From Volvariella volvacea V23 (taxonomy: Eukaryota > Basidiomycota > Agaricomycetes > Agaricales > Pluteaceae): a stretch of 64,000 bases of DNA. Numbering within the stretch: position 1 is the stretch's first letter; each line of letters opens with the position of its first letter. Positions 1 to 64,000 of this stretch are shown in pieces. Made by a program: the position numbers and the translations under genes. The notes beneath the pieces are model-generated. The model saw nothing but the letters and a program-made list of their open reading frames with translations. It made no database searches and had not been told where the DNA came from. The stretch is taken from assembly GCA_000349905.1 (NCBI GenBank), contig KB722769.1:135046-199045 (forward strand). The letters are read 5' to 3'.

Positions 1-1
1 T

Positions 2-310
2 TTTACCGTATCTTTCCCTCATCTGATTTCTGCAACAATATTGTTGGCGTTCCTGAATATTGCAAATGCTCTGTCACTCTTTAGGTCCGGGAAAGGACAG
101 GCGTTCAATTTCTTCACAATCGCCAGTGCGTTAAACCAATCCAACGTACCAGCAGAGATGGCAAGGTTCAGGGGCGAGAATCCGAAGTTGGAAGGCGAGG
201 AATTACATCGCATTTTTGAGGATGCATCAAAAAATCGGGTTTTGACGCTGGGTTCACGAGACAACGGGCGCGCTGTTGTTTTGACCATTCATGATCGTGA
301 TACGATCTAA
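2..310 (+). CDS. Family A membrane protein, 3' end only (A1)
   Basis: The window opens inside the last exon of a family A gene. The frame is open from base 2 to a TAA at 308-310 (102 codons). It encodes the last transmembrane segment (about residues 10-28 of the visible part), then the conserved cytosolic tail starting R-S-G-K-G, a S-N-V-P-A-E-M motif and a charged end. The same order closes the full-length paralogues at 944-3175, 5398-7650 and 53598-55818. The function of the family is unknown. The rest of the gene lies to the left of the window, so intactness cannot be judged. Confidence 0.75.
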   Translation, partial: FTVSFPHLISATILLAFLNIANALSLFRSGKGQAFNFFTIASALNQSNVPAEMARFRGENPKLEGEELHRIFEDASKNRVLTLGSRDNGRAVVLTIHDRDTI

Positions 311-943
311 TTGCTATACCTTGTACATCCCAGAATTTGATGTTGTTTATACTCACGCACTGGTAATTCTGAAGCATTGCGGTCTGGTGTGCAAGCAGCG
401 ATCTAGGCCATGTTAAAACAGCATCCTAATAAGAAGCACTATTATCAATCTTACAATATGGTAACTGGTCCCTGTTACTGAACAAGACCGCAGGAAGCCT
501 GGAATAGTAAGTTGTATGCAAGTTTGGTTTGAGGGTTGCGTTGAACAGCTGTGGTGTAGACAAAATTATGTCAAATGCCATATTAACACAGGTCAGATCA
601 TGCCGTTTCCCAGTCGTCGGCTCTGAAATACAGCTTAATGGCATCGCCCTAAAGCTCTGGATTTGTGCTGTCGTTTCAACAACATCGGGATGTAGGGGAT
701 CTTGACTTTTTAAAGGTCAGGTGAGTATGCTCCCTGGTTAGTTTGACTTGGCAAAACGGATGCCAAGTGACTCCCTTGGTTTGAGGTCCTGGCTTGCCTT
801 CTTTGTTATCTTCTGATGTCTGAGCCATTCGTTGTCATCGTGGCTATACGTTAGCTCATGGGACGTACTAGGATATCAACTACCTTCCCTAGCGGGTCCC
901 TTTCCATATAAACCGGCATGGTATTCACACAAAATACGCAACC
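311..943. other. Intergenic, A1 to A2
   Basis: No coding sequence I can support. It should hold the 3' end of A1 and the promoter of A2. The promoter motif seen upstream of A3 and A5 was not found here. Confidence 0.5.
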
Positions 944-3175
944 ATGGCACTGACCCTTACAATCGCTTTGAAGCTGCTTCTACTCCCTATTGTGAGCATC
1001 GCATATCTGGGGTTTTGTTGGACTGTCTACCATCGCACTGTTTTGGTAAACGGGCGCGGGTTAATCAACACCTCAGCAGAGGGCCTTGGTGAGTCGGTAT
1101 TTTGTTGATTTAGAGCGTACTGAATTTCTTCAAGGCGTAATAAAGTCGGGAATAACCACCATCAATATTTTGACCATTGCGTTGGGGTTATGGCCGGTTA
1201 AAACACTCCTCATGGATGTGAAGGTACGTGCTTGCGCTCACTTTTTTGCTTAATACCCACTTCGTGGACGCGTACTAGGGTGAAGAATTTTTTCGTTCAT
1301 TGAGGCGATCCAGTGCTGGCAGCAGCAGCAATCCTCGGGGCATCAACCTCGCCACTGCCCATTCTATATCTACACCATCACTTGGGGCATTTGAAACACT
1401 AACTATCATTTTACAGCGTCACTGTAGCCTCTATCTTACCGTGGCTTTTATCACTGGATTTATTATGATGGCTACCTCGGTGCTAGCCCCAGCTGCATGT
1501 AAGCGTCACGAGATTTGTCATCTAACAGTCCGAAGCTAACATGTTGTATGGCCTCTAAATTTCTCAGTATCCATACAAGAGGTTATGTGTGACTTAAATG
1601 AAACTACCTTTGAAGTGGCGGCTATGCCTCCTTCGTCCGTTGCTGTATCTAGGTAATCCTTTAAAGCTCCGCTGATCACGAGGCATTTGTTACGTGCTAA
1701 TTCCTATTTTCAGCACGACGGGTCTCTCATTACCCTCTTCTCAGTACTATCTTACCGATAGGATGGAACGTAAACTTCAAGAAGCTGCCTCTATTACTTG
1801 GGCAGAAGGTGCTTTGGATGTCGTACATTCCTTCGAGGTCAACGGTGCTCGTTCGAAGTTTGCACCATCTGACCCTTTTCGATATATTGTTCCAATCCCT
1901 ACCAACCTTTCACCTATGATTCCAGTCCGTTGGTTTACAGATGCCTTCGTATTGCAACCATCCTGCAGCTGGCAGGAAACCAATATATCAGGAACGGTCC
2001 CTTTACAGGATGTCCAAAACCCCTCATCCACCAATCCTAGTACGGTAATCAATCTCCCAGAATTAGGCATTGGGATTCTTTTTGCCAGTCCCACGAGCGT
2101 CATCATGTAAGACACTAGATTTACAACCACCCTCGTCACTCAACCTTGCATTCCAGCTGGTATAAATCCTGGGTTCCATTTGCAATATTTGTCGATGCGG
2201 CCGGCGGTATTTAAACAATATTGGATTTTCAACAGCACCACAGGGGACTTACCACATGGTGGACACTCAATATGGTCCATATCGCAGTACCGCCCGAATA
2301 CAACTACCTCAATGTCGCTTCTTACATTTGACGCAAGAGGACTACCAACATTTGGTATCAGGGACAACCTTGGTGGTATATGGGAGATAGCTATTCTCGC
2401 ATGCTCCCCCAACTTTACCATCCAAACAGTCGAGGTTCAGAATAAAGGGAAAAACCTCACTGTCATTTCTACCAGGTCTGTCTCAAATGGCGAGGACACC
2501 AGCAGTGCGGGTAATCTGGATCGGAGAGAAGGGGACTTTTTCTTCTCATCAATCTTTACGGAACTCACAGTGGAAACAAGTCCAGCCATTCCTTGGGCAG
2601 GATCGGGTTCGCAAGTGCAAGCAAGCCTGATGTTCGGGTGGGATCAAGTCAAGGCATTCAACCCTAATCTCACAGATCAAGTATACTCCCCTAATAACCC
2701 AGTAGTATGGTCACCCATGGCGATCCCCGATATAACATCAATGTATTCCCGATACCTCCAGTCAGCAGCTAAGCTCTATATGTCAGGCGCCCTGGGCACT
2801 GCTAGGGTATCCGGGTTTGTACGACAACCAGTCACAGCTTTCTCGGTATCCATAGGTCATATAATTCCTTCAACAATCCTATTAATAATCCTGAATATCA
2901 TCAATATTTTGGCGTTCTTCAGATCTGGGAAAGGCGAATTGTTCAATTTGTTAACAATCGGCAGCGTGCTCCACGAGTCAAATGTACCGGCGGATATGGC
3001 CAAGTTCAAGGAGGATAATCCCAACATAGAGGGAGAAGAGTTGGATCGCGCGTTTAGGAATGCATCAAAGGATCGCCTCTTGAAGTTGGATCCAAGGTCT
3101 GAGGATAACAAGGGGCCTGATGTTTTGACTGTTCATGACACTAATATCGACTCGGATACACATCAATTCCTGTGA
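944..3175 (+). CDS. Family A four-TM membrane protein with large ectodomain (A2)
   Basis: Six exons: 944-1088, 1135-1223, 1279-1498, 1568-1652, 1714-2087 and 2157-3175, giving 643 residues. Transmembrane segments are seen near residues 8-28, 55-72 and 128-150, and again about 85 residues before the end. The region between holds many N-x-S/T sites and paired cysteines, so it is probably extracellular or lumenal. The tail after the last segment starts F-F-R-S-G-K-G-E, as in all paralogues. The start ATG follows ACC and opens a hydrophobic segment. Exon phases match A3 and A5. The donor of intron 5 (GTCCCA at 2088) is non-standard and was chosen because it keeps phase; that junction is uncertain. 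I do not recognise the family. A family B pseudogene follows on the same strand. Confidence 0.72.
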
Positions 3176-3568
3176 CCTTTGTACCAGTATTCAATATGCA
3201 CGTACATACTGGTTTCCCTGTTCTTAAAACAATATGTGTTGTATAGTCTTCCTGTGCTCATCTGTCATGCGAGTTTGGGAGTATATTACAGTACCCCAAA
3301 ACCTAACCAATTCCATCATCAACTACGTATTGCCTCATATCCATGACGAGATCACACCCCGGACTTGTAGTAGGTAAAACTGTGTATTCCGTATCGTAAA
3401 TACAAGCCTATATATATGTATGGAAAAATGAGTGGCATGCTAAATATCGTAAACGAGTGAACAAAGGATAATCTACTAAAAAGGAAATGTGATCAAAGGA
3501 ATGTACAACGTGCTAATACACGACTGTGAGCACGAGGCTCGCTCCATTGTCCTGTTGACTGATTATGA

Positions 3569-5065
3569 AATGTCCTTTCAACAATCCAAACAGTATTTGG
3601 TACCCCACAACAACCACTTGACTTGGCCGTGGACTTTGGAAGCTCCTTACTCGCAATATGGTCATCTGAATGCACTTTCTGCCTGGTTTACCACTTCCGT
3701 TTTTTTCCATTGGATTCCTTGACTTTTCAGGTATACGCGTTCATCATTTTCATATGACTATCTTTGACCGTTATGAACCATGAATCTGAATTCTAACCTT
3801 TCCCGGACTGAAGACGGGTCCTTTGTCAACAATACAGATATTACTCGTGGAGGGTGGTATACTGATTCTATTGGAGGGGGCTAGGCGCTGAAGATGTGCA
3901 ATTCGGTAAGTTATAAGGACTCGCATTCATCCTAGTGGGTCTAATATCATATTTGATAAACACTGAGCGTGGAATTTCCTTTACCTCCAGCTCTTGTAAC
4001 AGAGCTTGCCGATGGAATAAATCCTTTCAACGGAGTACTAGGCATCTCGATAAACCCTGAGAACCCTAAACAAAACATATTTAGCCGACTCTGGGACGAT
4101 GGGAAGCTGCTAAACCCAGTTCTAGGCCTACGCCTCGACCCAATCAACCCCAAGATGACGATTGGAGCCCTTAATCCAGATTATTACGGGGGTGCAATCA
4201 ATTGGGCAGAGGTTCGTGGCGGTCGGGGAAACGGGGGACGATTGGAGGTCACATTAGGTGGGATCAAGGGACACAATGGTTCCTTCTTACCTTTTAGTGC
4301 GGACACGGTCAGCGCGACTCTTTCAACTTGTATGTTCCTCTCGTCGTCCCTGTTCTCTGAGGCTCGGCCCATAACTAACCCAAATTATTATACGGCATTA
4401 CAGTTATTAGGGATATAGAACTTCCTTCAAGTACATTTGCTCAATATTTTGGAAACTCTGACTACAGTGGACCTGATGTGACACCGGTATCAAATTCGAG
4501 CATTATTAGTTGCCCGGACGCTCGGAGTGGAATGCTTCTGTCTGTGCCATTTACGATTGCGATCAACGGGGTTGATTATCCACTGGATGGCCCGAATAAT
4601 CTGATTCTCCCTCTGGACCAAGAGGAATGTATAGTTGGGATCGCCAGACTGCCATATAACGCAGAAGTTATCCTAGATTTACCATTCATGAGCATGAGGA
4701 GCGTCTACATGTGAGTATCAGTGATTTACGTCGCTTCAATGACATGCAGTCTAATATAATGAACCCCTTGCCTCACAACTGCATATCGCTTCCCTACTTT
4801 TGATTCTCCTGAACGCCCACCACGTATAGGCTTTGCGATCTCATCTGGTTTAAATCGTGCACTAGAGTTCATTAATCAACTGCCAAGATCTGAACCCCCT
4901 CTCAAGGAGTAGTGCCTCGCATTCACGCCGCCTGCAAGAGGTCCGGCTAGCTTACCTGATTTATTAGTTCAGCGTGGTTCTGGCTCATATTCTATATACG
5001 GTGGTGAGATGGAAGGACGTAGAGTTCCATTGGTTGGAGCAAACGAGCTAGCGTGGATAGTTTAA
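3569..5065 (+). pseudogene. Degenerate family B pepsin-like gene (B1)
   Basis: Remains of a family B gene directly downstream of A2. The signal-peptide exon and the start of exon 2 are missing; the frame opens only at 3569. Recognisable pieces are exon 2 (to 3730, with an A-V-D-F-G-S-S-L motif), exon 3 (to 3905), exon 4 (to 4329), exon 5 (about 4410-4711) and exon 6 (to the TAA at 5063-5065). Three lesions are visible. A +1 frameshift in the G-run near 3876-3883 brings a TAG into frame. The acceptor before exon 6 reads CT instead of AG at about 4789. A TAG at about 4910 replaces the CAG (Gln) codon found in the other copies. The motif D-F-G-S-S is the closest in the window to the canonical D-T-G-S of active A1 proteases. 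Confidence 0.75.
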
Positions 5066-5397
5066 ATCAAAGACCTACGCTAGTACGAATAGTCAAGAGT
5101 TCAGATTTATCTAGATTTTCCTTTTGTGCTAAAGTACATCGCTCTCTTATTCTGCGCGTATGATTGTTCAAAATGGTGTTCAAAAACTCCAAATATGAGG
5201 ACTTATCATAACGCATTCTACCATTCATCCCGGAAGGAGCGCGAAGGATCGACCTGTCGTGCTATATAATACCGTAGATGCATGCACACAAACTAAAATT
5301 GAAAGGATATAAGAATTACAATCTTCAATTTAAACTCGAGTATATACACTCGTAGGTTATTAAAGAAAAACAAAGCAAATCAGACCAGCCCCATATT

Positions 5398-7650
5398 TTA
5401 GGGTGCCTCACGGTCACGAACGGCTAAGATCCCTACTCCTCCCGAGTCTTCCGACTTGTGATCTAAGACCAATACCTGGTTCCTCGACGCATTAGCAAAC
5501 GCACGTTCTAATCCCTGGCCCTCTTCTTTCCAATCCTCTTTAATGATCCTCGCCAAGTCATTAGGCAGATTCGATACATGCAAGACTCGAGCAACCCTCA
5601 AAAGGCTAAAAATCTCCCCTTTCCCTGACCTAAAGAATGCCAGAATGTTGAGGATATTGAGTGCCATCAAGAGTATTGTTGACACGACGACATGAGGTCT
5701 AGATGCCGTGAAACTGATCACAGGCTTGGATATAATACCAGGCACAAACGCTGTACCGAGGGTGCCAGTCATATACGGCTGCGATGCTGAATGGACGTAT
5801 TTGAAGTACATCTCAGTTATATTTGCAATTGGCATCGGTGTCCACGTTATTGGCAAGGCAGAGGAATTGAGGCGATTGTACGCCCTAACTTGATCCCAAC
5901 CGAAAACGAGACTCGCCTGTGTGAGCGATTGTCCTCGCCATACGTCTATATTTGGACCTGCGTTATCCCCCAGCTCCCCAAACAGCGACATAAAGAAAAA
6001 GTCTCCTTGGTGCCTATCCAAGTTTTCTTGTGGAGAAAATCGTTGCCCGTTGTTTGGCGAAAAAACTGTCAGGCTTCGGCCACTATTCCGGATTTCAACG
6101 GTCTCGATAGAGAGGTTTGGAGAACACCCTAGAAGAGCATATCGTAAGATGCCGCCATATTCGTCCATGACACCGAACGTTGGGATATCGGTTTGATTGA
6201 ATATTAGGTCCCACGCAAGAAATTCTGCAGCCGTAACATTGGGATAATACTGCACAATCGCCCAGAATGCGTTTCCGCCCAATGCAACATCCCCAGTGGT
6301 GCTGTTAGTGGCCCGAAGGTTGTGTGGAGAGTCCGTTGAGCAATATCGCATCTCGAAACCTTGATTACCATTGACTAAGCCAGAACAATGTGATTAATTA
6401 AGAAGCGGCGTGACAGTCTAATGCCCTACCTAACTCAGGGCGCATAAAATAAATATTAAGGTCGATCCCCAGGTCTGGAATATTTACCGGAATTACGGGA
6501 AGATCCGTGAAGTCCTCGATAGAATATGTTTCAGTGCTAAGATTTGTTACATGCCAGGTGCATGTTGGTCGTAACACAAATACATCTGTGAGCCACCTGG
6601 CAGATATTTCTGGGGTGAGATTGACAGGAAGTGGGACGATGTATCTTGGAACTGAATTAGAGTTGCTGGTCCTAGAATTTGATTCCGGAACGCTGAAAGA
6701 GTAGTTGACGTTTAAACTAGTTTCTGCCCAGATTATTGACGCAGCTTCTTCAAGTTTGAGAAACATGCGCTGCGAGATGCTGTTTCTTCCAGCTCTAAAT
6801 TGCGATGTACTAAGGTGAATTCATTCCGAACCCACCTCTTTGATTAAAACGAATTGATGGGGGATGCGCCGAATACTTACTTGGCGACGGAAGCGATAGG
6901 CATAGCTCCCACCTCAAACGCCATCACACCCGAGTCCATGAACGCCTCCTGCACTGATACTTTAGGCCAAAAAATCAAATCACATTAGCGCCAATCGCAT
7001 CACCGAATCAGGGTACTCAACGTGCGGCAGGTGCCAGCGAAGATGCCATCATTACGATAAATCCAGCGATGAACGCCATAGTGAAATGCGGGCTGCATTG
7101 CTTCCTGATAACGGCTACAATGGTTTCCCTTATCCCAAGTGAGGCAGCGGACGATACTGCATTTGCTGTTGCGAGATTCAAACCTTCCACCTCAGCAGGT
7201 CTTTGGGGGTCATGGTATTCGTAGCCGTTTCTGACTTTATCACGTCGTTTCATCATACGAAAGAATTCTTCAGCCTTCAGGTTTTGGACACATTCGATTT
7301 CCATTTGCTTGAATAAAGGATATGACGTGTGCATACCTGGATATCAACAAGCAATGTCCTAATTGGCCATAGCCCTAGCGCGATGACCAAGATGCTAACA
7401 GTTGTCACTCCTGATTTAATGGCGGCTATTGTTCTCATAAGTGATTGATCATTCTGTGGACGTAACCGGTCCACTTACCAATATTGTTTGGGGTAGCATC
7501 AATTAGTCCATTATTGCGCAGTATGACGGTTCGATGCAGTACGGTCCAACAGAATCCAAGGTATGCGGTCGTGATAAGGAGAGGTATCAGCAGGCCTATC
7601 AATTCCATGAAATCCATTCTCTTGCAAGCGTTTTCGGTCTTGGGCGCCAT
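5398..7650 (-). CDS. Family A four-TM membrane protein with large ectodomain (A3)
   Basis: Six exons, written here from the start codon down: 7650-7479, 7425-7337, 7274-7022, 6959-6881, 6794-6430 and 6374-5398. The reading frame is intact and gives 644 residues. Transmembrane segments lie near residues 15-35, 65-80, 150-170 and 547-567. The long middle part has many N-x-S/T sites, and the 77-residue tail starts R-S-G-K-G-E. The ATG at 7650 was chosen because it is the first in frame before transmembrane segment 1. Exons 3 and 4 (253 and 79 nt) have exactly the lengths seen in A5 and A6. The gene lies head to head with B2, with 333 bp between the start codons, so the two may share a promoter. 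The function is unknown. Confidence 0.8.
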
Positions 7651-7983
7651 GATCAAGATGCGGGGGACTGAAAGTGCTGGGGTGAAGTAGCCGGTACGAC
7701 ACGGATGGTGGCCCTTGTAGTAGATAACGTAATCATAGCGCTACCTGATATTTCAGGCTCTCAGTTAAACTACGCCAAAAAGGGCGCCCACCATAGTCAG
7801 GCAGATCACGAGCTCGGGGAATTCGGGACGCCTAACACCTACGAGGTAAGTGATACTGATTGTTGTCGATTACCTACCATCAACGCCTGTTACTGATTTA
7901 GAATAGACTTAAGCCCTCCTCGGCGGGATGTAGATGGTCCTGTGTGGCCTTCTCCTACGGTGCCACATTGGCCCTTGGATTAA
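7651..7983. promoter_or_regulatory. Divergent promoter region between A3 and B2
   Basis: A 333-bp region separates the start codons of A3 (minus) and B2 (plus), both intact. At 7811-7830 it holds a TCGGGGAATTCGGGACGC-like block that is almost repeated upstream of A5 (55961-56000) and upstream of the A relic (51103-51142). That it acts as a shared promoter is inferred from the arrangement. Confidence 0.5.
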
Positions 7984-9817
7984 ATGACTACGCTCACGCG
8001 AGTTGATTGTTATTTCCTTCACACGCTCTTGATGGTATCAGTAGTCTCGCTTTTGCTCTTTGGAATACGGTACAATCCTGTCTCTGCTATATCGCAAAGT
8101 GAGTACGTCTCTCAGAACACCGTCTACCTGCAGCATGTTGCTGATTTCCGTGCCAAAAGCAGGACGAAGTTGGGCGTCATTGCAGGTCGGAGTTCCAGAA
8201 AACCTCACCGACCTCGATAGGGACCCCTATGTCTACGCCAACGCTAAAGTCATACTTGGTACCCCGCCTCAAGCTATAGATCTGGCTATCCATTTTGAAG
8301 AATCCTTATTCACCATTTGGTCGTCAAACTGTGCATTTTGCCCTTACGGTTTTCCCTTCTTTCCATCACGATCTTCTACCCTTCAGGTGGGTACAGTTTC
8401 ATAGGGAATTGCATCCCCCACTGCCATGAAAAGTATGCCACGGACGACGAAACACTAACCTGAAATGGTTACAGTCAGAGAATCAACCTTGGGAGTTAAA
8501 CTCTCCTACCGCCCACGGGACCTGGTATAATGATACTATTGGGTTTGGGGAACTGCGAGCTGTGGACGTTCAATTTGGTGAGGAATCAATCCAGAGCCTA
8601 TTCGTTCACTATGCCTAACCACTGCCGTCTGCATCATTATTTGTCTTCCCTGATTAGTTTTGATGCAAGAATTGAGCGTAAATTACCCAGGGCAAAGGCC
8701 CTTCAATGGCCAGCTAGGAATCTGGACAAATTCCTCCACACGGAAAAGCGTCTTCAATCAACTCTGGGATCAAGGACTCTTACTCAACCCTGTTGTTGGG
8801 CTTCGTCTTGACCCCACTCGATCTCGGATGACCGTTGGAGCACTTGACCCAGACGATTACATTGGGAGCATCAATTGGATAGAAGTTCGAGGTGCCCCTG
8901 CTGACCACATTCCCCCTGGCGCCGGAGCAGAAGGTAGAGCAGGGTGGCGGGACGACGGGTTCGTGATTGATGGAATTAAAGGGTATAGCGGTTCATTCAT
9001 CCCTTTCGAGACCGAAGAAATTACTGCAACGTTGTCTACCTGTGAGTTGCACTCTACACCTTTTCGTGTAACCGCTTTCTGAGCCAGGGCCAATATTACC
9101 CATACTCTTCTTTGCAATCTCCAGTTTTTCGTAACATCCTCGTACCCCCCGATGTCTATAGTCAATACTTCTCCAACCCAGACCACCACGGTCCAAACCT
9201 GTCACCCACAATTTTCGACGGAAATCCAGCCTTCAACTGCTCGGGGGGTGAAGATATAGTAGTACCGTTTACCATTACCATCAACGGAATTGACTACCCC
9301 TTAGTTGAACAGAACAACTGGATTCGCCCGTACACCTCATTAGATATCTGTAGGGTGGGGTTGGCGAACTATACGACCGTGATAAATGGGGAGGGTTCGG
9401 GGAGAGTTAGGCCGGTGGGAGATGTGGAGCTGGGACTCCCGTTTATGCGAAGTGTATATGTGTGAGTATATAAGTGCCTTGAGACGCTGGATATTGAATC
9501 AGTTTAACCACCCTCCGAAAACGTACAGCGCATACCGTTTTCCAACATCCGATTCACCAGACTGCCCAGCTCACATCGGCTTCGCCTTTCCATCCGGCAT
9601 CGATCGCACCGAGGAGCAAATCAACCAAACCCCAAGATCGCTTCCTCCTCTTCACGACCAATGCCTTTCCCTTATATCACCTACAGAGGGACCAGTTTCA
9701 AATCCACCCGAATCCCAATTTGAGCGCGGGTCGGGTGCGTATACAGTGTTCGGTGATACATCTGGAGAGAGACAGGTTCGACTGGTTGGAGCAAATGAAT
9801 TGGGAAAGAGAAAGTAG
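7984..9817 (+). CDS. Secreted pepsin-like (A1-fold) protein, probably non-proteolytic (B2)
   Basis: Six exons: 7984-8098, 8160-8386, 8475-8577, 8658-9041, 9125-9461 and 9529-9817, giving 484 residues with an intact frame. Residues 1 to about 35 form a signal peptide (hydrophobic core, then N-P-V-S-A). An A1-like N-lobe follows, with L-G-T-P-P-Q and, where active pepsins have D-T-G-S, the sequence I-H-F-E-E-S (about residues 82-87). The second lobe has no D-S/T-G-T motif. Conserved blocks shared with B4-B7 include W-x-S-L, G-x-W-Y, L-L-N-P-V-x-G-x-R, I-G-F-A-F-P-S and L-V-G-A-N-E-L. With the catalytic Asp replaced by His and the TG lost, proteolysis is unlikely; a binding or structural role is inferred. 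The gene is divergent from A3. Confidence 0.8.
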
Positions 9818-10117
9818 TACGATCACTTGATCGACGTGGGGCCTTTCGTCGAGTTATTGCTGATGTATGTTCTCTAAACTTACCCTGATGTAGTACGAGC
9901 AACACACACAATATTTCTGCGACCAATTTTAAGCCATGTACCTGTATTTCCATTGACGTGTACTGATGCATAAAACAGATTTTCACCCTCTTTCTCACCA
10001 TGTGATATTCCTTCTAGACCATTCATATGTGCAAAATAGATGATAAGAATTTGTCACACGTGTTAATACAACTTTGGGTGTCTGCGGATGGATCCTCAAC
10101 AGAAGCAAGTCCCAGAA

Positions 10118-11841
10118 TTAAGGTACACGCTGCGCACGAATGTTGGGGTGCAGACCACCCAACAAGATTCTCTCCAACTTGTCGGGAGAGATACTTCCTG
10201 GACCCGAGTAGGGAACGGTATCGACGATATTCTATTTTTTGTCGATATTAACCTCTAGTACGGAAATGTATGGATATAAGACGTACCCCGGTATCAGCCT
10301 GCACCAACTTGGCAAGTGCCGCAGCAGCGTTCGCGTCCCCACCAATCTGGACGAACTGAACGCCAAGCGAATTGGGGTGGTGTGGACCCGCTTTAATCTT
10401 GTTTCCAGCTTCGATCAGCATCTTGGTTAGTTCATGTGCTTCGTCGTCATCTAATAGTTAAATAAGTCGTGATTATGAGTAAGCGGTGGTTTTGTGAACA
10501 AAAATAGTAGATAGAACGTACTGGGTTCACCATCGGTGATGCAAATCATATCGAGCGGTTTGATCTCGCCATAGGCCGATGTGCCCTTAGCTGCGTTGAG
10601 CTTGTCGATATGTGCACCGAGGATTTGCTGTGTGCGCGATCCTGTAGGGGTGCTACCATCTGGGTTCACCTTATTGATTGCCTCTGCAACCTTCCCTTTG
10701 TCCTATTCGCGAAGTCAGTAACGCGGCAAAGGAATGACGCTGAAAAGAATGGAAGGCGCACCTGAACACCCGTGATATCCTTGAACTGGAATAGGTTATT
10801 GGAGTTGAGGAAGCGGAGATCGATACCATCCGAATCCCAGCCCTTATCAATGATATAATTGGCAAGACCATCAAGCGCGTTCCTGGCCTCGGTCCAGCGG
10901 TCGCCCTTCATCTGTAGTAGTCGTATAGCATCAGAAACACGCCTATGATAACAACAAAAGCGAGGAAATGACGTACCGAGCCAGAATCATCCAACAAGAA
11001 GACGACGTCGTACGCTTTAAGATAGTTGTCCAAAGTCGATGGCCTAGGTCGGTCAAGGACAGGGTTGTAGCCTGGGATGACGTTGTCAGGCGGTGGTGGG
11101 GGTATAGGATTCGGGTTCGTCTTGACGAGGTGGACAGTCACAACCCTAGGGAACGGGGTCAGCTATAGTCTAGGGCTAATGAAGGACCACATTACGCGTC
11201 GTCGAATTGGCCGCTACCAGCGACTTGTGCAGCGTCCGAGGTATCTTCTACAAAGATCTGATTTCAAAGTAAAGCAGTGAGCATACTGTGCGTATAACAG
11301 TTTCGAGTCAGCTTACAAAGTAGGTGACGTAGTCAGGGATTTCAGGTGCAGCAGTTGGTGGTTTAACCGACTAACAGAGCGACCGTTCAGCAAATTATCG
11401 CATTTGCGAAGTTCGCGACTACGTACAGAGTGCAAATCCAGCTTACTCGAAGCATACTTGGGATCCCTTATTGCTTTCGCGGTCAACTTCCCAGAGGTAT
11501 CAGCGTAGTATGCTGAAATGGTCAACTCGACAGGGGTCTGTCGGGGTGCGATTGGGAATGTGGTCGAGCCAGAGATAGCGTCTGGCATGGGACCCGAAGT
11601 TCCATAGTCGCTTTTGAATGTGGATGAGTTGTTGCGAATATTAGTTTGGACAAAGATGGCCTGGTGGTATGTCTTTCGTGAGATCTGTATGCAAGGATCG
11701 CAACATCCTGAGTTAGCGCTTCACGTTCATGAGCAAGCCGATGAACAAACTGACAGCAGAGATACTGATAAACCACTCAGGTGGAACAGAAATCTGGACA
11801 GTAGCACCAACGGGAGCTGAAAATGAAGGTCGACCGGACAT
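10118..11841 (-). CDS. N-terminal shared domain fused to a von Willebrand A (vWA) domain
   Basis: Nine exons from the start codon down: 11841-11755, 11684-11427, 11370-11317, 11257-11196, 11145-10977, 10911-10762, 10702-10522, 10450-10287 and 10231-10118, giving 412 residues. Residues 1 to about 160 are the domain shared with the next three genes: V-P-P-E-W-F, I-S-R-K-T-Y, a beta-rich centre, then P-D-Y-V-T-Y-F, I-F-V-E-D and F-D-D. A short proline linker follows. The vWA domain starts near residue 195 with hydrophobic residues leading into D-D-S-G-S-M (206-211), a complete MIDAS D-x-S-x-S. A P-T-G-S loop near 278 and T-D-G-E-P near 315 supply the other metal ligands. It ends with I-L-L-G-G-L. 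No signal peptide is visible, so a cytosolic location is inferred. The role may be metal-dependent protein binding. Divergent from the peroxidase gene. Confidence 0.85.
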
Positions 11842-12385
11842 TGCTGGGTAAGCGACTTGGGGGATGTAAAGTGTAACTTCGCAAATCTGATATATGGTTT
11901 GGGTGACAAGGTCCTTGGAAATCCTTTTAGAAAGTACTCTCGTTAGCCAGAACCGTGGTAAAGCGATTAAGGTCTAAATGGCGTTATGAAAGGCTCGGAG
12001 ATCTTTAGCACCGGTAGGGCGGTAAAGAAAGCGCAAAATGAAGGGTCCAGATCAGATGATGATGTCGTGTTTAAGGTGGGCCAGATAAGGAAACGAAAAG
12101 GCTTGGAATTCTTCGCAACTACAGCACTTGAACAAAGTCCCTTCAAGTCAACTACACCAGCTGACAAGCACAATTGACAGCAATCATAGAAGATCCTTGA
12201 TTGTTGTCCCACTTGATTTGGAAGGAATCATCATTGAACCCCGAATCCCAGAAATCGCATGGAATCCGACTTGAATGAGATGAGATCCTCATTGGCACAT
12301 CAACACTCTCATCGTTTCACATAAACTCCTTGTAATTGTACCTTCGCTTTGAGGACCGCCCCGATTTTGAATCAAGCGAAGCAGA
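11842..12385. promoter_or_regulatory. Divergent promoter region, vWA and DyP genes
   Basis: 544 bp between the start codons of two genes that share an N-terminal domain. No TATA box or binding site could be assigned with confidence. Co-regulation is inferred from the head-to-head arrangement. Confidence 0.4.
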
Positions 12386-14776
12386 ATGTCGCGCCCAACT
12401 TTGAGCCCTGCCTCTTCAGGCAACAATGCGCAAATCTCTATTCCACCCGGGTGGTTCACGACTGTTACAACGGTGAGTTTCTGACGTCAAGCAGGACTCG
12501 TACCTTATTCTCGTTGCCTCGTTCGTAGATCACTCGTAAGACATACAACCAATTGGTGACGCTATCATTTGAGGCCCAGGGTGAACCAAGGACCAACTTT
12601 ATCGCCAATAAATGGAATCAACCCAATACGACGATGCGAGACCTCGACAGCGGCAACGACATGATCGCGGTCATACCACAAGACGAAAGCTTGAATCTCG
12701 ATATCAAATTCTACTTTTCCACAGTCGCCAACATACGCGAAGATGCTCTGGAGAACGCTAAATATGCCAGCAATAAGTTCAATGCCTTGATTGTATTTCC
12801 AGACCCTTACAATGTTTGGCCATCCTGCTAACCTGAACAATTGCGTAGAGCGAGAAACCGCCGAATGCGCCAAAGGACTTCCCTGACTATGTCACATTCA
12901 CTGTAAGTTAGATCTGACACCACTTTGAGCCGCTGAAGCATACCTGATTTAGATTATGGTTGAAGATGCGGCGGATAACCAGCAGGCCGTTGGTAGACCT
13001 GAATTTGATGATCTGTGAGCCGAGCATCACCTCCAAAATTGACCATCGCTTACCCTACCATTAGCGTTTGCACTATAAACTGCATCAAAGGGGTTAAAGG
13101 CGACGATTCCGGCTCTGGGGGCGTGGGTGGTACGCCGTATAACCTTGCCAATATCCAGGGCGACATCTTGTATGTTCAGACACTGTCCTCCGCACTGCAT
13201 GCTAACCCGTACTTGGTAAACAGACCAGCACTCCCGAAGGCCCTCGAATATTTCTACTACTTCCGCATCAGGGATCTGCCCTATTTCCGGAAAGTATTCA
13301 AGCAATTCATCCTCCCCAAGATCAACACTGCCGACGATCTAGTCAATCGGCCACCTCCTCGTGTTAACCCAAATGACCCCAAATCCTTTGAATACCCTTT
13401 CCTAGGTGTCAACATCGGCTTTTCCCACATTGGGATGAGTCTATTCGGACTAACGGATGGCTTGGGCGACGAATCGTATGTCAAGGGTCAACAACAAGAC
13501 TCTAAAACCCTCGGCGATGCTGGTACGCAGCGTGGAACATTCTGGACACCTAACTGGGATGGTGTATTCAAGGAGGTCATCCATGGCATCTTCCTCATAA
13601 CCGCATACAACGAAGGGGTAGCGACGACTTTCATAAAGGAGCTGGAGAGCAAGCTGCTCATCACGCCCAATCGTTCGTGCATAGACAAAGTGTACGTACT
13701 ACACGGTTACCCACGTCCCGGAAAGGAAGGCCCGAATGATCATTTCGGGTACCGAGGAGGAATGTCAAATCCTCAAGTCGCTGGGGTGACTTTCAAGGAC
13801 AAAATGCGGTTCCCTGGGTCGCCTATCATCCCGATAGGTGTAATAGTAATGGGATATGACGGCGACGCAGATAAAGATAAACGACCTGCATGGGCGAAGG
13901 ATGGGTCGTTCATGGTCACTCGTAAACTGGATAACCTCGTACCGGAGTTTGACGACTTCCTTCTCCTTCATGGCCCCCGAATTTTCCCTAATCTCCCACC
14001 AAACGACGCCGCAGCCAAGCTTGGTGCCAGACTGTTTGGCCGATGGAAGAATGGTACATTCAACACATTGAATCGAGGAACATGCTGAGTTAATGGCTAT
14101 CTTCTAGGAACGCCTGTGGAACTCTCACCTGATAACGACGATCCGTCCATCGCCGCTGACGACAACAGAATCAACAACTTTGTTTTTGACCAATCAAAGG
14201 GCCAGGCGAGATGCCCGTTCGCCTCCCATATGAGAAAATCAAACCCGCGCAATGACGTCTCTCCTGTTGAATCGGCATTCAAGCACTTGTGAGTCCTTAT
14301 TGAGTTTTCGTAGTTGGAATGAGTATTGATATGGCCTGACACAGCATTCGGAGACACAACATGCCTTATGGCCCTGAAGTAACAGATGAGGAACGTGACG
14401 GAAGGGGGACTATCCTGGAACGGGGCTTACATGTCGTTTGCTATCAAAGCAGCATCGTCAAGGGCTTCAAGTTTATTCAAGAAGGTAATGATCTTCCTTC
14501 ATCCGCCTCCCAGAATATCACTCATCGTAAACACCCCAAGGCTGGTACAACGACCCCAACTTCCCTCCCAACAAACCTGTGCAGCCAGGTCTGGACCCCA
14601 TCTTTGGTCAAACAGGAAAGGAAGACCAAAACGTCTATCGTTCTATGAGTGGTGCAAACCCCAATTACGAGCAGGAGTTGATGACCTTCCCACACAAGTT
14701 TATCGACCCGCGTGGTGGTGAATACTTCTTTGCGCCATCGATTTCTACCTTGAGAGATTACATTGGCAAGGACTAG
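12386..14776 (+). CDS. N-terminal shared domain fused to a DyP-type peroxidase lacking the GxxDG aspartate
   Basis: Eight exons: 12386-12472, 12529-12792, 12849-12902, 12953-13014, 13065-14053, 14108-14288, 14345-14484 and 14541-14776, giving 670 residues. Residues 1 to about 162 are the shared domain (I-P-P-G-W-F, T-R-K-T-Y-N-Q, I-P-Q-D-E-S-L, F-P-D-Y-V-T-F, F-D-D). A DyP peroxidase follows, beginning L-A-N-I-Q-G-D-I. The heme-ligand His is at 526 in C-P-F-A-S-H, and the distal Arg is at 548 or 549 before M-P-Y-G-P-E. The GxxDG motif, however, reads G-Y-R-G-G (384-388), so the distal Asp is Gly 387; the codon is GGA, two changes away from Asp. No signal peptide is seen, unlike many secreted fungal DyPs. 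H2O2-dependent oxidation is therefore possible but probably altered. Convergent with the oxidase gene. Confidence 0.88.
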
Positions 14777-15144
14777 AGAGTAGTTCAAAGTAGTTGAATC
14801 ATGTAACGGTGATGTCGTTTCCTGTAAGAATATCAATCTCCAGCTGCTTGATAAACGATGTTACCCACCTTCGTGGCTGAGAAAGAGTCAGGGAGGCAAT
14901 TAAACTGTGAAGCGTTTTCATTCTCCGACAAACTCAGCCGCTTACTAAACTCAGGGACGACACCCACCCTCAAACTCGTGTAAACTCACTAACCTCGGGA
15001 GGGAAAGAATATTCATTCTCCTTTGCCTTCTCTTTCTCAGGTGTAGTGTCCCAATCACACAGAGACACCTCTGCACGCTAACCGAATTTGAGAAAAAGCT
15101 GAATTCGAGAATACAACTCCGTTCAAATTTTACAACAACTATCC

Positions 15145-15244
15145 NNNNNNNNNNNNNNNNNNNNNNNNNNNNNNNNNNNNNNNNNNNNNNNNNNNNNNNN
15201 NNNNNNNNNNNNNNNNNNNNNNNNNNNNNNNNNNNNNNNNNNNN
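15145..15244. other. Assembly gap (100 N)
   Basis: Exactly 100 N, a placeholder of unknown true length. It lies in the space between the convergent peroxidase and oxidase genes and interrupts no exon I can define. Confidence 0.95.
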
Positions 15245-15328
15245 TCACGCCAGTTTCACTACTGAATGCATTGTACACATTTCCAATTCGACAGAAAAAA
15301 GACAGAAACGGACACCAAAACGTGTCGC

Positions 15329-18102
15329 TCATGCAGGCTGGAGATCCAACTTGGTAAGCTCGCGACCGAGATAAGTGAGCGTCGCCAGCGTTCTCTGGTC
15401 CCACTCCTCCGAGTCTCCCCACTCCTTCTTGAACTTGGCGACAATGTCCTCGTTGGGGTTCGGGTTGAGCTCTGGATGCGCGAGGAGCATACCGAGCACG
15501 GCGCGCCATGCGCTGTTGAGGGCACCGGCAACCCAACTAGAATCGCATTCATGAGCTATCCGATGCAGCCGTCTATGGGACTTGGACTTACCCATGGAAG
15601 GTACTTGTGGCGTCACCAGCAAAGTGGAAGCGCTGGTCCTTCGAGGCTGGTTGAGTGACGTAGGGGTAGGTGTACTTGAATTGGTTAGGCCCGAATTGAC
15701 AGAATGCGCCTGATAAAGAGAAAGAAAGAGCGATGGTGATAAGTTCCATAGGACACGACGCCAGTCATGAAATAGCTCACCGAGTTGGAATTGATCGCGG
15801 TAGAAGTCCCATGGGAAGTAGTCCTCGAACTGATCCCACAGCATGTTGACGTCGACTTTATGCACAGCCGCGAGGTCGCGCATGACGAGATCGAGCATGA
15901 CCTTCTCTTCAGGCGTATCTCTACCCCTCATAAGCCCTCCCAGTCGTTGAGAGTCTTGCATTCCGTTGTACGACGCGATCATGCAGTTGGACTTCTGGTT
16001 ACCAGGATGCGAGGGGTCAGGACCATATGACGGATAGACGACATCCCGAATCGGACGGTCAGTAGATGACTGTCCACCGACAATGTTGAGCTTCTCCCAC
16101 CAAGCAGTCTTGAATTGGATGCCAATCTTGATGGATGGCGTGTAAGTCAATTGACGGATGGCGTTGCGCTGTCCATAAGAGAGGTAGAGCTCGTCGAGGT
16201 CGACCATTCGGAGGCACGCAAGAGACATGGTGGAGATGACTTGTGAGTACTTCTTGCTGACTCTCCCGGTGAGGGAAGGACGAGGGCTGTGGCTGGAATC
16301 GAACGTGACTGTTAATGATTCTCCGTTGTCCGTCTCCTTGATAGAGGTGACACGCATATAGTGTTGAGGTTGCGTCTTAATCCGGTCAGTCATGGCCTTA
16401 TGAAGAACTTCGGAACCACCACTGAATTCTGATTTAGCACGAAAGACGAGAACCCTCCAGAATATGAATAATACTCACTCGAAGCATCGCCAGTCGACCT
16501 CTCCCGTCATATTAGGATCCATGAAAACCAAGGATGCCAACACCGTCTCAACCAACGATAGATCGAAAAGTCCTGTACGGGATTCTACCGTCTCCCACCA
16601 TTTCACGACCGGGAACGGTACCTTCTTCTCCAACAGCAGGTAGCTGGTGACAGAGTAGTCCTCAAACGCCTTGAGCTTCTCAAAAGCAACGGGGAACGGA
16701 TAATCCACGAAGAGCTGCCTCAGTTCGCCGAGAATCACTTCCCAGAAGTAGCCAGACCCTCTCTCGAGCCATTCTTGTGGAACGTAGCCGTCGTTTTGAA
16801 CGCTGACTTTGAACACATCGTCTCCCGGTTTGAATCCGTTGTTTTGTGCCTTGGTAATGCTGATCTTGTTGTAGGACAGGAAGGCATTATCTTGTTTACG
16901 GAGGTAAGGCAACATGGTGATGCCGAGTCGTTTCTCCGCAAGCTCGAATGTGCGCGTCATGAACGTGGTTTTGGGATAGCGCATAGCACCGACGTCCTAT
17001 AGGATTTCCTGTTCAGATGTATCCACTGGTCAACATAGCAAAGGGACACTCACGTAGTACTGATACTTTCCGGGGTTCTTTGGGAAGTAATGCGTGTGAA
17101 GTCTTCCTCCGGTGCGTCCAGAGCCTTCCATGAGCTCGTACTTGATGTTGAGCGAATCGAGCATCATGGCGATGTACAATCCCGAGACACCAGCGCCGAC
17201 GATACACACTGGGTACGGTGAAGCTGGTTTAGGCGGCGGTGGGATGAGCACCCCGGGGTCGATGGTAGGCCCGGGTTTGGTCGGGTCCGTGTAGACGTTG
17301 ATGAACCCGTCGATGGCGTCTTTACCGGTTTGGCTGAGCGCTTGAGAACCTGTGTCGGGTGGGGGTGGAGGCAGTTCGCCCTGGAGGATATTGATGGTGA
17401 CGAGTCTAAGAAAGGGCACGGCTGGATGAGGATTGCAGTTCAGAAGAATTTATAAAGGAACTCACGAGTCGTCGTATTCGGGTGCACCAGCCACCTGAGT
17501 TGCGGGTGGAGCGTCTTCCACAAAGATCTGGGAAAGAATGAGGAAATGAGACACAGTCGGAAGTGTTCTGAACCCACGATGAAGGTGCTGTAGTCCGGGA
17601 AGTCCTTGGGCGCGTTGGGCGGCTTTTGGGTCTGTAATGCAATATATGAGATCAAACAACGTGTATGCACAGGGGACTACTTACTCCAACGATGTTGAGT
17701 CTGGAACTCCTGTACTTGTCGGCCCTGAGCGCCTCTCCTTTGATAGAAGCAGTAGTCGAAAAGTAGACATTAAACTCGAGAACGAGCGATTCATCTTGCG
17801 GGATAATCGTGATCACATCCTGCGTCGTATCCAAATATTGCATCTTCGCGTTGAACTGTCCCCATTTGTTGACAATATAGTGGCTCTTCTCCTCGCCTTG
17901 GACCTCGAAATCGCAGGTGATGAGCTGGTTGTAAGTCTTCCGACTGACCTAGATAGCACAGACGATCACGATGAGATGGAGCAGATCTCGAGAAGCGATG
18001 CACAATGACGCGACGTACCGCGCTGATGGTGATGAACCACCCGGGAGGCACTTCAAATTTGGCCTGAGAGCCAGTAGATGGGAGGAGCTTCGGACGAGAC
18101 AT
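15329..18102 (-). CDS. N-terminal shared domain fused to an FAD amine oxidase / L-amino-acid oxidase
   Basis: Nine exons from the start codon down: 18102-18019, 17948-17685, 17631-17578, 17527-17466, 17405-17054, 16996-16479, 16421-15781, 15709-15592 and 15536-15329, giving 766 residues. The shared domain is residues 1 to about 160. A proline-rich linker follows, then the FAD dinucleotide fold V-G-A-G-V-S-G-L (near 224-231), E-G-S-G-R-T-G-G-R and D-V-G-A-M-R. A D-G-G-S-E segment comes next, and the C-terminal FAD motif is F-A-G-D-A-T-S-T-F-H-G-W (near 688-699). This is the flavin amine oxidase family; similarity to fungal L-amino-acid oxidases (F-K-T-A-W-W, G-P-N-Q-F) is recalled, not searched. 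Such enzymes oxidise an amine to an imine and reduce O2 to H2O2. No signal peptide is seen. Divergent from the domain-only gene. Confidence 0.87.
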
Positions 18103-18675
18103 AGTGGCCTAACGAGCAGCCCGGCACCAGACCCCACCCAAGGACTTATATGAGAGACACAACTAGGAATGCTCAGAGCACCATTGCAACCCAGGTTTCC
18201 CAAACGAAATCCAATGGATCCTGGGATCGCAAAGTGCACCGGAGACTGATAGCACCGGTAGGCATCTCGACATGGAAATCAGGACATGGAATTCCACGAC
18301 TCCGGAGATGAGGACGAGTGGGGAAGCGAGCTACTAACAGGAAAGGATTTTGAATGGAAGGCGGTGGCAGATAGATGGAATGGTCGAAGGAGCTTATCGC
18401 AATCACGAGGCCGTGTCAGCTGAGCTTTCTGTTCTTCTAATTCGGGTTACTATGGCAGGGTCAATGCTTAGGGCCCTCCATTTCATCATTAATGCCGGTT
18501 GCCTGCAGGGAATGGACGTTCGAGGACGGGGGCAAGGTTTGGATGAGATGATGGATACTAACTTGAGGGTGTCAGGATTCCAGCTTCGGTCATATAACGA
18601 TATCTATATTACCGCGTCTGAGAGCAGATCCCTCTTTGTACCACCAACTTTGAGGCTCTTCGCAACACTTGTACG
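18103..18675. promoter_or_regulatory. Divergent promoter region, oxidase and domain-only genes
   Basis: 573 bp between the start codons, mirroring the 544-bp divergent region of the vWA/DyP pair. I saw no obvious sequence match between the two regions by eye. Confidence 0.4.
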
Positions 18676-19325
18676 ATGTCACGTCCCACCCACACCCCAG
18701 CAGTCGGCCCAAGTTTCTCAATCAAAGTGCCGCCTGGCTGGATGGCGATCGCCACCGCGGTAAGCCGACAATCTGCTGCTCGAACCACCCGCCGCACGAG
18801 GCACTTACAATGCCGCAGATATCCCGCAAGAACTACCAGCAGGGCGTCGAGATTGGCTTTGACATCGTCCAGCCCGAATCGCGCATCTTTGGGAGCAAAG
18901 CCGGCACCCGCAACGACCTGATGAGAGTCACCCTCGACCAGACGACCTCGCTCCCGTTCAAGGACCAGGAGGACGAGTACCAGCTGGACATCACATTCTA
19001 CTTTTCCGCCACTGCAGTCAAAGACGCAGAGGTGCTCGTCGACAACAACGCGCGAAGCAACAAGATACACGTCGTCAAGGTGGGTTGGTCTAATCACCCT
19101 GGGCCTTGGGCTATGCCTCATAGATGTCCTTCAGACTGAGAAACAGGCTGGAGCTTTTGTGGGGCCGGATAGCGTCACGTTCATCGTGTTTGTAGAGGAC
19201 ACTGCATCTCAAGAAGCTGGAACTGGTCAATTTGATGATGGGTATGTTTCTCCGGCGATATTTAACCCCGGAACTGACGAGCAGATCTTAGGGTGGCGAT
19301 GATCCATCTCGTAAAGAATTCTTAG
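18676..19325 (+). CDS. Stand-alone copy of the shared N-terminal domain
   Basis: Four exons: 18676-18759, 18819-19079, 19135-19241 and 19292-19325, giving 161 residues. The protein is only the domain that starts the vWA, DyP and oxidase proteins: M-S-R-P, V-P-P-G-W-M, I-S-R-K-N-Y-Q-Q, Y-Q-L-D-I-T-F-Y-F-S, V-T-F-I-V-F-V-E-D, F-D-D, then I-H-L-V-K and a stop. Intron positions match the other three genes (after exon 1 in phase 0, after exon 2 in phase 0, and phase 2 in the codon after F-D-D). The intron that splits V-T-F from I-F-V-E-D elsewhere is absent here. There are no transmembrane segments, signal peptide or catalytic motifs. The function is unknown; a partner, capping or scaffold role for the three fusions is inferred. 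Confidence 0.82.
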
Positions 19326-20671
19326 CCGCTGGTATTGTACATGTGTTTGTAGCTTTGTTCCAATGCATAGTAATGTAAAATCATACGGAGGTAACGTTTC
19401 TGCTGCTCGGAATACGCACGTTCCTTGTGTCTAAGGGGATCAATTATCCCCCTTTCGCTATTTTCCCCACTACGGAGCTCTCAAAGCAGACTGTATCCAG
19501 TACAAGTAGATAAACCCAAGAAAGGGTACCTGTGGTCCTACCGGGCGAGAAGGGCGTCGAGGTGGGTGTGGTATCGCAGAGGATTGCCAGCCATTGCTAA
19601 TGCTGTTTGGGAGAATTGTGTGTAGCGGGTATGAAAGACACGCAATGAGATGGTGACTAGCATTCTGCACCTGTGGTGTGCAACAGGAAAGAGATCATAG
19701 GAACTCATTTAGTCGTAGCTGGTAGTGCTGGCGTGCGCATCGGTCGTTGGCGCTCTTTCATAAAATGTTGCAAATGCTACGAGCATCGAATCGTCTCAGG
19801 GTCTCAGTACCAACCCCGATAGAGAACCTTGTAGCTGCCACGACCAAGAGGATATGCGCGCGATGAAACGCGATCGAAAAACGCAGGACCTAAAAGGGCG
19901 CCAAAGGCCCGAAACTCGACGACAGAGGGACAGGGGATGAGCGCGATGAGGCACGGTGTAACACTCCTCCCACGTTCCGCACCCGACTCTTTCGGGGTCA
20001 GTGAAGCAGCGTAACTCTCAGAATTCTGCTCGTCGCACGTTGCAGTGGCTGGATGAACGCGGTGGAGATCGCGGAGCCATCAGCGTAGGATTGAGAAAGC
20101 CGATGGACATTGGGAGGCAGCAGTTTGTAATGCCTTGATTAGGAGCCGAAGAGAAGAGGCGTATGCTATTGTGTTGTTTCCAGTCGTCGTAGGATGAGCG
20201 TTGTCACCTGCCATATTTGCAACTCATTTTGGGAGACTTCCTTTTTCGTCTCAAATGACAATCCTCGATGGATACGCCCGCAATTTTTCTTTTGTGTCGA
20301 CAATCAGCCTCCACGCAGCCCTACAATGACTGAGGGCGATGGACCATCCTCGCATCCATGCCTGATGCTATCTCGCCTCCCATGTCGACACTCAGAGGAC
20401 GCTCAAAGTAGCCGAACAAGGGCGCGGTATCTGCTGCTTATGTCCACAAAGCCCCGACAATGAAATGAAAAATGATGCCATTGGCCGATGTCAAGGGCGA
20501 AATTTAAACCTAACCCTGAGGGCAGCTCCGATGACAGCTGTCGGGTTGTTTACCCGGGTGGCCCGGAACTCGAACCTGCTGGACGTCCTTCATCCCCGGC
20601 GCTGTGGCAAACGGACTCTGCAGTCCTCCTTCGCCCACCCCAACGGCTCGCCACTGCCCACGTCGCTGACC
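19326..20671. other. Intergenic, domain-only gene to MFS gene
   Basis: About 1.3 kb with only short shadow frames. I see no coding exon, RNA gene or repeat. Confidence 0.5.
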
Positions 20672-22582
20672 ATGGCCGACCGGACCACGAAACATCATGG
20701 CCTCAACGAGGACGACGACGACCGCAGCTCTATAATATCCGCCGCCGCACAAGACGACTCCCATTGCCGCACCATGACACCGACTCCCCTCCCCAAGCTC
20801 CAGCTATTTATCATCATCTTCATCCAAATTTCCGAGCCCGTCACCTCGACTGTCATCTACCCCTTTGTAAATGACCTCATTCGATCACTCGGGGTGACCA
20901 ACGGGGACGAGAAGCAGACTGGTTATTACGTCGGCATCGTTGTAAGTCGCTCACCGTTTTTTATCCTTGCGCTCAACCTTCCAACTCTCGCCTTCACCCA
21001 GGAATCGATATTCTATGCGGCAGAAGCACTCACCGTCGTCCACTGGGGCCGCGCATCCGACATAATTGGCAGGCGGCCCATTCTGCTTGGTGGGGTGGCT
21101 GGTCTCGCATTCTCGATGCTGGGTTTCGGGCTGAGCAAGTACTACTGGATGCTTATCCTCAGTCGGTGCATGCAGGGCGCGTTTAATGGCAACATTGGTG
21201 TCATGAAAAGCGTGATGGGGGAGATAACCGACTCTACAAACGCCGCACAGGCGTTTTCCTTCCTTCCTGTTGCCTGGTCCATTGGGTCTACTGTTGGGTG
21301 AGCACAAAATCACCTCTTTTGCTCGACGTTTTGGTTTCCTTTGTCTTACTCATCGGTTTTTTTCAGTCCGTTAATTGGCGGAGCGTTTGCCAACCCAGCT
21401 GAACAATGGCCGGAGTTATTCGGCAAGATATCATTCCTCAAGGTCTATCCTTATTTCCTCCCTTGTTTCGTCGCAGCTCTGGTACCTGTATGCGCGTTCC
21501 TCCTCGCCTTCATTGCGTTGAAAGAGGTCAGATACCCCCATGTCTCTTTTCCCCGAAGATTCTCCTCATACTCACCAACCCCACCTCGTGTTCTCTGTAT
21601 TTGTAGACATTACCGTCAGCCAAGAAAACCACCGACTCTCCAGGGTCAGACGAAGAAGGCGACTTTGCACACGAAAGCTTCGTCCCAACCTGCGAAACGC
21701 GCCTGCTCCGAAATGCCTCTTCCTCAACAGTCAACACAGACTACGGCACACTCACCAACAACACTCTATCACGAAGCCAACCCAACCTCGGCTCAGCGTC
21801 CACCTCCCCATCCTCCACCGCCGCATCCTCCACCCTCTCTCTCTCGTCCCCGAAACCCTCCTTCCAGGAGGTCTTCATCCCGCAGGTCCTCATCCCCATC
21901 AGCAACTTTGCCTTCCTCGCCTTCCTCGACCAATCCTTCCTCGTCCTCCTCCCCCTGATCTACTCCACCCCCCTCGAACTCGGCGGGCTCGCTCTCTCCC
22001 CCTCCCGCATCGGCTCCATCCTTGGCGGGTGGGGCGTGCTCAACGGCTTTGTGCAGGTGTTCCTCTTCCCCCGGCTGAGGCGACGCGTGGGCCATCGCAA
22101 TCTGTACGTGGCGGGAATCGCAGCGCTGGGTGTGGGAGTGGCCATGTTCCCCCTTTTGAACTGGATGATGCGGCTACGTGGAGCCCGGGACGGACACGTA
22201 CTCGTCTGGTGTGGGGTGGGAGTGCAGCTCGGGTTGTACATGTTGACGTATATGTCCTACGGTTTGTCTTTCGTCCCTCCCCCTCGTCGTCGTGTCGTTC
22301 TGACGTTTGTGGTGGTTGCTAGCGTGCATGTTTATGTACATCTCGGCCTCGACGCCGTCTCGCTTCCTTTTAGGCACGACCAACGGCCTGGCGCAGCTCA
22401 CGGCGTCGAGCATGCGCGCGCTCGCGCCGACGACGGCCTCGTCGCTCTTTTCGCTCTCCCTCGAGCTGTGCACGCTCGGAGGGGTGCTGGGGAAGCTCGG
22501 GGGGTACCTTGTTTATGTGGTGTTTGTGCTCATTCCGGCTGTGGCGGTGGGCTGGAGCATGAAGTTGCCCGAGGACGTGTAG
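20672..22582 (+). CDS. Major facilitator superfamily transporter (ZIFL1-like)
   Basis: Five exons: 20672-20941, 21002-21297, 21367-21526, 21607-22261 and 22323-22582, giving 546 residues. The ATG at 20672 (context ACCATGG) was preferred to an in-frame one 207 bases upstream because it begins the usual short acidic head before transmembrane segment 1. The cytosolic loop motif A, G-R-A-S-D-I-I-G-R-R, lies near 106-115. A long Ser/Thr-rich central loop (about 250-315) separates the two six-helix halves. The second half contains L-G-T-T-N-G-L-A-Q, typical of the ZIFL/tetracycline-efflux-like branch of fungal MFS proteins. The family moves small solutes across membranes by ion coupling; the substrate cannot be told. 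Exon 4 is richer in G+C than its surroundings. Confidence 0.85.
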
Positions 22583-25500
22583 AGACGGTCGGTCTGCCCG
22601 GGGAAATCTAGCAAGTGGCATGGTAAGTATAAGGACTCGAGAAGGTCGCGCGTGTGCATTGTATATAGACAAGCGCGCGGCGCGGTCGTTGCACCGCACC
22701 GCGCCAATCATTTGCATCACTAGTGAGGTCACTAGTGCAGCAGCTGCAGGGCTTTGAGACTTCATGCTTGGTTGTTTATGCTTTTTTGGCATTTTTGTGC
22801 TTTGGACTTGTGCGTTCGAGTTGTTAGTATTCTTTTTTAATAAGGTACTTTAGTAGATGGTTTTATGCCTGTGTCTATGTGCGTGGGCGTGGATGTATGC
22901 GTGTTGCTGTGCATATCCAGTAGACTACAGTAATATGAGTGTTGTGGTTACGACGCACATCCTGGATCTAAGCGCTCTGGTACTGTTTCAGCGCGCCACT
23001 GAAGCGCTGGTTGACGTTCCTTTTGGGATATCTAATCCCACGGCTTGATGTGATGTGGCGGTCATTTGCGCAATTGGATCCGACTAGCAAGCGCCCGAGA
23101 AGCCGCTCAGTGGCGCCCGCTCGACGCGTCGCGTCCACGGGCACAATCAGGAGCGCCCACTCCATCGTCCACGTGTACCAGCTACCAGCTACTTGCAATA
23201 CAAACGCACGTACTTGACAGACGGGAATATTATCGACTTTATTCATTTCTGCCTCTGGTCACGATTTCTTTTACAGGGCGTCTTTTTGCCGACTTTTGTG
23301 TTCTCGTCTGTACAGAAATAAGCCGAGACTGCTGCTGCTGCTTGGCTTCAAAACCTCCTCGCGCCGTAATTCTTCTGACCATGAGCTCACATAGTTGCAT
23401 CTTATCACATCATCATCCTCGTCCTGCGAAGGGCTCCTCTCGTCCAAACATTCTCATACTTGTTTTCTCCATTCCTACCCTATCTTTTTATCTGCTGACG
23501 CGGCGTTGGTGGCACTAGCTCCAACACCACACACTCACACTTATGGTCTGCCCTTTCCGAGTGCCCCCATCGATCATCTGCGTGCATTGATATCAATGCA
23601 CATATTCTCAGGTCATAGTTGTAGCTTCTGATTCTCGTTCTAGTCGCCTCGCACCTATTCTCTGTTGTTCTTTTTTCTTGACGTCCATCAACGCCACATG
23701 CCAGTGGAGCAGGAGAAGGGCACCCCGCATGTTTCGTTACCTCTAGGCCTTTGAAAGGGCATTTCATTTCCCTAGTGATGTGAAGGACTGGGATGGACAA
23801 TCTTGTACAGGCACTGATCTCGAGCTTGGCACCCCTCTTGCCTTTTTTTCCTTCGCTCTGCACTTGTACAGCGATGCTGCTGCTGCTGCTCGTTCTAATA
23901 CGGTAGACTTTTGCCTCGTTCTGTGCGTCTGGATGGAGATGTGCCGTAGACTAAATTTTGGGGTATTACCGCTATTGCGGGCAATGGAATCTTGACCGTA
24001 CTGACATGTCGAGGTATGCCTGGCTATTGGCTGGGATTTCTGCAGCTGACATTAGTGGCTGCAAAGCTCGCCGCACAGCCTGGGCTCGTCTCGTCATTCA
24101 GATCCCACGGGTTCAGCGAGGCCCCATCCCAAGCACAAAAGCATCGCCTGTTCCCGTTGCCAGCAGGTCCTTGTCTCTCCGTCTGGACGAATGAGGCTGC
24201 ATCAATTGAGTAGCTTTTTACGACTTGATACACGATTGTCAGCAATGACTGCTGTACGTTATCCTAGCCGGGGCCGGGGCTCCGTTCCCTCTCTCCCTTC
24301 TGTAGACGGGCCGTAGGGCTACATATTGTGTACGTACATACTCAAGGGGACGTTGTCACAAAGGACTTGATACACAAACCAAAAAAACCGTTCTCAAACG
24401 CTTTGAAGGCTGTATTATCGACTTTTTGCGCCGCCTCCGATCCTTCTGTACTTGAATTTTCTTGGCTTTGAGTAGTTAATAGAACTGCATCATCATGACA
24501 TGGCGCAATCGTTCTCCCCGAGCCATCCGAATATTCCCATCGATCCTCCTTAATTTCCGTCGCTGCTGGCATAGTAAACCCAGCACATAGTAGCCCTGCC
24601 TCCTTGGAGTTCATTTATCTCTGAGCATTCTCAGGTTATTCACTTCTGATTAAGGTTCTGTTCGTGTCGCGTCTTCATTCTGTCGCCTTCGTACCTGAAA
24701 TGCGTTGCATCTTTTCAAAGCACGACGTAAATCAATCCGATAATCAATCACAACGGCGTGGGTGGACGAGCTCACCGAGCAGAGGGAGCCGACTTGGGAG
24801 CCGACCAGCTACCGAACCTCATGACTAGCTGGATGACAGACATGAGAAGCTACGAGGGCAGACACTGCAGAAAGTAAAAAACCCGCTGTCACTACGCCTG
24901 TCCATCAGAATCAGGTGTCGAGGGAACTGAGTTTCCGCGGGCAAGGACCAAGGTTTCGAAATCCCAACAACTCGGGCAGGAGAAACACGACCTCGAACTT
25001 TGATCCAAAAGCGGGTGCCATCAGTTTCTGTACGCGCTGGTGCCCCTTTCCCAGGATCGCATTCGACCTTGAAAGAATGCACGACCCCAGAAAATGAGGG
25101 ATCCTGCCAGATGAATGTGTGCCAGGGTAATCGAGAGATGTTTTATGATCCTGAGAGCACCAGAGTTGCTCGTCATCAATATCATGTGGCCCGGTGTGGT
25201 GATGCGTCCAGTCGGATTGGCATGACATGTCAGTGGGAAGCAGGTCGGCGTCGGTGTCGGTGGGATCGCAATGGAACCGTGAGTGCGGCGTCTGGCATGG
25301 CAAAAGTAAGGGGTGGACTCGAAGATGAAGCCTATGCTAGTAGGATTGGCAGCCATGAGCCTGTCCACTGACGGTTTCGGTGCGATGAACCGATAAACTC
25401 CTTTGGGGATTGCTCCAAACGGCCGAATACTTCTTTTTTGTGTGCTTCTACCCGGAGGGAGTAAGTTCATCGACATTTATATCCGATCAAAGCTTTGCAG

Positions 25501-26036
25501 TGGGTCTCGGAGCATCTTAATAAACGTGCGTGAGTGGGCGATAGTTAAACTGTGTTATCGTCTTTTGGGTTTACAAGAAGGGTGCTTAGAAGTCCTGGAG
25601 TGAGCACAGGGTCCTTGATCGCAGCATGGAACAGAAGATCGGAAGTTGTTTAGCGCCTTTTCTCCTTGAGGTGCGTCCTGCAAGTTTAGAAATCCCAAGC
25701 CAATACTTCAGTTAGCGTAGTTCGGTAGCTCTTGTCCTTCCGCCCCGCCATGCTATCATCTGGCAATGGCGCAGTTCCAGCAAGTAGTAGTACAGAAGGT
25801 AGAGCTAGATGAGTTCTAGACTATGTACTTTAGGCATGCACATGACGTGCCATTGACGTAGTCAAAGGTAGTCAAAGCAGGTGAATAGACTTGCAACGTA
25901 ATATACACTGAGGACAACAGCGCTCTGACGAGGAAGCATAACGCCATCAGTTGCTGATTGCCGTGGTGCACCCCATATTAGCACACCAACATAGTATACT
26001 GTCTCCGACGAGGATCGTCGTCGTAATGACCGCTCA

Positions 26037-26693
26037 CTTCGGCATTTTCTCGGGGATCTGCTGGTTAAATTGCCTCCATGCGATTGCGAAGGATGCGTAT
26101 TCTAATATTATACGCTGAATAGGCAGTCTACTGAATTGGACAAAGATTACCATGATTAACGCAAAAAAGAAGAGGAACGACAACTTTGAGTGTGTGGACG
26201 CACCCTTTCTGACCACATCACAACACAAGCGCGATAAGTACCGCAGTTGATGATCAGTAATCCACACCATTGGGCATCACACCAAGGCCTGACGTTGAGG
26301 TGGGCGTACGACATATATCTTGACTACATAGCCAGTGCTATATCGAGCTTCAAAAGACCAGATGCTGGCACGGGTTTTTACTGCTAAGCACGAAGGAAAG
26401 GACGAAGTACTAAACATTGCCGCGGGACCAATGTTGTGATACCGCGGAGGCAAAAGCCAAATAAGGCAATTCATTTGCTTTGTCATTTTCTGTCCAAAAC
26501 ATAAGGCGCCTTCAAGAATCCAGGCCCCCAAGGACAGCCAAATGTGTTTCCCATAATTCGGATCGCCAGGGGTGACGCAGTCAAGGCGTGATGCGGGAAA
26601 GCATGTCGCGTCTACCGTAAACTCTATCTCGCGGCCATGTTGTATGTATTTGAATGCATAAACGAGGAATAAACGAGGATGAGGTGCGAGCAC
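26037..26693 (-). CDS. Possible multi-TM membrane protein exons, uncertain
   Basis: A minus-strand frame from 26693 to about 26277 encodes a hydrophobic stretch with a C-x(5)-L-D-C region followed by W-L-S-L-G-A-W-I-L-E-G, which recalls the middle of basidiomycete seven-helix (DUF6533-type) proteins. A second frame, 26270-26037, carries another hydrophobic segment and a polar end. I could not place the splice sites joining them, nor a start codon upstream. This may be an eroded gene or a chance pair of frames. Confidence 0.25.
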
Positions 26694-27334
26694 AGGTATG
26701 GGAACTCTGAGAATGCCGTCGCCGGCACGTTCACGACTGGCATGACTGACCTAATGGCTCTGACGGCACTCATCGTAAGTCGTGCCAACGCCCTCCTTCA
26801 TCCGTTATTGTGGAGTGATAGTGAAAGTGTGCAAAGTTCGCTGGGTTCAGCTAAAGATGTCGTGTCGATCTGGGGTGTCGGCTTGGTCGTTCTATCTGAT
26901 TTCCGACGGACGAGAGGCGGATGCGCGCGGAGAGTTTTCGGCACCTGCTCGAGGCGTGAGGCGATGTACCGCCCCGGCGCTCTACGCTCGCCGGAGTTCT
27001 AACCTGCCATTTTGAATGTCAAAAGGTAACATTCACAATTATGCGCGTGTCAGTGCCATCATTGATCACACCGTCCCTAAGTCCCTTATTCGGTTTATAT
27101 ATAATTGACAGCACGTGAAATTACGGCACAGGTGTCGCCACCAATGCATATTGGCCAAGGCAAGGAAAACTTACGTCCAAGGGCAATGCTTCTTGAGAAA
27201 CGTTCAATATCGATGGGAAGCATTCGGCGCTCGCTCTGACCGAGTAATTGCTGCAATCGATATTAATCTCAGCGGGGTTATCACGTTGGCACTGGCGTGG
27301 GGCTTGGAACGTAAGTTCATCACTTCCTGTGCCA

Positions 27335-27434
27335 NNNNNNNNNNNNNNNNNNNNNNNNNNNNNNNNNNNNNNNNNNNNNNNNNNNNNNNNNNNNNNNNNN
27401 NNNNNNNNNNNNNNNNNNNNNNNNNNNNNNNNNN
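27335..27434. other. Assembly gap (100 N)
   Basis: Exactly 100 N just upstream of the P450 start codon. Promoter or 5' sequence of that gene may be missing. Confidence 0.95.
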
Positions 27435-27511
27435 TTTCAACTCTGAATGAGGTCATTAAATCATCTCGCCTCATAAATACGCTGCTGTTACCTGAACTAT
27501 GCCCCGTCGCC

Positions 27512-29223
27512 ATGTCCTCTTCCTACGCGTCTCTTGGGTCCAAGCTGCCCCACGCCAACATTGACATTCTTTCTCATGTTACTACATGGCAGCTGTGGTG
27601 CCTAGGTATCACAGGATCTCTATTCATCCTCGCTCAATACTTGCTTGCCGTCCCAAGTGAGCTTCGACACTTACCAAGGGTTTCCCCGTATGCGACGATC
27701 TGGAGCTACGCTCGAAGGGAGTCCGTGGACCGGAGAGTAAAGCGACTCATTTTGCCATTCGCGGAGCGCGGTGAGGGAGTCGTGTTGGTGTACATGTTGG
27801 GTAAATGGGGCGTGCACATCTTGGACGCTAGTGTTCGTGTACCCAATCTCTCCATGATCCGTTCATATCGTCTAACTATTGTTGGAATAGCTTGTAAAGA
27901 GGGTGTGTCAAGACATGGACCGATTCCCAAAGAAAAACTACCAGGACCACTTGCACTTCACGTTCCTCAGCGGACCAAACGTTGTCTTCTCCAATGGAGA
28001 GATGTGGAAACGCCATTCCGCATCAGTAAAGGCTGCGTTTGATCGCGAGATCCCCGTTCATCATTTCGTGACCCTCTCGAATGAACTATTCCAACGGATT
28101 GGTACTGGCGGAATACACAGGTTCAGCGAGCTAGTTCAGGTTTGTTAATACATTAGTCATTGTAAGGGTTCCGGCGCATTGATGGCTTCTTGCAGCGCTA
28201 TACACTCGACGTCGTCGGCACGGCTCTTCTCGGGTACAACTTCCAGGCATTACACACTCAGAAAGACTCATTCGTCGACCACTTTAACCGAGTCATGTCC
28301 AGGATTGCCACCCCACTCCGCCTAAACCTTCCCTTCCTGGACGACTGGTTCCCCAGACACGAGGTGATTCAAGATGTTCATGCCCTGAATGCAAGATACG
28401 GAGCATTGTTGGAGATGAAGAAGCAGGACCTGGGACTCGACCTTCTGAGCTATCTCTTGGAAGATTCCACACTAACCACCGAAGAGTTGATCTCCAACTT
28501 CTCCATCCTCTTCTCCGCTGGTCACGTACGTCACACTTCACAATCTGACACCTTCACCGCACTAACCGTGAATCTGAACAGGATACGACATCAGGAGCGC
28601 TCTCAACAGCAGTCTATCACCTCGCACAGCACCCAGAATACCAAGCCCTCGCGCGCAAAGAAGTCCTCTCCGTCCTCTCAGCAGGAAACCATGACGAACC
28701 CACATTCGACGACCTCAACAATCTTCCCTTCCTAAACGCCTGCATAAAAGAGGCACTCCGCATCAACAGCCCTATTTCCCTCCTCCCTGCACGAATTGCC
28801 ACCGAACCCGTCACGCTCGGCAAATACTTCATCCCTGCAGGCGTATCGCTCGTACCAAACGTCTGCGCTGTCCACCATACACAGAGCAACTGGACAAACC
28901 CTTCGCAATACGATCCACACCGGTTCATCGACAAGAGAACTCGTGCGATTGCGAATATCCCGTTCGGAACTGGTCCAAGACAGTGCGTGGCTCGTCAGTT
29001 TTCGCTGTATGAGGTGCGAGAACGTTTCTTTCTCTCTTCGTGACACCTTTATTGACTCCATGTTCTCCATCAGCAACGAACGCTACTATGCATGCTCCTG
29101 AAGGAATACGAGTGGCGACTGCCATCAGACAGCGTACACGCGGATTACGTTAAAAACGAGTTTGGTGCATTCGGGCTGAGCATCCCCCACGACCTCGATA
29201 TCGAGTTTGTGAAGAGAAGGTAG
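27512..29223 (+). CDS. Cytochrome P450 monooxygenase
   Basis: Five exons: 27512-27832, 27891-28139, 28196-28525, 28582-29013 and 29074-29223, giving 493 residues. All introns are phase 0. The N-terminus has a membrane anchor near residues 25-48. The I-helix motif A-G-H-D-T-T-S is at 298-304, split by intron 3. The ExxR motif is K-E-A-L-R (E357-R360), the PERF-like motif is D-P-H-R-F, and the heme loop F-G-T-G-P-R-Q-C has its cysteine at about 435. All key residues are present, so an active ER-bound monooxygenase is expected; the substrate is unknown. The donor of intron 1 (GTTCGT) is less usual and was chosen to keep phase. The N gap lies 77 bases before the start, so a longer 5' end cannot be excluded. 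Confidence 0.87.
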
Positions 29224-30572
29224 ATTTGTCGCGGAGGCGGGGATTTTTGGAACAGGAAAAGCAACACACCAGCGGGAAACGTCATCGCCGGAGCCGGCAG
29301 CGTCCCGGCGTTTAGGTTCCGGTGGCTTCTGTTGTTAATAAGGGTAAATAAAGCGAGCACGCTTGGGCGCTTGGACTTTTATTGTATTCACTACTGTCCT
29401 TGTTAATATCCGTACGCTGAATGCATGTATCTCTCAAGACTGTAAGTACTTTTGACGCGCTTTGTATGTGACACCGTGGGCAATGTTTGAGACTGGCACG
29501 GCCGGTAAGCTGAACATATCAAAAATAGTAATAAAAAGACCAACAGACGGAAACCGCCACGATAAACCCTGAAGATGCTCAGGGTATGTTCCAGCATACC
29601 GATTCCAGCATGTCTGCTGTATGTATCCTTAGTCTCGTCAGAGTATCACACGGTTACAATCGAAAGATATGTTTTGAGTATATTCACAGTAAATGCACAC
29701 AATTTACAATGATCAAGACATAAGAGATATTTTTTTGTATTATTAGGGTACCTTCATAGCAACGACTGCGAAATTTTCAGTTTGAGGGGGAGGCATACCT
29801 GCTGGAGAAGCAAGCATCAAGAAACGAAAGACTTGGCCTGCCATCATCAAATCTCCAGGTTATCTTGCCACCATCTACTTCGCAATCAGTGTTGTCAACT
29901 ATGACCTAAGACATTAGCCATCCACCTACCCTTTGCTCCGTTCCTTGTCACTTTGTGGATGGTCTTTATTGTATCACCACAGTTTATTTTGTACATGTCT
30001 CTTTAATTTGTCATCTACATATACCAACATTATGTTCCTCTCGCATCCTTTTACGATACAGCCTAGTAAAATCTCTCAACTTGCTATGAATATACTTTTT
30101 TTCAACACTCGCATACCATTGAATCTGATACCTTGTCATGAACCGATTATACATCTGACTGCCAATAAAGTGAATTTACTTTGACATGAATTTTGAGCAT
30201 ATTCACAGTTTATCTAACAGAGATACCAAGGCGCTAACTAGAAGTTACTTCAAGGTTTGTTCTCAGTATTCTCCGACGCCGGTCTCAAACATTGCCCACA
30301 GTGTGATTGTCGCTGTGTATTTCGAGCAGTACATATGACAGCAATCCATCTAGTATTTTCTGCAACATTAGCTTTCCTTTTTCATCACAACGTATATGAA
30401 CTGGACCGCAACTTGCAGAAACGAACCACGGTCATCATCACATTGAGGCCAGAAATTAACCCTGATGGAATCAACACTCGCTAACCAAAATCGAATCATC
30501 ATACTCTGATACATTCTCGCACATCTCAACTCCAAATTTCACATGTTTGAATACACTCGCGCAACGACATAT
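29224..30572. other. Intergenic, P450 to small-gene pair
   Basis: About 1.3 kb, AT-rich, with only short unsupported frames. Nothing recognised. Confidence 0.5.
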
Positions 30573-30962
30573 TTAGACAGGGTCAGGGATAATAAAGGCA
30601 GTGGTGGGCCCTGGACCGTCCTTATTATGCGCAATCTTAACGATGATCGACACATCAGAAGTAGTAACTTGCGAAGCGCCCCAACTGACGGCACTTGCAG
30701 AGTTCTAGCTCCTTCCAACAGGCTTCCTCTCCAACCTGTTACCAATTTGATAAACTGCTTCGCCCGCCCCGCCCCAATAGAATGCGTAACTCTCGTAGTG
30801 GTGACTGAACGAGACTAAGTATCTAGTAAACCCCCGCGTTGCTGATGCCGGGATGGTACTAACGACATTGGTTCCACCGACGTTGTTTTGCCAGGATAGG
30901 AGGCGGAGGTTACCCGGACCACGGGTGATGACTGTGAGTTCGTTTCCGATGGTGAAGATCAT
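30573..30962 (-). pseudogene. Nonsense-mutated copy of the small 127-residue gene (C2)
   Basis: Single-exon frame from an ATG at 30962 to a TAA at 30573, paralogous along its whole length to the intact gene at 31857-32240. They share G-N-E-L-T-V-I-T-R-G-P-G-N-L-R, the S-F-S-H-H-Y-E segment and the P-D-x-V end. A TAG at about 30705-30707 sits where the intact copy has TGG (Trp). The frame is otherwise open to the end, apart from small in-frame length differences near the C-terminus. A single G-to-A change would explain the stop. The flanks also resemble those of the intact copy, so this is a tandem segmental duplication. Confidence 0.75.
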
Positions 30963-31856
30963 AATGATATGCGAGACACTTAAAAGCGGGCGAATCAAGT
31001 GATTGGGGATAGCGCTGGGAGATCGTTACCTGCTCAAGTGTACAGCAAGCTAGACGAGACTGCTTGGGTGACCTGACATTGTAGATTCAGCTATTTTATA
31101 CACGGAGGCTCTACTTTAGATTCCTCTGAGCAGATGCACTTCGAGGGTTAACGATGTAGGATGGGTAAGCGATGATCCATCCTCTGGTATCCTTCTTAGG
31201 TGGCACAAAGTATGGAGGTGTATTGACATCTGCATATGCGCGCGATCACCTGATTCTTCGACGTATTCATTTTTTTGCTATTCTTAGGAGGCTGAGCATT
31301 CGTCCATCCCGTGTGAGTGCTTCCACGTCTTCTGCTATTGTACTAGGTAATCATCTAGCTAGCGCTTACTGTCACGATTCTGAAGCCGTGACAGTTTTGG
31401 TTTGCAGGTTAAGCAGGCTAAGAATGGGCATGGTGCTCAATTGAGGGCAACAAGCATGCGAAGATATATTGAGGTCACGAGCACATGTGTGTCTGACATT
31501 GACCATGTCTAAGTGTTGAAAATGCGGCAGTAACTGACATCGAGTGGAGCAGGAGCCATCTAGCGCAAAAGCGGTATGCACCATAGTGTCAGGCTATTTA
31601 TGGTCCGTATCCCATTCACTCTGGATTTTAATTGAACTGCAGCATTCATCGATTGACACAATTTGAGGTAGCCTTATGCAGATCTATCACAGCGCATAAC
31701 ACCAAAACCGCTATCATTATGTCGGGGCCAGAAACCATGGTTTAACATTTCTGAGGGAACCACACTCAGCAGTCAGAACCGAACACACTCCAATACATTC
31801 TCGCATATCACATCCTCAAATCCTACATACTTGAATACATTCGCGCAAAGACATTT
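30963..31856. other. Spacer between duplicated small genes
   Basis: Contains the 5' flank of the broken copy. The stretch near 31060-31110 (GACATTGTAGA followed by a TTATAC-like box) resembles 32350-32385 upstream of the intact copy. No further gene seen. Confidence 0.45.
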
Positions 31857-32240
31857 TTAGACAGCATCAGGGATGATGAACGCGGTGGTAACCCTGTCCC
31901 TATTGACCGCACCCGCAGCGATGCTCGCAACATCCGAAGTAGTAACCTGCGAAGCGCCCCAATTGACGGTGCTGGCCGAATTCCAGTTCCTCCCGACGGG
32001 CCTCCTCTCCAACCTGTCGCCGATTTGATAGACGGCTTCACCAGCGCCATCCCAGTAGAAGGCGAAACGCTCGTAGTGGTGGCTGAACGAGATCAGGTAC
32101 TTGGTGATCCCGGCGTTGCTGGTGGGAATGGCACCGACGGTGTTGCTTCCGCCAGAGTTGCTTTGCCAGGAGAGGAGGCGGAGGTTACCCGGACCACGGG
32201 TGATGACGGTGAGTTCGTTGCCGGTTTGGAAGATCGACAT
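31857..32240 (-). CDS. Small intronless protein of unknown family (C1)
   Basis: A single exon of 127 codons, ATG at 32240 and TAG/TAA-type stop at 31857. There is no signal peptide, transmembrane segment or cysteine pair. The sequence is rich in aromatic, Gly, Ser and Asn residues and looks beta-rich, with W-x-S and F-Y-W-D-G-A-G segments that could suit a small lectin-like or beta-barrel fold; this is only an impression. A TATA-like stretch (TTATAC) lies about 125 bases upstream. Lack of introns is unusual among its neighbours. A broken duplicate lies about 1.3 kb away. I do not recognise the family. Confidence 0.65.
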   Translation of the reverse strand: MSIFQTGNELTVITRGPGNLRLLSWQSNSGGSNTVGAIPTSNAGITKYLISFSHHYERFAFYWDGAGEAVYQIGDRLERRPVGRNWNSASTVNWGASQVTTSDVASIAAGAVNRDRVTTAFIIPDAV

Positions 32241-33847
32241 GATTTATGCACTGGAAGATGGATCAGTCAAGGGAACGAAGACGACTGGGGCGGGTAGCTA
32301 CCTGCACAGATAGAAGAGCTCGAGTGTAAACTGGGGCTTGGGGAGCTCGACATTGTAGACTGAGCCTTCTTATACGCAAACGACTTGCTTATGGTCACTC
32401 TAGATACGGCTTGGGGTACTGTCCTGGATTGAGAACTAATGCAGTGTCGAACATTCTAGAGAGCAACGTGCGCAGCATCTAGTAATTCCAGTCAGTAAAA
32501 TTTACAGAACTCACATCTTCAACGTACACCAAGCATCAGCTGTTCAAGCTACCTAGAGTGGGACCCTGCATGCACCACTGAGAAACGTAATCACCTGATT
32601 GCCCACATCGAAGGTCATTCGGCGGCGGTAGCGCCACAACGCTCGATAATTTTCTTTCCTGAGTTGTCGGTCATTGTGCGCATTGCGCAATCGATTTCGT
32701 GCTTCTATTCATTCTATTGTGTGATTAGTAGTAATTCGAAGCCATGACCATTGCAGATGACAGAAGAACAAGGGATCTAAGAGGCGATGTTCACGTTTGA
32801 TAAACCTATTTCACAACATAATGAAATAGAAATGAGGCAAGAGTGGCGAATAAGACGCCACCTGGGCCTCGAGATTGTGCCATCACAGTACCGGTCCTCA
32901 ATATTACGATGACGAGTGAAATTGAACGTGCTGCGCCCTGGTAAGGAGATGAGAATATTATTGAGGGGCAATTAGCATTCACTTACCAATGCGTCGGAAA
33001 ATCATCACCAGACCCCAGCGGGTCAGAAATAAACAATAGATTCAATCCCTGAATTGCTTTCTAGTGAAATTTGTCTACCATTGTGCAAAACGCCGTGTGC
33101 TGTCGTCCTGTTCTGTCGACATAATGTTGCATTACCGCTGCTAGAGTGGCATGAGTTATGTTTGTATTAACTGGCGTTTGCCGAAGCAAATAGAAGTCTG
33201 TAGATGACCCGTCGTTAGCTCCTAGAGTGTCTGATGCAACATCCATTCTTCTGATTCTTGCATTCTCTGTGCATCCTACCCCCGGACGCTTTGAAGGGAC
33301 ATCGTGAAGTGGGCCTAGATCACGGGAACCCGTTGCTTGTAAATGAGGGAAACTGGGTGGGGTGGGGACCTCAGCACGAAATGAAAACATATGCAAGCAT
33401 AGTATCCGGTCACACTTGGGACAACCACCGACCAAGGCACAGAGATACGTACTCCTTATATGACGGGTGCGGACTCTATCCACATTTCAAGCCACCCATC
33501 GTACAAGGGCAGACAGGCAGTGATAATAAATGGTGTGATCGGAGTCAGGTGGTGCTGTAATAGGAATTGGAGATGCCTCTCGTTGGTCTCAAAAGTTTTG
33601 AAGTGGAGAAAATGTTTTTTATCGAAGATGCACACGGTGAAAGCAACTGAGCTACAGTACACATACACCACACCTGGAAACGCCTTGATTTCAGTCCTAG
33701 TAGTCTGGTCAAATGGCGCTGGACATCGGCTCGCGAGAACCAGCCGAGTTAAGCGGATGTGGGACGGGATAGAACGCCTAGATCGTGGGGCCAATCGCTT
33801 TAAATTTAATGGTACATTTTAGGAGTGGGTAAGTTCTACATGGATAT
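32241..33847. other. Intergenic, C1 to M15-like gene
   Basis: About 1.6 kb. A 140-codon minus-strand frame at 33061-33483 has no motif and no splice support, so I did not call it. Nothing else seen. Confidence 0.45.
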
Positions 33848-34442
33848 TCAATAGTAAGTGATATCCCAGTGGCTGCCCTCATCCTAAGTTCGAGTTTGAC
33901 TTATTAGCACGAATACATAAACGAGAAAATGGGATAACTTACGCAGTAAATGTTACCACTCGCAGCTTGCCATTGAGGGTAACCATCGCCTCGGTTGGCG
34001 ATTCTCGTAAAGGCGGTCTTGATGTAGTTATCAAGTTGCGTAGAGTGTCGGACGTCTACTTTGTATCCGTTGTAGTGGGAGTATGTACCACTCGCGTGGC
34101 CAACTTCAGTTCCACCAGTGATGACGAGAGAGCTGACACCGGCAGCCCTCTTGAGTGTAATGACACCGTCAACCGTACCGGAGAGGATACCCTCATATGA
34201 TGTGCACGAGGGGTTGCTACGAGTGGTACAGCCACCAGAAGAGGAGGCGGTGATGCCCTGAGGAATAAGGCGGGCCTCCGCTTGAGCCTGGGTGAGAGGT
34301 GTACCGCTTCGCTCCTCAATAGGAGAGGCAACGGCAGAGGCAACGAGTGCAGCGGAAATAGCGAAGATTGCGACAAACTAATTGAGGATCATTAGTCTGA
34401 AAGACAACCGAACGAAGCCCTAGTGCGTCTACTGACCTTCAT
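33848..34442 (-). CDS. Secreted M15-like (D-Ala-D-Ala carboxypeptidase-type) zinc peptidase
   Basis: Three exons from the start codon down: 34442-34437 (only ATG-AAG), 34377-33943 and 33883-33848, giving 158 residues. Residues 1 to about 19 are a signal peptide. The mature protein has T-G-G-T-E-V-G-H, then S-H-Y-N-G-Y-K-V-D-V, and, on the last 12-codon exon, S-H-W-D-I. This HxxGxxxD plus HWD order matches the zinc ligands and catalytic residues of the M15 family, known mainly from bacterial cell-wall peptidases. The last exon is needed to supply the third ligand, which supports the splicing chosen. Secretion and peptidase activity on bacterial peptidoglycan-like substrates are inferred. Two cysteines before the domain and one at the exon 2 end could form disulfides. 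Confidence 0.72.
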
Positions 34443-35573
34443 TTTGTGTGCTGTTGGAGGGACTGAAAGATTGATCATGTATACGGGCGCCTTTTATAAC
34501 CTTTGGGTAGGGTAGCCAGAAGTCGCGATGACAAGCGCGAGGGTGGATCTTTGGCAGGTCCATGTGGGCGCGATGAAAGATTGAAGCTCAAACGAAGGGA
34601 TGTGTCACCGGAATGGGGTGTTGTAAGCTGTGATCACATGAATCCATGAGCAATGAGGCCTTCTAGCCATTACTGGTTACCAAAAACTGATTAATGAGAA
34701 CGCGTGGTCAATCATAGGGCATCATCACGCGTACAATTAATAGTTCGTACCTTGTCGACTAGGGTACGACCAACGTTGCATCGAAAACCACCAATAGTAG
34801 GTCCAAGTGGCAGCATGGAGCAAGTAGTGGGGCACTTTCGCTAGAGAGCATATGAAAAAAAAAACACTGCAGGCGAGAGTCGCCCAGACCATACGATGTA
34901 CAACGCTACAAGCTGACGGAGCAGGAGAACCCATTCAACATCCGATTGCTCGGGAAATTCCGTTGGTTACGTGTACCGCCGAACCAGTTTCTCTAGTTCT
35001 AGAACTGGTTTGCCGTGGATATGACTGAATTTCGAAAGATAACAAATCACACAACTGGGAGGAATTCAACACAACTATATCCTTGCGCGAGAAACCCAAA
35101 ACTGGATCGCAAAAATTACGAGGCGAGTAGTTACAGTTTTACTTTTACAGTTTTCGCTTCCATAAAGTGCAACATTGCACGCCGTGTCGCTTCTTCCAAG
35201 TTAATTCCCCTTGTGAGTGCTGTTAGCACAACCCAGACTGTTATTCTGTATGTCTCTCATACCCTTAGAACACCTCTGGTTGTCCTTCATAATTGTTCCT
35301 TCCTAGTTTCTGTCTTCGAACTTGAACCTCCTCGGGAGTGAAGAACAATGTAGCGGCATGCTTGTGCAATTCAATAGTATGGGACAATAATGGACATTTA
35401 TATATGCCTATTCCTAGCTTATCATGAACGGGAGTTCCAGTTCTTGCCAATGTGGAGCAAGGATTATGAATTGACAATAGCATTCCTAATGCAACGCGGT
35501 CACACAAACGACATATAACAGTCTAAGGTGTATCTAAGGCATGAATGACCAAAGTACCAGCTCCTCTACCACT
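34443..35573. other. Intergenic, M15-like gene to A4 pseudogene
   Basis: About 1.1 kb, with a promoter for the M15-like gene at its left end (TATA-like TTTTATAAC at 34490-34500, 50-60 bases upstream of its ATG). Nothing else recognised. Confidence 0.4.
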
Positions 35574-36972
35574 CTAAAGGCTCTTATTCAATACCAAAAT
35601 CTGATTCTTTGATGCAGCTTCGAATCCATTCTCCAATTTCCCCCCCTCTTCCGCCCAATTGTCACCCATGAGCCTGGCTAGGTATGTCGGTGCGTTAGAT
35701 TCCCGCAATGCCCTGGCGATCCTCAAGAAGTCGAATACCTCTCCTTTTGCCGATCTAAAAATGCCAAAATGCTCGTGACGTTTAGCAATGCCAGGAGTAT
35801 TGTGGAGGCGATTAGATGCCGTGAAGGTGAGGGCTGGTTTGAATTATAATCCCAGGCACAAAGGCTGTATCGAGGGCTCCTAACATATAGGGTTTTGCTG
35901 CAGATTAGATGTACCTGGAATACATAGCAGTAGTGTTGGATACTGGCATAGGTGACCACACCACCATCTCTATGGGTAAGCCGAGTGAAGGATCTCGGCT
36001 TCCGTAATGTCTGACTAAGTCCCAGCCAAAGACAAGGCTTGCTTGGGCTCGTGAACCCGCCGAATACGAAGGCATACTTGGGTTAGTGCCTCGTTCAAGA
36101 TCAGCGAACAGTGTCGAAAAGAAGAAGTCGCTCTGAACCCTATCCAGATTTTTTGTCGTGTGAACGTTTCAGTAGCCCCGGTAGAAGTAATGGCGAGATC
36201 CCTTCCTCTGTTTGCGACTTCGACAGTTTCAATCGAGGCACCCGGGGAGCACGCAAGGAAAGCGTATTGAAACGTTCCACCGTGCTGATCAATAACCCCA
36301 AACGTAGGAACTCCAGTTGCGTTGAACATAAGTTCCTTTGTGAATTCTAGTGCTTCGTCTGTAGTGGTATTTTGGAAATGTTGTGAGATTTTCCAAATAG
36401 AATATCCTCCAAGTGCGGCATTTCCTGCGGTACTATTGAAAGCCTGGTACACTCGAAAGGGCACGTGAGACATATAGAAGCCACGATCTAAAGCATCTAA
36501 TTCAACCGGTTCCTTATCAGCGAGGACGAGAACAATTTTACTAGGCATATTTCTTACCGGAATCAGTGGGCGATGATATGTTAAACCAGATGCCTAAGTC
36601 AGGAATATTCACCGTCGTTTGGGGCAGTGAGGTCGTATTGCTGAACAAATCCTCTATCCTAACCGTTCCCGTAATGTTGGTTGTGTACCAGTCGCATGAA
36701 GGTTGCAATACGAAGACGTCCATGAGCCATCGCGCAGAGGTTAGCGGAGAAAGGTTGACCGGAAGTGGGACTATATACTGAGCAGGTAATCCGGACGACG
36801 ACGGAGAAGGGCCGTCGGGTGAGACTTGAGCAGCATTGAAAGAGTAATTGAAGTCTAAAGCTGCTTCTGCCCAAGTGATAGCAGCAGCTTCCTCCAGCTT
36901 GCTTGACATGCGACCTGTGGTCCAAGTTCCGAAGCCGGGGCGGATGTCCCTTGTGCTGGCGGATGCATTCAT
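35574..36972 (-). pseudogene. Truncated family A gene (A4)
   Basis: Only the equivalents of exons 5 and 6 remain. The exon 5-like part (about 36972-36555) is intact and matches A3 and A5: L-E-E-A-A, P-V-N-L-S-P, R-W-L-M-D-V-F-V-L. The four upstream exons with transmembrane segments 1-3 are missing. The exon 6-like part (about 36530-35574) is broken by frameshifts, one in an A-run near 36155, and by a TAA near 35912 in place of a sense codon. The tail motif survives as F-R-S-A-K-G-E. It faces the similarly truncated B3 pseudogene at 37120-38211, so this is a collapsed copy of a divergent A/B pair. Confidence 0.75.
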
Positions 36973-37119
36973 TCAATGAGGCTCGGAATGGTTGTACCGA
37001 TACCACTCGCGAGGTATGGTATATTGACACTGTGGGCATTAGATGACTTGGCTCTGAGGATGTAGAATTCTGTCAGTTCCAGAATTTATTCTTTGCCTTA
37101 TGGGAATTAATCGCTTTAT

Positions 37120-38211
37120 TATTGCTCCCTCAGTCCTTATAGAAGAGATTGTCCGTTACGAGCCAACCTTCCCCTACAACGGCGTCATAGGCATTGGAAG
37201 CATACTACGGATCCTAAAGCTAATATCTTCAGTCACCTTTGGGACCAAGGAAAGTTACTCAATCCAGTTATCGGCCTTCGTCTCGACTCAATTAATCCGA
37301 GGATGACAATTGGAGCTCTCGATCCGGAGGACTGTGAAGGCGAGATTAACTGGGTGGAGGTCAGAGGAGGTTCGAGCGTTGAAGGCTGGCGGCAAGATCG
37401 TTTTCCTATCGAAGGAATAAAAGGGTATAACCAATCTTTCATACCACATGATGCGGAGCAGATCACTGCAACACTGTCGTCTTGTGAGTTCCTCCTGGTC
37501 TCTCCCCACGAGGCGCATTGCACATCTGACCTTTTGTGCAATCTTAGTCATGAGGAATATCGACTTACCCAGTAGTATATTTTTACAATGGTGGACAAAC
37601 CCTAATTTTCATGGGCCTGATATGATACTGATATCGGACACTGGCCTGATTCAATGCCCTGGAGTCGCAGATGGACTTTCCACCTATTTCATTCACGGTT
37701 ACCATCAACGGAGTGGACTACCCGATGGTTGGACAAAATAATATGGTTAGACGAATGAATTCAAGTACCTGTACCATTGCAATTTCTAGACCAGAATCCT
37801 CGGGCCTGAATATGGCAGATGTCACCTTAAGTCTCCCGTTCATGAGAAGTGTTTATATGTGGGTATAAGCACCATATATCCTGCGCGATGATGGCGGAAT
37901 ACTTATGACACCTACACCTTTTAGAGCATATCGCTTCCCTACTTCTGACTCCCCCGATTGCCTACCTCATAGGCTCTGCCTTTCCATCGGGATTGAATCA
38001 TCCCATAGAGCTCGTCAACCAAATACCAAGATCTGAACCACCTCGCAAGGCGCAGTGCCTCTCACTTACACCGCCTACGGAGGACCCAGTTCCTACCCTA
38101 CCCCCATCCGCTTTTCAGCGTGGGTCTGGTTCCTATCCAGTATTTGGAGATGAGATGGGAGAGCGGGTGGTGCCACTCGTTGGGGCTAATGAGCTAAAGA
38201 AGAGGGTTTGA
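37120..38211 (+). pseudogene. Truncated family B gene (B3)
   Basis: Equivalents of exons 4, 5 and 6 of family B; exons 1-3 (signal peptide and first lobe start) are missing. The exon 4-like part (about 37120-37483) is shifted by one base near 37200, after G-I-G-S; beyond that the frame L-L-N-P-V-I-G-L-R-L-D continues normally. The exon 5-like part (about 37551-37860) also changes frame near 37670. The exon 6-like part runs to the TGA at 38209-38211 and ends with L-V-G-A-N-E-L, with a further frame change near 37975. It faces A4. Confidence 0.75.
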
Positions 38212-38374
38212 ACTGAGTAGCTACTTTGATGTATGGTCTCGGTTATTTTTCGGTCGGCATAGGACTAAGTACGGGACCTTGAATGGGAATGATCATCACT
38301 CCGTACCTGTGTGCAAATACACCACAATGCGGCATTAATTAACGCGGACAATACCTCTATAACTCTTCTTAACC

Positions 38375-40068
38375 CTACACACGAAGCTGCCTCCCGAATG
38401 ACGCTCTATCCAACCAACTCAGACTAATAGTCAAAGTCGCCACACCTACCCCAAGGATCCACCACCACTGAATCGCACTCTGGGAGTTGGAAGTCCAAGG
38501 CCACCCTGAATACTCTGTATGCGGTTTCGTGCCTGATTTGTCCTCTGAAATACCCGTAGTAGCTTCGACTTTCACTTGCATACGTTCTATGATCTTAGAC
38601 CTGACTTGACTTTCGAGGACCCTTGCATCTGCTGAGAACTTGAGCAGTCCCTCTGGAACTTTATCGAATGCAACTCGTTCTCGACGTAAAGCTTCGAAAT
38701 AGGCTCCTGAGAAGGGGTCATTGTCGCTTGGAGTTTCCCCATTGTCCCGAACGCGCAGAAATTCATCCGGCTCGGTTGGGTCCTTGACAAGAAGTCTTGT
38801 CGCAGTCGGTGAGGGCGATACGTATCTCGGCTCTTCCCTTTGGTCTCCTTCCGAGTCTTCCCGCTCTACAACAACCCCATCTTCGTCCTTCTCCAGTGGC
38901 TTCCTACTTTCCCGCTCAATCAATCCTTCTAACAAATCTGGGGGCAGCGTAACCAAATCAGGCCCGTTCTCAGGCCCGTCTTTGCAAATCTCAACTATTT
39001 CGTCCACGATCCTGAACCCCGCTGCCATAACTTGAGTCTTGTCATATCCCAGGCGTTGATACAACCTCCGTATATCTCGGACCATAGTTATGCCCGGGTG
39101 CAAGGAAAGTGGTAAATCAGAAATGAAGCCATCAGTGACAAAAGGTGGTGGGGTGGGAACGTTGGGACGGGATGATGGCTGGGACTTGAGCTCGGCTTCG
39201 TGTTTGACCCACCAGTCTTTGACTCTGCCGATGAAGGGGGAAATAACGCTAACGCCAGCCTGAGCACAGGCGATAGCTTGTACGGTTCCGAAGACGAGGG
39301 TCATGTTGGTGTGAATAGGCGTTGGATTTGTAGAAGATTCTAGTGTTTGAGCGGCGAGTATGCCTGGATAGGTGGCGGGGATTTTGATTAAAACTCTAAA
39401 AGAGGGGATTTGGAACTCGGTTTGGAAGATGCGGATTAGGGATTTTGCCTATCCGTGCAGAATAAATCTGCATAAGGACGATGCTGTAGCAGAATTATGA
39501 CCATGTAGACTGACTTTGGCGATAATGGCATCGTATTCATAGGCTAATCTTGGGTCTACGGACACCGATACGCGTCCCGGAACGCGTTTGAGGATTTCTA
39601 CCCCGACTTGGACCAACTTTCAAACGAAATGGACAGGGTGCGTGAAATGATTTGAGTTAGGAGGTTGCGTGGGTCCGTGAAGCACAAGAAGGGCGAGAAA
39701 AGGCGAGGTAAGTAAATGGACATACGAGATAATCCAATGCGAGTTGCGTTTTTGCCTCGACATCGCCACTTCCAACTGCTCCCGAACTCTCCACAAATCT
39801 AATCGCGTTGTCTACCAAATGTGTATACTCCGGCTTCGACACTGCTGCAAGAACGAGAGAGGGATTCGATGTGGCATCCGTTGCACGAAAAAGTGGGGAA
39901 ATTCCTGGTCAAAGTGGACGTTAGGGGTGAGTATATGCGCATATATCCCGGCTGGTCGGGTGAAATCGACTCACGATTGTATTCCGGTGTATCGGAGGAA
40001 ATAATTACGCCGGATTCGAGGATATCATCTAAAGCCGAGGCAGGCATCGAAGATGCAGGGATGGACAT
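38375..40068 (-). CDS. Transaldolase with C-terminal extension and putative tail anchor
   Basis: Four exons from the start codon down: 40068-39975, 39904-39726, 39616-39515 and 39448-38375, giving 482 residues; typical transaldolases have about 320-340. Core motifs are present: T-D-A-T-S-N-P-S-L, V-D-P-R-L, the Schiff-base lysine in R-V-L-I-K-I-P-A-T (K147), N-M-T-L-V-F, and I-S-P-F-I-G-R-V. The family moves a dihydroxyacetone unit between sugar phosphates in the pentose phosphate pathway. Two oddities are seen. A charged insert of about 70 residues sits before the usual C-terminal helix (G-L-L-K-F-S-A-D-A). About 60 extra residues end in a hydrophobic segment (453-471, W-W-W-I-L-G-V) and a short basic tail, which could anchor the enzyme in a membrane. 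Confidence 0.83.
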
Positions 40069-40622
40069 AGCAAATGAAAGGCGAACGCAAGTGCCAGACT
40101 TGCCCGGGGCTCGAGATCAACGCTATAAAGTGGATCGAGGCTGGAGAGCCGCGGGCAACGTGATTATGCTTATGCATCCAGCCATTGCGCCATCCACCGC
40201 CCAAGACAATAAATTTCCCAAAAATTTCAATCAGAACCATCAAGGCCAAGTGCTATTTTGCATATTGATGAGAATGCCTACTAAAGCCCATCAATACCTT
40301 TTTGAACAGCCTTACTTACTGCATGGATGCGGAATGAACGTTCGTATGTCCAGCCCGATAACGACCCTTGTACCTGATTGACGCCACCCAATCACGGTAG
40401 GTATGACGTCCTCCGCACCACTTCCTTATTGTACGATCTCCTCAAAATCAGCACGCCATCGGTGCTTGTGTGCCACCAAATCCCGAAGAGAGTCAATTCA
40501 AAACAATAGGTAAGATGTAAGCGTACACAAAACCCTATTATCGGGAACAACACAAAACTATCTTATAGCATACCATCAAAGATCCATCCAAACGTCGAAA
40601 TTTAGGTCATGTCTTTTGGAGT
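40069..40622. other. Intergenic, transaldolase to DUF6534 gene
   Basis: 554 bp between a minus-strand start (transaldolase) and a minus-strand stop (DUF6534 gene). Nothing further recognised. Confidence 0.45.
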
Positions 40623-43600
40623 TTATACTGCGTTTCCGACGTCCACTCTAATAGCTTTGCCTGCACGCCCGTTCCCAGGGACAGGCTTTTCAAATTCAAT
40701 CTCAGTATCGAACTGGTGCCATCATACCTTAGCACCATTCTCGATATCAGAGAGAAACAAAGACACTTACGCTGTCCCGACGATTGGTATTCTTTGATCG
40801 GTTCACGCCCATAGTGTTATTCGGAGTGATCGGCGATAAGGTAAAGTCCTATACAACGCGGAGCACATATAAACAAGGATGTCAACGTCGATGCACAAAG
40901 GGAGGCCATACCTTGTTGTCTGAACTGGGATTCTGATGTGCAGCATGAGCTCCAGTCCCAGGAGGAGGATCGGTGCGTATATGCATCATTCTTGTAACGC
41001 TGATTGAATGAGAGTTGTCGGATCCTTTATCGCGCATGCTTTGCCTTGCGTTCAGCCTAAGGCGAGGAGAGGTCAGTTCGACGCTCTATGGATGATAGTG
41101 GGAAGGCTTACATTGCGAGGAAACTGTTGACATACACTGCACATAGTGTTAACCTCACGTCAGGGGAGCAAGGATCAAGATGGCTCACGCTTCGTCAGTA
41201 GGAACTCGATCCCGAGGAAGACCAAGTTATTTGGCATTGCTGCGTACTTTGAAGTGAACGTGAGTGCATCATCTTGCTTTATTCAAATGAACAACCTACT
41301 GTTATCAACGCAGTCATCGAGCACAGACTGTACACCACCAATGAGCACGCAATTCCTGTATCAAAAACCAGACCACATACCTAGTCGCAAGTCCTGAAGC
41401 CACAACATATCGCATAATAGCCACAATCATCGAATTCGTGCTGCGATACCAGCGGTGATGTCAGAAATGTGCTCATGGCGTGCTATACCCGGGCTCACGT
41501 TGAAAACCCAGATCTACTAGTTTGAAGATAGAAGCACATCACGATGGCAATGACAAAGTCTATAAAAGTCGATGTCGCGAAAGATGCGTAGACGGCCCAC
41601 TGGGCACATCAATCAGTACACATGAAACGGGCACAGAGAGGACTCTGGCAACTCACATCCATGACGTGAAGCTCGGAGAACCTGTTGATGCCATATCTGC
41701 ACACCGCCCATTCGTAAGCACACATTCAGATAACGATAGGTGTGGGAGCGCGTCGTGATGCGAGGGTGGAGGTTGATCAATACGGAAGACGTACGTTTTG
41801 ACAGCGAGAACTGATGGCGGGGATCGAGAGAACAATTAAGAAGCCGCCAAGTCAGTTTTCGAACGTTGAGCTCGAGTTCTCCAAAGAAGCGAACAGAGAC
41901 GGAGAAGCATCTCCTCGACACATACCTATTCCAACCGCTAAGCATCCAACGAACAGATGCCATCAGAGTGGTGAAATATGGATGGGGAATATCACGTACC
42001 ATATCCTGCTGCAACGGTTCCTATCTAAATGATAATACCGAGAAGAAGAGGTTCGTTAATTTCTCAATCAATACTGGTGATAAGATCAACGATGAAGACT
42101 CACCACTACATAAGCGAGTGTTGGATGGCTATGTCTTCCAACTGCACGATACGATAATGAGCATTCGTCCAATCGGACTTCGTGTGGACTTGAGACCGCC
42201 AGACTACTCACGTTTCCATACTCGCAAGGCATACAATCTGAAAAACAACAAATAAGCAAACCAGCCCGTGAATACTCGACTGCAAAGCGACGACGACGAC
42301 TTACGATTGAACAATTATAATGATAATCACATTGATCGCAATTTGCAGCTACCCACAATAATCCACCGTCACCCAAATAGAACGGGCATATCCGAGAACC
42401 ACAAAGAAAGAAAGGACAAGGTTAGCACCAATTCGGGTGGAGACAATCAATAGAAGGCCAACGAATATGGATAGACCCATGACCTGCTCCTGGAAACATA
42501 GAAAACACGGTGAAGAACGTTTGTGGCAATATACTACATCCGGGGATAGTTGCTACCTGTCATCACTATCAACGATTTACAGTTGACAGCTGACGGGTTC
42601 GACAGTGGTGACCCCATGGATGGATACCGGTGGCGTGGGGGTGATGGAATGGAAGGGGGATTGAATGCCGAACGGAACTAACCTTGAATGTCCTGTAAAA
42701 GAGAGATGGGAAAAGGGTATGTCAGTGAGAGGCCGATGCTCGGTCGTGGGCTATCCAAGCGGGTGCTTGGTGGTGGAGGTAGAAGTCGAGTGGAAGAGGT
42801 GCTGGTGTTGTTCGCAGCAGGATAGAAAGGGAAAGGGAAGACGAAAGTGATGAAAAACGCATTGCCGACACTTACCATATGATCACGTCCAACGCGAGAT
42901 AATCCCCAAACGACAGAATAGTATAGTAGTATACCGCATGAACCGTTAACGACAGATGAAATCCATCCAGTACCCTGCACCGAAGGATCAAGGGTTAACA
43001 CAGTGGGGCTAGGGCGCTCTGGAGGAAAACCGGCAACTTACCAAAGTAAAAACACCTATCGTATCCGCATTGGCGTGAACTTATGATAGGACTAGCAGGA
43101 AAATAAACTTACAGCTATCCTTTGGAACAGCCAGTCTCTAGGATAGTTCACAAAGTATGTATAAGCTTGTACATTTGTAACACCGTATAACCTTCACATT
43201 TCAACATCGCCCATTCGGTTGGTAATCCACATTCGCAAAAGAACAGGGGCCCAATTCGCGTATAGCGTAAAGCAGGGTATGCGGTTATCCGGGTGACGCG
43301 AGTCGACCGATGCCGAAGACACAATCAGGCGAGAGGGTCGGAGGGAGGAATCATGCGGAGAGGAATGACGTTAGCACAGGGCTTCCAGTAGAGTGAGAGT
43401 GGAAAAAAATCACGAGTGTCTTATCGAAGCGACACCTCGGGGAATGGAGGCAATAGTATAAAGGACTCGGACAAATCGAGAAGAGAAAAAAAATTGTGAT
43501 GATCAACCTGAAAGCCGCCCAGCAGCGCTCAGGGGAAAATGCAAGCCCATTTCACTGTCCACATGCCTACAACTGCGTGAGCGGTTGACTAAGGATCCAT

Positions 43601-44328
43601 AGTGCTTTGTCTGTTGGCAACATTGGAACCAAACTGTACCGCATGCTGCACAATGCACACCACAAATGCGGTCGTCGATCTCGGTACCGGCCGCCAATGG
43701 AGTAATCTTAACCCGCCCAACTTGGTGCCTCAGCCACATCAATCAGCCAAGATCAAGCTCCTAGTTATATGCTATACTCCATCCACTAGCGTCGGCTCTC
43801 TACCATCGATAGTGTAGGCGAGTACAAGCCATGAGTGACCACACATGGAGTGGATGGGCGCATCCACGCAAGTGGCAGAAGTGAGTCCCCGAACCATGAG
43901 GAGAGAAACCGAGCAGAAGGCAGAAGGAAATAGGAGACTCCAAAAAGCTTAGGAGGTGTCAACCTCAAGCTCAGGGAAGTGTTACGGAATCACAGTGGAA
44001 AGTAGGGTCGTGAGGCAAAAGTGAAAGTAAGAAGCCGAGGAGGTGAGAAGAAGGCGAGATGAATGTGATTGTCGGTGGATAAACGGTTTAGGAGGATATG
44101 ACATGGGGCGTTGTGGGCTTTGCTTCGAGATAGAACGAGGCAAGGCACGCGAACAAGAAAGGGTATCCAGCAGAAAGTCCTTCGCCCTCTCAACCCGGAA
44201 ATTTGGAGCCAATTGAAGGAGAAAACTAAGAGCGAGCAACAGACTCACCCAGCGGCTATAATGACGCCAAAATATGCAGCGCCAATTGTGTTTGATAGCG
44301 AAGGGGTTTCGACACCGGGTTCTGCCAT
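40623..44328 (-). CDS. DUF6534 seven-TM membrane protein, 20 exons
   Basis: Twenty exons from the start codon down: 44328-44249, 43191-43113, 43055-43042, 42974-42876, 42692-42683, 42348-42305, 42237-42212, 42141-42104, 42024-42000, 41937-41926, 41810-41795, 41681-41657, 41599-41499, 41440-41381, 41327-41300, 41246-41189, 41136-41112, 41056-40912, 40848-40771 and 40712-40623. They sum to 350 residues, all in phase. Family features appear in order: I-G-A-A-Y-F-G-V near the start, L-Y-G-V-T-N-V-Q-A-Y-T-Y-F, W-V-L-D, L-Q-I-A-I-N-V, L-Y-A-L-R-V-W-K, F-S-E-L, and Y-V-N-S-F-L-A-M-L-N-A-R-Q-S. The family is common in basidiomycetes and of unknown function; a plasma-membrane or organelle location is inferred. 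Four exons are only 10-16 nt, and intron 1 is about 1.06 kb. Confidence 0.82.
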
Positions 44329-45676
44329 CTTCTGTGTTTTACAGTAAGGATCGGGTGACAAACGTCGAAAGCAAGTGGAAGCAGATTCGGGTAGGTTACA
44401 GGATGGAGATCAACGCGAGGTGGTATGACGGCGGTAAGACGACCACGGTGCGTGGGCGAAAATGCAACCCGGGGTCGAGCGTGATGTTGAAGGGACTGGA
44501 GTGACGATGGGAGATGAGAAAGGTGAAAAACAGAAGGAGTGGCAGGGAAGAACGAGCTGTACACAGGTTGGATTGGAAATATGCAGGACCTAAATCACAT
44601 TGCCAGCGAGCAGAAAGGAACGATAGTCAGCTGCTGGGGTACAACGCCGAATCAAATAAGATGACATACCTCGGTCCAGAATCCACCCCCTCACGACGAT
44701 AATGACAACCAGATGAGAGCGAAAGCCGAGAGAGGAGGGGAAGAACTTCAGACTCAATAGCTCCCTTGGTTATAAGTATTTAAAAAAAGGATTGGCTTCC
44801 GGAGAAAAGGAAGGGGAATATTTGACATCAGGGGAACGTCTAGATTAGGGCATACCCCGAGAATACAGGCAGATGTCAGGCCGGCATAAATCGCTTAACA
44901 ACAGTAGCAATCTAAGGATGGATCTTGGACTTGAGCTCATGGCGTACAAAACTGTGATGGCACGCAAGCTTTAAGCGCAGATGAGCAACCTTGGACAGAA
45001 ATCTGTGAGCTGCTGACAGTTGCGAATTGCATTCATTAGAAAGTGTATCGCTTTCAACACGAGTCCTGCGTACTCACGACCTTTTGTCCTGTCCATGTGG
45101 TTCCATGGGTGATTTGACAGGTTATGGAGAAGACCACAAGGGCCCCGAAGCCATCCATGCAACCCGGAAGTTGGAGTAAATATCAGGGTACCGAAAATTG
45201 CATTGCCCGAGAATATCTGAATGGAGAATTTTTCGGCAGACCAACCCAATAACGAATGCAATATGTGGCCTCAAAGAGGTATATAGACCCACGAACGGCC
45301 GAATGGCGGGACTGTATGCGAATGAGGTTATAAGTTTAGAACCGCATGGTGAGAAGCAACTCAATACTTTCGATGACTGTCCGATGATGACTGTTGTTTG
45401 CACGCTCAGGCGCATTGCCGCCGCATTTTGCTCACGGTCGCGTTAATTGCCACCATGTCGACACGGTCGTCAAGTGCCTGAATGCCAACTGCCCGCGCTC
45501 AGTGTCAGGTGCTCACTTCGTGTGGGTATACCCCATGGTCTCTTCACACCCCACAACGCTATACAACCGAGGCGGAGCCGCCGTGAGATGAGCCAACCGA
45601 TCTCCTGCGTTGGTTGTCCCTGTGAAGATGTCCTCCAAATATGACTCTAAGCGATGGGTGCCTATTTGTACTGGAT
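44329..45676. other. Intergenic, DUF6534 gene to tRNA-like site
   Basis: About 1.3 kb. Short frames only; nothing recognised. Confidence 0.45.
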
Positions 45677-45782
45677 ATGCAGGTGGTGTAGTGGGATCAT
45701 GCTTACAACCCTTGCGCGATTCATCTGGGGATCGTTGAGTGGCTTCTCGTAAGTGACGGAGGTTCGAATCCTTCCCTGCGTA
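45677..45782 (+). tRNA. tRNA-like gene, anticodon unresolved, perhaps intron-containing
   Basis: The ends pair as an acceptor stem (ATGCAGG with CCTGCGT, one G-U). A T-arm GGAGG-TTCGAAT-CCTTC is complete, and the D-arm has a GTGTAGTGGGATCAT loop of normal look. Between them lie 56 bases, too many for a plain class I tRNA. A perfect CTTAC/GTAAG stem (45702-45706 with 45749-45753) could be the anticodon stem around an intron, but it would put A instead of U at position 33. No anticodon is therefore assigned. It may be an intron-containing tRNA, a class II tRNA, or a decayed copy. Confidence 0.4.
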
Positions 45783-45934
45783 AGAAACCTTTTTCATCCA
45801 CAGTTTTTTTTCGACATTTATGACATTACTTAGAAGCATGTGATGACACACCCGTTGTGTTTGACGTTGACAATCGGGATATGGGCTCATGGGCAGCGTA
45901 TAAGTCGTGCAGGACCTACAGGAGCGTACATGCA

Positions 45935-47806
45935 CTATGTTCTCCTTAACTCATTTGCTGCGACCAATGGAACCTGTCTCACCCCCGACGCGTCACCATA
46001 TACTCTATAAGCGCCTGAGGTGCGTCCAGATTCAGATTCAGATATATTAGAAGGTGGTTTCCCTGAAGGCGGAGTGAGAGAAAGACACTGGTCGTGGAGT
46101 GGAGGGAGTGATCTCGGTTCTTGATTGATTTGCTCGGTAGTGTGATTCATCCCAGATGGAAATGCAAAACCAATGTGAGGTAGACAGTCGGGTGAATCTG
46201 AAGTTGGGAAGCGATATGCACTAGATGACCGAGTGTGAGGAAAAGTGTGGTAAGTACGATATCCTCTACATACACTGGAGATATAAACATACATGTACAC
46301 ACTCCGCATAAGCGGCAACCCCAGCTCAACATCTGCTACGGGCTTAGTCCTTTTAGCATCGCTCATGGCAGTCGTATAGTTCGATATGCGAATACCACAC
46401 TTATTCCCCGTGAAAGTTGCGCTAATCCAGTTATCCGCTTCTACTAGTGGGTAATCAATTCCGTTAATGGTAACGGTAAACGGCGCGGGCGGTGGTGCAC
46501 TATTCTCGATGTCCGGACAGTCAATTACGATTGTCTCCCTCCAGACGTCTGTCGACAAGGTGGGGCCGAGGTAGTCGGGGTTGGAGAAGTATTGGCTGTA
46601 TACTTCATTTGGCACGACAAGGTCCCTGAAAACTGCAGGGTGTTTGGGTGTCATGGTAGTGTGAGTGGCGTGGGTGGGTGCGTTATTGTTAGCCCAGTTT
46701 TTGAGGAAGTGCGATGGATTGCGACTCACAGCTTGACAGCGTTGCGCTAATCTCATCAGCATCGAAGGGTATAAATGAGCCATTATACCCTTTAAGTCCG
46801 TCAATAGCAAACGCATCCTCCCTCCAGCCTTCGTCTGTACCTCCATCTCCTTCAGGAGTCGCACGAGCACGGGCACCACGAACTTCTACCCAGTTAATCG
46901 TACCAACATAGTCCTCTGGATTCAGCGCACCAATTGTCATCTTAGCTCCAGCAGGATTAAGACGAAGCCCGACAACAGGGTTTAGTAGAACCCCCTGTTC
47001 CCAGAGATGACCAAGGAGGGTTCTACGAGGAGCGGTAGAGCTGGTCCAAAGCCCAAGCTGGCCATTGTATGGTCGCACCCCTTGATAGAAGATGCTGAGC
47101 TGTTCCATGAGGACTGATCGTGATGTGGTAAGTACGAAACAAGAACAGAAATGCGATGTTCACAGCAGGGCCAATAGCATTGAGAATCGGACGTTTGATG
47201 AAAGATTTCAACCAGCCACTTACCAAATTCGACGTCGCGAGCTCGTAACTGACCAAATCCAGCGACATCCTCATACCAAGTTCCGCGAGCGATCATGGGA
47301 TCATCTCCCCATGGATCCTCCTTCGACTGTATCGCAACAGGGAAATTCATCGATAAGTATACCCACTATCCTGCCCCAAGAATCTCGTAGCTGAAATCAC
47401 CCACCTTGAGAGTGGAAGACCGCTCAGGAAAAAACGGGGTACCACCAGCGACCGGGCAAAATGCGCAGTCGGAGGACCAAGCGGTGAATAGGGATTCTTC
47501 GAAGTTGACGGCCAATTTCAGCATTTGCAGTGGTGTGCCAAGCGTCATTTGGGTACGGGGTAGGATGAAGGAATCAGAGTGGTGCTCGTTGAGGTCATTA
47601 TTGAAGTAGGATAGTGGTAAAGAGGCCCAGCTTCGTTCTGTATTCGATTAGTAACGGGTGACGAATCTACGTGTTTCCATACTACGCAGGTTGGACTCAC
47701 TTGAAGCATGCACAAGGATTGCACTATCCAGAAGGACTAGTGTCAGAAATAGAAGAAGCGGAGGCAGGGATGAAAGACGGAATCGCTTTCTAATAAGTGC
47801 GGCCAT
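45935..47806 (-). CDS. Secreted pepsin-like protein, degenerate catalytic site (B4)
   Basis: Six exons from the start codon down: 47806-47701, 47637-47405, 47326-47224, 47113-46730, 46632-46293 and 46220-45935, giving 483 residues with an intact frame. The signal peptide is about residues 1-34. The N-lobe has L-G-T-P-L-Q, and the catalytic site reads V-N-F-E-E-S, so the Asp is Asn and the DTG is gone. Exons 3 and 4 are exactly as long as in B2 (103 and 384 nt). It is the first of two adjacent B genes on this strand with no A gene between them. Confidence 0.8.
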
Positions 47807-48386
47807 TGGTCAAAGATACGATATAAATGCCGTTCAGAGATGACAGGGTGCATGCAATATATCTCACGCATGACCTCCATCGCTTCTGGAAATGGTCTGT
47901 GAGCTTTGGTGGCTTGGAATGACCTTGGTGGTAATAAACTACCCTTTTAGCACCAGGCGCCCCGAGACCACCGACGGTGCAATCCTTTGCCTAATTGGGC
48001 TAGATGAGAGCCCGTGCCGCGGGTGTTGGACAGGAATTTCTGTCCGTTCGTTAGACACCCACTTTTTGGGCTCCTATTCCTCTGATCTTGTACAAGAGGG
48101 TTACAATCGTTAGGCCCAAGAGATATATGGGCGGGTCAAGGGTTATATCGCCTATGTTCGTGGTGAAATCACATATCTCAACCACAATGCGACTACAGTG
48201 ACCCTAATCGCTGATCATAATGTCATTGTACCAAGTAACATTGCGCGAGCGCTGGGCATCCCCTATATCGTAGAACTTGTCATTTTTGCATCCCACCATA
48301 AGCTCAGATTACTTGTTCATAGCTCCAATTAATACAACTCGTGAATTACACTGTCACGTACAAAATCAAGGTGTGAATCATATCAT
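47807..48386. other. Spacer between B4 and B5
   Basis: 580 bp with the promoter of B4. No A-family remnant recognised here by eye. Confidence 0.4.
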
Positions 48387-50220
48387 CTATGTTCTCCTCC
48401 TTAACTCATTTGCTCCGACCAATTGGACCTGCCTCCCTCTAGATGCGTCACCATACACTCTATACGCTCCTGACGCGCGTCCAGTTTGAGATTGAGAAAT
48501 ATTAGACAACGGTTCACCGATAGGCGGACTGAGAGAAAGGCATCGATCACGGAGAGGAGGGAGTGTTCGTGGTTGTTGGTTAATTTGTTCTGCGGTGTGG
48601 TTCATGTTCGAAGGAAAAGCGAAACCGATATGAGGCAAACAGTCCGGGGAATCCGATGTTGGGAAGCGGTATGCGCTAGGCGTGTAGGGTGTGAGAGCAG
48701 CAAGAGTAGTTAGTGCGACTCACACTCACATATATACGCTCCGCATAAACGGCAACCCGAGCTCAACATCCGTTACAGGCCTAGTTCTTGTGCTGCCCGT
48801 ATTCATTGCGGTTGTATAATTCACCAACCCGATGCCACATTTATCCAGTTTCCAAGTTTTACGGATCCAGTTGCCTGCTTCTACTAATGGATAATCGACT
48901 CCGTTTATGGTCACGGTGAATGGAGCAGGTGGCAATTGGTCGTTAGTCGTGGCATTTGGACAAATGATCCTATCCCCGTTCTCTACTGTTAAGTCGGGAC
49001 TGATATAGTCTGGATTGGAGTAGTATTGACCGTATACCTCTGGGGGTACTACGACATTCCTAAAGACTGTGGGGTTTAAATACGGTGCGAGTGTGTTTTA
49101 ATCGTTAGCGAGTTGCTCCAAGAGAGCATATGACTCACAGCTTGACAGTGTTGCGCTAATCTCTTGAGTATCAAAGGGTATAAATGAACCGTTATACCCC
49201 TTGAGCCCATCAATAACAAACGCATCCTCCCGCCAACCTTCACTTGCACTTTCATCTCCTTCTGCTTGACCAGGGCGAGCACGAGCACGAGCACCACGGA
49301 CTTCTACCCAGTTAATCTCACCAACATAGTCCTCTGGGTCGAGGGCACCGATTGTGATTCTCGGCCTAACGAGATCGAGACGAATCCCAATGACGGGGTT
49401 GAGTAATGCCCCTTGATCCCAAAGCTGACTGAGGGTCTTCCGGGGAAAAGTAGAGTTTGACCAGAGTCCAAGCTGACCGTTGAGGAGCCTTACTCCTGGG
49501 TAAAATATGCTTAACTCCTCCATTAGGACTAATAGAAGGAGAATGGGTGATTTATATCAAGAGGAAGGCCCAGATATCCCAGATTAGTAGCGATTGCGAA
49601 GCAGGTCAAGCGCATAAATGACTAGGACAGGATACCCACCGAATGGTACATCTTCCGCCCGTAATTTACCGAATCCAGCAACATCCTTATACCAGCTTCC
49701 ATGAGCGGTAGATGACTCAAGTTCCCAAGCGCCATCCTCGGACTACAGCAGCCCCCGTCCATAAGGTTAATTGGTTTCCAGCGATGGAATTCTATGCCTC
49801 AGCGACGTCTTTGACACCTAGTACCAGAGGGATATGCACCTGAAGAGTAGACGATCGATCAGGAAAGAAAGGTAGATCTGCATCGTTGAGTGGGCAGAAC
49901 GCGCATTCACAGGACCAAGTAGTGAATAGAGATTCCTCGAAATTGACAACCAAATCTAGAGTTTGCGGTGGTGTGCCAATTGTTACTTGAGTGCGCGCCC
50001 ACGTATAGCTATTTTGAAAGTTTTCATCAAGGCCATTTGGAACAACAATTGGCAAAGAAGCCCAGCCCTTATCTGCGTTTAATTAGTGACTCATGTCAAC
50101 CTACATACCTTGATTCCGGAGGAACTCACTTGAAGCACGAGCAGAAGTTGTACTTGTGTATAACAGTAGACATGAGAGCAGAGGCGATAGGTGGACTTGC
50201 TTTACAATGAACGCCTTCAT
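48387..50220 (-). CDS. Secreted pepsin-like protein, degenerate catalytic site (B5)
   Basis: Six exons from the start codon down: 50220-50130, 50072-49840, 49742-49640, 49528-49139, 49066-48730 and 48675-48387, giving 480 residues with an intact frame. A short signal peptide (about residues 1-28) is followed by I-G-T-P-P-Q and V-N-F-E-E-S at the catalytic position. This is the closest relative of B4 in the window: exon 2 is 233 nt in both, and both end L-V-(G/A)-A-N-E-L-R-R. A recent tandem duplication is inferred. Confidence 0.8.
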
Positions 50221-50639
50221 TGCAATAGATACGAACTCGTGCAAGGCACGAAAGTCTAACTATATATCACATATTCCCTCATGATCTGCACCACCTTCTA
50301 GAAGTGGGCATTTGGTCTCGGTCACCCCCAGGACCATCAACCGACACAACGCATCAAGTATTGTGCGCCCGGATACTTCCGACGGCGCCCTCGTTGACGC
50401 AATCAGCTGTTCTGTGCTAAAATTAGAGTTGTTAAGAACAACATTTTCTAGCTAATCCCATTTGCGTCCCTTATGGATTGTCCACCGTTTTTGTCGACGT
50501 GAGGGTTAGTGCCCCTCTCTGGGATTCCTGACGAGGCTGGAATATGTAGGACATGACTCATCGTCCTGGGGATGTACTGCGATTAGGTTAGTGCTCAGAT
50601 GGCCTAGGATTGCGCAAGACAACCCAAATGGAAATTGAA

Positions 50640-50775
50640 GACACCAGCCCAGGGACCACCCTGGATGAATGAGATCGTGGTGAGGTGGGCTGTTTGCGGT
50701 TGTTGGCTGGTTTGTTCTGAGGTGTAGTTCATGCCAGCTGAAACGCAAAACCGATGTGAGGTGGATAGTCTCCTA
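50640..50775 (-). pseudogene. Relic of a family B last exon
   Basis: The minus strand reads C-P-P-H-I-G-F-A-F then, after a one-base slip, a G-M-N-Y-T-S-E-Q segment followed by Q-Q-P. This matches the start of exon 6 of B4-B7. It then drifts out of similarity and ends. It is a fragment without its other five exons, next to a fragment of a family A first exon. Confidence 0.6.
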
Positions 50776-50824
50776 AATATGGTTATTAACGAAATTATTT
50801 AATGCCTCCGATGAGCGACATACA

Positions 50825-50960
50825 GATATTTTTCACGGATGCGCTAATCAACCTGCTGTTTAGGAGTATAATAGTACAAAATAGCACGGTCCAGCAGAGT
50901 GCTAGATACAAAGCCGAGACGATAGGAGGAATAAGCATATATAGTCATAGAGCATCCTAG
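50825..50960 (-). pseudogene. Relic of a family A first exon
   Basis: The minus strand matches exon 1 of A5: M-L-Y-D-Y at the start, then after a one-base shift I-P-P-I-V-S-A-L-Y-L-A-L-C-W-T-V and a final V-K-N-I. No later A exons follow. The upstream block at 51103-51142 matches the A5 promoter motif, so the 5' end of a former A gene is preserved. Confidence 0.6.
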
Positions 50961-51102
50961 CTAGGGTCACTATGGTGGACACTAAAGAAAATAGCGGTCC
51001 ATGTGAAGCGGCGGAAGGCTACAGTTTCCAAATTCACATGTCCCCAATACTTACAGATGGAGCAGAGTGAGTTCTGATTATACTACAGCTAACGAAATGG
51101 GC

Positions 51103-51142
51103 AAATCTTGATGATATCGGGGAGCTCGGACGCGCCGGCGAG
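51103..51142. promoter_or_regulatory. Conserved A-gene upstream motif (relic copy)
   Basis: A 40-base block nearly identical to 55961-56000 upstream of A5. It contains a C-AAATCTTGATGATATCGG-like half and a GAGCTCGGACGCGCC-like half. It lies about 145-180 bases upstream of the relic A exon 1, the same relative place as in A5. Confidence 0.5.
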
Positions 51143-51453
51143 GTGTGGTCGGTCATGTACACTGATTTCAACTTGGAGAGATGAAATAGGTTGCGTTGAT
51201 GATTCTCGACTCAGAGGTAGATGTGACGCTTGTATCGAGTAACAGAAGGGTATTGTCATAACCTGTTCAAGTCAATATCTCCTTGCGGTGTTCGCTATAA
51301 GGAGATACAGACCCGTCAGTAACTAATCCACTTCAGGAGTATTCTCACTATACCACCGACAGGGTGAGGGATACCCAACAGATAAATGGAGCAAATCAAC
51401 AGATGGGTGCGCGTATAAAATATCTTTGAACTCCTGCCATGATAAGCCTCACT

Positions 51454-53282
51454 CTACAGTTCATCTGCTCCGACTAATCGTACCTGTCTACCACCTGAAG
51501 AATCACCGTATATCCTATACGCGCCCGACCCGGGCTCAAATATATGTTCCGACACATTAAGGCTAGAAAATGGGTCTCCTACAGGCGGGAGGAAGGAAAG
51601 GCATTGATCGTGAAGAGGAGGAAGTGACTTTGGTGTTTGATTGATTATTTCATCATCATAGCCTAGGCCAGACGGAAAAGCAAATCCGATGTGAGGTGGA
51701 CAGTCAGGCGAGTCAGGCGTTGGGAATCGGTATGCGCTGAAGTTGTTTGGGTGGAGCCAGTTATCATTCACGATCTCGCGTCAATAAGAGTATGTATACG
51801 CACATATATACACTCCTCATGAATGGTAATCCCAACTCCACGTCTGCTGTGGGCCTAACTGTTGAGTTGTTTCCTGAGCTTCCGACGTCCGTGTGATTCG
51901 ACATTCCAACTCTACACAGCCCAGGATTAATTCGGAAAAGACGGAACCAGTAAGATTTTAATGGATAGTCAACCCCGTTAATAGTGATGGCGAAAGGAGG
52001 ACCTGGTTCTGAGCCGTAACAATTGAATGTGAGGGCCGAAGTCATGTTGGGCCCATGGTACCCCGGATCGGAGAAATATCGAGCCAAGAACTCTGGTGGG
52101 ACGAGGATGTCCTTAGCAACTAGGGTTGAGTAAATAACTTTGTTAGTCCCCCGGCCCACAAATCATTCTGCGTGAAAGATAGCTCATAATGTGTAACTCA
52201 CATGTCGGTAATGTCGCCGTAATTTCACTGGTGTCAAAGGGTATGAATGAGCCATTGTACCCTTTCAACCCATCTATGATAAATCCATCCTCTCGCCAAT
52301 CTTCGCAGCCAGTATGGCCTCCCTCCGCCTCACCAGGGCTTGTATGAGCACAAGTGCCACGAATCTCTATCCAGTTAATTGTGCCAACGTAGTCATTTTG
52401 ATCAAGTGCTCCAATCGTCATCTTCGGGTTGACTTGATCTGTGCGAAGGCCAATGACGGGATTGAGCAGGGCACCTTGATCCCACAGCTGATTAAAGAGT
52501 GTCTTCCGTGGAGATGTTGTGTTCGACCATACTCCTAGTTCACCATTAACAATTCTTGTTCCTGGGTGGCGTAGACTTAATCTTTCCATTCGTACTGATT
52601 GTAAGGACAATCGTGATCAAGTAGGACGTAAGGGGTGAGAGATGCAGACAATTAGTGGCACGAAAATTATGGATTGGAGGCATGATAAGAAAGGAGCACC
52701 TCGAACTTGATACCAACCAAATTGAACATCTTTAGCTTGGAGCTCGCCAAACCCAATGCTATCCCTAAACCAAGTCCCATTTGCGGTAAACGAATTAAAT
52801 TCCCAAGACTCGTTTTCAGACTATATTCCCCATGTCGGTCAGTCGAGTCCTAGATTTACATATGAATAATTTGCGCACCTGAAGAGTTGAAGATTGCTCA
52901 AGGGAGAAGGGCGGGTGGCGCGGGCAAAAAATGCATTCAGATGACCAAGCGGAGAGTAGAGACCCCTCGAAACTGATATTCAACTCTACTGGTTGAGGCG
53001 GTGTTCCAAATGTCACTGCGACCTTGGAATAGAAGTCTTCAGGATAGCCATTGTCGGATTCCTGACGATATCCAGGTCCATTGAAAACTTTGAGCGGTAA
53101 GGAGGCCCAACTACTTGCTGTTTTCGGTGTATCTCAGCTGATTAATGAGCACACCTTTGTGTGGACTCACTCTGGACGGGTCTCTGTGCGAAAACAGGAC
53201 TATGCCATAGAGTAGACGGTAGGATTAAGAGTGTGAGTAGCAAAAAGGAAGTTTGAAGTAGCTTGTTGATAAGTGCACACAT
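51454..53282 (-). CDS. Secreted pepsin-like protein, degenerate catalytic site (B6)
   Basis: Six exons from the start codon down: 53282-53171, 53117-52879, 52820-52718, 52594-52202, 52119-51804 and 51736-51454, giving 481 residues with an intact frame. The signal peptide is about residues 1-34. The N-lobe reads F-G-T-P-P-Q and I-S-F-E-G-S, so Ser replaces the catalytic Asp. The intron 3 donor is GTTGGT. It lies 316 bp downstream of A5 on the same strand, forming an A-then-B unit. Confidence 0.8.
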
Positions 53283-53597
53283 CGGTGGGGTATGAATCCA
53301 TATACTCTGTGTATATAAGCAGCACCTTGAGATACTTCTCTCAGTTTGGTTGGTATCTGAGTTACCGATGATCGATGGATGACTAACAATGGTGCGCTCA
53401 ATTGTGTCGCTGCAGCCAGACCAGCGCTGGGTTGGGCCGAGCTGAGTTTAGAACTCACCTCAGGGTCCCATTGAGTTGATTAAGTCAGGACTCAGCCAGC
53501 TACCTTTCAATTTCGATGGGTATTCTGTATGCGTACATCGGCGAACTTGTTCCTTAGGTGCTACTCCGAATACCGACTGCATTCGACGCTTCAAACT

Positions 53598-55818
53598 TTA
53601 GACTTCATCCTTTTTGTGTATGACCAACACCCCAGTTTCCCCCCTCTCGTCTAGCTTCAACACGAAGTTTCTTGTTTCTGCTTCCAGCTCTTCTTCTAAC
53701 GACGCAAGGCTCCCTCCCATCTGTCTCTTTTCTGCCACGAGTCTCTCCATCTTTCCAGTAACATTCGATTCGTGTAGTATGCTAGAAACCCTTATAAGAT
53801 TGAATACGTCCCCTTTTCCTGACCTAAAGAACGCCACAATACTCAAAACATCCAACACCGCGAAGAATATGGTGGACGCGATGACATGTGGTCGAGAGGC
53901 TACAAACTTGAGGAAGGGCTCGGATACTACTCCCGGAACGAGTGCGGTACCAAATGCACCGGAGAGGTACGGCTTAGACGCCGATCGAATAAACCTGGTA
54001 TACACGTCTGTGATGTTGGACACTGGCATGGGTGACCACGTCACGATCTCGCTCATAGTCGCTGACCAGTTGTATGACCTTACTTGATCCCAGCCGAAAA
54101 CGAGACTAGCTTGTCCTTGCGACTGTCCCTGCCTTTTAAGAATCGGACCTGCATTGGTACCAAGTGCACCGAAGAGCGCCATAAAGAAGAAATTGCCTTG
54201 AATCTCGTCTAAATTGCCTTGTCGCGTAAATGGTTGACGTCTACCATCGATGTTGGCTGGGACAATTGTGACATTCCCTCCTTGATTCCGAACCTTGACG
54301 GTTTCGAGAGAAAGGTTTGGGGAACAGACCAGTATGGCAAATTGTCTTGAACCAACACCCTCACCACTAACTTCAAACGTAGGGATGTTTGCTTGATCAA
54401 AATGTATACCAAAAAATGAATTCCTTTGTGTAAGCGCCCATACGGAATGTCCACGTGTGGCAATGTCGCCTGTGGTACTATTGAAGATGGAGAAGATGTT
54501 CCCTGTTTCATCTACCGAGTAATGCTGTAAAGTGTAAGAGTTATCTGCAGCATAAAATAGTGGAATAAGCGTGATATAGCAAGCTGATTATGAAAAGAAT
54601 GCCTCACGGTCGCTGGTGTTATTCAAATCCAGACGCAACGCGATGTTCAATTCTGGGATAGTCACAGGTACCATCCATTGCTCATCTGCAGCTTCTTCCA
54701 GAGTGTATGTTCCTGTGCTTAGATTGGTTGTGTACCAGTTGCAAGAGAGCCTTAATACGAAAGCGTCTGTGAGCCATCGCGCAGGTGTTGTGAGAGTAAG
54801 ATTAAGGGGGAAGGGGATAATATATTGTGGGGTCGGGCCTAAAGGGTCGGGAATTGGTGTTGTAAAGGAGTGACTAAAGTTGAATGCCGTCTCCGCCCAA
54901 GCGAGAGACGCAGCTTCCTGTAGATAGTAAGCCATTATGTATGAGGAGTCTCCAGTGGACGGGGCATAAATTGGTTCCATTGGATTATGGAGCTTATATG
55001 CGCTAGAATACCATTAGTACCTTGGAGGCCATGGTGCTAAGCACTCACTCCACTACAGAGGAGGTGCGCATGGCTCCTACCTCAAATGCCATTACAGCCG
55101 AATCAACAAGAAATTCTTGAACGGATACTATGACGACAGAGTGCATAAGACATCCTATCAATTTGCGTGGGCGCATGAACACCAGAGTAAGGATACCCAC
55201 ATGAGGCTGGTGCTAATGTCGATGCCGCCAATACGATGAAGCTACATACAAAGGCAATTGAAAAGTGCGGACTGCATTGCTTTTTGAAGATGGCAACAAT
55301 TGTCTCCATAATCCCCAGAGAAGTCACTGACGACATCGAATTTGCAGTCACGAGGTTGATACCCCCCATCTCTTGTGGTTTCTCGAGGTTGTGATAGTTA
55401 TGGTTGAGTCCAATGATAGGGGATTGCTTTAATACGCGGAAGAATTCTTCGCCCTGCAGTGTTTTGATCGCATAGAGATTAGTAACAGTAGTAATGAGAT
55501 GCACAGGGTATGCACCTGGATATTAACCAGTAAGTTCTTGATCGGCCATAATCCCAGCGCAATAACCATAATACTAATGGTCGTCACACCAGACTTCACG
55601 AGGGCTATCAGACCGAATCCTTGTCGTCAAAGAAATTCTAAGTGTCCAAGTCAAGACCACTGACTTATATTCTCCACAGAAGTGTCGACCACATCAACAG
55701 TGGGTAGTATAACATCACGACAGATGTCAGTCCAGCAGAAAGCCAAATACGCAGTCGTGACAACAGGAGGAATAAGAAGCAGCATATAGTTGTAGAGCAT
55801 CCTTGTTAGCTGCGGCAT
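53598..55818 (-). CDS. Family A four-TM membrane protein with large ectodomain (A5)
   Basis: Six exons from the start codon down: 55818-55665, 55604-55516, 55453-55201, 55127-55049, 55002-54608 and 54544-53598, giving 638 residues with an intact frame. Transmembrane segments fall near residues 8-29, 58-75, 145-165 and about 95 before the end. Conserved blocks are G-E-E-F-F-R, C-S-P-H-F, S-V-Q-E-F, V-M-A-F-E-V-G-A-M, F-N-S-T-T-G-D, Q-A-S-L-V-F-G-W-D-Q-V-R and the tail F-F-R-S-G-K-G-D. The acceptor of exon 6 was placed at 54544 because it restores phase and aligns with A2. The ATG at 55818 immediately precedes transmembrane segment 1. B6 follows downstream. Function unknown. Confidence 0.8.
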
Positions 55819-56930
55819 AGTGGACACCTGAGAGAACTGTGGACGAAACGTTGGAATAGAGGGAGAGAGACTGCGATATTTTGGCAGCAAGTTCCAAAGA
55901 CGTACGGGCGTGGATGATGACGCACGTCGGCCTTTAATTAGACCGCAACCGTCAACAGGCGAATCTTGATGACATCGGCGAACTCGGACGCGCCGACGAG
56001 AAATAAGGTTGACCGAGCGAAGTAGGTATAAGTTCCTACGAAAGGCAATTCCAGGTACATCAACGACCTCCGGGTTTAATCAAGAGGGCTTCGAAGCAGC
56101 ACTAACAGTATCAGTAGTGACTAGTGACTCCTCAGCGATGAACAAAGTCTCGCTAGGTGGGGTCTACCCTCCAGATCTAGGAATAGGGCACAGAATCACG
56201 AGAATAATCATGAGGACGTGGGGCAAAACCAAGTAGGTGCGTGCTGAATTCGATGTAATGGTTAGCCCAACTTGAATTAATCATTTCATGTATATCGACC
56301 CTTCCAGTGGTCCATGACAATGGCAATAACGAAGCATATACCACTCACGACTGGCATAACTTCAGCTCGATTCTATTTTTCAGTACCTCCTTCAATTGGG
56401 AAAGACACTCAACCACTAAAATTCATAAACTTAAACCCACGAACCCGTGTTAGCAGTATCTAATACCGGCTGTCTTTGTCCAATTTTCAGTCTTCATATG
56501 CGTCCAAGGGATTCACCATCACAGAGAAAACAAAGAGACGGCGAGTAGCACTAAAGGAGGTAGTAGTGCGTCGTGCATAGTTGAATTGTATGCGCTTAAA
56601 TCCCCGCGCTGCGGAACGCAAAATTGTTGGTGGGAATGTGTAACAAATCCATCTTCCGGGCCCCAACTCTGTAGGGTTGGTTTAGGATGGGGTTCAACAA
56701 TGATAATCTGTTGCCCAACTGCAGCCCTGTGACGCAGTTACTGGGGGATGCGTCTACAGAAGTCCAAAAATGAATTCAAGGGCACTCGCATATAGGCGCT
56801 GTACTTATTTATGATGGTACACGATCTAGTGCGGTATTGACTGTCGTTTGAGTCCCCATGAACTGGTGTAGCAATAAGATACGCACATGCGTCCGCATGC
56901 TGCGTTATGGAATACATGGGTATAATGAAA
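55819..56930. other. Intergenic, A5 to B7
   Basis: About 1.1 kb, holding the A5 promoter (motif at 55961-56000) and otherwise no supported gene. Confidence 0.45.
55961..56000. promoter_or_regulatory. Conserved A-gene upstream motif
   Basis: A 40-base GC-rich block (GAATCTTGATGACATCGGCG then AACTCGGACGCGCCGACGAG) located 143-182 bases upstream of the A5 start. It matches 51103-51142 almost base for base, and in its TCGG-GAA-TCGG-ACGC core it matches 7811-7830 between A3 and B2. A transcription-factor site is inferred. Confidence 0.5.
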
Positions 56931-58787
56931 CTAGAGCACTAACTCATCCGCCCCCACCAATCGAACCTGCCTCTCTCCTGAAGAATCACCATATACCCTA
57001 TATGCACCCGACCCACGTTCAAATTGAGGTTCAGATCCGTTAATAGCCGAAAACTGCTCTCTTTCAGGTGAGACGAATGAAAGACACTGATCACGAAGAG
57101 GAGGGAGTGATCTGGGCTTTTGGTCGATTTCCTCAGCGGTGTGATTTAAGTTTGCACCCGATGGAAAGGCAAAGCCGATGTAAACTGGGCAGTTTGGTGA
57201 ATCAGATGTTGGGAAGCGATAGGCACTGTATATTGTGGGAAGTGAGAAATTTAGTTGCAATGAATACCAGCCTAGCTTGCTCATTATACGTGATAGACGA
57301 ATGTGTGCACTCACATATAGACACTTGACATGAATGGCAGCCCCAACCTAACAGGTCTTACCCCTGGTGTGTCTTCTGAGTTTGTAAGGTTCGTATAAGG
57401 AGACATTCTAATATTGCATCTGCTCCCCCCTATGGGATAGATCCAGTTCCAATCTTGCTCCACAACTGGGTAGTCCACCCCATTAATCGTCACCGTGAAC
57501 GGAACAGGTGGTAATAAGCCATATGTACCACCTGATGGGCAGTCGGTTATCGAGGTTTCATTGATCACTAAGCTGGGACCGTGGTAGTTGATATTTGAGA
57601 AGTATTGGTCGTAGACCTCTGGTGGTACCACTATATCCCTGAGGACTGCATGATTTAGTGTGGTAATCAGGTATTTATATGTGTTGGTAGTTTGTGCATG
57701 GATAGCATCATTAGACGTTTGCTAAAGTAGAAACATTCTAGACGGGACTTACAGGTTGACATTGTCGCAATAAGCTCGTCAGCGTCAAAGGGTATAAATG
57801 AACCATCATAACCCTTCAATCCATCAATAGCGAATTCATTTGTCTGTCCTGATTTGCCATTATGACCCGCCGTCATCAAAATTTTGTACGGGTACACGCA
57901 CCTCGAATTTCAACCCAGTTGATCGTGCTAACATAATCCGCAGGGTCAAGTGCTCCAATAGTCATCCTTGGTTGATCGTGGTCAAGGCGAATTCCAACGA
58001 CAGGGTTGAGTAATGCACCACTGTCCCACAAATGGCTGATGAGAGTCTTCCTATCAGAAGTTGAGTTTGACCAGAGTCCTAGGATGCCGTGAAAGGGTTT
58101 CAATCCTTGATGGTACACGCTGAGTTCGTCCATTAGTACTGGACATACCAAGAGGAGATTACAGATTAATTCAGCTGCTTGACTACAAGGAGGTGTCGAG
58201 GCTCTGAGTGTGTACTCACCGAATTGGACGTCCTCAACCTGTAGTTCACCAAATCCAGCAACGTCGCTATACCAATCTCCATGTGCGGTAGCTGAATTCA
58301 GCTCCCAAGGTTCGTTCTCTGGCTGTATCCATAATCAGTTATCTTTTTAACACCCAAGCCAATCAGCAACATCGCGTAGAGCATGAACGACATACCCGGA
58401 GTGTAGAAGACCGTTCAGGGAAGAATGGCCGAAAATAAGGGCAAAAGGCACAATCCGAGGACCAGGCCGTGAGCAGAGAGCTCTCAAAATCAATGGACAA
58501 ATTGAGAGTTTGAGGAGGTGTTCCGAGCGTTACTTGAGCATAGGCCCAGACGTCAAAGCCTTCACCATGAAGTATGGTCAGATGCAGCTCTGGGTTTCCG
58601 AGTTCGAGAGGCAGAGACACCCAGTTCCTGTCTACTACCTATTGGTGAAACTGACAATTAACACTTTGGGGCGACTGGACTCACCTCGCTCACGGGCAGA
58701 GACAACGCTAGTCCACAGTACTGCCAGCGGAAATGAAAGGATGAGGGGCAAAGAAAGACGGGCGTGCTTGTTGCTGAATGTATTCAT
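56931..58787 (-). CDS. Secreted pepsin-like protein, possible extra intron (B7)
   Basis: Exons from the start codon down: 58787-58685, 58631-58396, 58322-58220, 58138-57902 with 57848-57753 (equivalent to one exon in paralogues), 57645-57315 and 57225-56931. Read this way, 466 residues are open. The N-lobe has L-G-T-P-P-Q and I-D-F-E-S-S, so Asp is kept but TG is lost. Read without the proposed intron 57901-57849 (53 nt, donor GTGCGT, acceptor CAG), exon 4 runs into TGA-TGA and the phase to exon 5 is wrong. The gene therefore either has an intron its paralogues lack or is a frameshifted pseudogene. It lies 515 bp downstream of A6 on the same strand. Confidence 0.65.
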
Positions 58788-59301
58788 TGGGGTCAAGAAG
58801 TCCTCTAGATATAGGACATATGGATATATGGTACACAAAACTTGATTCAGACCAATGATTTTTGTCTCGCCTCTATGCCCTGAATAGCACTCATTGTTGG
58901 CTTCGGGTAACCAGGCAGCTATCTGTTCGACATTAGGATTCCTATTCTAGAAAGTCCGGGTGCGAGATCAGCAGTCCTTTATCATTTCGTGCCAAGCCCA
59001 CCTTTCTGAGCTTTAACAACAATGCCATCGGTGATTGCCTGTCAAGGTAGTAACTCCAAGAGCATGGCGACCCTGCATCAGGGAGTAAACGGGGCAGCTT
59101 GACCCCAGTAAAAAGAGCATGAATGCCCAAGTCATCTTTATATGGCCAGCGCCTCCACTCAAAACACCTGCATCTTAAACGGCAGTGTAGTCCTCACATT
59201 TGGCACAAGGGAATGATTTACGAAAGGCTGACAATAATGTCATTGTGCTTGCTTAATGTGCGGGTTCTATGAGAACATTCACTGTCGTGATTCAAATGTT
59301 C

Positions 59302-61594
59302 CTAGGACGCATCGCCATCACGAATGACCAATACACCATTTCCTTCCCTATCGACCAGTCTCAGCATACGGCCCTTTGCTGCCATCCCCAATTCTTCCTC
59401 TAAGGAACCATCTCCCACAGCCTTCCTCTTTTCCGATACAAAACTTGCCATCTCCGCCGTCACATTCGACTCGTGCAGTACGCTCGCAACTCTCATAAGG
59501 TTAAATTTATCCCCTTTCCCTGATCGAAAGAAGGCCATGATACTCAAGATGTTCAATGCCAAGAAGAGCCCCGTAGAGGCAATGACGTGCGGCCGAGAGG
59601 CCACAAATCTGAGAACCGGTTCAGATACTATTCCTGGAACAAATGCACTTCCGAGCTCGCCAGAGAGAAATGGTTTGGATGCGGATCGGATGAATTTGGA
59701 ATACATCTCCGTAATGTTTGATATGGGCATGGGTGTCCACGTCTGGTTTAAGGCAGAGTCAACGTAGTTCCATGTTTCGACGACTTCCCAACCAAAGACG
59801 AGACTGGCCTGTATCTGCGACGACTGTCGTTGAACGAGAAGGGATGGGCCGGCGTTCACTCCAAGTCGACTGAAGAGCGTGCTAAAGAATATATCTCCTT
59901 GAGCCTTGTTTAAATTGCCCTGTCGTGTGAAGGACCGGCGTCTACCACTGGCACTGGCAGGATTGACGGTGAGCTTCCCTCTGGTATTAACACCTCGACA
60001 GTTTCGATGGAAAAGTTTGGGGAGCATGCCAAAACGGCGAACTGTAAAGCGAAGGGAGCGTTGTCTAGTAAAACTCTGAACGAGGGGATTCCCGTTCTGT
60101 CGAATTCATCCAATGTGGGGAATCCTTCTGGGGCCAAGAGACCTCTAAGGTGGCGAGATTGCCCTAATACCCATATGGAATGACCACCCAGTGCGATGTC
60201 GTGTGTGGTACTGTTGAACATGGTGAGGCGTGTCACTTCGTCCGCGGAATAGTACCACATCCTGAAATAGCGAGATTCTTTTAGGCATAGCAACAAAGTA
60301 CCCAGGAAATTGAGTGTTAGCGGATCAAAGCATTGAGTGAAGAATTGAGAGAGTATGTACCTTCGACACCAGAGAATGCCCGCAAGTTGATGTCCAATGT
60401 TGGAATAGTCACCGGTATTACGGGCCCGTCGGCAACTTCTGACTGATTGTAAACCGACGTGCTTAGATTGGTTGTTTCCCAGTTGCATGAAGGTCTTAAC
60501 ACAAAGGCATCCTTAAGCCATCGTGCAGTAGTCTCTGGATCTAGGTTGACAGGAGCGGGTACGATATATTGTGGGGTTGAGTTTGTGGAGATGGGAATAT
60601 CTGTCGTGTAAGGAGTACTTAAATTCAGTCCTATTTCCGCCCAAGCGAGGGGTCCAGCTCTTTCGAGATGGCGTGTAACATCAAATAACAGAGTTAAGTA
60701 TGGGTAAGACGAACTTCCAGATGAACTCGAAATGAGATCAATCCTCGATGGGCTACGGAAATACAGCGTTAGAGGAAATTAAGGTTCGGCAAGATGAACT
60801 GCTTACTTGAACATAGACGCTAGAGGCATTGCTCCCACTTCAAACGCCATCACGGCCGAGTCACGAAGCATATCCTGAACAGATACTGTAGGGATCGGAT
60901 ACACGAAACGTACCCCATCAATTAAGACTCGGTTTGAGAGTATAAAGCAGATACTGACGGGCAGCCGGAGCTAATGTTGACGTGACCAGCACGATGAAAC
61001 CAGACACAAATGCAAGCCCAAAATGAGGACTGCACTGCCCCTTTAAAATTGCAACAACGGTATCTATGACCCCGAGTGAAGGCACGGATGATAGAGAGTT
61101 TGCCGTTACAAGGCTGATACTCCCCACTTCATGGGGCTTCTGGAGGCCTTGATAGTCGTGAGTGTGGTTGAAATCATGAGACTGCTTTAATACACGAAAA
61201 AATTCTTCGCCCTGCGGAACGGACAAACGGCCTCAGAATTGTCGCTCGTGGATATCACATGACTTGTATTGTACACACCTGAACGTCAACTAGTAGGCTC
61301 TTGATCGGCCACAATCCTAAAGCAATGATCAGGATACTAATTGTCGTCACGCCAGATTTGACTATAGCTATCAACCAAAAAACAGTCGTTAATATGAATG
61401 CTATAAGACTGCCAAAGTCGCTACAACTTACTGATATTCTCCACGGAGGTGTCAACAAAACCAGAATTCGGCACTATTACGGTGCGATAGCCTACGACCC
61501 AACAGAATGCCAATTACGCAGTGGTGACAGTAGGAGGTATGAGTATCTAATGCAGCATTAGATACTCATAGAGCTTCTTTGCTTTCCATGCCAT
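59302..61594 (-). pseudogene. Family A gene with stops in exon 1 and a frameshift in exon 6 (A6)
   Basis: All six family A exons are recognisable from 61594 down: 61594-61432, 61367-61279, 61211-60959, 60885-60807, 60752-60361 and 60277-59302. Exons 2-5 are open. Exon 1 is 9 nt longer than in A5 and has an in-frame TAG (in a perfect 16-bp palindrome at 61538-61570) and a TAA where A5 has TAT. In exon 6 the frame shifts by one base near 59990, after E-T-V-E-V, and continues in the new frame to the normal tail. Three separate lesions make a functional product unlikely. B7 follows downstream on the same strand. Confidence 0.75.
61538..61570. repeat. Perfect inverted repeat, 16-bp arms, 1-bp spacer
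   Basis: 61538-61553 is the exact reverse complement of 61555-61570, with A at 61554 between. It lies in exon 1 of A6 and supplies its TAG stop. The same place in A5 and the A relic has no such palindrome and is shorter by 9 bases, compared with A5. Confidence 0.9.
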
Positions 61595-62955
61595 GGTGAG
61601 CGTTTGGATGGACGACGGTCGTGATAGAGCGGGTGCCGGAATGGCTTAAATAAACGGATGCACGAAGAGAGACCAACAATGCAAATGTTACCCGATTGAT
61701 TTTAATGCGATACCGGCGCGGCTCAAACAGGGACCTGCGCCATTCCCCCCCCCCCCCCCCCCCAAAACTCAGAACCGTGCCAGCTTGACCTGTGCAGACA
61801 ACACAGCTTGAAGTGGTCGGGAACACGCCACAGGGTGAGCACAGAGTCTGACAGCTGTTCCATCAGCGAGTCACAAGGCCTTTGTGGGCGTCAACACGTC
61901 GTCAGGGTATGGCACCCACAAGGTGGAGGACCCACATACGATAGAAGCACGATAAGCCGCAAAATTTCACCATCAATACGTCCAGATGGATCAGGCTCCG
62001 CATACAAAATGGCACTTTGACATCGATCGTTTGCTTCGACCGTTCTCCACTTTGAAGGAGAACGCCATACTCGTAGTGGGTCCTCGCCAGTTCCAATCGA
62101 CAATGCTAACGGGGTCGAGTCCTTGCGGATCAAAGCCTTCTGATGTTCCTCAATTCTCAAGGTCTCATGAGGCGGTGTACACACCTTTGAAGGTGATCAG
62201 CAACCTGTATCCCATCGAGTTAAAGTTGATGTTGATGTCGTTCAGGCCCTAGCAATCAAAATCAACTTGGCCCATCACCGCCGACAGGATTTACTCACAT
62301 CATACAACCTACCAAAGGCGTCCAAGCTCCTCCCAAACTTCTCGTCTCCAACACTTACCCTGTGCTAACAGAACAATGTGCACATCTCAAGTGTACGACG
62401 CCGTCAACGTTGCTCACATATCCATCCCATCCCGAACGAGGTATGAACGGAATATATTGGTGCACATGCATGCATCGCATCATATATATGTGCAGCAGAA
62501 TAACAGGACAAAAGAGCAAATGAGAATATGCATGGTGTATGAATGGATTGCGCGACTTGGACTTGGACAATGTTCGTTGGGGAAAATGACAGGAGAGACA
62601 GGATGATAATAACACGTGATGAAACCGAAGAAGACGCGGAAGCAGATGGGGAAGAGTCCCGGAAACGTAGGGAAGGGTACAGATACGATGGTGACATTGC
62701 GGAGGCTATGGTATCGGGATGAGGGAGAAGACCAGAGTAGCGAATGAAGAGGGTGGAGAACGTGAAGACAAAGCGCGAGTGTAGCCTAAAGGACAGAGTA
62801 ATAAGAAAGGGAATATAAGATACTACGAGTGCGAAAGCAAAAAGGACAGTGGGCCGCTAGATGCGATAAAGAGAGAGAAAGAGGAGTCACAACACACGTG
62901 GCCGAGTGGGCGCCTAGACCCTCAAACAGTCCCATACGGGATGGGCGTTCCACTC
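61595..62955. other. Intergenic, A6 to ubinuclein gene, with weak exon-like pieces
   Basis: About 1.4 kb. It contains a 19-C run (61745-61763). On the minus strand, short pieces at about 62338-62305 and 62251-62192 are flanked by fair splice signals and join in frame (L-D-A-F-G-R-L-Y-D, then G-L-N-D-I-N-I-N-F). I could not extend them to a start or stop, so no gene is called. Confidence 0.35.
61745..61763. repeat. Homopolymer of 19 C
   Basis: Uninterrupted run of 19 C on the plus strand. Its true length is uncertain because such runs are often mis-sequenced. Confidence 0.85.
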
Positions 62956-64000
62956 TTATGACGAATCCATGGCCTCCTTCTCCAACTTCTTCTTCATAGC
63001 GCTCACTACAAACACCAAAGGTCAACAACACATCCAACAACACACATCCGCTCATGGACGTACCATCTCTTGATATTTGACCCGACGACATCCATCCATC
63101 TGGGAAAGCAGCGACGATCTACACAAGCAAGCAGAGGTCAGTGTGCCGGCAAGGAGGAGTGAGATGAATGCAAAGCGCCGACCTTTTGATATAGCACCTT
63201 CCGTAGTCCCTGTTCGCTAACTTGCATCACAGACCCTTCCAGCGAGCTGTCAGAACAACAACAAAACGCAATCAACCCCACGAACGAGCGTCAAAACACC
63301 AAAGGAACTGAAGACAAAGAAACCACCCACTTTTTCTCATTCTCCAGCCTACATATCTCATTGCTCAACAACACCAACTGCCACACGATATTCTTCATGC
63401 TCTCCGTCATCCGATACTTCTTCGCCGGCGGATGCTGGTCTCTGTCCACCTTTGACCTGTTCTCTCCCCCTGCCCCTCCCGTGCTCACGCTTTGTCCAGC
63501 GCCCGCTGTGCTGATGCCGTCCCCTCCTGCGGCACCTGGTGCAGTGGACTCGGCCTTCATGACGACGTCACTGCTGCCGCCACCGCCGCCACCGTCGGGG
63601 CCGGGACCTGGCCCGGTAACATCCACGTCCATTTCTTCAGTCGGATGACGTGTGGGAGCCGCTGATGCGGATTCGCCGCCGCCACCGCCAGGACCTGCAG
63701 CGCTGGCGGCTTCCAATTTCGCTTTTTCCTGTCGTTTATCTGTCAGGGTGCACGAGTCCAGTCAGATGAGTGGGTGAACGGATGGATGGAGGGTGTGTGA
63801 AATAAAGGATGATGGAAGACGAAGAGGCGATGCAAAACCAAAATGCGTACCCCACGCTTGCACGCTCTTCTCCCACTCCTCCTCCGCCTTTGCAAACCCC
63901 CTCAACGCCTCCTGCTTCAGCTCCTCCAACAGCTGCTCCTGCTTCTGCATCAATATATTCGTGTGCTCAACAAACACCGTCCGCTTGATCAGTTTCTAGA
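62956..64000 (-). CDS. Ubinuclein/HPC2-family histone chaperone subunit, C-terminal part
   Basis: The visible exons, from the window edge down, are (beyond 64000)-63851, 63739-63331, 63246-63183, 63118-63064 and 63005-62956. The 5' end lies outside. The first visible exon is a charged coiled-coil-like helix with E-E-L-K-Q-E-A. The next holds a long Gly/Ala/Pro-rich linker, then P-P-A-K-K-Y-R-M-T and W-Q-L-V-L-L-S-N-E-I. The last three give L-E-G-S, V-S-E-Q-G-L-R-K-V-L-Y-Q, A-F-P-D-G-W-M and S-A-M-K-K-K before the TAA. This order matches the ubinuclein conserved middle domain, part of the HIR/HIRA complex that deposits histone H3-H4 without DNA replication; a nuclear location is expected. Confidence 0.8.

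What the first reader, a model, noticed from the sequence alone, without database searches (positions are those of the whole stretch)
10118..19325. Four adjacent genes share one unrecognised N-terminal domain fused to different partners
The vWA, DyP peroxidase and FAD oxidase proteins all start with the same ~155-residue domain, and a fourth gene encodes only that domain. Shared marks are M-S-(G)-R-P, V-P-P-G-W-F, I-S-R-K-T-Y-N-Q, P-Q-D-E-S-L, F-Y-F-S-T, P-D-Y-V-T-F, I-F-V-E-D and F-D-D. One module serving a metal-binding adhesion domain, a heme peroxidase and a flavin oxidase suggests a common docking, scaffold or targeting device. I know of no named family with these marks.
Basis: partly seen in the sequence, partly recalled or inferred. 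Interest (0 to 1): 0.92.

Follow-up and report, generated by a model that had tools for sequence, protein, structure and literature searches.

The report
Lectin-fold tag on mushroom redox enzymes
Four neighbouring genes of the straw mushroom carry the same front domain, which is predicted to fold like bacterial sugar-binding lectins of the LecB type, joined to a peroxide-making enzyme, a peroxide-using enzyme and an adhesion-type domain, suggesting an undescribed way of assembling or aiming an oxidative machine inside mushroom cells.

Summary

Such fusions occur in many Agaricomycetes; on the domain tree partner type changes 3 times (1000 shuffles: at least 8). The genes form two divergent pairs whose intergenic regions share a 13-mer with no other exact copy in 35.4 Mb (found post hoc). 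LAAO makes H2O2 and DyP uses it. Best reading: a cytosolic, probably defensive oxidative module assembled or aimed by the lectin-fold domain. Architecture is shown, the fold predicted; binding, assembly and defence are inferred.

The parts
10118..11841 (-). Gene A, 412 aa: LecB-fold N-domain + Pro-rich linker + VWA domain. Exons 11755-11841, 11427-11684, 11317-11370, 11196-11257, 10977-11145, 10762-10911, 10522-10702, 10287-10450, 10118-10231
   Evidence: model; VWA PF00092 E 1e-8 at residues 200-336; DDSGS at residue 206 and ITDGEP at 315
11118..11841 (-). N-domain of gene A (residues 1 to about 163, introns included)
11842..12385 (.). 544-bp intergenic region between the starts of divergent genes A and B
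12006..12018 (+). TAGCACCGGTAGG, shared with the other divergent intergenic region
12386..14776 (+). Gene B, 652 aa: N-domain + D-type DyP peroxidase. Exons 12386-12472, 12529-12792, 12849-12902, 12953-13014, 13065-13169, 13224-14053, 14108-14288, 14345-14484, 14541-14776
   Evidence: equals P0013; DyP_N PF21105 and Dyp_perox_C PF20628; PDB 7anv E 1.7e-110
12386..13092 (+). N-domain of gene B (introns included)
15329..18102 (-). Gene C, 766 aa: N-domain + linker + FAD L-amino-acid oxidase. Exons 18019-18102, 17685-17948, 17578-17631, 17466-17527, 17054-17405, 16479-16996, 15781-16421, 15592-15709, 15329-15536
   Evidence: Amino_oxidase PF01593 E 1.1e-33; PDB 9enh L-amino acid oxidase 4 E 1.8e-86
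17378..18102 (-). N-domain of gene C (introns included)
18103..18675 (.). 573-bp intergenic region between the starts of divergent genes C and D
18250..18262 (+). TAGCACCGGTAGG, second exact copy
18676..19325 (+). Gene D, 161 aa: the N-domain alone. Exons 18676-18759, 18819-19079, 19135-19241, 19292-19325
   Evidence: equals P0001; AlphaFold2 model pLDDT 91.4, pTM 0.86

Best explanation
The shared module is a beta-sandwich domain with the fold of LecB/PA-IIL-type lectins, diverged at the calcium site. It works as a portable assembly or targeting tag. Through it an LAAO that makes H2O2, a DyP peroxidase that spends H2O2, a vWA protein and a free copy of the domain are brought to one place in the cytosol, by the domains binding each other and/or one ligand. 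The target is probably a glycan or glycan-like surface met when hyphae are eaten or wounded, so that peroxide is made and used locally. Shown: the shared domain, the fusion architectures, recognisable enzyme domains, divergent clustering and taxonomic spread. Predicted: the lectin fold. Inferred: ligand binding, co-assembly, cytosolic site, defensive role.
Against: No sequence-level link to PA-IIL: PF07472 is not among the 9 families listed for 21 N-domains and has no match in the genome, searched exon by exon. The residue at the thrombocorticin D117 place is Asp in 0 of 24 readable rows. The fusions have no free C-terminus there. Coprinopsis cinerea, which has a LAAO fusion (P0024), is scored negative throughout in a table of antibacterial and LAO activity of fruiting-body extracts (PMC7248570, passage). 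No binding, expression or localisation data. The full-length DyP-fusion model is weak (pLDDT 62.8, pTM 0.54) and shows no fixed domain arrangement. Of 41 proteins found, 24 are DyP fusions and 3 LAAO fusions, so a full set may not be needed. Three of the four equal-length contigs are 0.9-2.5 Mb, so adjacency is not shown.
Confidence: 0.42

Rival explanations
1. The domain is only an oligomerisation or stability module: it makes each enzyme a dimer or tetramer, as LecB-type lectins are, without binding any sugar or other ligand, and the four proteins do not work together.
For: LecB-type fold; canonical calcium ligands not kept; thrombocorticin is a homodimer (PMC9700728, abstract passage).
Against: Conserved residues in two separate segments that, by my reading of the strand order, would meet at the old binding site; the solo protein has no enzyme to stabilise.
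Confidence: 0.31
2. The cluster is a relic of local duplication: an ancestral domain gene was copied with its promoter and joined to different neighbours, and the partners now act separately.
For: Shared intron phases; divergent pairs sharing a 13-mer, which could be left from duplication; further copies elsewhere in the genome (LAAO at C34:87.8-90.6 kb, vWA at C12:623.9-625.6 kb).
Against: The domain tree sorts by partner rather than by species, so the paralogues are old, yet some still lie on contigs of equal length in other genera.
Confidence: 0.23
3. Artefact: neighbouring solo-domain genes are wrongly spliced to enzyme genes.
For: All gene models, here and in the databases, are predictions; I saw no transcript data.
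Against: 24 domain-DyP proteins (the window's own included) and 3 domain-LAAO proteins among 41 found; conserved exon structure and open frames.
Confidence: 0.03

Closest known systems
LecB / PA-IIL-type calcium-dependent lectins (PF07472), incl. BclA, BC2L-C, RS-IIL, CV-IIL and sponge thrombocorticin
   Different: No sequence match; 161 residues against 113-131; Asp ligands D115 and D117 of thrombocorticin not kept; no C-terminal Gly in the solos; found in front of enzymes without a hydrophobic start. A survey of fucose proteins reports LecB homologues in fungi from two genera, Metarhizium and Hirsutella (PMC10481521, passages).
Fungal D-type DyP peroxidases (7anv, Pleurotus 6fsl, DyP 2d3q)
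   Same: Both Pfam halves; D, H and R aligned.
   Different: N-domain in front. Two other DyP loci of this genome (C32:218 kb, C12:721 kb) are not in the list of 13 N-domain matches, and an ATG in frame stands just before their 'NIQGDIL'.
Fungal L-amino-acid oxidases (hcLAAO4 9enh; L-lysine oxidase 7c3i)
   Same: Amino_oxidase domain over its full length.
   Different: hcLAAO4 is described with a native ER signal sequence (PMC7568252, passages); here an N-domain and Pro-rich linker, and no hydrophobic start.

Membership tests
PA-IIL / LecB lectin family | LecB beta-sandwich fold | tested here: met
   (predicted model of gene D; the other members by homology)
PA-IIL / LecB lectin family | Match to PF07472 | tested here: not met
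   not among the 9 families listed for 21 N-domains at E<=10 (HMMER filters drop most weak rows); 0 matches in own genome at E<=10 (exon by exon, so insensitive)
PA-IIL / LecB lectin family | Two-calcium ligand set (thrombocorticin N107, D115, D117, N119, D120) | tested here: not met
   0 of 24 readable rows have Asp at the D117 place; V-E-D is present in 22 of 26 rows and D-D in 21 of 24. Register taken by eye from the last strand, not from coordinates
PA-IIL / LecB lectin family | C-terminal Gly carboxylate reaching the partner's calcium | tested here: inconclusive
   fusions: the chain continues; the 4 solos end in S, S, Q, K at +11, +11, +12, +10
PA-IIL / LecB lectin family | Calcium-dependent sugar binding | not testable with these tools
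   needs protein
DyP-type peroxidase | DyP_N and Dyp_perox_C domains over cut-off | tested here: met
   107.2 and 24.2 bits (670-aa model)
DyP-type peroxidase | Distal Asp, proximal His, distal Arg | tested here: met
   aligned to the same letters in 7anv; the catalytic roles are recalled
L-amino-acid oxidase | Flavin amine oxidase domain, nearest to LAAOs | tested here: met
L-amino-acid oxidase | Activity on L-amino acids | not testable with these tools
   needs protein
vWA | VWA domain with MIDAS DxSxS | tested here: met
   PF00092 36.1 bits; DDSGS at 206

The most novel reading that the evidence does not exclude
A basidiomycete branch of the LecB fold has replaced its calcium by a built-in Arg/Lys-acid site. 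The free domain pairs with the tagged LAAO, DyP and vWA proteins, pushing its C-terminus into their site as LecB protomers do. Together they form a self-assembling cytosolic peroxide machine aimed by a lectin, used against animals or microbes that breach the hyphae.
Probability: 0.15. Interest if true: 0.85.

Novelty: new variant of a known kind. Interest (0 to 1): 0.62.

Why it matters
It gives a fold, and so a testable function, to a domain that Pfam leaves blank in DyP, LAAO and solo proteins of many mushrooms. It extends the LecB fold to Basidiomycota in a new setting, as an N-terminal tag on redox enzymes. It also ties an H2O2 producer to an H2O2 user by a shared module and a gene cluster, which makes the question of what such fungal DyPs and LAAOs do directly testable.

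Tried and rejected
Sequence searches gave only chance rows for the N-domain: Pfam (best E 0.019), NCBIfam (best 0.1), PDB (best 0.65). The viral fold library had nothing at E 0.001 or less. One scan of prokaryote genomes for the domain found 28 pattern matches and no confirmed relative. A second scan used patterns from the DyP part, mainly to get a bacterial genome as a starting point, and also confirmed none of 25. I wanted environmental PA-IIL sequences for a profile-profile test; I had no query for them without typing a lectin, so that test was not run. The full-length DyP-fusion model did not show a fixed N-domain position; a VIA run on it listed DyP peroxidases in the 50 rows shown and no lectins, which for so long a model proves nothing.

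Literature: ten searches of the open PMC library. Four that combined DyP with LAAO, domain or species terms returned no paper. One search listed one paper, not opened. One search found 38, of which 12 were listed; I read passages of one (PMC10512322), and they do not mention such a domain. Other papers may describe it; subscription papers and preprints are not covered.

The 13-mer was found post hoc by scanning for shared words: 2 shared 12-mers against 0.05 expected, maximum 3 in 100 shuffles. Within 2 mismatches the window holds 3 matches, a number reached by 4 of 100 shuffles. With up to 1 mismatch the genome holds 22 and the reversed control pattern 45. The 1200 bp upstream of the copies in L024, L025 and L026 hold no match within 2 mismatches. 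So it is suggestive only.

Full report
Observation. The window lies in a 35.4-Mb genome of 54 contigs. It is Volvariella volvacea by inference: the domain-only and DyP models equal proteins of strain WC 439 letter for letter. Four open genes span 10118-19325: A (vWA fusion, minus), B (DyP fusion, plus), C (LAAO fusion, minus) and D (domain alone, plus). A/B and C/D are divergent pairs with 544 and 573 bp between starts. A run of 100 N lies between the 3' ends of B and C.

The domain. The first ~163 residues are homologous in all four: all 6 pairwise scores are 218-476, and the largest in 500 shuffles of each pair is 65. Intron phases 0,0,0,2 at matching residues agree in A-C; D lacks the third intron. 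For one exon of 264 bases, C against its paralogue L024, NG86 gives dN 0.16 and dS 0.91, consistent with purifying selection; the other pair tried, A against L026, gave no usable dS.

Binding site. In thrombocorticin Ca-1 is held by D117, N119, D120 and the partner's C-terminal G131, and Ca-2 by N107, D115, D117 and D120; adding one residue at the C-terminus diminishes fucose binding (PMC9700728, passages). In the fungal domain V-E-D lies at the end of one strand and D-D directly before the last strand. The residue before the aromatic of the motif (x-F/Y-D-D) is Q in 9, E in 7, R in 4 and G, K, L, A in one each of 24 rows; two of 26 rows had no readable motif and were dropped. So the two-calcium site is unlikely as such. 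R31, Y34 and Q36 are invariant or nearly so in 21 domains. By my reading of the strand order they lie near the loop that faces the old site, which suggests a reworked site; checking this needs coordinates, which I did not have. The four solo proteins end 11, 11, 12 and 10 residues after the second Asp, close to the reach of thrombocorticin, whereas the fusions run on into linkers.

Partners. A: VWA, E 1e-8, DDSGS. B: DyP_N and Dyp_perox_C, nearest a D-type DyP. C: Amino_oxidase, nearest L-amino acid oxidase 4 and L-lysine oxidases. None has a hydrophobic N-terminus: the largest 15-residue mean in the first 60 residues is 1.07 (no signal-peptide program was at hand). The genome also has two other DyP loci and at least two LAAO loci, at C23:375 kb and C25:197 kb, that are not in the list of 13 N-domain matches at E<=10. 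So the domain looks like an add-on.

Other copies and species. In the same genome the domain also occurs in a second LAAO fusion (C34:87.8-90.6 kb), a second vWA fusion (C12:623.9-625.6 kb) and an LAAO fusion with in-frame stops (C6:1134.2-1136.8 kb). Elsewhere, three protein searches gave 12 of 22, 11 of 130 and 26 of 6244 candidates, in all 41 different proteins, the window's own two included. All 41 match a profile of the domain, at worst at E 3.6e-12; 14 of them, counting P0001 and P0013 as D and B, went into that profile. By Pfam labels and length they are 24 DyP fusions, 3 LAAO fusions, 4 solos, 9 fragments and 1 truncated protein with an LAAO-type linker. The named ones are Agaricales (recalled) and one Serendipita; several are unnamed metagenome proteins. 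vWA fusions were found only in V. volvacea, but the searches reach only fairly close relatives. On a tree of 26 domains partner type changes 3 times, the least possible for four types; 1000 label shuffles gave at least 8, mean 11.06. Of 23 inner branches 6 are well supported and 6 are below 80, and three rows are long. Equal contig lengths suggest linkage in Crucibulum, Hypsizygus and two Coprinopsis; gene order was not seen.

Shared promoter word. The two divergent intergenic regions share TAGCACCGGTAGG, and these are the only two exact copies in the genome. About one exact copy would be expected by chance in 35.4 Mb (my arithmetic), so the point is where the two lie. It was found post hoc, and the controls are mixed (see Tried and rejected).

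Mechanism. LAAO activity yields H2O2 and a peroxidase consumes it (established). A shared LecB-fold domain, in its relatives a dimer-forming glycan binder, could hold both at one place. Mushrooms keep many defence lectins in the cytosol (recalled), and LAAOs of some mushrooms have antibacterial activity (PMC7248570, abstract and passages). A defence role stays my first choice. Rivals are a plain oligomerisation tag, and duplication without joint function.

Novelty. A survey of fucose-related proteins reports PA-IIL homologues in fungi from two genera, Metarhizium and Hirsutella (PMC10481521, passages). I saw no description of this domain in the ten searches named, most of whose hits I saw only as listings. 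I rate it a new variant of a known kind: a known fold with a diverged site, new fusion partners and a gene cluster.

Noticed in passing
L027 (G000:C23:112500-121500), about 4115-6331 minus: A gene with a linker and VWA module like gene A's but a patatin-like phospholipase (PF01734, E 3.8e-14) in front, where gene A has the lectin-fold domain.
   Followed up: partly
L025 (G000:C6:1131500-1141000), about 2692-5271 minus: LAAO fusion copy with in-frame stops in the N-domain and oxidase parts, probably a pseudogene.
   Followed up: no
12006-12018 and 18250-18262: Identical 13-mer in both divergent intergenic regions; the only exact copies in the genome.
   Followed up: partly
3960-4415 and 8654-9079 (+); 20366-22608 (+): Two aspartyl-protease-like pieces left of the cluster (PF00026, at and just over cut-off) and an MFS-transporter-like gene on the right (one piece over, one under cut-off).
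   Followed up: no
15145-15244: 100 N between the 3' ends of genes B and C: gap or masked stretch.
   Followed up: no
P0035, P0038, P0039 (Tephrocybe rancida): Three domain-DyP proteins with consecutive locus tags (DXG01_013506 to 013508), probably a tandem expansion.
   Followed up: no
P0041 (Mycena amicta): A DyP with a Pro-rich extension and a very diverged copy of the domain (E 3.6e-12 to the profile).
   Followed up: no
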